The position numbers were made by a program, and so were the translations under genes. A DNA stretch of 64,000 nt from Branchiostoma floridae. Its lineage: Eukaryota > Chordata > Leptocardii > Amphioxiformes > Branchiostomatidae. Below the pieces are notes generated by a model. That model was not told the origin of the DNA. It searched no databases and worked only from the letters and a program-made list of their open reading frames with translations. The stretch covers positions 10,970,253-11,034,252 of the forward strand of contig NC_049995.1 of the NCBI RefSeq assembly GCF_000003815.2, read 5' to 3'. Positions within the stretch are counted from its first letter, which is position 1. Each line of letters begins with the position of its first letter. Below, piece after piece: positions 1 through 64,000 of the stretch.

Positions 1-329
1 GCACCCGTCAGACTTTTGAAGTCTAGCACACTCACGTCTGGATAATCCTTAAATAACTGTGACATGAGTAATTTTGGGTGAAGCCTGTCCTATACATGTA
101 CAAGTACAGGTGTGTTTCTATGGTTTCATCTGCGTCAACAGAAGGACATTAAATTGTAAAGCCTCACAAGTGTGGACCCACTGGACAGAGCCACTTGGAA
201 CCACGGTGTGAGGACTAGCCGACTGCTGCATACCCGTGTCAGTGTCTATGTACCGACGCAGCAATAAAATGAAATACTTAATACTACCTGTACTACCATT
301 GATAATACTACTGCTACCATGTGTTTCAG

Positions 330-3300
330 CTGTTCACCGATGCTGTGTCCGACCTGTTTGACACCGTCAAGTCAGCCCTGCCTTCCACCAAGTCACATGA
401 CCAGGAGGGAGATACCAAGTCCAACTCCAAGAGCGGGGGTGCTAAGTCCAAGCCGTCAGCAGGGACAACTGTAGAGAGTAACTCAGGAATAAAGAGAAAT
501 CTGGCCTTCATAGATTCAACAATGGTAAGTATTAACTTTTACATTCAAACAATTGTTCTTGTACTTGAATGAAATGCAAGAAATGAATTAAAAAGTCTTT
601 TGTATTTTATATTCAAGTTACATTTCTTGCAGCTAAATAACAGATTTTGAAATAGGCGAAAACGTAACAAGCAGATTTGAATATATCTTTTTTATTTAGA
701 TATGACAACTGTCACTATGTAAACATAGGTAGTACTACATGAAAGATTGCTATACATAAGAGATTGCTTTGATATTAGAAGAATAGTAGCATATGTATCA
801 TTTATTGAATAGCAACTAGAATCTTAAGATGATTAATAAGTATTTTTTATTTCTATTTTGTAGCTCGTAATTGCACTGTGCAATAGTGTCTGTCCTTCTG
901 TTATTGAAGCTTTTTGCTGTCGATTTTTTCAGCTGTCTGTTGAGACCACGTTACAGATGTTTATTGCGGAGAATGACCGTGAGAACGAGGCACTATTGAG
1001 GGATGATGTGGGACGGCCGAGGGGGGCAGGGGAGGAACCATTACTGCTGCTGGGACCCAGATCACAGGGGGATGGGTGTGACATGACAGATATGGGGACA
1101 GAGGCACAACATACAGGTTAGTCCTTGGATAGGACATTAGATAGGAGTCCTGTGTTTGAGGAAAGCCATACCTCAAGTAACTTTTAGTACCTTCCACCCT
1201 TACTGTAAAGATTAGGGGTCCTTCCGGTGGGAATGGACTACATACGGTTGTATAGCTACACTTTGAGCAATATTACTTTGACAAATAAGAGACATTTTAA
1301 AATCTTTTTTTAAAGGTATATATCAAAATTTTTCAAAGTATATATTCAGATTTCTTTAAAGTATATATTCTAGTTATTGTATATATATGTGGAATGAAAG
1401 TCCTTGAAATTCACAGAAAACATCACGACTGACTGACAAAACACTTGTCTTCTATAACCTTCTCCATTCTACCTAACCCCTGTTAACCAACACAAATGTC
1501 GTATCAAACAGCTTAACCTTAGCAGGCTGAAGGTTAAGGTCGCAGCCCACAGTATTTATCCGCGACCCCTGTGGTCTATTATGTAGGGGTAAAAAAGTAG
1601 TGCGGCCGAAATCTGGAAGCGCCTGTAAACACCGTAACGTGAAAGACAGCGGGGGATGAGCTTTGCTATATGGTAGTATAAGGAGTCGACTTTCAGGTGG
1701 TATGTGTAAGATTTTGATGTTTGTCCATTTGGTGTATAAATGCGCGTGACCTTTACAGCTGCCTACCCCTGTGAGTCGGCTGCAGTTCCGCATGGCCCCG
1801 CATGACCCCATTTCAAAGAGGTCTTTAGAAAAATTCAAAACGACAACTTTTTCTGTTTTTCAATTATTTTGGTAGGTTATACCCTCGACTTCAACATATT
1901 AATTTGTCGAGCTTGAAAACTGCACCCTTCTATGATTTTATCAGCGTCGATGTCAGTCACCTTGTGGTCCTTAACTATAGAAATCCCCATAGGCCGAAAA
2001 CTGTGTTCTGCTACCTTAAATAGTTAGTCTATTCTTCTTTCAGGTCCAGTAGAGGAGCCCCTCCCCCTGGCTGACACAACCCTTCTGATTGGCTGTGAGG
2101 CCCTGGAGGGTCAGAGGTCATGGTTCTGTGAGGACAGGGTACAACAGGTGGTGAGGACAGCAGCTGGCAGGTTACTGGAACAGTGAGTTTGGAAAACTTC
2201 TATTCTTAGATACAAATGTTTACGTTTGATTTTTTTACTCGACTTAGATACAAAATTAGCTTTGACATTTCAGTATTATTTCTCTGGCCCTATAGATGTT
2301 CTACATTTCGTAGGGTTAATTTTGATTACCAGTAAATGGCAATGATTTATCCACATTCAAGCAAGTATTGGTATATTTGAAACCCAGAAAGTTGCTACCT
2401 ATAAAGAAACAGCACCCCTCTCAACAAATCATGGAATCTACCCTAATTTGCATATTCCATTCTTCAGGTGGCTCCACAGTCAGGTGACTTTGCTGACCAA
2501 TCAGGAGCAGTGTGTGTACTACCTGTCCCTCCTACGGGAAGCCGTGTGGCCAGGCGGGGTCCTGCCGGATGAGCCTGAACCAATCAGAACGGAGGAAGAG
2601 AAGGAGGAGAGCAAACAGCAGGCACTGGAAGCCATGGTCAACTTCCTACCAGGTAGTGTTTTTTAGAAGTTACAATATCTCACTTGTAAGAGGCGAGTAG
2701 AAACAGTCTCTCTCTTGACTCCCGGGATTCAAACCACCACCAAACCCGGGCCGCCAGACCACAAATCTAGCGCTTAAACCGTTACGCCAAAAGGGTCAGA
2801 TCCTTTGGTCAGTTTGGCGGCGCTTAAACCCCACTGTTACACTCTGAAGCCATACCACTTTGGTGACCTTGCAAAATCATCGATAAAATACAAATCTTTG
2901 TACACTTGTACGTTTTGTTGTCTTTTTTGTCATACTTGTCCTTTGTCATACAGGCCTGTTTCCTGTGCTGTTGGGTCAGCTGCAGTACCGGACAGCCATG
3001 CAGGAGGCACTAGAAGCCTTCCAGAACCCAAAAATCAACAGGTGGGGACATTTGTAAGCAGCTTGTTTTTCAATGATGAGATAAATTGTACAGTGGTGAA
3101 AATCATCTTGCATATTTTTCCTGCCCAATCCTTATACCCTTTCATTTTCCCATCCTTCCTCTAAAAGATCATTATCAACCATCAGCAAATGATTTCCTTT
3201 GGCATAGTGTTGTAGCTGCATCATTATTCCAGAAAACATCCTTATAATGCTTGATGGGTGTTCTCTATTCATCAACTTTCTGCCTAACTGCCCTATACCC

Positions 3301-3931
3301 ATAGCATACATGTACATGGTGCCAAAACTTAACGTTGGCATTCCAAAGTGTAAACTTAGATAATCAAAGATACTTCTTGACTGAAGTTTGGGTCTATCTT
3401 GCTAGTCTGGTATCCAATTGACCTATTATAGACATCAAGTCTCTTTTCTGCAAAGGACGGAAGAGACTTGGCAAAAGAAACTTGACAGGTATAATTAGTC
3501 TGAATACCAGACTACCATCTCAGTGTGTGCAAGTTAAATACAGGCATGACAATACAGGCATGACAAGTCTCATTGAACAGAAAAAATTGTAACAGTTTTC
3601 TCTCACTCCCGCGAGCTCGCTCTGCATCTCCGCATAACTAGTTTCCTCCACCCCTCTTTAAACATTATGAATGCTTTGGCTTTATTTTAACCTTTTCCCT
3701 ACTGACTAAGGCCATAATCAGTACAAATCTTGTGCTTAATGGCTACCTTAGCAGGCTGGGTGTTAACAGTTCTTCTGTCTTATTCCCAGACACATTGCTT
3801 ACTGCCTGCTGGACCTGTTAGTAGAAGCCTTGGTGCCTGAAGTGGACACGGCAGAACTGCAAAGGAACCTTCTTCTGTCTGACAACCACAAACCTGAACC
3901 TGCACAAACAGACATGGACCTACTGTACTAA
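330..3931 (+). CDS. SNX19: Sorting nexin with Nexin_C domain, SNX19-like (3' part of gene)
   Basis: Partial gene whose 5' exons lie to the left of the window. Six coding exons join in frame: 330-524, 933-1116, 2044-2182, 2468-2652, 2954-3041 and 3790-3931 (stop at 3929-3931), giving 310 residues. All junctions are AG/GT. The first about 125 residues are a Ser/Lys-rich, then acidic, linker. The last about 160 residues form a Nexin_C domain with the signature LLREAVWPGGVLP, then RTEEEK and INRHIAYCLLDLLVEAL, which matches the C-terminus of vertebrate SNX19 as I recall it. SNX19 binds phosphoinositides through a PX domain, which is not in this window, and acts at endosomes and ER-endosome contacts. 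SNX13, SNX14 and SNX25 share Nexin_C, so the exact paralogue is less certain than the family. The tail ends in a short hydrophobic DLLY. Confidence 0.8.
2713..2795 (-). repeat. tRNA-like SINE fragment
   Basis: Read on the minus strand, the stretch has an A-box-like TGGCGTAACGG (2779-2789) followed about 45 bases later by a B-box-like GGTTTGAATCCC (2724-2735). That order and spacing fit an internal RNA polymerase III promoter. No cloverleaf acceptor stem can be drawn, so a tRNA-derived SINE remnant is more likely than a tRNA gene. It lies in intron 4 of the visible SNX19-like exons. Confidence 0.5.
3403..3514. mobile_element. Short foldback element (MITE-like)
   Basis: The ends TAGTCTGGTAT and ATACCAGACTA are inverted repeats, and an inner pair CAAGTCTCTT / AAGAGACTTG also folds back. 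The whole can form one long hairpin. It sits in the last intron of the SNX19-like gene. No coding capacity. Confidence 0.6.
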
Positions 3932-5787
3932 CTCTGTGCTATTCTAGCACTAATGTGTGCTACAGTCAAACCTGTACATGTCTATAGCGGCCACTCAAGC
4001 TATAGGAACAAGTCACGATAGATAGGTGGCGGCACCTTAGACAGGATTCTTAATGCTTAGGTGTATGGAAAGGGGCCACCAAAAAGTTGTCACATTGGCC
4101 AGGTAGTTGCTTTTCAAAGATGTTCACTGGTACAGGTTTGACTGTTCATTGTAAAAAGGTGAACTTCTGTTGCTTTGAATTTTTCCTAGCGGCCCTCCCA
4201 CTGGCTACATTGGTAGGGGAGGTGAAAATCTTCCCTCGTGAAAGTTGAAATTTCTGTATATGACACCTTCAAAAATAGGTATCGAATAGCCTTCTCCTCA
4301 TTATATACCCTTAGCAGATGCACATTTGGTGACAAAAGTATATGTCAGCAGGGTAACATTAATCATCTCCAAAATTGCTTTCATTAAGCATACAAATGTA
4401 GATGAGACAATGAACTGAACTGAGAGGTGAACCTCATAAGCAAATATCGAGGATTAGGGCAGATATTGACGAAATCCTAACAAGGAATTACAAACTGGCT
4501 ACTGTTTCCATTGTGACATCATGACAGGTATAGTCATGTTTGATTTAAAAAGCCTCCATAGCAGCTCCTTTTTTGCGAGGGGGGGGGGGGTCAGCTCGGT
4601 TCTGAGCCAACATTAAAAATCGTGAGCCAGCAACCCCCCCCCCCTCCAAAAAAAAACCCGTTCGGAGACTGCTACAAGGGCAAGGGCTATGATTTAATTA
4701 CCTGGTGGCAGGAACCTAGAGCTGACAGTACAAATGTACTGGTTTTTGATGGTTTGATGCTCAATAACATCAGAAGGGTGTGTATTTGGTATAAACACTT
4801 ATGTCCATTGTCTGATACCATTCTGGTGTCATAAAAACTTTTAATTATGAAGCATGGAATTGTCAGATATGTTATGCACAGCTACAATGAAAAGTATAAC
4901 AAGCTATACATATATATATATATATATATATTATATGGTCATCATTTTGTGCCAAATATATTACTTGTTGTGGAACTTTATCAAACACACATATCAATGT
5001 TACAGTAATGTTACTTATTATGTTCAGTTCAACCTCCATGCTCTGACCAAAGCAAATGACATACAAATGCACAATTGTCATTTTGTTTTATTTGAATTAT
5101 AAAATTATGCTCATTTGAGAATGAGCACTGCAGTTTTGCAATTATGTGTATATATTGTGATGCACACAAAAATGCTGAATAACTAAAATTTCTTGTTTTA
5201 TTTTGCAGCATTTGTTTGATAGTTGTTTAACTGTAGCTTCCCAGAGTGACAATATTGGTATCCAGCAGGAAAAGGCCATGTAAATATAATAGTAGCCATG
5301 AAATGAGCTCAATATTTCGTTGAAATTGTAAAAATAGAGCTGTTTTATTCTATGCAAATAGACAGTGCAATATGGAATAAAAACAGCTAGCATAGTAGAA
5401 ACATGTTACATTCAGGATGGAGTATTGCCTACACTTAGTTTCTGACAGGTGCAATTATTGTTACAATTTGCGACCATAAAAATGTTTCACTTTTGTTGCA
5501 TACAGAGTTACATGTTGAATGCCTCAACGTTTGTGCAATAGGAATCTATACAATACTTACAGTCACAACTCAATAAAATCGGTTCCGGTATGTCAAACAA
5601 CTTTTTATACAATTGATATCTATTACTTTGTTAAGGCCCCTGTGTATGTTCTCATGCCATACATGTGCAAGTCATTCTGGAAAAAGAAAGTTCTTTTAAT
5701 CAATGGTCCCTTACACGCATAGATGCCAAATGCTAGGTCATACTCTTTCTGGTAACAATCCCTTTTGCTTCAGCTACCCCAAACGAT
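3932..5787. other. SNX19-like 3' flank and intergenic spacer
   Basis: Contains the SNX19-like 3' UTR of unknown length and then AT-rich spacer. At 3963-4145 there is a short element whose ends CAGTCAAACCTGT and ACAGGTTTGACTG are inverted repeats and match the termini of the larger element at 56927-57832. A poly-G run lies near 4580 and a TA microsatellite near 4905-4935. No gene recognised. Confidence 0.6.
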
Positions 5788-5788
5788 T

Positions 5789-5794
5789 TTTATT
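5789..5794 (-). terminator. Poly(A) signal of the 5.8-7.4 kb glycosyltransferase gene
   Basis: AATAAA on the minus strand about 30 bases after the stop codon at 5825. A plausible cleavage/polyadenylation hexamer, although AT-rich sequence gives chance matches. Confidence 0.5.
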
Positions 5795-5824
5795 GACATG
5801 ATGGGCAAGCATGTGAGACTTCTT

Positions 5825-7431
5825 TCACATTTCTTCTTCCGAGTCGTCCTTTGGCATAGTGTTGATGCCGCAAGCGCCAAGGAGGGCTTGGTAGGACTCC
5901 TCCCAGTACTTTGACTCTAGCAGCTGTTTCTTGAATTCAGCTGCTCTCTTGAACTCTGATTCAACGTGCTTCAAGGTGTCCACGATTTTTTCTTTCCATG
6001 CCTCGGCATTTTTCTCCAGGTCGGAGTCCCGGACGCTTGTGGTGACGATCTTGTGTCGGAAGTCCGCGGACACTTTCTCTTGCTTCATCAAATCCTTCAT
6101 CAGATCTGCGAGCCCTGATTGGTTGGAGATGAGGACGGGGATGCCCGCTGCGATTGCCTCTAGTCCGACCAATCCGAATGGCTCTGCTCTGGACGGCATC
6201 AGGACCAGGTGTGCCTGCCGAATGTCGTCGCTGATTTCTTGCTGGGTTCCGTATTCCAGGAGCGTTGGCTTCAGCTTTCCACTCGCCAGGTTGTCCTCTA
6301 AGATCTTCTTGCTATTCTCGTAGTCATCGGTGTCGATTCCACGGACTTGGAAGACCACATTCGGGATCACCTCCGCCACCATCCCCATAGATCGTGCGCC
6401 CAGGTCATGGCCTTTCAGCCTCTCCACACCCCTCACCCGGCCAACAGCCAACACCACCAGTTGACCCTTATCAAAGCTCACCTCGGTTCTCTCAAACGTT
6501 TGAGATGGCCTTGGAAGGAAACAGTAGTGTAAGCATGGTCTCATGTCTTTTTTCTTGCCTATGAGAACCCTGTACTTGGTGCTGAAGTGCTGGTGAATTC
6601 GTGTTCCCACAGCAAACACGGCATGCACATTTTCTGCCTGCATCACCATTGCTTTAGTCTTCCTTGAAGCAGCAATGGCTCTCTTCTTTCCCTTGTAGTA
6701 ATCTGTGTCCTCTGGCATCACGTGGGTGAAGAGGATGACCTTCGCATTGGGGTACCGTTGCGCTTGTATGTTCCGCGCGATTTGGCTTGTAATGGCAGAA
6801 TGGCCTATGATGAAGTCCACCTTTTCTGGAAGATTTGGGTAGTGAATGGTGTGGTAGAATTCTAGCCATTCCCAGTTTGGTTCTCGTTCCAGGCGCTCAG
6901 GGCGAAAAGGCGTGATGAGCAGGACATCATCTTCGTCGGCACATTCACGATCATCGTCCGGAATGTCTTCATAAAGAACTGTACAGTAGACGATGGCTTT
7001 GGCTTTCCTTAGCAGCCGCCCGATCTGCTGGTTGATGGTGGATATACCGCCCTTGCTTGTACCGTACTCGTCGTTGAGTAACAGGATTGTTGGACCTTCA
7101 AGACCTGATAAAATCATAAATAGAATATTAATGTAGAGATTTCAAGTTGGTAATCATGCTATAGAACATTTCATTTTAATTCATGCTTTCTTGAAGTGAT
7201 TTACTGCCTCCCATGTGTGCTTATACAAAGTATGAAATAGGGTTTCTTTGTTAATAATGGTTTTCTTTGTCATGTTACTACGTATTGCACGTTTCTACTT
7301 TTTTTTATAGTATGGAAATGTGCTACATATACATTCTATTTTGTTACACGTTTAATAACGAAGTCAAGTTGATATTGCGTTACATTGTAAGACCACATAC
7401 CGTCCATTGGCTCTTCCCTTGACGAAGCCAT
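5825..7431 (-). CDS. GT-B (GT4-type) glycosyltransferase-like protein, copy 1
   Basis: Two coding exons on the minus strand, 7431-7401 (start codon at 7431, MASSREEPMDG) and 7104-5825, joined in phase 1 with GT-AG splicing; 436 residues. After the short N-terminus come a Rossmann-like start (ILLLNDEYGTSKGGIST, about residues 16-33, with the nucleotide-loop glycines), a mid-domain GHSAITSQIA segment, AVGRVRGVERLKGHDL at the start of the second lobe, and EPFGLVGLEAIAAG with the E-x7-E pair (about E318 and E326). That pair is typical of GT4 retaining transferases. No signal peptide or membrane segment, so it is probably cytosolic. The substrate cannot be told from the sequence. The C-terminus is acidic (DDSEEEM). 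A close paralogue lies immediately upstream at 9685-12039 in the same orientation, which marks a tandem duplication. Confidence 0.85.
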
Positions 7432-9683
7432 TCCAGTTGTTTTCAGGTACCACACTAGACTTTGTAGCACTTACTGTCAATGAAAAATTGTACGAGAATG
7501 ATTAGTACACGTCAATATCTAAATCGGCACAGTTATATATGATGTATATAACATATCATAGTGCATCATTTGTAACCCGTTACGTGTTTTAGCCTTGTTG
7601 CTATTCTAGATAGCTGTTATTCAATAACCCTGTATATAAAAACAGATACTTCAAGCAGCTTTTGCAACTTTCTATTATTATATTAGAATATTACACTCTT
7701 TATCAAATTCCCAGTTATCAAAGCCCGGGTTACACATGCACATCCCAACATGGCACCCAACCTCCCCCAACCTTGTTTGGGAGTGGGTCGGGAGATATTG
7801 TGGTTTTGAGTCAAATTTGACTCTCTCTAAAGCTGGTCAGACCGCTTCCGACCTACCACCAGCTCGGTTCGCTGGTGGTAGGGACCAATGTTCAGCTATA
7901 TGTATAACTTATAGCTGCACTAGCGTATCCAGTTGTACAAGATCTTGACGAGCACTCTGGACAAGTTAATGTCGACAGCTCACTGCTCTTTCCCCCGTTC
8001 ATAACACTGCATGAACAGCATATTTTGTCCCACAACAATGATACATGAAAGCAAACAAAGAGCACCTGTTACCCGATACTTTAATAGACGCTGCCCAAAT
8101 AAATGGTCGTTTTTAGTCTTGCTTAATCATAAATTTACCTGGCATCCATTTATTGGTAGATCTAACGTTTTAGTTCATTTTGTTTCGGTGTGCGCTCAGC
8201 ATCACACTAACTTAACTTATACAATTCTTTGCAATGTCGTCATGCAATCATAATGGTGCCTAGGTGTCAAACTACACCCATTCACGTCGGGAGCGTCCTT
8301 GAACCCTTTATGGAATGTACCACACCTGAATTTTTATATATACATCTAGACATGAAGTTCATTCATATAACTCTGTACAGATGTGCCTCCAGACACTGCG
8401 AAGTTTGTACACAACGTTGTAAACTTGCACTATGCGTTATTAAACTTGAGGGGATCTTACCTTTGTATGGAGAGCCCACAGTTACCTGTCGATGCCACGT
8501 ACCTATTTCCTCCTGATTACTCAAAAGATAAACAGTAGTTTGAAGTATCCATCCGCACGTGAAATAAAATAGTTCGAAAGAACTTTTTCGTAGCGGAACC
8601 CTGTTTTTTTTCCTCTCAAAATCTCCAGATTGACTGATATTCAGTGTAAACAACGAAACGACGGCTCGTTTCTTTGACAAACATTTTTCTTTGTTATTGA
8701 ATTACCCTTTCACTATTGTATTTTTTATGTGTGCATACGCCTCAGGTATGCTGCCCACGTTTATTTATGGGCGCTAAATCAGTTTGTACCTAGGCCTAAC
8801 TTGTGGTGAACTTTACTCAGTGATATTGGGGCTAGATCATTTGATACTATGTTGTGTTTAGGGTAAATTCGCGAAGAGGTTTTCAATAATCAGTTTATGG
8901 TGTGTTTTTTTTCTTTATTGTCACCATAAATGATTGTATGCACATCTACGGGTATATTGAAAGTTGTTAGCTCGAATTCGAACTTAAACAGTTTCTATGC
9001 TATTCCCATGCCACACATTGTTTTCGCAAATAGACCTCCAAACTCTTGCATGTACAGTGCCAGACTTATTCAATAATATGTTTTCAAATTGACATTATCA
9101 TCTTCAAGTGTGTGAAAACAATTATTGTAATATCATTATAACTTAAAAGTTAAACAAGAATTTTATTCATGCATGTAGCATCACAATTTCTAAGCCAAGA
9201 TTGTTTATGTTGAAGTATGGCCACAATTTACACAGAGCATTTACATCGATATAGACTGTGCGCTTTGCTTAATGCTGCAACGTAGTGTTCAGGTTTCAGA
9301 CATATAATTTTAACACTACAATCATCTGAAGTATCCTAATCTATCAACTTCTTAATTACTTAAAAAAGGCCATAAAAAGTACAAATAATTATATGACCCG
9401 TACCATATTCGAAGTCCTTGCCAGCAAAGGAGTCCTAACTAAGTGCACATATAAATCCAGATAACTTATGGAGTATTGGAATATATCATTTCAAATTTCT
9501 TCCTCCTAGCAATTACCAACTAACAAAAAAAAATTTGTCCCCAGAGTAAACAACTACCAAATCATCATAATGGTGCACTTTAAAAGACCATTGTTAAGTG
9601 ATTCCTTCCGAAAGTACCCAAAGGCATAGTTTGTAAGAGATGGAAGGTCCCCATAGAGAAATCCACAGAAAACTCAGGGGAAG
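7432..9683. other. Spacer between the two glycosyltransferase copies
   Basis: Holds the promoter and 5' UTR of copy 1 and the 3' end of copy 2. A short perfect hairpin, TACCACCAGC...GCTGGTGGTA, lies near 7853-7880. The rest is AT-rich with no recognised gene; open frames here are short and show no family signature. Confidence 0.5.
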
Positions 9684-9684
9684 T

Positions 9685-12039
9685 TTATTTACGTCCACAG
9701 CAGACTTCCAGAAAAGTCTTGTGAGACTCCTCCCAGTACTTGGACTCCAACAGTTCCTTCTTGAACCCTGCTGCCTTCTTGAATTCAGACTTCAAGTTCA
9801 TGTCGTCGAGAATGTCTACGATCTTGTCGGCCCAAACCTGGGCAGCCTGCTCCAGGTCGGAGTCCCTCAAACCGGTGCTGACGATCTTGTGCCGGAAGTC
9901 TGCGGAGACCTTCCCTTTCTCCATCAGCTCCCTCATCAGATCTGCGAGCCCTGATTGGTCCGAGATGAGGACGGGGATGCCCGCTGCGATGGCCTCCAGT
10001 CCGACCATTCCGAACGGCTCTGCCCGGGACGGCATCAGGACCAGGTGGGCTTGTCGGATATCTTGGATGATCTCCCGCTCTGTACCGTACGGCAGCAGCG
10101 TCGGCACCAGCTTCCCGCTATCCAGGTTGTCCTCTAGGATGTTCTTGCTCCTCGCGTAGTCGTCCACAGCAATCCCCCGGACTCGCAGCCGTGCGTTTGG
10201 GATCTTCTCCTTGACCATCCCCATGGCCTTTGCAGCGATATCAAGGCCCTTCAACCTCTCCACTCTCGTCACTCGTCCTACGGTGAGCACCACCTTCTCA
10301 CCAGCGCCGTACTTCACGTTGGTGTTTGCGAAGTTTTCCGAAGGCTGTGGGAGGTAAAGGTGGTGGGAGATCGGCGTGTCGTGAACCCTGTACTGGTTGT
10401 CGTAGTGGCCGTGGATCCGATTCCCAACAGAGAACACAGCGTGCGCATCCTTAGCTTCTTTGGTTAGCCGTTTCTCTTTGCTAACCGCAGCAATGGCCGC
10501 GGCGTCCCCCTTGAAGTGGTCGGTGTCAAACGGTATGACGTGGTTGCAGAGGATCGTCTTGGCATCGGGATAGCGCTCGCTGATGTTATTGGCTGCTTGG
10601 TTCGTGATGGGGAAATGACCTACAATGATGTCTACCTGTTTCAAAAGAAACTTTTATTAGCATTTGGCAGACTTCATGAACTGAATTACCACTAATTTAC
10701 AAAGCTATATCAAAGTGGTGAAATGTTAACTTAAAGACGAATTTGAAAGTACAGAAACTTATACTCACTTAAAAATCAGAACAGTTACAGATGGACAGCT
10801 TTTTACGTGTGAATCATTTTCGAGCTTTGACTTTGTGAATCAGTGTTCCTTTGTAGAATAACGGTCGTTTTAGTCTCTATGTTCAAGGAGGCTTTTTCAA
10901 CCTCCTTACTGTGTTGTAGCCTAACGATTGTACTTAAAGACGCGACACTTGAGCGGTACCCATGACTGTAGTTGTAGAAGTGAAACTAGTTGGATAGTTG
11001 TAAAAGTGGCACCAATATGGAAGACATGAGTGTAGTTGCCAACTTTGTTAGTCATACCAGTCTACCACACTAGTGTCGATTTTACTCCACCTGCCTATGC
11101 CTTGAATACAGGAATTCCTATTAAGTACATAAAAACACAGCATGAACATATTCTAATACCTGTTCTGGCATCATCCTGTTCGGGTAGCGAGTCGGGTGAT
11201 CGTAGGTCAGCCATTCAATGCACGGCTCACGTGAGTCCTCAGGATCACGGAATGGTGTTAGCAGCTTGACGCCATCTCTGTCTGCGCAGTCTTGATCTTC
11301 TTTCGGGGGTGGGTACAGGACTGTGCAGTACACGTCGACCTTGCCTTTCCGTAGTAGCCTGGCCAACTCACGGTTGACCGTAGAGATTCCACCCTTGGAG
11401 CTCCCATACTCGTCATTGACCAACAGGGCTGTTATAACTATTGAGCCTGTGTGAAGAATATTAACGTGAGAAAACAAAGATGTATTCAGCTAAAAGAAAG
11501 GCCGTATGCCCCCCCCCCCAACGGTGCTGTAATTATAATACACCGTATTTATCTACTACTACTTGTACCACTACTACCACTACTAAACAAGGAAAATGTT
11601 TACTTTTAACATCAAATATTGGAATTAAAAGTGTTATGTTACAATAGAATGCCATGATTCTCATTCGCACTTTGAGAGACCCAACGTAACGTTTTGTCTC
11701 TTTGTTACACGTCTTTCAACTTTGTTTATCCAAAATATTGAAATGGTGCTCCAAATTTGTATCTACCAGTGAAAAAATGTGATAGCACCCCTTTTTCACA
11801 TTAATTCACTAGTACAGTATATAGAAAACAGTTCGAAAACAAATTATCACAACATTTCAAACTATCTGTCCTAAATACTACTAGTAAATGTGATAAATAA
11901 TCAATTCTTCAATATTACAGCAAGAATTCTTTTCAAGACCTAATACACTGACAGAATTTGACGATGTTGAGTATTGAAGAATAAAACGTCTAGTGTTAGT
12001 ATTCATACAATATGAGTGCTGAGACAACGTACCTGCCAT
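9685..12039 (-). CDS. GT-B (GT4-type) glycosyltransferase-like protein, copy 2
   Basis: Three coding exons on the minus strand, 12039-12033 (ATGGCAG only), 11446-11160 and 10635-9685, in frame with GT-AG junctions; 414 residues. The protein parallels copy 1 throughout: LLVNDEYGSSKGGIST at the N-terminus, VDIIVGHFPITNQA, LTVGRVTRVERLKGLDI, and EPFGMVGLEAIAAG with the E-x7-E pair. It lacks the acidic tail of copy 1 and ends in CCGRK. The first intron is in the same phase as in copy 1, but the second intron (10636-11159, between PEQ and VDII) has no counterpart in copy 1. An AATAAA overlaps the stop codon (about 9684-9689, minus strand). The two-codon first exon is unusual but is supported by a good GTACGT donor and by phase. 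The acceptor substrate is unknown. Confidence 0.82.
10905..11135. mobile_element. Fragment of a dispersed repeat inside the copy-2-specific intron
   Basis: The stretch with GTGGCACCA, GTTGCCAACTT and ACCAGTCTACCACAC recurs at about 15985-16150, and its reverse complement partly at 31690-31760. These are pieces of one transposable-element family, whose fuller copies have GGCCACAGCAAGTAAATTTT ends. It fills much of the intron that splits glycosyltransferase copy 2. Confidence 0.6.
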
Positions 12040-15000
12040 ATTTGTAGACTGTTGTCCTCTGCAATTCTGATCCACTGCTTATCAGTACTCGGTTTGTTGA
12101 TGTGCCTAGAATACATGGAGAAAGGTATAACCCACCATCACAATCACATACTAGCAAACCGTTATACATTTGTACTACGTTGTAGAGAAAAGGATATTGT
12201 GACCTTTGGTATAGCTGTCACAGCCTAGGAAAATTGAAATGTAACTTGTTTTGTTGCCGTGAAAACATGGCCTTATTATGTCTTTGTGCAGTACAAAAGT
12301 CAACGCTATAGATCCGGATACCTGGGGTTAAAGGCCATTTCAATTGTTTTCGCAGGTGTTTTCCTGAAAGCCATGGCGATGTGTCTATCATTGCGATAAC
12401 GTACTGAACTTTGTTGAAAACATTTCTGAAACGTTTCTCTAACGAAATAACTTCAAAACATCGGGTTCCTATCAGCAGACGGACGCAAACGTTTCGCTAA
12501 CTAGTCCCTGGGCCAGACGGCATATCAGTACCCTCGGAGGGGGCATAATATTGGAAGATAAAGTATATATATTTTTGACGAGAATATCACTAAAAATCCG
12601 ACTTTAGATGGTCATAATTTTCTGTTGAATTATGATATCAGAGACCAATTGATATTTTTGTGATCGCCTTTGCAGGTTCTACCAGCCTCCAATTTTTATT
12701 GAAAAATATTGGTGTTTGTTTTTTGCCCCTCCCCCTTGACACAAAAAAGAGGGTGATACACAAAATGTAGCTTTGACGGCTGATAGCCGGTATAAAGCTA
12801 TCATACCAGAATGGCTATCACATCAAAATATATATCTACTATTCATAAATCACAAGAAGAATTTGCCCGCTCAGAGGGTACGTACCGATATGTGAAATTT
12901 GGTGTCCTGGCCCAAGGACTAGACGTTGAACAATGGTGGGGCGTACGCAGGTCTAAAGGTCACCAGGTGTGAAACCGTCGCGCAAGAGTGACTCTTTAGA
13001 ACAGGTGCACTGCCTGAACTACATAACACCAGGGCCAGTCGTCTTTCGTGTTGTCGTATTTTTTACTTACGCTCATTGCAGTTGAAACGTGTCAGGATCT
13101 CTATAACGCTTTCAGAATCGACATTGACTTGATGATACTGAGTCTCTCTTTATTGAAAAGACCTGTACATGTTAACGTAACGTTGCAATTAAAACAGGCT
13201 GTTTTGCCACCTGAGACGTTAATACAGTTTCTACTACCTATGTAGTGCAACAAATATGTAGAATAGTATACCAGTCTATAATGTGACGTTCCAAACGCCG
13301 ATTATATGCGCAGCCACACATTGACGTTACGTTTCAACTTCGTCCTAAGTACTCCAACTTTAAACAACAATTTCGTGTATCAATCCGCCCGTAATAAAAA
13401 GTAAGTCGTTAATCTTCAATACAGATATGAATGTGTGTACTGTTGTAGTCTGCTAATACCAGATTTCCATAATTGTTTACAGGTGGTTTTAGGCGTGATA
13501 TTAGTTTCTGAACAGTTACAGAACCGATTTCATTTTGTACTACCATGTCACCTAGTAACCTTTGTATCCATGCGCCACTTAGGTTATATCTAACCCCTCA
13601 TAACGCCTGGTAAGTTGATTTTTAACCTCCTTGGTTGCTATATAAACCATCAAATACAACCACCGAGTGAGCGAAGCAAATTTTATGGATGACATCCTCT
13701 GCACACACCAGATATAATGCGAGATGGCAAAAGAATGGGCCTCCGTCCATTCCTGAACCTACATTAAAGGGCTGGAGTTTGGTAGAGAGCTACATAATAC
13801 TAACATTAACATTAGGCATGATACTTGACATAGTCCACTCACTCACAACATTTACTCACAACAGTAAATACTCAAGTGTACCGATTTTTTAAATATTTCC
13901 TTCATTTCACAATAACAAACAGTCATACTAAATGTGATTCAATAACATCTAATCCAAACTACACATTGAACAAAGTAAACACACAACAAATACAAAATTT
14001 GTGCTATGACAACAAAAACCTAATAATTTCCCTTGCAACAGATCTAGAAAATAACAAGTCATGAATTCAAAGCAAACCAGTTCTATCCATGTTCTATACA
14101 TTTCAGCTGTTTTTTTTGTGCTCAAGAACACACTTCTTGAATAATTTTGTAACAACCAGTCAACCTACTTGCACAGTCCTGTTCATGTCCATATTTTACA
14201 ACTTGTACATTTATTACCACTGGACTCTTTTATTCTAACACTGCACTAAGTAGAATTGTTATTTGTCTTAAAGTTTATGTACTGCATTGTAAGAAGGGCA
14301 AGATTTCTGACAAGTGAATCTGTCTTCAATTGTACACAAATTCTTACCAGGGAGCAACTTCGACCTCATGTGTTTTCTGCTTTAGTGTTATACTTTTCTA
14401 ATTTATCTTTGTACAACATCAAAGTAATCTCACAACTGGATGTACAGCTACCCACATTACATTTCATCCTATTTGTTCATTACTGGGTTTTCCAAAAAGA
14501 CTTTTGCATCTTAAACTCTGGTATCTTACAATAACTGCTATCTTTACAAGCATGTACAGTCAGACTGAGTGGAGGGATTTGTGTGCAGTCTTTCTACATG
14601 TACAATCATGTACGCTATAGAGCTGCTATAGGTAGTTGTTTGTGAAACCATTTCCATTTGATGGTGTGGTTGTAGCTTCCTTGGATTTTATCCCTACAAC
14701 ATAAATGTATTTCTCCTGTCATACCGATGCGACATCAAATGGTGGAATCACATTTTAAAACATTTTGTATTCATTAAGTACGTATATCTATATATGGAGC
14801 AAGCAGCATCACTCAAGTTGGTTATCTGTAGCAGGCATCCTTCCATCTCTTCAGAAGATGGTAGTTATCATCATCATCATCATACACATACAAAGTTGGG
14901 GCATTATGGTAATAGCCCCACAATATTCAAGTGTCTTAGAAATGTAAACTAAGGTTTTCCTTAGCTTATGTGTCAGCTCATCCATAACTTTCATCATTTT

Positions 15001-15174
15001 TTTTAGCTTAGCAATTCCATATTCAGAAACATAGCCAGTAGTAGTATCTCTTCATGGCTAACCCAAGAACATTTCACTGTCTTAGAAATAGATATTTGTT
15101 TGACATCGAATATTTGCTATCCCTCTGATGTTGATCACCAATGTTGATCCCCGATGTTGGCCACCAGAACATCA
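12040..15174. other. Intergenic spacer between SPAG1 and glycosyltransferase copy 2
   Basis: Promoter side of copy 2 and 3' side of SPAG1. It carries the inverted-repeat element at 12501-12922 and a short piece of the AAATTTTATGGATGACATC repeat at about 13676. The SPAG1 3' UTR must occupy the right-hand part, but its end was not defined. No other gene recognised. Confidence 0.55.
12501..12922. mobile_element. MITE with long terminal inverted repeats
   Basis: The left end CTAGTCCCTGGGCCAG and the right end CTGGCCCAAGGACTAG are inverted repeats. The match continues inward through ATATCAGTACCCTC on the left and GAGGGTACGTACCGATAT on the right. About 420 bp with no coding capacity. Confidence 0.7.
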
Positions 15175-18100
15175 TTAGAAAACGAATGCCTTCTTAAGCG
15201 CAGTGATGTCATCTTTTGTGTACTCCGTACAGGGCTGGTTCAGAAGGCAGTTCAGGGTAGAACAGATGTCTGAAAAAGGAGAACAATACAATTCTCAGTG
15301 GTCAATAACGATTCATTCGACGTTAAACTCTCCAAATAGAGAGCAAATGGAAACAGCACAAATTGGAAATGAAATAAAGTAAGCTAAGGCCACAGCAAGT
15401 AAATTTTCTGGATGACATTCGTGCGCTCATTAATTTTCGCCGGATTTGAAAAAAAAATTTTCTTCTCTGGAGATAGTAAACATGAGGAGAAAGTACCAAA
15501 ATGGGAAAATCTGAAGTGTTGTAGCCTAATGATTGTACTATTATATATACGCAGTAACACTAATGTCTATTCAGCTGAAGTTGCATCTTATTATTGGATT
15601 TGACTTCTTCTTAGAAGGCAGTGGTTAATGAACTGTCTCACACACTGCAGAATAAGTGGGTTTTGTGACTTCAGTAAAAATGTAGTCTTTTGGTGATGTC
15701 CTACTCCTAGGTTGCAAAAACTGGGTGAAATTGTAGCGATTGTTTGGAATAATTGGTTTCTTTCAAACTCATAGTGAGGACACTGACTAATAAAATGTAT
15801 TTCATTTTCCACCGCATTCATTGAGCAATATTTACAAAATCTTTCGTGGACAGGTAGCTTTTTATAGCGGCCCCTTTCAATCTCTAATGGGTGTGCACTA
15901 ATTCTTAACTTACATATGGCAGACCTTTCATCAAACTTATTAAGATACAGATAATTTTCCATTGAATACTTAGATTTAACACAGAAGTGAAACTAGGTAG
16001 AAAATTGTAAAACTGGCACCACTATGGAGGTCATGAGTGTACAGTTGCCAACTTGATAAGTGATACCAGTCTACCACACAAGTGCACATCACTTTTACTA
16101 TAATTATACTAGTTCCCTTCTTGAATGCAGGAATAACTGACTTGTTGTCTCGTCACTTCAATTCTTGTTACAACGTTTTGGTGTCTATTTTGAAAAATTA
16201 AGGCATCTTGTTTTTATTTACCCATCCCATTTTTGCAGTCTGAAGAGCATGTCATCCATAAAATTTACTTGCTGTGGCCTTACGTCACCATTCAAAATGA
16301 TGAGTGCAACTAAGGTAAAATCTGTTATCTCCTTTAATACATGTAAATGTTCAGAAAATGCTGCTGCAGTATGATTTTCCTATTGTCTAACTTCAGAAAC
16401 GTTTCAATGAACAAGGTGAACCCTGTAGTACTCACAGTTCTTATCCTTGGCACTGAGGAAGGTTTTCAGCATGTTGAAGCGGTTGACCTTTGTGATGTAG
16501 TAGACATACTGGTATACCAGGGCTGGCTCTGGATGTGAAAAGAAAATAGATCAAACGTTTTTGATGAAAGGCAAAACGGACATAATACATGGTACAATGA
16601 CAGAGTTGGGGGGGGGGGGTCAAATTGTGTCTAAAATACTGTAAATACATTCAAGTTTGTGGGGATTTGATTTTAAGGCAGGTAGTACAAAGGAGTGTTT
16701 GCGGTGGTTTTAAGTTTGTGATATAGGTACAGACACGTACTGTATAGTATGGAAACCCTGGCGCATTTACTGACAGCCAGTCAGAAACCACTGGCAAAAA
16801 CTGCAAACACAAAACTACCGCGAACATTTTTGCATTTACAGTACCCTTACATATTGAAAAAGCCTTCTCTTGTTCATATACAAGCATGTTTATGTAGATC
16901 ACAGGAGACAATGGTTAAGTGTATGAAAAAGGAGTACAAAACAGACCTTTCTTTCTAAAGCTGTTTAAAAAGCTAACTTACCTCTGTTAACGACATCCTC
17001 CTCCTTTAAGACATGGACTATCTTGTTGATCATCTCAGCATCCATCTTGTTACTCACAACTGAAATATAAGTCAGAGACATGATCATAAAGCCATCACTG
17101 AATTCAAAGAAATGATTATATAATAAAAAAGTTTAAGTTTCAGGGTTAATGTGGCAATGACATTGGGGTGAACTGAGTGTAATATGGAATATATAGTGTA
17201 ACAGTTGTATTCTATATGTCTCCCACTGGATTCTTCTTGACGTGTGTATAGATCTACTGTCTAAAGTTGTACGGGTAATGTTAGCTATAGTCTAATCCGA
17301 CCAGCAATCACCATGTTGCATTCTCTATATCAGGCTTTTCTTAAAACTGGCCACCTGTCCACAGCGATCAAATTTGGCCAGTCCCTTGAGCAACTGCTAA
17401 ATATAGACAGGTTTGACTATCTTGACGTCTAAAGTATGCACAATACTCACCATTAGGTATAGTGTTAATCATTACATGTGTAAACTTAAGCCACTGTCAA
17501 TTGCTTCTTCCTTGACCTCCAAGAAAAGAGGAGGAGAGCTCTGAAGGCCAAATGAAGACACAAACCAAGACAGCAAAAGACAAATATACACAGCCCCACC
17601 TTTTGGCAACTCCTCAGGGGCGATGCTCTTGAGCAGGCCCAGGTAGAGCTCGTTGTCATCACTGTTCTTCAGGGCACTCCAGGCTGTCATGAACAGGTAC
17701 GGAGAGCTCTGGAGGAAAAAGGAATGGTGTTGAAGATAACATTTTCATTTTAACTAATATTGAACAGTTCTGAGTACTACTACACACAGTAAACATGCTT
17801 ATGTTTAAAATGCCTTTCACTGAAACTTAAGAAGACATTTTTCCTAAAGGGGCAATGAAAAACTCATACAATTTCAGCTAACTAATCATAAATACAAGGT
17901 ATGCAGAATACATTCTAGGGAAAGCTGAGCTGGCAAATTTAATCATGACATTCTTCTGTTTCACAATATTTTTTTTTCATTCAAGGCTCATTTTAACTTA
18001 CACTTTTCTCCTAACCTGAATAGAAATGTTAACCATTGCATACATTGAACAAAGAAAATTTGATTAAATGCTACAGTTTCACCAAAGTAAAAGCAAAACT

Positions 18101-21100
18101 TAAGCTGGATGTGTTGGCAGATTATTTAATCATAATCACCTTGGCCTGCCTTGAAGCTTCCTCAACTTTGGCCTTCAGCTTCCTCTTGGTGGAGGGACTC
18201 GTAGCCTTGGGCCCCTCCTTAGGTGCCATGGGGTCTCCCTTGATACCTTCCGCCTTAAGGAATAAGAAACAAAGCTTAAGATGTTACCTATGACTCCTGG
18301 CCGACAAAGAAGTTAGCTGGTTAGTTAATATTAATAGTAGAGATACAGGCACGAGTTTGAATCACAATGCTTGCAAGTCCATTTACTCCGTAACAGTGCA
18401 TTGTTACTACATGCGTTTCACTAGTATTACCAGTATGTTTACTATGAAAGCATGGAAAATAACAGTAATGCAGGACTAAAAACATGTCAAAGCATAAAAT
18501 GTGACCCAATTTACTTACAAAATTAAAGTTTTCTTCAAAGAAACAAAAAAATATGTCCTTCCAATGATTCTGCTTGCACAGAAATATTTTTGGCTTATGT
18601 TTTTGATACGAAATGATTTGTTTGTTTGTTTTGAGTCCTGCTGTTTACAACCTACCGTCGTTTCCTCCTCACTGTCGCTGTCCTCACCCTCCTCAACTAC
18701 TACTCTCCTCCTGCTCTTCCCAGCATCCTTTGCAGCCTTCCCAGAATCCTTATCCTTACCGTCTTGAAGAGATCTTAGCTCCTGAGAAGGCAGCAAAAGT
18801 GGGGCTTCCAACACAGCATGCACATGCTATCAGTACAGACATGCTAAACACACACAGGCTAAAAACGGTGTTAAATTGTTCTGTTAGATTGTGAAGTTGG
18901 AACCTAGAATGTTGGTTCAAGAAGTATCCTTTATGTTGCCAGTGATGGTTTCATGTTTTGTGCCTAAAACGTAAAGGGTTTTCTTTTTTAAGTTTCTTTT
19001 TTGAGTTCTTTTTAAGGCCATGTGGTCTTCCAAAACTTTGATAATGCTAACGCAGTGCCTCCTTAAAGTTTTATCATACATATGGTGCAGCTTTATTGAC
19101 ATTTTTTTAACAAGGTCTATGTGCAGATATCCTGGACAACTTTTTTGATTTTTAACCTCCTTGCATTAACTTACTTTGTATGACAATACTTTTCTCTGCA
19201 TATTTTGTCTTGTAACAGATCAGTTATCACTTACTTACATGTGTATCAGGTCTTATTTCAACAAGAGATTAAAGATGAAGGGCAGGTGAAAAGATATTTG
19301 ATTTCTGAGAATGAAAAGTAATGTAAACAAATATGGTGGTCAACAGGAAAGTGTGGGTATTGAGATTTTTTTTTTCAATTATGTCAATAAAGAAAAGAGC
19401 ACATTCACCACTAGAAAGCCAGAGTAGAGAGTCTAACTGCAGAGAACAAAATGGACAGATGAAAAAAGGGTTTTGTTGTGAAAATAAATCAGTGGTACCC
19501 AAAAGGACAGAACATTTAAAAATACTAAAACATCCTGGTTCCCTCATTTTTATGGAATGGATTAGAATTGCAACATCTCAGACACAAACACCATGCAGGC
19601 TGCCCTGCCCCCCTCCCCACCTTTCTCCACAGCTCCTTCACATCGTCCAGTTCAGTTTTAGCAGCCTTGTTCTTAGGGTCAAGTTTCAGCAGCTCAGTCA
19701 GGTCCTTCGCCGCCTCACTGTACCGCTTCAGCATCTGGAGATTTGAAAGAAGAGTTAGTAAAAAAAGATGTCTTCAATATAGGACTCTTTATATCTTTAC
19801 CAAAGTCAAAGTTTAAGTAAGATGGAATAGTCCATCTTCTAGTAATTTCTCCAAAATTGTAGTGCAGTTATTCGAGTCTGCAGTGTCATGTTATGTGACT
19901 TACATGTAACGCTAGATCATATTTATCCCCAGGTTAAGGTAACCTATATCCATTGAATTTAAAAGCAGGGTATCTAGGGATATTGATCAAGTTGACAGAT
20001 GATGATTTCAAATTGCAATGTATCTTCAATATATTGCAGTTTCAGACTTGATAATAATTATCCATAATTACCCTGTTTCTGAATACAATGGATATAGGCT
20101 ATACCCCCAGATAAAGGTGAACTAGCGTTAGCAAAGAACAAACACTTCTGAATCAGCCTTAGACTGTACTGATATTATGATTATGAAGAATTAGTCTGGA
20201 TTCTCTTTTACTGCCTTTTGCTACTGTCTATAACAATCGGTGTGGACATTACCTTACAATTAAACTTCAGCATAAAAATTGCCATGTTGTGTACTACAAT
20301 GGAATTCCAATACCTTCATAAAACGTAATACATGCTTACCAATATTTCCAACCATCAGAGCAAGCTATGTCTAATATGTTATGGACAAAAAGCTGTCCAC
20401 TAACCTTTCTAGCCTGAGCCCGTCTGAAGTAAGCCTTGATGTTTTTGTCATCCAACTCCAGAGTCTTGTTACAGTCAGCCTCTGCTTCAGTAGGCTGGGG
20501 AGGGGGCAAATATACAGATGTGCTGTTATGATAACAGGTTGTACAAAAAGGCATGTACAGTGAAAGACAGACACACCTCTACCTCAGGTAAAATACAAGA
20601 AAGAATAGCCAATATAAGCTGCCTTGTATAATCATTATCAATAACTGCCTTCTACACAATGAAATACTTCATTTAGTGAGGAGTCCCTTTCTCACATCAA
20701 TTCCAAGAAAATACTTTATTTGTAACCATTTCTTACAACTCCAGATAGCTACAATGTAGATAGAGGCACAAGGGAGGGAGTTGAAGATAGACAGAGAGAG
20801 GGAGTGCATAAGTGAATGAGAAAGAGGGAGGGAGAAGAAAGAGGGAGGGAGAAGAAGAAGGAGAGAGAGAAGGAGGGAAAGAGGCCTAGGGAGAGGGAAA
20901 GATGGGAAAGGAAGAGGGAGGAGGGAGAGAGAGGGAGGAGGGAAAGAGAGGGAGGAGGGAAAGAGAGGGAGCACACAAGTGAGAGAGGGAGAGAGAGAGA
21001 GGGAAGGTGAGAAACTGAGAGAGGAGGAAGGGAGAGAGAGAGGAGGAGAGGAAGGAGGAACAGAGAAACTTACCCTGGTCATTTTCAGATGGCAGAGTGC

Positions 21101-24100
21101 TCTGTTACAGTAAGCCACAGCCTGGTCAGGTGAGAGCTCTATACACTTGTTATAACACTGGGTGGCTGGTCCAAAGTGTCCTTTCTTGACCAGGGTGTTT
21201 CCTTTCTCCTTAAAGTGCAGGAAAGTGTCTCGAGGGGATGTTGACTTTGCTTGCTTTTTCTCACTTTTTGTGGGAGTTTTTTTCTTGTCTTCCTTCTTTT
21301 CTTCCACTTTCTCTTTCTTTGTTTCTTGTGCTTTTTTGGAACTTTCTGCCTTTTTACTTGTAGACTTTTCAGCATTTTCCTTTTCTTTGTTTGATTTGGA
21401 TGCTTTTCCTTCCTGGGCTGATGGCTCCTTCACTCCATTGACCAATGGTTGTTTAGCTTCAGGTGCTTTGATTTCATTGGCTACTGGTTTACTAGGTTCT
21501 GGTTTCTGATTGGTTGGTGGTGGGGTTGCCGGGGAAACAGTTCTATTTGCACTGTGAGGGCTGTAAGTGGGAATGCTGGGTAATTTTGACCTCCAGTCTG
21601 GTCCATCCAAGTCCTTCAGCATTTGTGCTGATCTAAGGAAAGAAATCAACAATTCATGTACAAAAATGAAATCTTTTTATTTCTATCTGCTATGATTGTG
21701 TATTTGTTTCACATGGGCTTCTACTTGTATCAAACAGGCTTCCATAGAAGACTAGATTTGGTTGTTGCAATTGCTGTTGAACGACTGACCACAAAAAATC
21801 ACATTATCTTGTAACAAAATATAAAAATGTGCTGGTCTAACAGCAGCAAGAATATTGATCGAGGGTTATTAGAGGACACTGACCTGTGTGACCCCTGCTG
21901 TGCCTGGATGTTAGCAGGGTCGATGTTCAGCACATGTTTGTAGTCCACATAAGCCTGCCTGAACCTGAAACATACAAACACAAAGTTGTTAATATGTCGA
22001 TAAAGGTTAGACATCCAGCTAATAAATTATATACACCAAAAAGCAGTTACTCAAGCAGCTGGATATGATTTTGGAAACAGTCAGACGTTTCAGACACCAA
22101 TCGGTGTCATGTCTTTTGTCAGTAAAACTGGAGAGATCTTGTTGGAGAGTAGTTTTTATATCCTAGCTGTGAATTGATATGTAAAAGAGATCTAGTTGAA
22201 GAACAGGTTTATCCTAACTATGAATTAATATGCTACTACAGTGGATTCCAATTATTCGTATTACGCCTTTTTGGATAATTCGGGTAATTGGATAGAATTA
22301 CGAAATCCCAAAACATTTGCCATTCATTCTATTGTTTAGAACATCGCAGAATTGGATAACCCACGGTCTCAAACTTCGGGTTTTTGGATAGAATTACGTC
22401 AGGTCACACAAATTAAAAATGGGAAAATATGCCCTAAAACTCACAAAATGAGTCCAAAGGTAACTAGTAAATGTATGTATAAAGGTGTAAAGCCATGTAA
22501 AGGACCGTAAGAAAGTTACATTCCACAGAAAATCTAGCCGATAGCGCTGTGCTAGCGTGCGAACATTTGGAGTTAGGCGCCATTTTGTTAGGTTGCCGCA
22601 AGGTATGATGAGCGAACGTCATGGGAACGTCAACACGCTTTTGAGTTCATATTTCCCCTTCAGACAACGTCTAAACTTGGTTTACCCTACAAAAATGTGT
22701 TTTTTCATATCCACTGTCTCATTAATTGAGCTGATTTCGGCTGCGCTGCGTAGATTTACAACAACGCACGTAATGCAACAGGGGTGTGATTTTGCAATGA
22801 CCTATCTTGCGCATTGAATGGCGGGATATCTCAACCCACGCGCCGCCATTTTAAATGTTTTGAACGTGAATTTTTTCCGTCTTCCACCGCGAAAGACGGA
22901 AATTTCAGAGTAATTTGTGGACACAAGTTGTAGACAAGAAAGTGAAGAGTTTATCACTCTCCAATACCGCTGTTTTAACTTAGAATTATGAAAGTAACGT
23001 CATATTCTCCGGCATACGAGCGGAGCCATGTTCGTCTTTGTTTTGGTATGCCGCCAAATTGCCGACGCACGGCTGTGGGAGTCAAGCGTACTTTTCCACA
23101 TGTGCATTTAGCCACTGATTTGAACTCTTTATTAGATCGAGCATCTCACAGAAATCGGAACATATGATTAAAGTTTCCGTATCGTTAGAGTGGTAACCTC
23201 TATGAGCGTCTGTGTGTTATGTTTGCGTATTGGTTTTCAAAACTACACCCCTCCCCAACCAATGCCGCTAAAGCTGGTCATATAGCCAACTTCGGACTCT
23301 AGAATAGGCCGGATAATTGGATAAAATGACCAGACAAATAGGCGATACAATAAAGCGGATTCCACTGTATAAAAACTCTCTCACACATTTGATTAAATCC
23401 CCAGTGTCACTGATGAACGACAACAGATGGTTGTCTGAAACATCTTTCCAAAATCATATCCAGTTGCTTGAAAGTAACTGCTTTTTGGTGCAATTTGCAA
23501 TACTTCCTTCACGTTCCAAAAACTTATGCTACCATTCTCTGTGTCATTCGTTCAACCTTCCTGACCACAAAGTCAACTTTTTTAGGCACACTCGCACCAC
23601 TTTTGGCGATCCCAGAGGATGTCATACGTATGATCACATCAACATGTCCTTATCCAATAGCCAGGAATATTCTGTGAATAATGAAATGATGTGAAACACT
23701 AACTTCTCCAGATGTTCATATGCTGTGGCCCTCCTGAGTAGGGGTTTCCAGGAGTGAGGCTGGAGCTGGAGGGCGTGGTCACAGTCGTCAAGGCAACCCT
23801 TCACGTCCCCCACCTTGTTCTTACTGGCAGCACGGTTACTGTACAGGGTGGACAGGCCCTGGCTGTGGTCTGCTTCTTCTGCAATTGTAAATAAAAGGTT
23901 AATAAGTCATTTTCATGGAAGCCCATCTGTGTTGGTACTTGGTAGTAATCATAGTACAATGCTAAACTTTCTTCCAACACAAAGGTATACACGGATAAAA
24001 TTTATACTGAAGTATCCTGACACAAACGCCCCTATTCGCTGCCGTGAGAAGTCTCTCAAACACATCCACATTGAATCTCTTTGCCATAACATTTCACTGG

Positions 24101-27100
24101 ACAATGTCAGGACTATTTTGTATGTAACTTGTAAGAGGTATAAAGGAGGCCATATACATCAGGGCACTCCAGCCATCACTGAACAGAGACGGTGGGTGTT
24201 ATAACCTTCCTAGCACGTTTGACCAATTGCTGACGTCATGTATCCACAAGATCACGTTTTAATTGATGATATGTCTGAAACTCTCGCGAGTTTCCGTTCT
24301 AAAGTAATGGGTCATTAGTATTGATCGTGAAAAAGGTGACAGTGGCTGTTGAAAATTTATACCAATAATTCAATGATGAGATACAATTGTGTAAAATGCA
24401 CTTAAATGTCAACAAACATGAATTTTTATCTTATAGAAAGTAATACGCAACCAACCTTTCTCCAGATCAGTGATGGCCTGGGTGTACTTTTTCATTGCTG
24501 CAGCATACTGGCCCTGTTGGTACAGAGCATTCCCAGCATCCTTCAGTTGGACCACACCATCTGGCAGTGGAGGCGGGGGTGATGGGGCTGGAGCAGGAGG
24601 GGCCACATTTTCCTCACCGTTGGTTACAGCAGTCTCTTCTGTGCTAGATGGTTTTTCTGTGCCTTCGGGATTTTTCGTTTCTTCTTGAGCTTCCTTTGAA
24701 GAGGTCTGTTCTGCTGCTGTTGTGGTAGTTTCTGTGATAGCTTCAGCAGAAGTTTCTTCAACTTTCTTCTCTTCCTGAAGATTTTCTGCAGGTTTAGATG
24801 TGTCTTCATTTCCCTCCTGTACAAAGATGACAATAAAATGCATTTCACTTCATTCTACTGTCTTATAAAATATAAACAACAAAGTATTTCATATGTCAAG
24901 ATAACATGCATCAGCAATTCTTAAGAGAACTTTCAGGCAACAATAACACAGAAGTAAAATAACCTCAAATTTTTTAAAATAGACTTTTCTTTACTACATT
25001 CATGACATTGTATATTATACAAGTCTGTGTACTGATCGCAATCACAATTAATGGTGCACAACCTAAAAGCATCTTCACTATAGGACTCTTCACTATTGGT
25101 CAATAAAACTGGGGTGTGCTCTCTATAAGAACCTGAAGTTAGGAACAAAAAGTTTTCTAAAACAGGTAGATGTATGACTCTTTTCTTTATCAGGCAGGCC
25201 ATCAGGCCTTGAATATTAAGAGTGATAGACTATAAAGTTTCTGTCTTTCTTACATCTTGAGCATCATCAGCTTCCTCTTCCGACTCAGTGTCTCCCCCCT
25301 CCACATCCATGACACCATCCACCTCCTCGATCACCATCCTGCGACCTTTGCCCTTTGACCCCTCAGTTGAAGTTGTCTCTTGAATATTTTTCAGGAGTTC
25401 CTCCGACTTCTTGGCTTCTTCTGATTTTTCAGTGGCTTTTTGATCTTGGACTTCTTTCAACATGGCCTGTGGAAAAATCATCAATTACGGGTTAAAAAGA
25501 TATTTAATGTGTAGTTACTGTTACAGTTACTGTAGTAGTATCCAATATTGGATTATACTATTGCTGAGGTACCTGACACAAGGGTAGGCAGCAGTCAGCT
25601 AGTCTTCACACGATAACACTTTATAAAAATTATGTAATATACTGTGAAAGAAGTATGGTTGGCTAGCAAAAACCTTTAGAACTGTTCTCAAGCTGAACTT
25701 GAAACACTGCATTAGTCTATCTGTAAATCATACTAGTATACTATTTCTTGTTAAACATGTTTAAAGAATTAAGTAGCAGTTCCTTTGCCTGAGCAGTCTG
25801 ATGAACATAATTTTACCTTGCACCACTTAATCCCCTAATCAAGGAAAAGGATTGTCCTAGGTATTTTTGAGTCATTCCTCCTGTTCGTATCATCATGTAT
25901 AGTCCAAAGTGTGGCCATAGGACTGTATCTTTTGAACCACTCACACCAGGAAAGACCCCCTCTCTTCAGTTCAGTTCAGTTCAGTTCATCCTCAGGGAGG
26001 TGACACCATCGTCTCCACATATTCCTATCCAGCATGATCTCTTCTGATGGGTTCTTTAACAGGCTTAAGGTGTGGGTCTTTTCAATCAAGTCCATAAAAT
26101 GAGCAGTGTTTGTAACCTTCATCGACAAAGCAGTGTTTACCTTTGCCTTGGGGTTGTGAGGTTCCTGTTCCAGTACAATAGTCAGGTCAGCTATGGCCTC
26201 CTCCCTCTGTCCTAGTCCCTTCCTACCCATGGCTCTTCTCAACAGGGCTGTGGGGAAACATTGAGTCTTATAAGGGCTGAGTAGTTCGGAGACTAAATAA
26301 GTTGTGAACATACAGTGACCATGACACCATCCAAAATGTAAAATCTCAAAAGAGTAGTTGACAATATTTTCCCACTATTGCAAACTGCCTTACTACCAAC
26401 AAGTCTCCAAGCAGATGTAGTAGTGAGGCTTGTTTCATGTGTTTGGCATTGTTTACGTTGTCACTCCAAAAAAAGGTTTAAATATTTAAGAAATGAAGAA
26501 CAGCAGAAGTGAAGAAAACATAGAACCCGCCAAGTATGCACAATGCATAATATGGTCTGCACTACATTGCCAAAACATGTAAGTCAAAGGGGGGTCAAAT
26601 GGAACTTATAAATGTATTATTAAGACAATTGTTACAGTACCTTTCAGGTTGCCAGGTTCCATCTCCAGGACCACATTAGTGTCATCTACTGCATCCTGCC
26701 ATTTCTCCAGCCTCAGTTCTGTTGTAAAGGGTGAAAGGTCAATATTAGACCAAAAATAGCAAACTGTTCTAGTCCTGAAGATTTTCTTAAGCATACATTT
26801 TCTGCAAATAGTGACGAGTACTGTAAATGCAGAAATATTCGCGGTGGATTAATGTTAATAACCGCGAACTTAAAACCACTGCGAACATTTTTCTAGAATG
26901 GTATTAGATTGTAGTCTATGGTGTTACCGCGAACTTAAATCCACCGCGAAAAGTCCCTTTTCCCGCTACTGCGAAAAGTCCCTTTTCCCGCTACTGTGAA
27001 ATTAAATCCCGGCGAACTTAAATGCATTTACAGTATCTTTTCCAAAGACTTTAAAGAGGTACAAAAACATCACAACCAAGACCACTCAGGTCACAACAGA

Positions 27101-30100
27101 CAGGGTTTGTCCTTGAGAAAATTATCTAAGGGACTATGCCAATTAGCAATTACTCAAGCAATTGGAAACGGTTAGGTGCTTCAGATAGCATCCACTATCT
27201 CTTCAGCAAGATCTCCTCAGTGTCATGGACAAAAGATTGTTGATGCTATCTGAAACGTCTGGCTGTTTCCAACATCATATCCTGTTGCTTGTCAATGAGT
27301 AACTGTTATTTGATATATCTTATTACCTGGATGTCTAACCTTTCTTGATGTATCTAAGGGACCACCACTATTTGGTTTGACTACATTTTTGTACACACGT
27401 ACATGCACAACTACAATGCTAAAAGATTTGTACTTACTAGCCAGTGCCCTGTTGTTATAGGCTGCTGCAGAGGGTACAATAGAGATACTCCTGGTGTAGT
27501 ACACCTCTGCTTCAAGGTAGTCATTGGCTTTGAAGGCCTGAAACACACATGTATAATTTTTGAAAACACCATAATGAAGTAAGTCGTAAAAAATAACCTT
27601 GATCCAGTTCAGCTCATTGAAGAGCTATTCTTCCACTGGTCATGACAGAGAAGACGGTTAATTTCGTAAATCAGCATGGCAAATTGAAGAAAGATACTGT
27701 TGTATCATTGTGCAAATTAGGACAATTAAGTGTATGGGACAGAACTAACAATAAAACGATACACTTCACTTTTCATCAAGTTCATTTCTCACCTCATTTC
27801 CTTTGTCCTTCTCCCTCTCTGCTTTTCTTGACTTCTCTTCATCTGACATGTCTGAAAACCAAATATTACAAAATTCTTGAAATTTCATGAAAGCATATTC
27901 TAACTAGAACTGTTTGCCTTTCAGAATTGACACATTTACCACAATGTATTTAAACTGATAAGTTACACTGGCCAAATTTGGAGAAAGCAAACAATCCACA
28001 GCAATTCATTCAAAACATCTGCTTTTAACTTGATTCCTCCAACACCTATAAATACAACCAAGTACATGTACATATGTAATATATATACATATTCTTGCTA
28101 TAGCAACCAACAGCTGAAAAAATATCAGAAAGACATAAAACCTTCCAAAAATAGCACCACTAAAATGATCGGAAAGGTATCATAAAACATCAAACCTCAA
28201 ACGAAAACAATATTGTACAATTCTCAGTGATGAAAAAAAGGCTAAATCGTTTGTGAAGAAAAGAAATTAGATAGAGCGTGCACGCATATACATAGATGAT
28301 GAAGTCATCATGTGATGAGCACATGTAGACGACCATGCTGGCATGGAAAATCCCTGAACATGCTTTCAAACTTGACGCATGTCACTCACTGGCACAAATT
28401 CAGTACAAATTCAATGACAGTGAACACAAATTGCATTAACAATTGTTAAATCAGATCAAGTACTTACTTGTAACCATTTTACTAGAAAAATAGAACCAAG
28501 AACTCTAGATCTTCTCAGTAAAAAACAGATTAAAGACGAAACATGTGAGATATTATCCCAGCTGTCAACACAATCCCTGGGTTTAAAGGTCAGGAGACAG
28601 GTCATGTGACCAAAATCTGGAGCTCTGATTGGTGGCTAAATTTGGGGGAAGCCCTATGTCCAAATATAGCTCAGGATGGAATGTGGGGCATGCCATTCAG
28701 TCTGGCAGGGGAGGTCACAAAAGGAAGTCAAGTGCTCTATTTCAGCCCATGGAATACTCTAGAATATCCACTACACTGTACATGTATCACTATAGTTCTA
28801 GAAGCTTCCCTGTGTTGAAATGGCTGTACGATTTTCCAGAACTTTCTTTGTTCAGGGGCTTTGAATTTAGACATTTCAGAAATGCACATTAAGTCTGGTC
28901 CTTAATTGGCCTGTGCCTATATACACTGTGTTTGCTCCTTATACAAGTGCACATGTACAATGAATACTCATTGTAAGTCCATGTACAAAGGCTGATAAGA
29001 AGACAATAATTAGGAATACAGAAAACACAGCAAAACAAGGATTTTGCAGATCTGAATCTGAAACTATCCACTGGCAAATTTCCTTGCTTTAATATGGAGG
29101 AAAAATTTTAGATTCAAGTACACATCTAATTCCAGCAATGCAACTCAAAGGATTTGTAATATTTCTTGAAAATATACAGTACTGATAACAAGGATAATGT
29201 CTGGTTCCCTGAGCATTGGCTGCCTAAAGACTAAAGTATGTAATGGTGGCTGTGGACTTTTGGGGTCTCCTAACAGTTTTGTGTGTTGGCATCCATCTGT
29301 CTCTAAAGACAATGGTAGGCAGACGGGGTGGGTTAGGCAACCTGTCTGCCTGGCCTGCACGTGACTTTGTTTAAGGTGAAGGAGGGGTGTGCACTTCCTT
29401 CACCCTCTCGTCCACTGGCGGACTACGTCTCAAAGGGACAAGAACTGCTTGCCACGTGTAAGATGGTCGCAGCAGATGCAGGTTTGTTGTTTGGAGTTTC
29501 CGTCTCCTAGGAAGACTTCCTACCCGACTCCATAATAGCGGGTGCAACATGCCCGAACATGCCCCTAAGGCCTACCACGGTCACAAAGGCCTGTCACTGT
29601 CAGCACAATTTGCAGATAGGTATTTTTATTGAAATATTAATTTCCTAGCATCTGTAAAAATGAAATCAAGATGAGTGTGAATACCTGAGGTGTTCATCTC
29701 CTTTTGTAGCTTGTTCACCTTAGTCAGGTTCTGGGTGATGTTCTTGGAATCTACCTTTACTCCCTGGTCCTGGTCCATCTTCTCTAACTCCTTGTCTACA
29801 TCAAACCTACAAGAAACAATTAATACATGTTTGCGTATTAACTCATAGCTATTATACTTTGTAAAAATACATGATTTTGACATCTGTTTCTGTGATTTTT
29901 TCATTTTTTCACCTCCTAATAAAAACAATGTATAAAATCCTACATGCATGCATTGAAAAAATCCTACATGCATGCATTGAAAAAATACCTTGAAAAATTT
30001 TCTACCATTGCTTTAAAATTTTGAAATTGGATTATCCCTTGGCTAATAACAGATTAGAGCTGAAAAAGAATCAATGTATATAATACACAGTGTGTAGAAT

Positions 30101-33100
30101 CTATCAATTTTACTCAGAGATTGAAAATAAGACTTCACCTTTTAATTTAACCTACAATAAATAATGTACCTACCCTGTATTACAACAGGAAAACAACTTT
30201 TTGAAGCCCATTTTGGATACAAAATGACAGCACTTGTCATGTGCAGCTACAGTTGCAGCTGTTTAGATTTTCTCACTACTTTGAAAATTAGTATCTCTCA
30301 ACAGGTTAATTCCCATGGGAGTAGACAGCTGAAACAACTTGAAGGGCGGTACATTTGTAATTTCTTAATGCTTAATACTTACAGTACCTGTAATGAAAGT
30401 GGGACATTCCAACATTTATATGAACACCATATACATGGACTGTACCATTGGGTGTAAGAGGGATGTACAATTCAGTTTTGACTACATTGTATTCAGCTGT
30501 TGGGGACAATCCATGTTGGCTGCAGGGGGTCTTTTTCAGATGACAAATTATAGCAGGTGCAGTAATGGCTAGTAAGTTGCCCCAACACATGCTCAATGGT
30601 TTGATCCACTCTTAAGGTCTCATTGATGAGTTTCTTCTTCCCATAGACTTCTATGTATTACTGTAAATGTATTTAAGTTCGCGGGGATTTAATTTCGCGT
30701 TAGCGGGAAAAAGGACTTTTCGCGGTGGATTTAAGTTCGCGGTAACACCATAGACTGCAATCTAATATCATAATAGAAAAATGTTCGCGGTAGTTTTAAA
30801 TTCGCGGTGAAGTGGTCACCGCGAAAACCGCGAACATTAATCCACCGCGAACATTTCTGCATTTACAGTAATTTGTGGTTTAAATGGGCGCGTTCATAAT
30901 GAAGCTACGTGAAATTTCAGCAGATTTTTCATTCTATGTCGAGCACATTTACCCTATATCGTGGGAAAAAATTGCCAATGTAAACTATACGTAGGAACTT
31001 TTTTTATAGCAATTACAAACTACGATTAGTCAATCCCCACAAAAGGCACTTTTTCGCTGCTATTGTACAACCGCACCACTCAGAACCCACGACTGTGTAC
31101 CTCCGACCTAGCGCGCGGCTGCAAAACTTTACCTGCTAATTTCTTCAGTTACAAATAAGCTTTCACCAATCGAACTTTTGAGATCAGTTCCGCTGGCTAA
31201 AAGGGAATTTCTCACCGCTAAAAACATGCGTCCGTGCAGCCGTTCATTTTTGGCTCGGATCTCTTTTAGGGTGTCCACTCGCGGAGTAATACATCAATGA
31301 GACCTTAATCTAAAAGTGAAATGCATTGCGCAATTGCATATGGAGAAAAATGAGTATGACAAACTTTGATAAAGACAATGTATTTTTTACTAGCAATACT
31401 AATCTAATAGCTGTAAGAGAATACAATTTTCTCTTTCAAAACCTAATGTACAATATGAAATAGAGTGTATTCTGAATAATTCTAAATATGGACTTTCTGG
31501 CCACAGCAAGTAAATTTTATGGATGACATCCTCTGCAGACTGCAAAAATAGTGCGATAGGGAAAAAAAAAAACAAGATGGGTGAAAAAAAACAAGATGGC
31601 GACGTCTTCAAAATATGCACCATAAAGTTGTGATGAATGTTGTAACAAGAATTAAAGGGACAAAATATGGTATCAGAGCCAACAAGGCATTCATTCCTGT
31701 ATTCAAGACATGTACTGGTGTGGTAAAAGTGACACTAGTGTGGTAGCAGGCGAAAATTAATGTGCGTGCTGATGTCATCCATAAAATTTACTTGCAGTGA
31801 CCTAAACATCCTTAGATCAGACAAGTTTTCCTTCAAGTTTGCAACCAACAATACAAAACATAGTACTGACTTGTCCCAAGCCTTGTAGTCCCTGGGCAGG
31901 CTTGCCTTTTGTTTCTGGGAGGGCTTGTTCTGCTGGTTGGCTGGAGTAGTGCTGGAGCCAGGCTACAAGGTGAATATGATATATCCAGTGTTAATAAATC
32001 TAATAGACATATTATTATATTATGAATTGTTCAATGTTGTATCAGGCACTAGGCTCAAAGGACAAAAAAAGAAACAAGACATAAAGATTCAAAATGAACA
32101 AATCTTACACAATTTGAGGAATACACATATCTAATTTTGCAACTAGTACTTGTTTAGAGGATATTTGACTAAGTGGTCTAAGACTTTTATATGTGTGATT
32201 TCTTTATATTAAATCATAGTCTGACCACCCCTACCTTAGTGGTCCCAATGGTTTGTCCCGACCCCCTGATGGGTGGAAGTGTCCCATCATGCACCACCTG
32301 CTGTCGCTGCTTTTTCAGGTCCTCCTCCTTCTGCTGAATCTCCTCCTCCCAGCTCTGAATATGTCAATCAATGTGTCAATCATCACATCTACTATATATG
32401 GGCTTGATGACCAAATAAGGATCTTTTACCCTCAGATCTGTTAATCAATGTGTCAATCATCATCACTGCCCTATATCACATTTACCACATAAGTGCTTGA
32501 TAAACAAAATAAGGCTCTCCTCCTCCCAGCTCTAAACATGTCAATCAATGTGTCAATCATCACTGTTAACCATGTATGGGTATGATGACCAAATAAGGAT
32601 CTCTTGCCCTCAGATCTGGACTTGTCAATCAATGTGTCAATCATCATCACTATCCTACATAACATTTACCATATATGGATTTGATGATCAAATAAGGAGC
32701 TCTGACTGAGTTTTAACCTCAGATCTGAACTTGTCAATCAATGTGTCAATCATCATCACTGTCCTACAATACATTAACCATACATGGTTTTTACCTCAGC
32801 TCTAAACATATCAAGCATCATCTGTCATTCCATCTGCCAACCAATCAATCAAACAATCAATAATAAAAATCAAACCACCAATCAATATAAAGAAACTGTT
32901 AGCATTTCTGCAACAAAACAAAAACTGCATGTACCAAATTACATCTTTATAAACCAAATACTTTTATAGCCAAATTTTCTGGCCCCCAGTACTTACTGTA
33001 ATGTCCTGGGTGATCTCTGTCCACTCTTTATTATCAATATCATACGGCCTCTTGGCAGGCAGGTCTACTCTCAGGGCTTTACTGTAAAAGAGACAGGCTC

Positions 33101-35202
33101 ACATTGTGGCAACTATTTGCATTGTCAAAGACAAACAAGGTAATTGGAAATGGCAGACTTCACCTCTTTCGCCACACTGCTTTGCAGCAATATGGACAAA
33201 AATAGAAGCAGAAGTTTACATCTTTACTAGTTTCGTTGTATGAACGAAAGAGATTGTGTAAAATTGGGATTTACAGAAATACACACACAAACATATAGAT
33301 AGTAGATACACACTCACACACAGATACACACACAGACACATACACAGAGATGCACACACACACACAAACACATAACGGATGGTGCCGCAACTTCGGACGT
33401 AAATTTACCAGTTCGACATCGTATTGTAACAGTGTCAGTGGTCTGAAAACTTTTGCGTTTTGACTAATGAGAAATGAGAGTGGTGGTGTTTGGGGATTTT
33501 CCGTTCGGGAGTGTATTTTACATCGTCCATGCACAATTTACACCATGAATCTAAGCCGGTAAAAACAGAAAAATGTTGTTATAAATATAACGTTCCATAT
33601 TGTTCCATTCTAAATAGGGTACCGTAACTTCGGCATACAAATACCTTTTGAAAAAACGGAAGAAAGAATTTTGTGTCAACTAACTCTTTGACGGTGCGTA
33701 AGTCTCCGCGATGCGAGTCCCGCTGTAACTTTGCGATTGTTTACGCCGCTTGTTGCATTCCAAGTCACGTCAACGTTGACGATCTGTTGCTTCGTTTGGT
33801 AATGAGAGTAAATACTTCATTTCACACCAATGGCTTTTACGTATGAGCGCACAAAATGCCACAAATTTGTCACAAGAATGCAGAAAAGTCTCGGCAAGCA
33901 TGGTGACCCCGGAAACAGATATGATGACCTCGACACCGCATGTGATCTCAGAACACTTGGCAAATCCCTCAATTAGTTCAGTGCAATGCCATTGATATAT
34001 TTGTACCACATCCTCGATTTTTTGGGACCGCTAGCTGTATTTTACCCGGTTTATTATTGGACAAGCAATGAGAAATTCGCTTTCAATTATGTTTGTGTTA
34101 TGATGCACTCAGTGATTTACATATTGTCTGCAGATCGGGCTGCCGCGCGGAGACTTCAAAGCCTGTCGCGAACTTTATGTGAGTCTAAGGTTTCATGCAG
34201 ACATGAGTTTGCTACATCAATGATCCTCGTCGCGTGTTGGCTTGTATTTCGTTAGCCGGCCACTGGAAATTTTTCAAACTCAAGTTTATATGACATGCCT
34301 CAAGCTAGATTAAATGCAATTTTACCGTTTTGCGAGCCTTACTTGACTTTTGTAGAGTGCGACCAGAGGTGCCCACACCCTCAATGTTGTAGGTACATAA
34401 TTTTCGAACCGCGGTCAGCGGATGACCGTGACGTAATTTGGGGGAGGGCGTTCGACGCTACGATTACTTCGTAATTTCAGGTGAGTTTAATTGCCAGATA
34501 AACTACACAAGACCCACGTTTTTGGTGCTTTGTATAGATTAATACCTCATGTCTAAAACAACTAAATTTGCATGATGATCGTTGAGTAAGTTATATGTAA
34601 GAGGCGCCACTACACAGTGACCTTGCTTCAAACGTAGCCATTTTAAATGCTCAAATTCGTTGGTTACGCAAAAATCGGTTATTGTACACAAAATCGTGTT
34701 TCATCCAGACGACAGCTCTGTGCATTAAGTTGGGTTCTTCGCGATTTTATTCAGCACTGTTGATGAAAACAAGCATGCCTCACTTCTGCAGAATGAGACA
34801 ATTAAAAATTATGCCGAAGTTGCGGCACCTTCCGTTAGATACATACACAGATAGGATACACACACACACACAGAGGCAGACATAAAAAAATAATATTTTA
34901 CTCCATTGGGGTGAAGAAACTAAGTAAGAAACAAATACTCGAAATCCAACCATCCCTAAGACTTAGTAAGAGTTTCTACTTTAATTTAAACAAGGTTACC
35001 TGTCAGGTTTCAGAGCCTCCAGTCTCTTCTCACAGAAGCTGATGAGTTCAGGATAGATCCCCTCGTCTCCCGACCGCAGCTCATACAGAATCTTCTCCAG
35101 CTCCCGCGCATTCTCACACCCCTCGATGTACTTATAGTCCAGGTGCTCGATGGGGATGTTGTATCTCTTTGTAGTCTGACCAAACCCCACTGAGGATGAC
35201 AT
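15175..35202 (-). CDS. SPAG1: SPAG1, dynein-arm assembly TPR protein
   Basis: Complete 22-exon model: 35202-35000, 33081-32997, 32354-32235, 31953-31871, 29806-29685, 27851-27793, 27537-27438, 26718-26641, 26247-26141, 25466-25254, 24816-24456, 23878-23704, 21964-21884, 21632-21074, 20494-20405, 19734-19621, 18781-18656, 18253-18140, 17708-17600, 17059-16982, 16528-16436, 15269-15175; 1054 residues, every phase consistent. The N-terminus (IPIEHLDYKYIEGCENARELEKIL) and DYKAWDKFDVDKE match vertebrate SPAG1. TPR blocks lie at about 205-319, 478-595 and 730-850. RMVIEE and RRRVVVEE acidic motifs follow the first and third. RPAP3_C spans about 931-1054. SPAG1 works in the cytoplasm with HSP70/HSP90 and RUVBL1/2 to pre-assemble axonemal dynein arms; loss causes primary ciliary dyskinesia. 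It is longer than human SPAG1 (926 aa), mainly through a Lys/Glu-rich linker at about 645-730. The exon 4 acceptor (31953) was chosen for phase; one at 31964 would shift the frame. Confidence 0.93.
15388..16279. mobile_element. Composite inverted-repeat element in SPAG1 intron 21
   Basis: The left end GGCCACAGCAAGTAAATTTT and the right end AAATTTACTTGCTGTGGCC are inverted repeats, extended by TGGATGACAT / ATGTCATCCA. The element is about 890 bp. It encloses a reverse-transcriptase-like ORF relic (15591-15962) and the repeat block shared with 10905-11135. A shorter relative with the same ends lies at 31499-31802. Confidence 0.7.
15591..15962 (-). pseudogene. C-terminal reverse-transcriptase fragment of a LINE-type retroelement
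   Basis: A 123-codon open frame includes KLRISAHPLEIERGR, then FCKYCS, then a HFISQCPHYEFER motif. This order (basic segment, CxxC, H-x4-C, Tyr/Arg) is common at the C-terminal end of non-LTR retrotransposon polymerases. No catalytic reverse transcriptase motif is present, so it is a dead remnant, here inside the inverted-repeat element at 15388-16279. Confidence 0.6.
16639..16841. mobile_element. Old copy of the TACTGTAAATGC MITE family
   Basis: Begins CTGTAAATAC after TA and ends GCATTTACAG before TA. The inner GTTCGCGG-type sequence has decayed, e.g. TTTGCGGTGGTTTTAAGTTTG. Better kept relatives are at 26821-27033, 30661-30868 and 51098-51318. In SPAG1 intron 20. Confidence 0.6.
19908..20129. 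mobile_element. MITE in SPAG1 intron 15
   Basis: The termini AACGCTAG / CTAGCGTT are inverted. Arms of about 60 bp match imperfectly, including CCTATATCCATTG on the left and CAATGGATATAGG on the right. About 220 bp, no coding capacity. Confidence 0.7.
20815..21060. repeat. Purine-rich GGGAGA/AGAG tract
   Basis: About 245 bases are almost wholly A/G on the + strand, with repeated GGGAGG, AGAGAG and GGAGGGAAAGAGA units. On the SPAG1 coding strand it is polypyrimidine and starts about a dozen bases after the exon 14 donor (21073). Such tracts can form triplex DNA and are mutable in length. Confidence 0.85.
22034..23490. mobile_element. Older inverted-repeat element, interrupted by another element
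   Basis: The left arm CACCAAAAAGCAGTTACT at 22034, followed by GGATATGATTTTGGAAA, is mirrored at the right end by AAAATCATATCC...GTAACTGCTTTTTGGTG (about 23453-23490). Between the arms lies a complete TA-flanked element (22239-23367). An uninterrupted relative of about 160 bp is at 27146-27306. In SPAG1 intron 12. Confidence 0.65.
22239..23367. mobile_element. pogo/Tigger-like non-autonomous element
   Basis: Ends CAGTGGATTCC and GGATTCCACTG are perfect inverted repeats, flanked on both sides by TA, the usual target of Tc1/mariner/pogo elements. ATTCGTATTACGCC-like subterminal sequence also resembles that group. About 1.13 kb; no transposase frame was recognised. Confidence 0.7.
26821..27033. 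mobile_element. TACTGTAAATGC MITE
   Basis: Flanked by TA, with ends CTGTAAATGCAG and GCATTTACAG and inner blocks such as CGCGGTGGATT and GCGAACTTAAA in both orientations. It can fold on itself. In SPAG1 intron 7. Confidence 0.75.
27146..27306. mobile_element. Short inverted-repeat element
   Basis: GCAATTACTCAAGCAATTGGAA on the left is mirrored imperfectly by the end CAATGAGTAACTG. The inner CAGATAGCATC / GATGCTATCTG pair makes a hairpin. Related to the arms of 22034-23490. In SPAG1 intron 6. Confidence 0.6.
30661..30868. mobile_element. TACTGTAAATGC MITE, well preserved
   Basis: Flanked by TA, with CTGTAAATG and GCATTTACAG ends and many GTTCGCGG / CCGCGAAC blocks. A close relative is at 51098-51318. 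In SPAG1 intron 4. Confidence 0.8.
31499..31802. mobile_element. MITE with 30-bp inverted ends
   Basis: The left end GGCCACAGCAAGTAAATTTT and the right end (reverse complement GGTCACTGCAAGTAAATTTT) continue with TATGGATGACATC. The element is about 304 bp, with no ORF, in SPAG1 intron 4. Related pieces lie at 13676, 15388-16279 and about 38260-38300. Confidence 0.75.
32320..32810 (-). repeat. Tandem array derived from the SPAG1 exon 3 acceptor
   Basis: About five imperfect units of roughly 90 bp, each with GTCAATCAATGTGTCAATCATC and an (A/G)TCTGAGG- or AGCTGGGAGGAGGAG-type block after CAG on the minus strand. The last unit is the true exon 3 acceptor and exon start (32354). The array therefore repeats a 3' splice-site region inside intron 2. 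Confidence 0.7.
33373..34837. mobile_element. Inverted-repeat element inserted in a CA microsatellite
   Basis: The left end TAACGGATGGTGCCGCAACT and the right end AGTTGCGGCACCTTCCGTTA are inverted repeats. The 1.46-kb element separates two halves of a CA-rich microsatellite (33275-33372 and 34840-34875). Two 80-90-codon open frames inside have no recognised motif. In SPAG1 intron 1. Confidence 0.7.
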
Positions 35203-35364
35203 CTTTTATCCTTTTCTTAGACTGACAAAAAAGAGGACAATTCAAATATTTGGTTTAGGTCACAAAAGAAAGGAAGGAAGGAACGATTAAACCACCTGCA
35301 GTATAACTATAGTACAGCCTCGTTACTCATAAGGGTACCTACAGGTCGTTCTTCAAGGTGAGAA

Positions 35365-35548
35365 TAAGTCCTTTCACAGAGATCAGGACACATGTGTGGC
35401 AACAGGAATTCTAGGTAATATGACAAAGGTAAAGTCCCCCCAAAGAAAATAACGTCCAGACAGGTTTTGTTGTCTTTTTCAGGGTCTTTACATTTGACAC
35501 ATTACCTAGAATTCCTGTCGCCGCACATGATCTCTATGAAAGGACTTA
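35365..35548. mobile_element. Foldback element with about 65-bp arms
   Basis: TAAGTCCTTTCACAGAGATC...GGAATTCTAGGTAATAT is mirrored by ATTACCTAGAATTCC...GATCTCTATGAAAGGACTTA. The arms match almost throughout and enclose a loop of about 50 bases. It lies about 160 bp upstream of the SPAG1 start codon. Confidence 0.8.
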
Positions 35549-35996
35549 CCGGGGGTATTGATAATTGAAAAGACCATTATAATAAGGCATATCAAAACAG
35601 ACAGTGTTTTGTGGCCAGGGCAAAAGTATTTGGAATCATTACCATAAAAATATTGTTATTAAAGGCAAAATTTACATCAGAAGACATGAATGATGGCAAG
35701 ATAACATAAGGCAAGGAGGTTGGATAAGGTTATAAATTATAATACAATTTAAATTATAATACAATTTAACTGTGACCTTGTCATTTAGGTCTTTCCTTTG
35801 CTGAAAGCAAGCATCTTTTATCTAATGAAGCAAGCAGTAATTTTGACTTTGATGATTCAACATTTTATGATTTTAAGCTTTGTTAGTTTGTACATATCTA
35901 AGAGTACCCTGAGAAACGCATCGAACCTTCTCGAATCGAACAACAAATTATTTGGCAACATCATTTACTTTTGAGACCGCTATCGTTCCTATATTT

Positions 35997-37080
35997 ACCT
36001 CCATGAAAAAATGGAGGTATAGTTTTGAGTGTGTCTGTGTGTGTGTTTGTGTGTTTGTGTGTGTGTGTGTTTGTGTGTGTGTCTGTGTGTCCGCATATTT
36101 GTGGTCATCATAACTTGAGAACCTCTTGATGGACTACGATGATATTTGGTATGTGGGTAGGGGTTGGGAAGACGAAGGTCAAGGTCAATTTTGGGCCCCC
36201 TGGTGTGTGGCCTTGGTACTGCAGCGCAACTTCCGGTTTTGCCATCTCGGTGTTCTGAATATGCTATGGTCAAGATTTTTAAGTATTATATAGCTCTTGT
36301 GCTCAGGAAAAAATGACGTACGTTTGGGCCCCCTAGCGTCTAGTTTGGGGATAGCAGGGGCATTTTTGTCAAAAACTTCTGACGAGGATAACTCAAGAAG
36401 GGAACAACGGATTTTCATGATTTTTGGTATGTAGGTACCTTAGACAATGTTGTACAAGATTAAATACTAATTATGCAAAATAGGAGTACATTTGCATAAT
36501 TAATGAGGATATTATACCATGGCAGTTTTTTCAATGTATCTCTTGTCCTGGATGTGATATGGTCTTGACATTTGGCTGGTAGATAGCTTGAAGTGTCATG
36601 ACAAAGTGGGGCAGGTTTCAGCCCCCTAACATTCAATTTCGGAACTGCAGGGGCGTTTTTGTCAAGACATTCTAAAGAGGATAACTACAGAAAGGATTGA
36701 TGGATTGGCATCATATTAGGCATGCGGTTACCTTATGCAAAGATGTTCATAATGATATACATTTTATGCAAATGAGGAATTAATTTGCATAATTAATGAG
36801 GAAATTGTATAATTCCATTGTTTTCAATAACTGGACTTCAATAAATGTAATACATGTTAACTATGATAGGTGGAATATAAGCAGATACCAAATATGGTAA
36901 TGAGGAACTTATTTGCATAATTTATGTAAAAATTGCAAAAACGCTTTATGATTAATAATGGGAATTTTATAATTGTGACATGTGTACGTTAGTCAATGAT
37001 GAAAAATACCATGCATAAATTATGTTAATGTGTTAGTCAATTGCATGAAATTTACGAAAGCTCTAAATTTTCATGGAGGT
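35997..37080. mobile_element. ACCTCCATGAAAA-ended element with GT microsatellite
   Basis: Begins ACCTCCATGAAAA and ends TTTTCATGGAGGT, a perfect short inverted repeat. A GT-rich tract near 36030-36090 and recurring phrases (GGGCCCCCT, TGCATAATTAATGAGG) lie inside. Parts resembling its left end recur at about 41580-41770 and 51938-52110 in ADAM17 introns. Confidence 0.65.
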
Positions 37081-37782
37081 ATGAGGTCGCCGAACTCTAG
37101 TTGTCATTTGTTTGACTCTCAAGAACATATAATTTTGCACAGCCTGTGTACAAAATGGATTTTGATTAAAAGGTATAGAGAACAACGTACGTTTACGTCA
37201 AGTTATACTAAACAAATAAACCATCAACAAATCATCAACAAAGTTAGCGGTGCCCCCCTCCCCCCAAATCACCGATCAAAAAAAAAAAAACACACGCTAA
37301 AATCTCTAATTCTCAACCTCTGCTCTAGCTTTTTCTTTTGTGTAAAACAGATGAAGAGCCAGGTGAGCTTACCTGAAAGGCGTCAGAGCTGTTCATGCGC
37401 GAAAAACAGAGATTTACCGGCGGAAAGTTGCGACTGGAAAACTGAAACTTCAAAATTTATTCCCTTCGCAACAAACCTCCCAGAGAGCAACGCGTTTAGC
37501 TGTTCATTACATCGCTCTATGAATGCCTAAAATTCTTAGTGTAAAATTGCAATTAAATTGTACTTTTTGTCATACAAAAAGTGAAATATATTTTTATGAC
37601 CTTACTATTCTATTTTTTTGTAAATAAATTATATTTTAGGAAAGCTTATCGTATTTTTAATTGTAAAGATCTTTTCAGGCGTAAAATGTAAGACATGAGG
37701 CAGCCAAAACAATTACCCGGAAGCAGTGACTGACTTGTTCATAGGAAAAATGTTGTATATTTTTGTCTGTCGTAAAAACACC

Positions 37783-40700
37783 ATGATTTTCGCCTTTATT
37801 TTGCCACTTTTTGTAATAATACAACTCACAGACTGTGTCCACCAATCTGGAGGTAAGAAAAGCGTTATTCGTGTCGTTTTTGCTAGAGAAATTAAGGAAA
37901 ATTCGCTGGTAGTTTATGGTGGGGAGGGGGGCAAGTGTTTTCTAATTGATAGGTGTGGTATCTGACTTGGTAGGGTTTTCTAAATGCTGCAGTAATTCAC
38001 TTAACAAACAGCAGAGGGAATCATGGTCATATTATTAACCATTCCGACATTCTGTGTATTGCAATCACATGCTACAATGTGCACTAGTAAATGAAATAAC
38101 TGTGATAAAAATCATAGATGCAGTACTACTACTAGTGCTGAATATTTTGTAAGTACATTATGATTCTTAGTATCCTAACATATCATTTCTGTGTCCCGTG
38201 GTTTAGTGGCTGGATTTTTCTCTTTTTTTGCCCTCATGCATTAGTTTTGTGGTCTCCAGAGGATGTCATCCATAAAACTATATCAGTGTGGCCTTACCTA
38301 TTGGAAATCAAACTTAGTAAAGAGGGTCTGCATGCCTTTTTCCGTTAAGCGTTACGAGCCATTTTAATTCACCGTTAATCGTTACCGACCCGCTCTAATT
38401 CAACGTTAATCGTTATCGGTATATTCTTCGTTAAGCGTTATTGGTCGTTTTAATTCAACGTTAATCGTTATTTGTTATCCCGAATTCACCGTTAAGCGTT
38501 ACCAAGAAATTCTTCGTAACCCGTTATACTATACACACGAAGACAAATGCCAGATAGAACCCCTGAAAATGCAGGAAATGGCGTTTCAAAGGGTCCAGAT
38601 TTCAAAATTTCTCCGAGCCTCCCGGCCTTCGGCTCTGAACATGGTAAAATATGTTGCGGATGCGTCGCTCTCAAAACTTTATCACTCATACAGATTTCAG
38701 TGTCAAACATAGCTTAGTTTCGGGCAAAAAAAGGTCTCCTAGAATGCAGAAAATGAGGTTTCTCCGGACCTCCATTGCGACGGCTTGCGCCTTTGGCGCT
38801 CACGACGACATTGCGAAAATATGTTAGGGGCGTGGGTTTTCGCACAAAAAAACCTTTTCTCTCTAATAAAATGTCATTTAATTTAATTTAGCTTCGTCTT
38901 ACGGTAAAATTTGTCCTTCAAAATGCAGTAAATGGCGTTTCAGACGGTCCAGATTTTAAAATTTCCCCGGACTTATATTGCAACGTCTCGTGCCTTCCGA
39001 GCTCGAAATGGTAAAAATATGTCGGGGCTCTGGGGGTGGAGGCCAAAGCTACGAGTATAATCATGTGTAATTTGATGAAAATGTCAAAATCAACCTATCT
39101 TAGTCGGTCGGCAAAATTTGCCGAAAATGCAGGAAAGAGCATTTAAAAGGGTCTTGATTTGAAAAATTTTCCCCAATGGATTGCGTCGCGCCTTCGGCGC
39201 TACATGTGCGGAAACAATACTTCAATCCCCCCATAAGAAATTTGCTGCCGCCGTCTCTGTGGCGGGCCGGGAACTCTGCCTCCGTCAATTTACAGATGCC
39301 ATGGACATTGTCCCTGTCATTCATCCGGGTTCTGGGCACCTTTTGCTTCTCACAATGTATTTTCACCCATTGATATAACTACTCTAGCGTTGTATGAATA
39401 GGAATGCACGTCAGTGTTGCTGTTATGCTTTGTAACTCATTCTGAATTTACCGTTAAGCGTTACCGGGCCTCCTGAATTTACCGTTAACCGTTACCGGGC
39501 CTCCTGAATTCACCGTTAAGCGTTACCAAGACCCCCCCATGCAGACCCTCAGTAAAGGACCTACCGACAGAGTTTCAACATATGTTAAACTTATACATGC
39601 TACACATATTACCCACAATCATATACATGTGTGCTTTTGTCTGCGCAATCACAGGTAGAAGCAAGAACTGCCTTCTTCTTATTTACAATTAACATTACAT
39701 CAATTAACGTTACATCTTTCATTCTCACCCCCAATTCCCAGGTGGTCTGGCCCACGTCTTAAGACAGTATGACACCTTAAAGACAACAGACCTGAGACAT
39801 CACTTCTTGTCCAGACACAAGCGGTCTCCAGGAGATCACCCCCCTCCCTACCCCAGACAGATGGAGTTTGACACACTGGGGAAGTAAGTACTAGGAAGAT
39901 CACAATTCTGAATTCTGTGTTTACAGCTTCATCGTACAAGGTGTGTACCGGTACACCAAAACCAATTTTTCTTGTTGGACCGGTCCAGAGAAACCAGCCT
40001 TGAAAAAAATCAGTGGACAGGATCTTGTACCGGTGGGAAAATGAACAGATTATATTGGCAGGTGTTCACCCATTTAGTGGCTTACTGGCCCAAGAAGTAA
40101 AGGAGAGTTGATGTACTGGATTGTACCTGGACCTGTATTTTCTGTACCGGTACCCACCCCAAGGATATTCCCCTAGCTCTTTTGGACAAGTGAAATTGGT
40201 GTTGCTATACACCTTTATCTTGATGCGGTTTTATGCTGGGAAATGTCTTGAATTTCATTATAATTCATACCTCACAATTTCTTTGCTTATGTTTATTTCT
40301 GACTGGAAAAATAAACCAAGGATTGGTACTATACTATATACATTTCCTTGACAATGTAGCTAAACAAGCATGAAACCTGACCCAGCTCATTATACTTCGC
40401 AAAACAATGCAATAACACAGCCAATATTAGGTCAGAATAATACAATATTGGGATCATGTGCTTTCAGATCTGTTACTAAAAATGCATTATTGCGACCGAC
40501 TGCAGAGTTGTGTTATTTTATCGGTGTGTTGTATTAATGATATTGTTGCGTTACGGCTGCGTTGTGTTTAATCGTTGTCCGTTGATTGTAACAAATTCAT
40601 CAATATCCAGTGAACAGTAGACCTCTGTGTAACGTCCTGTCATAAGGACTGAAACCTTTTCTACTTCCGTTCATGATGTGGGGATGATGGACACAGCTGA

Positions 40701-41585
40701 GATTCAAACTGGACTACACATGTGTTAGCTGCTAGTACATGATCATTAATTTGTGTTAGAGTACCAGTAATATTCAGTGATCTAGAAATGTATCATAGTG
40801 ATTGTGATTTTTCCCTAGACATTTCCACCTGTACCTAGAGCCCAGGACTGGGCTGCTCAGTCCCAAGTTCAAGGCTTACGGCGTGGACTCCCGAGGGAAT
40901 GTCAAGTACGAACAGGTGGACAAGAACAGCTTCTTCACTGGACAAGTCTTAGGTGAGAATCTGATGATTTTCGTTACTTGAAATGATCATGACATAAAGA
41001 AATACAAATATATTAGTCACCTTGCATGGTGTCCAGAAGTATAAATAAATTATGTTACACTGCAAGCTAGCACATTCACTAGTAAGCCATCAATCCACTT
41101 AGTCTCTTAGAGATCTGTAGTTTAAGTTTATATTGAAGATAGATTGGTACCTATTAGTATGTACCCACTGTCGGTGAGGCTTTTGGACCGGTGAGGTGAG
41201 GTGAGTATGTGTGTGCGTGTGTGTTTGTGTTTACTAAAATCTAAAGACAGTATGGACAAATTATTTAGTTTGTGCTAAAACTCAGTACCTTACTTTGTAC
41301 CTCATACTCAAAGACTGTCAGTCTCACTTGCAGCTTTCTTTGGCATTAGATGTGTAGTTACTTGTATCTTTTGCTCAAAACATGTTATCACTGCCTTCTG
41401 CAGGTGAGCCAGGGTCTACAGTAGAAGCACACCTGGAGGAGGATGGAGTCCTGTCTGCCAGGGTCACAGTGGGAGAGGACATCTACTTTATAGAGGTCAG
41501 ATATGGCTTAAGCATACCCTTGCATTGTCATAAGCCATTTTTACCTTTGCCAAGAAGGTTATGTTTTTGAGTTTTGTAGTGTGTA

Positions 41586-41616
<31 letters not shown>

Positions 41617-44600
41617 TGTCTGTGACCAAGATAACTCGTGAATGCGCAAATGGATTGTTTTGATACTTGGTATGTGGGTAGGTCTTGACAAATTGATTCA
41701 ATTTTGGGCCCCCTGGCAGCTTGTTATGGTACTAGAGTGGAACTTCGATTCCAGTTTTGATATTTCATTTTAGTGTGCAATACTGGATGCACGAGTTTAC
41801 ATAACAATCAGCAGCATAATATTATATTTGTCTGTTCCAGCCATCCTGGAGACACCTCCCTACAGGTGAGAATGTGACCATGATCTCCTACCGGGCCCGA
41901 GATGTCAAGTTCAACTTCACAGGGGCTGGGGCTAAAACTTCTCCTGGAGTAGGGTGAGTTTAAATCACTTGAGTTGATACTACGTGTTATATTCACAATG
42001 AGCAATGGCACAAAAAGATGGTCAAAACTGCCACTCATCATCATCATATCAAAACTGCCACTAAGGGAAGAATAAACAGGATTCGTAATGCTAGTGCCAA
42101 TGGGAAAATTATCTAAGAGACCTGTTAAGTAGCTGCAATGATATGGTGGTCCTTAATCCTTATATAGAGGTGGTCACTAGTACTACAAGTTTTACTATAT
42201 ATCAATGGCTATGTGGTCCTTATACAATAATGTATATCAAGATTGTCACTTTTACTTCTACAAGTTTGATTTTGATGATCTGTTCTGTTCTATCTGGGTT
42301 CCCACATTATTTTCATAAAGTAAGAATAGGCAAAAACTGTATGAAAAAAGAAGTTTCCAAAGAACTGGTTTTATATTGCAACGCTGGTTTTATATTGCAG
42401 GTTCTGTGCTGAGTTTGATGATGATCAACTGCCTCTTCCAAAAGGCCATCGTAGACACAGTACAAATGGTGAGTGCTGCTAGCTGATTGGTGGTTTCCTT
42501 AGCATCATCATTCCCATTTGGTGAATTGCTAATTATAATTCTTTCTATTTCCCCAATCATTGCTGGAATAAAATTTTGGTCCTTAGACCCATGGAAGTTG
42601 ATCCAGATGGCAAAGCAGTGGGTTGCATTACCACTTGAGCCACAAGGACATGCTGATTTCCAAGAAGACACATTTCAGTCAAAGACATGGATGACATTCA
42701 TGTATGTTCCTCATGTTTAATGATAAACAGACAGACCAAGGCGTCAAACAGGCAGCCAGCCCCCCCAGTACGAGAGTCCGACCCCCCCTCCCCCCGATAT
42801 GGACTGTGACATCAGAGGGCCAGCCAAGAACACCTGCCCCATGCAGCTGGTCGCAGACTACAGATTCTTCACTGAGATGGGCCAGAAAAGCCTGCGCCAG
42901 ACTATCAACTATCTGGTAGGTTATGTGTAATAGTGCTGTACCATAGGTTTGAGTGCTATTCTTAGTCTAGTAAAACTGTTAGCAAGATGGGCCAGAACAG
43001 CCTGTGCAAGACTATCAACTACCTGGTAGGTTATGTGTTGTAGTGCTGTACTATAGGTTTCAGTGCTGTTCTTAGTCTTACATGTAGGTAAAACTGTCAC
43101 AGTGGTGAGATGTGTATTGTATAATTTCTTGTAAAACCATCAAACAATGCCAAAATGTCATTTTTATTTCCAGATCAACCTGATCGAAGGCGTGGACAGA
43201 ATATTCCGCTGTACACAGTGGGGGAAGGACATGGGAGGCTTCGGCTTTGAGATCAAGGAGGTGAGTAACTGGAAGAAAAGATTATAGCAGATAAATAGCT
43301 TATCAGATTTGAAGAAAGTAATAACTTGAAAGTTGGGCAACCTGAAATGTTGATGGCACAACATGGCTTATGACTGCGGTTGCCACCAGGGCAACTTGGT
43401 TAAAAGAAGTATTTCGAGCACTATCTTATTACCTGGATGTCTAACCTCTATCAACGCTTCATACACATACATGTACAGAGCTCGAAATACTTTTTTCTGC
43501 ATACCTGCACTGGTGCAGGTAACATTGAAAATTACCTGCACCAGACAAATTTTCCCTTCCCCACTATGAATTTAGGAAGTATGGATTATACTGAAATTAT
43601 TCAGAAACCATTGCTATTTTTTCTTTTATATTTCATAGGTGGTAACAGTCACTACAGATGATAACAATCTATATACAGATTCATTGGACATATATGTATA
43701 AAACCCAGTACATGGACCAGTGCAGGTTAGGTGTAGCTGGTAGACACCAGAAATACCTCCATATCACCAATTTTACCTGCACTAACCTGCATATGTAGGT
43801 GGTATTTCGAGCCCTGATGTAACTGTACATTTTTGTCAGATCAAAGTGCATGAAGAGCCCACCCCACCCACTGGCACTGAATGCTACAATATGGAGCATG
43901 GCAGGTTAAAGACCTGCTGGCTGTAAGTACTTTATCATGTCCTCTGTCTTTTGTCAGATCAAAGTACACGAGGAGCCCACCCCTCCCGGTGGTGCGGAAC
44001 TGTACAACATGGACATGCAGGGGGTCACATGGCAAGTTAGGGATCTACTGGCGGTAAGTACTGTACTGTGGATGACTTTAAGTTCAGGTTGATTTGATTT
44101 TGTAGTACTAGTAGGAAGAAATTGGAGGATTCAAGTTCGCTGTGGAAGCTATAGTAGTGCTACAATCATATACATGTACTGGTAGTGGAAATGCTATGAA
44201 TGCAAGTTCTGCAATTTAGGGACTGTAAGATATTTATCAGGGGGGGAGGGCTGGTGCGTTAGGGGGGGAGGGCCATGTTAATTTTTTTTGAGGTGGGGGG
44301 AGGGCCATGTTAAATTTTTCTAAGATAGGGGGAGGGCCATGTTAATTTTTTTGAAAGAAAAATTTATACTATTTTTGTTTTGATATCTTGACATGGCCCT
44401 AAAACTGATAAAATAAGCCTTCTGAATAGCCTAAAATGTAACAGCTTCCGGGGGGGGCTTAAGTCCCCCAAAAAGTGGCGCTGCCCTGGACCAGCGTTCC
44501 CGCCAGGCATACGTCATTCCGTCTTGGGACTTATTTTTTCTGGAAAGACGCACTCGGCTCGGGTGAGCGTGTCCGTAAAAAATCTGAAAGAAAGGCTGAC

Positions 44601-47600
44601 CTGTACCACCGGTGTGGAATCTTTTTAAAAATCTATCTTTATACGAAGGAATCCTACCTTTACAATTTATACTGGGGCATGGGCGGAGCGCGGCACGTTT
44701 TAGATATATTGGTAGCCGCCCAGAGCCGCCCGTGTCGTCTGGCAAGTTTCTTCCCCAACAATTTACTATTAAACGGTTTCCTCAACTACGCGCGGTGCGC
44801 GGTAATTATGCGAAGAATCCAAAGCTATAAACTTTATTTTTATTTTTATTTACAACATTTCTTTTGTTTCAAAAGGGCAAAATTTGCGGCAGAAAAGGGG
44901 CCGCAATATTGTTGTCAAGCGTCGATCGAGTCGGCTGTGCACTCCGTGGCACATGGCGCGGCACGCCCCCCTCCCCAGACGGACTGTCGATCGCAGCGCC
45001 CAGCACGTTGGGACGTCTTTTCTGGCTACTCCTTCAAGGCTACACCGGCACTGATCACTGCCAAAGACGCAGCAGATCGCCTTCCTTCGTATATTGTACA
45101 TTTGTATAACGTTCTTGGTCTATGTAAAAAAAGAAATCCAGCCAAATATTTCACGCCGAAAACGGGGTTACCTGAGGTTGCAGGAAACGAACGCACGCTC
45201 CTGAAAAATGACGGCGCGGCCCGCCCGTGTAAAACCCGACCAATTTAATTAATTTTAGTAAAATCATCGGCAAAGTAGAAGAAAAAAAAACACAAGGTGT
45301 GATGGCGTCGTTATTCTATGCTCTGGAAAAACTACTAGTATTTTGATGCGGGAGGACGCACCATCGATCGCACGAGGTAGTCATTTTTTTACTCAGTCAA
45401 TGCCGGAAGAAAATTAGCAGGATTTTTCCATGGGCTGACAAACTCACTGGCTAGAGCCCTGTTTCGAAGCATCAATAACCCAAAATTTTCAAATAGACAT
45501 GACTGGACAATAATACCCGGGCCAGATCACTGACGGCTGATTCCCCGTGCTTATAGTTATTTTGTTTATTCTGAATAACGGGAGTAGAAAAAGGCAAACG
45601 GCATCCAATCTCAAGGGCATAATTTTCCTCTCAAATTGCAGGAAATTCTGCTTTAGAGGGTTTGAAAATCCAAATTTTCCCGGGGGAGCATGACCCCGGA
45701 CCCCTGCCCCGACGATGTGAAAAAATCCTGGCAAGAACACTGGCTACACCAGGTGGACGCCGGGTGCCCTTGTGCCCTGACGTCTATATTACTTTAACTT
45801 TATTACTTTAAGTTTTTATCGGTTGTTTTTCTACCCTTTTAATGATGCCTGTCGGGGGGAGGGCCATGTTGATTTTTTTGGGGGGGAGGGGGAGGGTCAC
45901 GTTAATTTTTTTTGAGATGGGGGGGAGGGCCATGAAAAAAATTTTTGATCAGACTTCCAACGCACCAGCCCTCCCCCCCCGATAAATATCGTGCGGTCCC
46001 TTATGCGAGTGATTTACTGAAAATGCAATTATTGTTTTCCTTTTTATGTTTTGCATTGTGAGAGTACAAAATTGTATGTTATTGAGAAGCTATAAAAAAG
46101 TATACTCCCTGTTTTAAAATTTTGCTCTTTGACTTGTTATTTGATAGAAAGTGTGTCATGTGTTCTTCCTGTTCTAGAGAACTTTTTCTATGACTACATT
46201 ACGTTCCTTAGGTTCTTGAGTTCTGCTCCAGAACCTATAGAACCATGGCTGCAGTTCAAGTGAGTTCTGACACTATGTTCAGTGTTCATCTCCTAGAACT
46301 TGCTTCTATGACCACAGTAAGTGAGTTCTATATGTTCCTGTGTTCTGCTGCTATTGTAGAACTTCAGCCTCCATGACTACAGTGAGTTCTGCCTGGCACA
46401 TCTCTTCACATACCAAGACTTTGACCTCGGCGTTCTGGGACTGGGCTGGGTCGGAACTGACCGGAAAGCGGGCATCGGGGGAATCTGCACGGATGGTAGG
46501 TCAAAGTTTCAGGTTCAAGGGTCATCCGGATCATGTTTACAGGTCATAGTTCAGAGGTCATTTGATTTACTAACTGAACTTGATCATACAAGCCATCGCT
46601 GTTGTTGTTTATATCCGGGGTATTGGGCGACAATTTGGTGCCTACCAGGACGTCAGTACATTGGAGCAATGGCTTTTTAACCTCCTTGATTGGATTAAAA
46701 ATTGATATTTATATTAGTAGCTCAAATTACTGGTTAATATGTAAATCAAGCTTTTGCCAAACACCTGCTTTTTGCCTACCACTGCGTCACCGTGACATCA
46801 TCGCGATCGCTCGTATTCAGTGTTCAAGGTCATAGTTTATAGGTCGTTTGTATGTCACAGGTTGAAGGTCTCAGACAAGAGTTCCTTTCAGAATCAAAGC
46901 TTGATAATTTTGACTGCTTTGCATACATGGAAGTTGTTACATGTTTGATTTCATCATAGAACTAAGACTAAGAACTATTCTGTGTAGAAACAAATTCAAA
47001 AACAAGTCTGGGGTAAAAAATCTACTCTTTGGGTTGGTCAAGTCCATCAATTCAACATGCATATATTTTTGGTGACACCCTTTTGTGTTGGAAGTATATC
47101 TTGCCTGTTAAAACTGCATACTCATCGCTAACAGAACTTGAAAGGCTACATTTGCAGATTAACCATAATATGATATCTATGTCACTTGCAGTGTAGGTAT
47201 TTTGATAACTTGCTTTGCACTTTGCAAACTTTGTTCATTGCCATATAACCACAGTAACACTTAACAACTTCATATCTTTTTTCATCTGATATACAAGTAA
47301 AAGTTCCTGTTTAATAATCATCTAGTACTTAATATATTGTACTAGAAAACTATTGCTTGCTTATTATTTGGTAGCAAGTGGAAATACTAGAAAAATTAAC
47401 CAATCAGAGCAGCTCATTGCATTAAATATCATTGAAATGCTGATGACATCATTGGCCAATCACAGGAGATCTTAGGGTACAGCTCAACCAATCAGAAGAG
47501 TCCACATAAAATACTAACCAAATTGTAACCAATCAGAACAGCATACTGCATTTGTCATTGAGCTGCTAATGCCATCATTGGCCAATCACAGAAGGTCTTA

Positions 47601-50600
47601 GGATACAGATCAACCAATCAAAAGAGTCTACAGGAAATACTAACCAACTTTTAACCAATCAGAGCAGCTCACTGTATTTGTCCTTGAGATGATGTCATCA
47701 TTGACCAATCACAGAACATTTGAGTGTACAGCTCAACCAATTAGTTAGTTAGGAACAGTCCACAGGAAATACTGGCCAATCAGAGCAGCATGTTGCATTG
47801 CTCCCCAACAATGAGTGGGGCAGAAAAAAAATCCCTAATTGAAGATCTAGACAACCCTGGTAGAGACTTGAACCCTACCATGCATGCTTGTTGTCTGACT
47901 CAAAGAACCCGGCATGTTTTTGTTCTAGAGTTGAGGTGCACCGATGACCGGTCAGAATGGGAAGTTTGCAGAAATGCATATGGTAAGACTCAGTCTGCCA
48001 GCTGTCGGATGAAATCTCAAGACATCTTCAAGACATCCTCTGTGTCTCCTTTCCTGGATCTTTACGTTTAAGGAACTCTCTGGCAGGATTTTTTGCACTT
48101 GAGATACAAGTATGTTAGAAATAAAACGACTGTTGCTAGAAGTGTCATGGCTTCCATCAACCAGATACCAATAACAAGTTCTCTTTGACATTGCAGTGTA
48201 ATGTTGATTACCAAAAAATTGGCTATCATTCCATTGGCTATCAGCATCATCATGTACATATGATTTAATCTCATGATAGAAATGTGTAAACAAGTTCAGT
48301 TCATGAAACTATAACAATTGTTACTGAGAAATTAGATCCAACTTTCTTAAAACATGTCAAGTAAATTCATTTCAGGGCATTAGAATAAAAGATTAATCAT
48401 TAAAATTTGTACCAACTACCAGTAATACCAGCACCTTGCCATTTTTCAAAAAGAGTAGTCAGAAATGTAAGAAAATTAGATGAATTTCAAGTGCAAAGAA
48501 TCCTCTGAATGATCCTTAAGTTCACAGAGCTCTTTCTTAACTAACCTGGTGCTTTCTCAGGGCAATCATACAGACTGCAGCTCTTCTAGATCTGGTGGAG
48601 GGACTGTTTCCCGACTGCCTGCTGTTTCTACAATTCTGCTTGCCTATCAGCCTTGCGTGCAATATTTCAAGTTTAATATTGATTTATTAAGATGTGTGAT
48701 TATCGAGTTTGCAGCTCAATAAGGGTTAAAGCTCTACCAGCTTTCTGTATATTCTTCTGAACAAGTTTGGTTTGGTGTCCTGTTTGGTACACTTAGTGTT
48801 TTTGTACACTTTGTTTTTTTGTTTGTTTTTGATCATATCTAGTCCTCAGCTCAAGCTCATTTCTTCAGTACTCTTCATGTTACTTCTCAATAGACTGTCA
48901 ACTTTGGTTCAATATCTTGTTTGGTAAACATACTTTGCTGGTGAGCACTGATTACTTTTTATTCATTTTTGTTAAACTACGTGTAGTGTTAAATGAAAAT
49001 GACAAGCTTTGCTCAAGGGATTCTGCATGTCGGTTAACATTGTTTGAATGGAAAAAAATTCCACCCAGCCTATCTCCCTGCAGTGTATAGGAAACAGCAA
49101 GTTACACTATACCTCAACACCGGTCTTACCAGCACACTGAACTGGAACCGACGAATCCTCACGCGAGAGGCCGACCTTGTCACTGCGCACGAACTCGGGC
49201 ACAACTTCGGCAGCGAACACGACACGGATGATCCGGAATGCTCGCCAAACCCGGAACAGGGCGGGAAGTATATAATGTACCAAGTAGCCGTCAGCGGGGA
49301 GGAAAGGAACAATAAGGTAAACAAATTATGCTTACATTCTGGATCAATGTTGAACTGTAATTTTCAGTGTGACATCGCAGAAGCAGTGGATTACTCATAC
49401 CTTGGCAATGACTGAAGTTAGACAGTCAAAAATGTAAGTCAAATTTAAATTACAGTTCAACTTTGACCCAGAGTGACTTCTACCAAGTGAACACAGGTTA
49501 TCATATAGCCAGGCGCCGCAGACCAATCAGAAGGCCCCGTTCCATGTTGGTTATGACGCTGAAATCATAGATTCTGACCAGCCCGGTGTGTATTGCTCCT
49601 TCTGATTGGTCAGAATTTGAATTGACACGTTATGTTGTTTTCGCTTCAAATTCTGACCATTGGCATTCAGAAGGAGCGATACCAATTGACAAAATATGTT
49701 GTCGATTCAAATTCTGACCAATCAGAAGGAGCGACCTTTTGACCTAGACAAATTACTAATCAATTTCTCTCCATTACCCTTTTAGCATCTAAAATAAAAT
49801 ATTGACCAATGTTTCTCCCCCCCCCCCCCCTCCTCTTCAGCTGTTCTCCAACTGTAGTAAGAGGTCAATTTACAAGGTGCTGTCAGCCAAGCACTCTCTT
49901 TGTTTTGTCGGTAAGTCATTTGATTTCCTTGTTTCAGGTACCTTTGGAGTGTGTGTGTTTTGTCAGCAAACAAATCTAACTCAAGAAGCTAAGGATGGAT
50001 CCTATATGTAGTAAGTGGATAGGGATCGATAATGGACCTCTAGCAGCTGTCTTCAGTACTGCAATTAAACTTTGTCATTCTTAATGCTTTTGTCAATGGG
50101 AAAAATTATGTAAGGGACCACAATGTGGTCACATTATGTAAGGGACCACATTGTGGTCACATTATGTAAGGGACCACATTGTGGTCACATTATGTAAGGG
50201 ACCACAAAGTGGGCACATTGGTCAGGCCCTTATGTAGAGATGGTCACTTGAACATGTTTGACTGTATAGTGACTTGGTAGCATCCCTGGTCAATCAGAAT
50301 TATATGTGTTGGAGGATCTGCTCCCCAGTGTAATTATAAGGGTGTTTAGTGCGTTCAATTTTTTAATCCTTTTTAGAACAGGACGCCTGGCTAAAAGCTT
50401 GTCATCTGTACATGTAGAAGTGGTTATTAGCTTGTAGAAGTGGTAACTTGTACAGGTTTGACTGTACGTTTATTTGGTCTGTCATTTCTAGAGCCCCAGA
50501 AGTCCCTGTGTGGGAACTACCGTGTTGAGGAGGGGGAGGACTGTGACCCTGGTCACCTTGGGAACAAGAACACTGACCCCTGCTGTACCGGGGAGTGCAA

Positions 50601-53600
50601 GTTCAAGGGGAACGCTGTGTGTAGGTGAGTTGTGCTGTCATCTCAGTCTTAATGCAACATACCAAACAAACTGAATGTTATTAAACATTATTAGTATGAA
50701 CTTGTGTGTGTAGAACATACAGACCTTACCTTAGACCTTAGGTCTTCCCGTGCCGTAAAGCACACAAGGCAGCAAGCTTCCATCGGCCAACATACAGGGT
50801 TGTTGGAATATAGCTGGCTTGTTGGAACATAGGGCTGTCAGACTAGTAATTTTCTGCATTAAATTTCGTATGGTCAGATAACCAACCTTCAGCGTGATTT
50901 ACCAGCTTCGCAGGCACGTGGCATGGCAGCAGCTGGTTATAACACACTGACTGACAAGCCAACCTAACCATTGCATTCTAGCTATAAGTGTTGTTTAAAG
51001 TGCCTTTATGAGGATACTCCTACGGTAGCAACATGTTCCACTCTATGATAGTTGTTAGGAAAAATTGATTTTATAACACCTCAATCCTGGGATGGTACTG
51101 TAAGTGTAAATGCATTTAAGTTCGCGGGGATTTAATTTCGCGGTAGCAGGTACACAATGTAAAAGGACTTTTTGCATCGGATTTAAGTTGGGTAACACCA
51201 TAGACTGCAGTCTAATACAATAATAGAAAAATGTTCGTGGTGGTTTTAAGTTCGCGGTGAAGTGGTCACTGCGAAAACCGCGAACATTAATCCACCGCGA
51301 ACATTTCTGCATTTACAGTAACTCCGGTACTTGAAGACATGAATATCTCCTGTTCTTTATTTGAGGTGGTATTAGATACTTAATAGTAATTAGTTTGTGG
51401 ACCAGATTTTCAATCATTTTGTGTAGATCTGTATAAATCATGGTTGGTTTGTTTACAGTGACAACAACTCCCCCTGCTGTCTGAACTGCACCTTTGCTCC
51501 CAGCTCTCACGTCTGTCGGAAGCCCGCGCCCCCCGAGGATGACGCAACATGCAAACAGGCCGCCTACTGTACATATCCTTTTGAATTCTGATTCTGAGTC
51601 TTTTTTCTTAATGAGTTGTGCTCAGTGCAAGGCCATTGACCACTTCTAGGCACTGAACTGCTCTAACTGTAGCAGCAAGTCATCAGCTTTGGCAATTTTG
51701 ACTGACTGACTCAATAGGCAAAGCAGGGGTTATGAATGTTGCTCAGGAATTCAAATTCCCTACCCAATTTAGTAATAGAATGGTTTGATTCACTCACACT
51801 GGAATGACCCCTACTTTTTTTGTTAAGTGTGGTGGATTCTTTGACGGTCTCGGCGTGTGACTCTCTCCAAACACAAGACCTGTAGTCTAGCAATAAACAC
51901 AAGATTAAAACATATTTGGTTTGTTTATTTCTTTTTACCTCCATAAAAAATTGAGGTATTGTTTGGGGGTATTTGCATGTGTGTCAGTGTGTTTTTGTCC
52001 CAAGATATTTGTGGTCAGCATAACATACATGTATGAACATCTAATTGGATTTTGATGATAATGATATTTGGTGTATGACATTAGGTCTTTGAAGATGAAG
52101 GTCAAATAATTGTTCCATTCTATTCATATTACTAACTTTGCAAGTGAGACCTTCCTTGGAAATCATTGGAATAGCTGAGGTGACTACCACAAAGATATAG
52201 GATTAACAACATGATTTGTTGATTGTCCTTAACACTGACCACTGGAACCAGTCCGGACTGTCCAGCTTCTGAACCCAGGAATAACGGCACCTGCATTGCG
52301 GAGTAAGTTTAGCTTAATTATTATATAATGATATTTCTCTTCAAACAAGGAGTTTCTATTCAAACAAGCTCAGTGGTCAAAATTTTCCTCAAAGTCCCAC
52401 CAATCATACATCTGTACAACCTATTTCTCTTTACGATTGCTAATGCAAAGAGAAAACATGTAACCATGTACACATTGTATAGTGTTGTAGTGTCTTTACC
52501 CCATGTAGTATTCGTATCCCAAGCAGTGTCCATACCCCCATTAGTATCCATACTCCCTGTATTGTCGTTTCACCTTGTAGTTGTCCCAGAAGTAACAAGT
52601 AAATTGCTATTACCTTCATCAAGATTGTAATGTCCTCTTGTGAACAGGGAAACTCCATTCCCCATGCCCTGTACAGTTTGTAGCTACATGTATAGCTTGA
52701 TGCATGTTGAATGTATAATTGATGAATGTAAAGCTGAAACCTTCTCTTGTTGTTGCAGTGGCCAGTGTAGGAATGGAACCTGCATGCCTTTCTGTGAGAG
52801 CCGTGGGCTCCAATCCTGCCTGTGTCAGAATGGTCAGTAAAATAGCGACATGATTCATTCAGACCCTTGAATAGTGCCTATAGTGGCATATGGGGCAGCC
52901 AGTTTTCATGCTGTAACATTACAAAACCATTCTTTCTTGTGGGACCGGCCAAAAAAAATATGGACCTGAAAAAATTAGTGGACCGTATTTTGGACCAAGT
53001 AGAAAATGACCAGATTATATCAGCAGGAGTTTAAATGTTTTGGCACTTACCGGTTCAAGTGGGAAGTAGAGTAGAGTCATTAATACATTTAGCTCCTGTA
53101 CTCAACCAACAGGGGCTATTTGACATATTACCAGGGGCTATTTGACGTTTAACATACAACCTTGTCTTGACTTTGTCTTTTATTGTACCATCATAGATTT
53201 TTCCTCATCTGATAGACAAATCAATTCAGAGTTTTGGTTCAAAAGCGGGTAAATTCAGATGTTGGTCCAGTCACTAATAAAAAACAGCAAATGCTGTCCC
53301 AAATGTCTGTTTACAGTTGGTTGATGTAACCATCGTTTGATGTTAGAGCCTTGCTTTGTATTTTCCAGTGAGCGAGTCGTGCAACGTGTGCTGTATGAAC
53401 ATGTCCCACCCCCAGGGCATGTGTAAACCCTACCAGGAAACTCCCCAGGCTGAACTCAAGTGGCAGCAAGCCGGCAAACCCTGTATACAGGGCTACTGTA
53501 ACATGGAGGTAGGAATATTACTCTCTCTGTACCAGCCCATGTTAACACAATCTTTTACTAGGTAAAGCTAAGGGCACAACCCGCCGTACATGCAATTTGT

Positions 53601-56600
53601 CCGTAAGTGTTGTTTTTTTAGGCCACGTCCGCCACATATTTCTGAAAACTTTCTGGCTGCACAGGGCAGGCACGTCGCCCGTACTGGCATGGGGAGGGGG
53701 GGGGGGTGTGGTCAAATCTGCAGCCCAATGGCACACAAACTTTTGCCTCCACTAAATTGCTCTTGGTCCCAGCCCTCCCGCGGATCGGACCACCCTCCGG
53801 CCTTCGGACGATCTGACTTTAAAAATCCCGAGGCCCAGCCGTGCCCAAAGATAGCCTGGTAGCCACAGGGTGTCCCATGTAGAAGTGAAAAAAAAGCCTA
53901 TTTATTACCCAGGCGCCCTTTAGTTTTTTTATCAATTGCAACTAAAGCATCAGGCAGTCTAATTGTTCAACAGTTGAACTGATACTCTAATACTAAATTT
54001 TAAATTCAATGTTTTTTTTTTCTCTTGTCTGCAGGGTAAATGTGAGAAGCAAGCCCAGGACCTGGTCAATCGCTTCTGGGACATCATCCAATGGATTTCA
54101 CCTGACAAAATTGGTATGGGCAGATTAGTGTAATCCTCTTTATGGCTCATTAGTTCATACTTATCTGATGATAACAAGGTCTTTTTGCCCTGAGCCTGGT
54201 TGTTTTGCCCTTAAAGGGTACACAAAGTAGACTTTAATGGATACAAATTATGTAGTATACATGTTGCACTGATTTTAACCTATTCCAGTCAAGAAAACTG
54301 TTGTAATAGTTAGCTATAATAGAGTTGGATAACTGGCTAGAAAATATATCTTCAATGTGCATGACTGTGGTTTTAATAATATCTAGTACACATTTGTACA
54401 TCATACAGCTGAGACGATGGCAGCCAACATTGTTGGGACAGTGTTGATTCTCTCTCTGATGTTCTGGGTGCCGTGTGGCTGTCTGGTGCATGTGGTGGTA
54501 AGGACTCAATAATATATTTATTTATTTAGTACACGTTTATGCACAGCCAAGACGATGGCAGCCAACATTGTCATGACAGTTGTTTCTTTCTCTGATGTTC
54601 TGGATGCCATGTTGTTGTCTGGAGTGCATGTGGTGGTGAAGAAACAATTGTCAATTCATTTATCTTCATGTAAGAAGGGGGCAGAAGGTTTACGTGGTAT
54701 TTTTGTAATGCTTTGCCAAACTCATTGAGTAGTACGGTAGTTAAGATTTGAAATGTATATCCACAGTCTTACATGTGTTTATTTTCATTGCCAGAATCGT
54801 ATATGTTTAGATACCCATAAAACTCTCCAAGCAGAAGTTAGGCTCCAGCTGTTTTGTAACATTTTTAAGTCATTTTATCTGGCTTTCTATTTTGTATTTT
54901 ATCTTGTCAAAATGCTGGCCCTCATTCAAGAAACTTGACAAAATAGAAAGCCCCATGTAAAAACGACAAAAAAAGGTTAAAAAAACAGCCTCTGCTTAAC
55001 CTCTGCTTGGAGAATAACCCATAAGTCCATGTTCTTTATTCATTTGGTGGTGAGCCAATCTTCTTTTCCTTTCATGTGTTTGTTAAACTTTCTGTTTGTT
55101 CTTTTCTCTTATTTGTTCACAGAAAGACAAAAATAGACATGGTTTCCAAGGTCTCCTCCTTCAGTTCAATATCTTCATTTTGTAATAACACTAACTTGTG
55201 TGATGTTTTTGATTAATAGCATGAATGCAACGTCATCATTTGCTCAATGTTATGTTGTAGAAAGTTAAGTCAGTTTTCCTCATTTTAATTTCCAGCTCAC
55301 ACTCTTTTACCATAGTACATGAAATTGTACATTTCATTACCCAGTTTGTTGTCTGTTGCCTGTCACTTAGTTACACTTTTATTACTCCTTAAAAGGATGT
55401 TAACCTCCTGAGGAGTTGTGTGGGTTACTGATGTTTGCAGCTGTATCCCTGTGTTCCCTTTGTTGATTCGCTTGTACTTTGGCAAGTCATCTGCTCACAG
55501 TTGCGCGATGATGCATGATCCATTTCATATTTGCACCCTCTTTGATACATTTTCGCCAATCCAAAGCTTTCATTTGTGTGGATTTCATGTTTTCCTTATT
55601 CCTTTTTTTCCAGGACAAGAGGAGGCTGAAGAAGCGGCAGCTTGAAGAGGAAGCATCCAAGGTTTGTTTAATAGATATATTTTTATTGCACAGCAATTGT
55701 ACAAGGTACAAAGTTTGGCATCTACTGGTACATAAGACTAGACTAAGTGTACATAATGTTCCATAAGGCTTGTCTACCTAAGACAAGAGTGTGTAGTATA
55801 AGATGATAATTGATTAGCATTCAACATGCATCTTCTATTGATCATACTGTAGGTGCAGCGCAATTCAGTCTCGCAAATGATCAATGCCCTTTGAGACGGT
55901 CAATACCACATTGCTGACTCAGGTTAATGCATATCCAAGAGTATCATAGGGTGGGGGGCAAAACATGCAAAAAGCAGACAACTAAAATGGTGTTAGGTGT
56001 TAGGTGTGACGGGTCGTTCGGTGTAATATAACCAGCTGCTGCCGTGCCGCGTGCCTACGGAGCTGGTGTGTTACGCCAAACGGGTTATACCGGCTATGTA
56101 GATACAGATACAGATAAAATGCATGGAGATTCTAGCGTCACTAATTGTGGTCATTTCTGTCTTTTTGACATGATTGTTTATGTTTGTCATGTTTTTCTCT
56201 TTTCTGGACCTGCATGGATGTGCATGATCTGCCAGAGAGCGTTTGTTTGGTTCTGAGGTTTGAGATTGTTTTGTCATATTTGTTTAATCTCCAGGCAGAT
56301 TTTTAATACCGATGGCATAAGAGCATAATAAGTGCATAAAGAAATAAGTTGGGCAAAAATGCCTTCAGTATAAAATCTAAATGGGACGGTTATACAGTTA
56401 TACAATATCTGAACTAACAGAATATTGGCATGGTCTTTATTTCCCTGGTGAGGCCCATTGAGTTAAGCCTGTGAAACATATTATCAAGGAGGTTTTATCA
56501 AGCTTTTCAATGCTATATTATCATAATAAAACTTCCTTGATACGGCTGCCACCTTTTTTTTTCAGAAGTTTCTAACACAGACTGCTTGACGTTTTAAGGC

Positions 56601-58360
56601 CCACTTTCATGTATTTGCAGTTATTTTCATTGCTGTGGTGTGTATGAAGTATTACAGGGCATGAATTAGCTGTCTGCTATTTGCATAATCAGTGCACAGT
56701 AGAATTGGTGTCAAAGCTTCTGACCTGAAACCATTTTTGTGAACCATCGTCCGACAAAGTCTGAAATTAGAGAAAAAATATATATTTAGCCTTGTTGCTT
56801 TTTTACCACAACAAGAGATTTTATACATGTTAATTTTAATTTTTAAAAGAACCCACCACACCTTTCAAAAAAGAAATAGCAATAGTACAAATTCTTCCTT
56901 CCTTTTATCTGATACATAAAATTATACAGTCAAACCTGTATTAGCGGCCACCTCTGCATAACGGCCAACTGCCAATAGTGGCCACTTTTTGTCGGTCCCT
57001 TGGATTCGTAATGATTAAGAAATAGGCTTAGCGGCCACCTGTCCAATGCGGCCACGGCCACATGATTTCCGGTCCCGCAGGTACAAAAACACTGCCGATT
57101 ACGGCCACGCGGACCGCTGATCTATGTTTCGACACGCGTTCGGCCATATACAGCGGCCTTATCGTAACCCTAGGCGGATTTAAAACCTCTTTGACTTATT
57201 TTCAAAACAAAACTTCGTAAACTGGCGCTACCCATACCCGCTGACAAACGAGGTCATATAAGTTCAATAGACGACACCAATATTACGGAGGTAAATTGTG
57301 TTAAAGTTACGTTCTAATACACTATCGCTTAGGTTTATTTACATCACAAAAATTTCTAAATAAATTGTTACAAAGACAAAATGATATGAACTTCAGACTA
57401 TGGTGGATTTTATTCTTACATTTATTAAGAGATAAGTCTAAAATGACGTGACTTTTCTTGTGAGTACCACATTAGCATAATGGGCAAATCTGACGTGTGA
57501 ACGCGAGCGGGAACACATGGACGGCGAAGTATCAAAGGATGCAAGACGAAAGATCAAAGAAATATGACGATACCGGTCTCTTCAGGCAATATATCAATTG
57601 TAGAACATTTAAAACTTTTTTCAGCTTTTGTTTTCTTAATACATATAGTTTAAAAATCATTGCAGTACATGTACAGTACAGTATTATGTGAATAAAGATC
57701 AGTGGGTACTAAAACAATGTGTAACTTATTGCTTGTGGTCAATTAATTAGCATATTCTCTATAGTGGCTACCTCTCTATAGTGGCCAATTTTGACCAGTC
57801 CCTTGAGTGGCCGCTATAGACAGGTTTGACTGTATTCTTTTTGGGTCATTGGAGGCAATTATCAGCTTCTAACAAAATTGCAGGATATACATAACACTTT
57901 GAAAGAGTCTTGTATTCCCAGAATACAAGTACATGTATAATGTGATAGGTATATAAATTATATGTATGTTGGGTTTCTTATCACTTTGTCTTTTCCTTCC
58001 CAGAACACACTTGTGCGCGACGAAGACAAACATCGCATCAAGCCAGGCTCCGTCCAATGGCTTCCATCCCGAGGGTCCCGCCTACCGACCCTTGGACCAA
58101 TGAAATCCGATGCCTCCAGCCCTCCCCTACGGCCACGGCCGAAGCTACGTCATCGTCATGATGCAACGAGCGACGACGCCCAACCTCCCTCCCCAACGTC
58201 AAGCACGGACACGGTTCCGATTGATGACCTCTTGGCGCAGTACACGGATAGGGTCACAGAACTGGCCGCAGCGAGCGATGATAGGTTAGACGACTGTTTG
58301 GGCACGACTAAGGCAGATGTTGAAGCCGCTCCCCCCGTAGAAAGAGAAACTGTCATTTAG
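37783..58360 (+). CDS. ADAM17: ADAM17/TACE metalloprotease
   Basis: Complete 21-exon model: 37783-37852, 39742-39883, 40819-40952, 41404-41495, 41841-41953, 42401-42468, 42731-42915, 43174-43260, 43958-44053, 46360-46495, 49069-49316, 49841-49910, 50492-50624, 51459-51572, 52243-52302, 52759-52832, 53369-53508, 54035-54113, 54409-54497, 55614-55661, 58004-58360; 844 residues. Signal peptide about 1-20; prodomain with a likely cysteine switch (about C186) and furin site RPRR (208-211); zinc site [11 protein letters not shown] (415-425) and Met-turn YIMY; disintegrin region from [15 protein letters not shown]; cysteine-rich membrane-proximal region; stalk helix; transmembrane helix about 686-707; 136-residue tail ending ETVI. 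Matches ADAM17 rather than ADAM10 through [13 protein letters not shown]-like [20 protein letters not shown] and the stalk. ADAM17 sheds membrane proteins such as TNF and EGFR ligands. Intron 14 is AT-AC. Upstream in-frame ATGs (37726, 37750) exist; 37783 gives the clearest signal peptide. Confidence 0.95.
38322..39550. mobile_element. DNA transposon-like element with CGTTAAGCGTTACC subterminal repeats
   Basis: Ends GAGGGTCTGCATG and CATGCAGACCCTC are perfect inverted repeats, flanked by the direct repeat AGTAAA (38316-38321 and 39551-39556), a good target-site duplication. About five (A/C)CGTTAA(G/T)CGTTA units sit inside the left end and three inside the right. The middle has four degenerate copies of an AAAATGCAGGAAATGGCGTTT block. 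No transposase recognised. In ADAM17 intron 1. Confidence 0.8.
42987..43082 (+). pseudogene. Partial duplicate of ADAM17 exon 7 end and donor
   Basis: Repeats 42877-42972 with an offset of 110 bp: the last about 40 coding bases of exon 7 (GATGGGCCAGAA..CTATCAACTA.CTG), the donor GTAGGTTATGTGT and intronic sequence up to TTCTTAGTCT. It has no acceptor of its own, so it is a by-product of tandem duplication rather than a usable exon. Confidence 0.8.
43476..43816. mobile_element. Short inverted-repeat element in ADAM17 intron 8
   Basis: CAGAGCTCGAAATAC at the left is mirrored by GTATTTCGAGCCCTG at the right, with CTGCACTGGTGCAGGTAA and TTACCTGCACTAACCTGCA just inside. About 340 bp, non-coding. 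Confidence 0.6.
43840..43922 (+). pseudogene. Decayed duplicate of ADAM17 exon 9
   Basis: Preceded by the same TTTTGTCAG acceptor as exon 9 (43958-44053) and followed by the same GTAAGTAC donor. It begins ATCAAAGTGCATGAAGAGCC against ATCAAAGTACACGAGGAGCC in exon 9. It is 83 bases against 96, a 13-base loss after ATGGA, which breaks the frame. Inclusion would disrupt the metalloprotease domain. Confidence 0.9.
44218..46001. mobile_element. 1.8-kb element with G-rich inverted ends
   Basis: The left end AGGGACTGTAAGATATTTAT then C/A GGGGGGGAGGGCTGGTGCGTT, and the right end reads back as AGGGACCGCACGATATTTAT then CGGGGGGGGAGGGCTGGTGCGTT. GGGGGGAGGGCCATGTTAATTTTTTT is repeated inside both ends. 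One open frame of 257 codons (44475-45248) has no recognised motif. In ADAM17 intron 9. Confidence 0.75.
46168..46359 (+). repeat. Iterated copies of the ADAM17 exon 10 acceptor
   Basis: Three imperfect copies of the region TAG|AACTTCAGCCTCCATGACTA precede the true exon 10: at about 46176 (TAG AGAACTTTTTCTATGACTA), about 46239 (TAG AACCATGGCTGCAGTTCAAG) and about 46294 (TAG AACTTGCTTCTATGACCA). GTGAGTTCT or a variant follows in most. They look like tandem copies of the splice junction. Confidence 0.6.
47395..47795. repeat. CCAATCA-rich tandem array
   Basis: About three and a third imperfect units of roughly 120 bp. Each carries AACCAATCAGA(A/G)CAGC, CATCATTGGCCAATCACAG and CTCAACCAATCA. The array thus holds about a dozen CCAAT motifs in one orientation, in ADAM17 intron 10. 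Confidence 0.8.
49598..49732. repeat. Inverted repeat in ADAM17 intron 11
   Basis: GCTCCTTCTGATTGGTCAGA...TTTGAAT is mirrored by ATTCAAATTCTGACC...CAATCAGAAGGAGCG. A third partial copy (TCAAATTCTGACC, then ATTCAGAAGGAGCG) lies between. It can form a long hairpin. Confidence 0.75.
50104..50215. repeat. Tandem repeat, about 32-bp unit, four copies
   Basis: ATTATGTAAGGGACCACA(T)TGTGGTCAC is repeated nearly perfectly four times. Each unit contains the short palindrome GACCACA.TGTGGTC. The segment that follows resembles decayed CAGTCAAACC-type elements. In ADAM17 intron 12. Confidence 0.8.
51098..51318. mobile_element. TACTGTAAATGC MITE
   Basis: TA-flanked, with CTGTAAGTGTAAATGC and GCATTTACAG ends. 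The inner sequence closely follows 30661-30868, including GTGAAGTGGTCAC and CCGCGAACATTAATCC. In ADAM17 intron 13. Confidence 0.8.
51573..52242 (+). other. AT-AC (U12-type) intron 14 of ADAM17
   Basis: The intron begins ATATCCTTTT right after ...TACTGTAC and ends TCCTTAACACTGACCAC just before TGGAACC. ATATCCTT is the U12-type donor consensus. TCCTTAAC (52226-52233) is the U12 branch-site consensus, with the branch adenosine about 10 bases from the AC terminus. The join restores the conserved CTGTSPDCP reading in phase 2. No AG acceptor is available nearby that keeps the frame. Confidence 0.9.
54547..54635 (+). pseudogene. Tandem duplicate of the ADAM17 transmembrane exon 19
   Basis: 89 bases, exactly the length of exon 19 (54409-54497), with its own CACAG acceptor and GTGAAG donor, and open in the same phase. 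The first 11 codons match (ACGATGGCAGCCAACATTGT). A one-base loss and a later one-base gain then shift the middle, giving [13 protein letters not shown] in place of the hydrophobic helix. If spliced in, it would weaken or remove membrane anchoring; more likely it is a decayed copy. Confidence 0.85.
56927..57832. mobile_element. CAGTCAAACCTGT-ended pogo/Tc1-like non-autonomous element
   Basis: Perfect ends CAGTCAAACCTGT / ACAGGTTTGACTG, flanked by TA on both sides. GCGGCCAC and TAGTGGCCA blocks recur just inside the ends in both orientations. About 906 bp in ADAM17 intron 20; no transposase recognised. Degenerate relatives lie at 3963-4145 and about 17340-17420. Confidence 0.8.
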
Positions 58361-60807
58361 ATAATATGTCTGATCTTTTGATGGTGTACGTTGAATAGAT
58401 CGATCCTGTCAAATACCATGACAAACAAAGTGCTCAAAAAACCCACTTGCACACCACATTTTGCTTGGTACAGCTTAATTTGAGACCCAGGTAGCGCAGT
58501 GCGCAACCTGAAATTTTGCAGGTTTTACCCCCACCTATGGGCATGAGCTATTTATTTCTTGATAAGATAAAATATAAGAAGTATCTGGAAGAAAAGATAA
58601 TGGATAAGTAGCTGATGTGAAGAGAAGTGATAACTTGGAAGTGGGGCAACCTGAAATGTTGATGGCTTTTGACTCTGGTTGCCGCCTGAGCAAATGTGTA
58701 ACAACCCTCTTCAATGTCAAAACACCTCCATCAAAAGTAGCGCTTGTCAGACAAAAATGGCCACCTCTGGTAGGCTGTCAGCAGACTGACTTTTGAACAT
58801 TTTTAACCATCTTGCACATTAGGGGCATTCCATATTCTTTGGAAATATGATCATTGTGAGTTTGATACATGTAGGTCAATCTAGATGCCAAATTGGACTC
58901 AATCATTGTAACCCGTAACATGACACTCAACAGACTGTAGAAAGTACATACATGTAGTCAAAATGTTTTAAAAAACACTGTGACAGCAAGTTGCTTAAGA
59001 TTCTAGTGACAGTGGTAAAATGTACTTAAAATAGTTAAAATTTCAAAGACCACTACTGACAAAAGGAGCCGTTCACAGTCTGACAACTGTGTCAAATCTA
59101 ATTCCTCTCTTAGTGATAACTTTTTACCATATTGACTAAAAGTTAAAAGCTGCTACATAAGTTGTGCTATTTATGATGATACTGTTTCTTGTATGGTCAT
59201 AATACCACAAGTTGGTTAAAGCCAACGATTGCCAATGAAAGTAGTTTGAACTTTGAAGGTTTGAAATATCAAATACTAAAATTTTTATTGTTAGTGTACT
59301 TAAGAATCTGGAGTATCAAATTATGAAGGCAACTTTGTGTGGATTTAATGTAGATTTAATTGTTGAGTTTTGAAAAAAAAATCATGAAACATGACATGAA
59401 CTGTGATGAAATCTGCTGGAGATTAACATGATGCACAAATAGATAATGAGATAATGGTAAGGTAAGGCGTTTCTTCTGTAATAGCTATTGCCTCAGTTGT
59501 GTAAAACAAATTACATATTATTTTCGTGGAGATTGATGTAGACAGTCAAGATTCTTTTCGTGAATGTACAAACTAAAATGATTACAAATTATAATTTTGT
59601 ATTGCTTGTGTCTTGCTCATATTTGTAAACTCAAACATTTTACATGACATTGTACTGATTTTGATGCATGTGTATCAAATTTAATGAAGGTAGAATAAAA
59701 GATGAAACTACTAAAATCTACTTGGCTTCAAAAAAGCAATCAGAATCTACTTAAACAACCCTGTAAACGTAAGACTAGACTATGATAGAATTAACTTTGT
59801 AACATTAATCTATATTATGGTGAATACGTGTACTAACAGCTCTTGTCTTCCAAATTTTGAACTAACTATGTACTTAATATATACTTGGATATAGAAAGAT
59901 AGAAATTGCATGTATATATTTATGCATGACATGTAAGTGTATCTCGTCTTTAGAGGTTACCGTAGTATAACTCATGACTTATACTAATTCGAATAATATG
60001 TGATATAATGTCTCTTGCAGTATTGTTATAAATGAGCAAGACTACAAAGTCATGTACATGTACAGTATTTGTTATGATTTATTACTCATTACTAAGACAG
60101 TTTTAACATCATTGTATATAATGTTATACAGAAACATACATTTCTATGGTATATATTATGTTCTTAGGACTATTTTTGAACGTTACAAGCATTCCATTAC
60201 ATGTTCTTTGGATTGTATGTCATGTCACCAAGGCTTGTACAAAATATGTTGGCTCTCTCTCAATATATATCTAACCATAAGCACACTGTAGTATCCATTT
60301 GGCTATTAATTTTCAATTCAAAAATTTAAAAAGGATTTCCTCTTCTGCAAGCAAAAATTCATAGAAATAGATCATTCAAATTTTGGGCCAGGGGAAAGTT
60401 TACGGCCAGGTACGGGCCAGTATATTTTTTATGTGCTTGCCCTATAAAAAATGGGCAAATGAATTTTTTTTCAAACCTTGTCCAATATGCATCATGTACA
60501 GGTAGGAGATTAATTTTTCTCCTGTTAAAGGCATTGTGCATACGTCAAAGCAAATGAAACATTGTAGCCAAAACTGTTGTCAATAAGGTTCTTTTACAAC
60601 TTGTATTATGTATAAACCAAACTTTAAAATATAGGTGAATGTGTGTTTTATTTAACACTGTGTAATATTCTATTTAACATGGTAAAGGTTATTTTGTTTG
60701 TCTGTATAGGAGATATATGTTGCACATCCAAAGATGTAAACATTTTTATCTTATGATGATTGAAGTATCATCTGTGAGACATGAAGTGCCCAATGTTGCT
60801 CAATAAA
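58361..60807 (+). other. ADAM17: ADAM17 3' UTR and flank
   Basis: AT-rich sequence without a gene. A candidate poly(A) signal AATAAA lies at about 60802, and an earlier one (AATAAA in TAGAATAAAAG) at about 59694. A repeat near 58585-58700 (CTGGAAGAAAAGAT..GGGCAACCTGAAATGTTGATGG) also occurs at about 43270-43400 in ADAM17 intron 8. Confidence 0.5.
60802..60807 (+). terminator. ADAM17: Candidate ADAM17 poly(A) signal
   Basis: AATAAA in GCTCAATAAAACTGC, about 2.4 kb after the stop codon and about 110 bp before the minisatellite. A GT/T-rich stretch follows. Confidence 0.4.
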
Positions 60808-60914
60808 ACTGCTACATTGTTGCAAAGTAATTTTTGTCCAGAGTATTTATTTTGTCCCCATGTTTGTGGTAATGTGTTCTTTTCGGATTTCTAATGTCAC
60901 TAATTGATTTGCTG

Positions 60915-62030
60915 AACACCAACTACACCACAGGTACCTGTCTTATCTTTGGCACTGAATACTAACCACAGCTACCTAACCTGTCCTCGGTACTGAACAC
61001 TAACCACAGCTACCTAACCTGTCCTCGGTACTGAACACTAACCACAGCTACCTAACCTGTCCTCGGTACTGAACACTAACCACAGCTACCTAACCTGTCC
61101 TCGGTACTGAACACTAACCACAGCTACCTAACCTGTCCTCGGTACTGAACACTAACCACAGCTACCTAACCTGTCCTCGGTACTGAACACTAACCACAGC
61201 TACCTACCCTGTCCTCGGTACTGAACACTAACCACAGCTACCTAACCTGTCCTCGGTACTGAACACTAACCACAGCTACCTACCCTGTCCTCGGTACTGA
61301 ACACTAACCACAGCTACCTACCCTGTCCTCGGTACTGAACACTAACCACAGCTACCTACCCTGTCCTTGGTGCTGAGCATTAATCACAGCTACCCACCAT
61401 GTCCTTAGTGCTGAACACTATCCACAGCTAGCTGCCTACCCTGTCCTTGGTGCTGAAAACTAACCACAATTACGTACCCTGTCCATGGTGCTGAACACTA
61501 ACCAAAGAACAGCTACCTACCCTGTCCTTGGTGCTGAACACTAACCAAAGAACAGCTACCTACCCTGTCCTCTGTGTTGAACACCAAATACACTATAGCT
61601 ACCTACCCTGTCCTTTTTACTGAACGCTGGTGTGTGGTCGTATGCCCTGTCCTCTGTGTTTAACACCAAATACACTATAGCTACCTACCCTGTCCTTTTT
61701 ACTGAACGCTGGTGTGTGGTTAGATATTGTCTTAACCACACAACAGCTACCTACCTGCCTTTGTACCCTGCACTTGGTACTGAATATCAACCAATCAATA
61801 CTAACCACACAATAGTTAACGTTACGTATCATGTCCTTTGCACCCTATTCTTGGTACTGAATGCAAACGCGCAACAGCCTGTCCTTGGTACTGAACGCTA
61901 ATCTCACGCACACACAACTGCCACATGCCCCTTTTACGCTTTCCATGGTACTGAATAGTAACCACGCAGCTGCTAACTTTTCCTATATTGTCCTTAAATT
62001 GGTACCCTGTCCTTGGTAACCACACTGAAG
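60915..62030. repeat. 38-bp minisatellite
   Basis: The unit AACACTAACCACAGCTACCT + AACCTGTCCTCGGTACTG is repeated about ten times almost perfectly between about 60961 and 61364. Increasingly diverged copies follow to about 62030, including an internal duplication of about 80 bp near 61560-61720. Uniform copies on the left and diverged copies on the right suggest expansion or conversion at one end. Confidence 0.9.
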
Positions 62031-62297
62031 TTGTGCTGCCGGTATGGAGATACCGCCCTACTTAATTTGAAATTTGGCAAAGTCTAGATCATTAATAGGA
62101 ATAATTCATAACTTTATACTCAACGTGTATTTGGGGCTGTTTTGTCTTAATTTAGCATACAATGACCGTTCCTTGCAGACTAGAGTGCCATCACCACTCA
62201 TTAGCGCCTCCTTGCGGTTTACATGAAACGTGTAATCTCATGTAACTGTTGCTATTCGGGTAATCAGGTTCCCTACAAAGGTCAGAGGTCAGCAAAC

Positions 62298-62412
62298 ATG
62301 GCAGACGACAAATCAGTCAGAAATCAACTCCTAGCAGTTTGTCTCGTTTTGCTCTACGTTCTCGACGTTCGCATATGTTTTTGTGAAGAGAATGCAAGCG
62401 ATGAATTTGAAG
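62298..62412 (+). CDS. Possible first exon with signal peptide (gene continues to the right)
   Basis: ATG in a favourable context (AGCAAACATGGCAG) opens 38 codons that read MADDKSVRNQ, then a hydrophobic LLAVCLVLLYVLDVRICFC, then acidic EENASDEFEG. The exon would end at a GTTAGT donor (62413) in phase 1. This looks like a signal peptide or anchor followed by the start of a mature protein. I do not recognise the family, and no second exon was found before the right edge. Confidence 0.4.
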
Positions 62413-64000
62413 GTTAGTGCTTAAAAGTTCTCCTGTACATGGCATGTCATTGCGAACTGTACAAAGCTCATACGAAATCATAATTTTTGGTGGGGAGGGG
62501 GGAGGGGCATGCTATCAAGCTAAGCAAAGTCAGACTATTGATGTAAACATTAGTCTATGATGTATCCCTTTGTGTAGGCTGCTGTAACCATAAGCAACCA
62601 TGCCAACTTTTGTTGAAAGTACAGTACTTAAGAATATTGTAAAAGGCACCTGAATTAAAATTGGGGTGCTCCTAAATTTGGTTGGGGGGGGGGGGGGGGC
62701 TCGTTACTAAAACAGGGTTTACGGAAAAGGCTGGGCTGTCTACCTGGGCTGTCTACCTGGGCTGGCTATCATGTCAGGCTACTTGGACCTACATGTACGA
62801 AAGCCCATTGGGACAAAAGCTGTTTTAGCAGTAGAGCTGTTTTAGCAGAAGTGGTAGCAGTTTGTGCTCAATGAAGAAGCTATGTGTGAAGCTATTGTGT
62901 GTGTTACATAACCCAGAGGTTCTGGGTTCAAATCAGTTGATATGCCACCGATCTTGTACCCTTGGGAAGGGCTATTAACACGACTTATTGGGCTGATTGG
63001 ATTAGTCTTAAGACTGGTGGCTAGTTGGTCAAAGGCGGCCATGAGCCGTTCTTTAGTGGCTGTCAGGGTCCAGGCTTCTGCGCCATACATTAGGATCAAC
63101 AATTGAATTGTGAGGGGGTTTACGGAAAAGCCTGGGCCCAGGAGCTGGGCTGGCTAGCCTGAAAGACTACCTTTTCTGGGCCCCAAGGCTATGCATGGGG
63201 TTTGGCCTGCAGCTGAAGTTTTTTTAATAAAAAACTGGGTCAATGACAATCCGAGCTGTGGGTGGGATGGGCTGGGGAAAGGTAACAGTTGATAATATTG
63301 CTGGGCTTGCAATGAATAAGTTATTAACTCAACCAAGACTGGAAGAAAACAATCATAAACTAAATTCCAAGTTTACAACAGAAAATGATGGAAATGTTAA
63401 GACTGAAGGGGAGGGGTACTAGGGGAAATAAAGAATACTAGGATGGGTTAGGAAATGATAGCGCACAACATCAAATTCAAAACAGATGTCATGCATGTAT
63501 GAGTGTGTGTGTCACTGTGTGTGTTTGTACATGAAATTTCTTTGTAGAAAAACTGGGTCAGTGGTAACCCAAGACAACAGTTGGTCCTCTAGGATAGGGG
63601 CTGTTTGCTAAAACATCAAATTTGAAACAGATGTCTCAAACATCAAGTGTCAGTGAGCATGGATGTAGGAATGGATGTATGTTATGTGTTTATATGTGTC
63701 AATTGTATGTGAGGGGGGGTATAATATGACGTGTAACGTTAGTGTTGTTTGTGCTATTCGTTTCTCTCATGCGGGACAATTACTGATAGCCACTATAAGT
63801 ATTGTAGGAATGACTGCCAGTATAGTCAAAGGAAAAGTAAATGGACCAATAACCCTTGGAGTAGTTGATGTTGATTGTTGACAGTAGTTGATGTTGATTG
63901 TTCATTGCTGTAAACCATTGAAGACCAATCCCCCATAGATATGACGAAACTGTTGCCTTCTGTCCAATGCACCCTGCATGCACTGGAATTGTCGGTTACC
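62413..64000. other. Repeat-rich right edge
   Basis: If the exon before it is real, this is intron. It has a poly-G run near 62682-62699 and the phrase GGGTTTACGGAAAAG twice (about 62714 and 63116). On the minus strand at about 63030-63100 a short piece reads LMYGAEAWTLTATKERLMAAFD, typical of LINE reverse-transcriptase C-termini. No gene was recognised. Confidence 0.5.

Follow-up and report, generated by a model that had tools for sequence, protein, structure and literature searches.

The ADAM17 gene in the DNA analysed here (a stretch of 64 kb, hereafter the window) very probably carries one U12-type AT-AC intron, which lies between the disintegrin and membrane-proximal domains and would be removed by the minor spliceosome; we put the probability of this reading at about 95%. 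The identity of the gene, the sequence signals, the reading frame and the best junction are directly established. By themselves, the donor and branch motifs are not significant across 64 kb. Because bare motifs are not rare over such a length, the convincing point is their placement at a junction that is defined by homology.

The ADAM17 gene model

Eighteen exons, with 17 introns between them, were placed by eye from open frames, guided by solved ADAM17 and by the human protein; the first exon or exons, with the start codon and signal peptide, lie outside this model. The joined frame contains one stop only, at its end (the stop codon ends at 58360). GT-AG ends are present in 16 of the 17 introns, and the remaining one, 51573-52242, has AT-AC ends. 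The gene model and the positions within it that are used below are as follows.

40819-58360, + strand: ADAM17 gene model, based on the match to PDB 8snl, the Pfam domains and the joined open frame
42735, + strand: acceptor of the pro3-to-cat1 intron, from the gene model
51459-51572, + strand: upstream exon, disintegrin part, ending GCC TAC TGT AC; its ...KQAAYCT aligns to solved ADAM17
52243-52302, + strand: downstream 60-nt exon, with 19 residues after the split Thr codon and then a GTAAGT donor, placed by frame and homology

The preliminary description had named the host gene as ADAM17, and this assignment was borne out by the match to PDB 8snl, the lead over ADAM10 and the set of Pfam domains. 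The ADAM17 chain of PDB 8snl, which we take to be the human protein, is matched over its residues 78-694 by residues 1-615 of the model (E 9.9e-162), and a 173-residue spliced query spanning the AT-AC junction matched solved ADAM17 with an E value of 4.5e-34. For the open frame that contains the zinc site, ADAM17 was the best solved match (3.6e-30 versus 7.7e-11 for ADAM10), and the zinc-binding motif (11 residues) is intact in the model. Pfam recognized reprolysin, Disintegrin (1.2e-12) and ADAM17_MPD (7.9e-14) domains, the Disintegrin domain being located 5' and the ADAM17_MPD domain 3' of the AT-AC junction. In its protease, disintegrin and ADAM17_MPD domains and over the 615 matching residues, the model is like ADAM17/TACE, an M12B metalloprotease.

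Several parts of the gene are repeated. Parts of exons, together with their flanks, are tandemly duplicated at 42875-42968 and 42985-43078 (90% identical) and at 43831-43895 and 43949-44013 (80% identical), and the membrane-spanning exon is repeated at 54405-54525 and 54543-54663 (78-86% identical); the model uses one copy from each of the three duplications, and the remaining copies may be decayed or may serve as alternative exons. In addition, ADAM17 introns contain a 55-nt unit present three times at 47441-47744 (spacing of 126 and 123 nt; the later copies share 85-87% identity with the first) and a 28-nt tandem repeat with the internal palindrome GACCACATTGTGGTC at 50105-50216. The intron preceding the AT-AC one carries, at 51100-51322, inverted repeats with arms that include AAGTTCGCGG and CCGCGAACATT and are 76-81% complementary, which look like a small transposon remnant.

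U12-type signals in the AT-AC intron

The signals of the intron were located at the following positions.

51573-52242, + strand: AT-AC intron of 670 nt in phase 2, of the U12 type judging from its sequence (motifs and junction scan)
51573-51582, + strand: U12-type donor ATATCCTTTT, 9/9 on RTATCCTTT
52226-52233, + strand: U12-type branch site TCCTTAAC by consensus match, with candidate branch adenosine 52231 or 52232
52241-52242, + strand: terminal AC acceptor, at the best-scoring junction

The intron starts with ATATCCTTTT and finishes with CCTTAACACTGACCAC. Its 5' boundary reads ...GCCTACTGTAC/ATATCCTTTTGAATTC... and its 3' boundary ...GATTGTCCTTAACACTGACCAC/TGGAACC..., and the predicted spliced joint is ...TACTGTAC + TGGAACC.... 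The other 16 ADAM17 introns score only 2-5/9 on the donor consensus that this intron matches at every position. The branch site, GTCCTTAAC, is exact on the 8-mer and 8/9 on TTCCTTRAY, where its first base is G. Among the valid branch-site scores, which cover the introns other than pro3-to-cat1, the TM-to-G intron also reaches 8/9, with TTCCTTATT, which is without the second A. The donor therefore weighs most, because the branch score alone cannot separate the AT-AC intron from the TM-to-G intron.

Counted to the last base of the intron, the second candidate branch adenosine (52232) lies 10 nt away and the first (52231) 11 nt, in agreement with the earlier estimate of about 10 bases. As given in the available text of PMC3584512, the optimum between the branch A and the 3' splice site is 11-13 nt, and either A may serve; the spacing seen here is thus at the lower end of that optimum. 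By eye, a polypyrimidine tract is absent before the AC, and CTTAACACTGACCAC precedes the exon.

Chance expectation and other U12-like signals in the window

The window contains two exact copies of ATATCCTTTT and 12 with at most one mismatch, versus 7.94 expected for the latter, and two copies of TCCTTAAC versus 2.45 expected. When the window is modelled as a first-order Markov chain, exact donors arise at 2.1e-6 per base, which is a rough value (3.84 Mb gave 8 events). The corresponding rate for branch sites that reach at least 8/9 and have AC 9-14 nt beyond them is 1.8e-4 per base. From these rates, with 13 permitted positions on each side, hand arithmetic puts the chance of both signals at one junction at ~6e-8, and over 17 junctions at ~1e-6. 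This figure bears on the possibility that the signals are a chance arrangement within a dead or mis-assembled ADAM17 gene. In favour of that explanation, all the evidence comes from a single window, where assembly errors are possible, and parts of exons recur inside the gene as several short tandem copies. However, besides the low joint probability at the AT-AC junction, the 18 exons are open with one terminal stop and the zinc-binding motif is preserved, and we consider such an arrangement exceedingly improbable.

The second exact ATATCCTTTT, on the - strand at 12197, could pair with an AC at 11235 or 11231 that goes with a branch-like site. This pairing was rejected because both acceptors sit inside an open frame, 11124-11489, that matches GT4-conflict; a third possible partner of the same donor is located at 7464. 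On the + strand, GTATCCTTT at 18924 has its sole acceptor partners 7.1 and 8.4 kb away in a scan extending to 10 kb, and the open frame before it, 18607-18891, had no Pfam match. The donor of the AT-AC intron could itself be paired with a branch-plus-AC at 56552, an unlikely combination that skips the placed exons C, D, E, F and TM as well as the next one.

Elsewhere in the window, three repeated - strand frames, 5825-7141, 9685-10653 and 11124-11489, match the Pfam GT4-conflict glycosyltransferases (E values of 1.2e-72, 5.2e-55 and 1.4e-11, respectively). This family is named after conflict systems, and the window holds several adjoining copies in an animal genome. TPR-like frames at 20669-21676 and 24409-24849 score below or near the Pfam cut-offs. 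A search of the 64-kb window for RNA genes at the Rfam gathering score gave no matches, a result that says nothing on the remaining genome.

Choice of the splice junction

Joining 51572 to 52243 gives ...YCT/G... (Tyr-Cys-Thr-Gly), the same as in solved ADAM17, and the junction falls inside the codon equivalent to Thr549 of that protein, which by the numbering of the chain places it after c.1646. We tried 707 GT-AG, GC-AG and AT-AC pairs, 51 of which were open, and the AT-AC pair 51572/52243 scored highest, at 193; the runners-up (182, 180 and 180) share its donor or adjoin it. All GT-AG and GC-AG joints enumerated between the two exons fell below this score. The AT-AC pair was likewise the top one of 29 canonical open junctions around both exon ends. 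When any dinucleotide was allowed within 24 nt on either side of both ends, none of 1026 open junctions exceeded it, and the four ties listed are this joint or synonymous versions of it displaced by 1-2 bases, among which the AT-AC joint is the sole canonical one.

The same procedure was applied to the other junctions as a control. At all 15 junctions within the solved chain (14 GT-AG and the AT-AC one), the accepted pair came out ahead of all other canonical ones, and an AT-AC pair won at none of the 14 others; the outcome of this control is partly built in, since knowledge of the protein had guided the placement of the exon ends by eye. Once the dinucleotide rule is dropped, non-canonical joints (1-62 per junction) outscore the accepted pair at 10 of the 14 control junctions, and therefore the alignment score alone cannot fix a junction to the base. 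The TM-to-G and G-to-last junctions, which ranked 4th of 20 and 12th of 16, fall outside the 15-junction control because the solved chain stops at residue 694.

The best GT-AG pair, 51568/52266, corresponds to an ordinary U2-type intron with its GT at 51569 and its AG at 52264-52265, and uses the following site.

51569-51570, + strand: weak GT overlapping the exon end, donor of GT-AG pair 51568/52266, score 149

This pair keeps the frame, yielding ...AAYSSEPRNN..., and conversion of a U12-type into a U2-type intron through a small shift of the splice site is known in another gene, according to the part of PMC2846911 available. However, its score is 149, compared with the 193 of the AT-AC pair, and in its protein 11 residues are replaced by SS, nine fewer, with the loss of two cysteines that are present in solved ADAM17. 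Furthermore, its donor, ACT/GTACAT, is weak-looking and, by eye, its AG is without a long pyrimidine tract, and a GT-AG intron at this place would leave a perfect U12 donor and the branch site unexplained. An ordinary intron is thus very improbable.

Among the best 25 of the 51 open pairs, the AT-AC donor also combines in frame with other AC acceptors, with exon starts at 52234 (180), 52240 (182), 52249 (175) and 52291 (152). The acceptors ending at 52239, which adds a Thr, and at 52248, which leaves out Gly-Thr, might serve as minor alternatives, both being in frame. Their scores of 182 and 175, respectively, are nonetheless lower than 193; moreover, the former AC lies 7-8 nt past the branch adenosine, below the optimum given in the available part of PMC3584512, and the latter 16-17 nt past it. 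That either of them is the actual acceptor appears hardly probable. The AT-AC joint 51572/52243 accordingly remains the best-scoring one, as the preliminary description had it, although the assertion that only this junction restores the conserved reading went slightly too far, in view of the in-frame acceptors with the same donor and lower scores.

Predicted splicing and consequences of intron retention

Splicing at 51572/52243 by the minor spliceosome, and with it a dependence of ADAM17 on this machinery, is what the sequence features predict. The U11 and U12 snRNAs would recognize ATATCCTTTT and TCCTTAAC, with U4atac, U6atac and U5 supplying the rest of the minor spliceosome on the intron; cleavage at the AC, which lies 10-11 nt beyond the branch adenosine, would then join ...TAC TGT AC to T GGA ACC....

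If the intron were retained, translation would soon end at the following codon.

51589-51591, + strand: in-frame TGA reached on intron retention, from the retained translation

The retained sequence reads ...YCTYPFEF*, that is, five added residues (YPFEF) after the Thr and then TGA, and retention as a coding form was rejected on this ground: five further residues followed by a stop. The stop precedes the membrane-proximal and transmembrane segments, so that minor splicing would be required for full-length ADAM17 anchored in the membrane. The RNA with the retained intron might be degraded by nonsense-mediated decay or, alternatively, give rise to a truncated protease without a membrane anchor, two outcomes predicted from the reading frame. 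In mouse and human, the retention of minor introns can vary by tissue (PMC6717393, available text). Should the ADAM17 intron be retained at times, it would provide a simple switch between an anchored and a truncated protease.

A further-reaching scenario is that the minor spliceosome controls the main shedding protease in this lineage, the AT-AC intron deciding between membrane-bound and truncated, unanchored ADAM17, that vertebrates have lost or converted the intron, and that the overlapping weak GT is a visible step of such a conversion; we regard this scenario as speculative and rather unlikely. If the intron is old, ADAM17 would become a case for tracing the loss or conversion of minor introns across animals. 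Given that, in the accessible portion of PMC2831892, the AT-AC subtype converts to U2-type less often than the GT-AG subtype, the fate of the ADAM17 intron in relatives would be telling. ADAM17 acts in Notch activation, release of EGF-receptor ligands and TNF-alpha conversion (PMC1867822, in the text available), and to this gene the present analysis adds a minor intron that is clean and close to perfect.

Comparison with known minor introns

The literature searched names no minor intron in ADAM17, which is weak evidence, gene lists in supplements and databases being outside the reach of that search. The exon structure of ADAM17 was not found in the available text of PMC1867822, a paper considered for ADAM17 in amphioxus. 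A literature search for a human exon boundary at the equivalent site yielded, for c.1646, a TGM1 variant, and a search for relatives among viral contigs returned none.

Minor introns make up ~0.3% of vertebrate introns and have a similar density in other deeply diverging deuterostomes, tunicates excepted; in human, ~26% of them are AT-AC (PMC10639083, available text). In view of these two figures, it is uncommon, though not strange, for an animal gene to hold one AT-AC minor intron, and the rarity asserted in the preliminary description, while fair, is moderate. Class motifs as printed in the accessible part of PMC2831892 are ATATCCTT for the donor and TCCTTAAC for the branch site. With U12-type AT-AC introns, the ADAM17 intron shares the AT and AC termini, the ATATCCTT donor, the TCCTTAAC branch site, the short spacing and the lack of a pyrimidine tract. 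It is also a lone minor intron among GT-AG ones, and its phase 2 fits the bias of minor introns away from phase 0 (PMC10639083, same text). Structurally, no difference from this class was found, and it is the host gene, ADAM17, that sets the intron apart.

Rare AT-AC introns that are spliced by the major spliceosome (U2-type AT-AC) exist as well. The terminal dinucleotides are alike in these introns and in that of ADAM17, whereas the ADAM17 donor and branch site are those of the U12 consensus. The ADAM17 AT-AC intron is very probably a fresh example of a well-known intron class rather than a new phenomenon.
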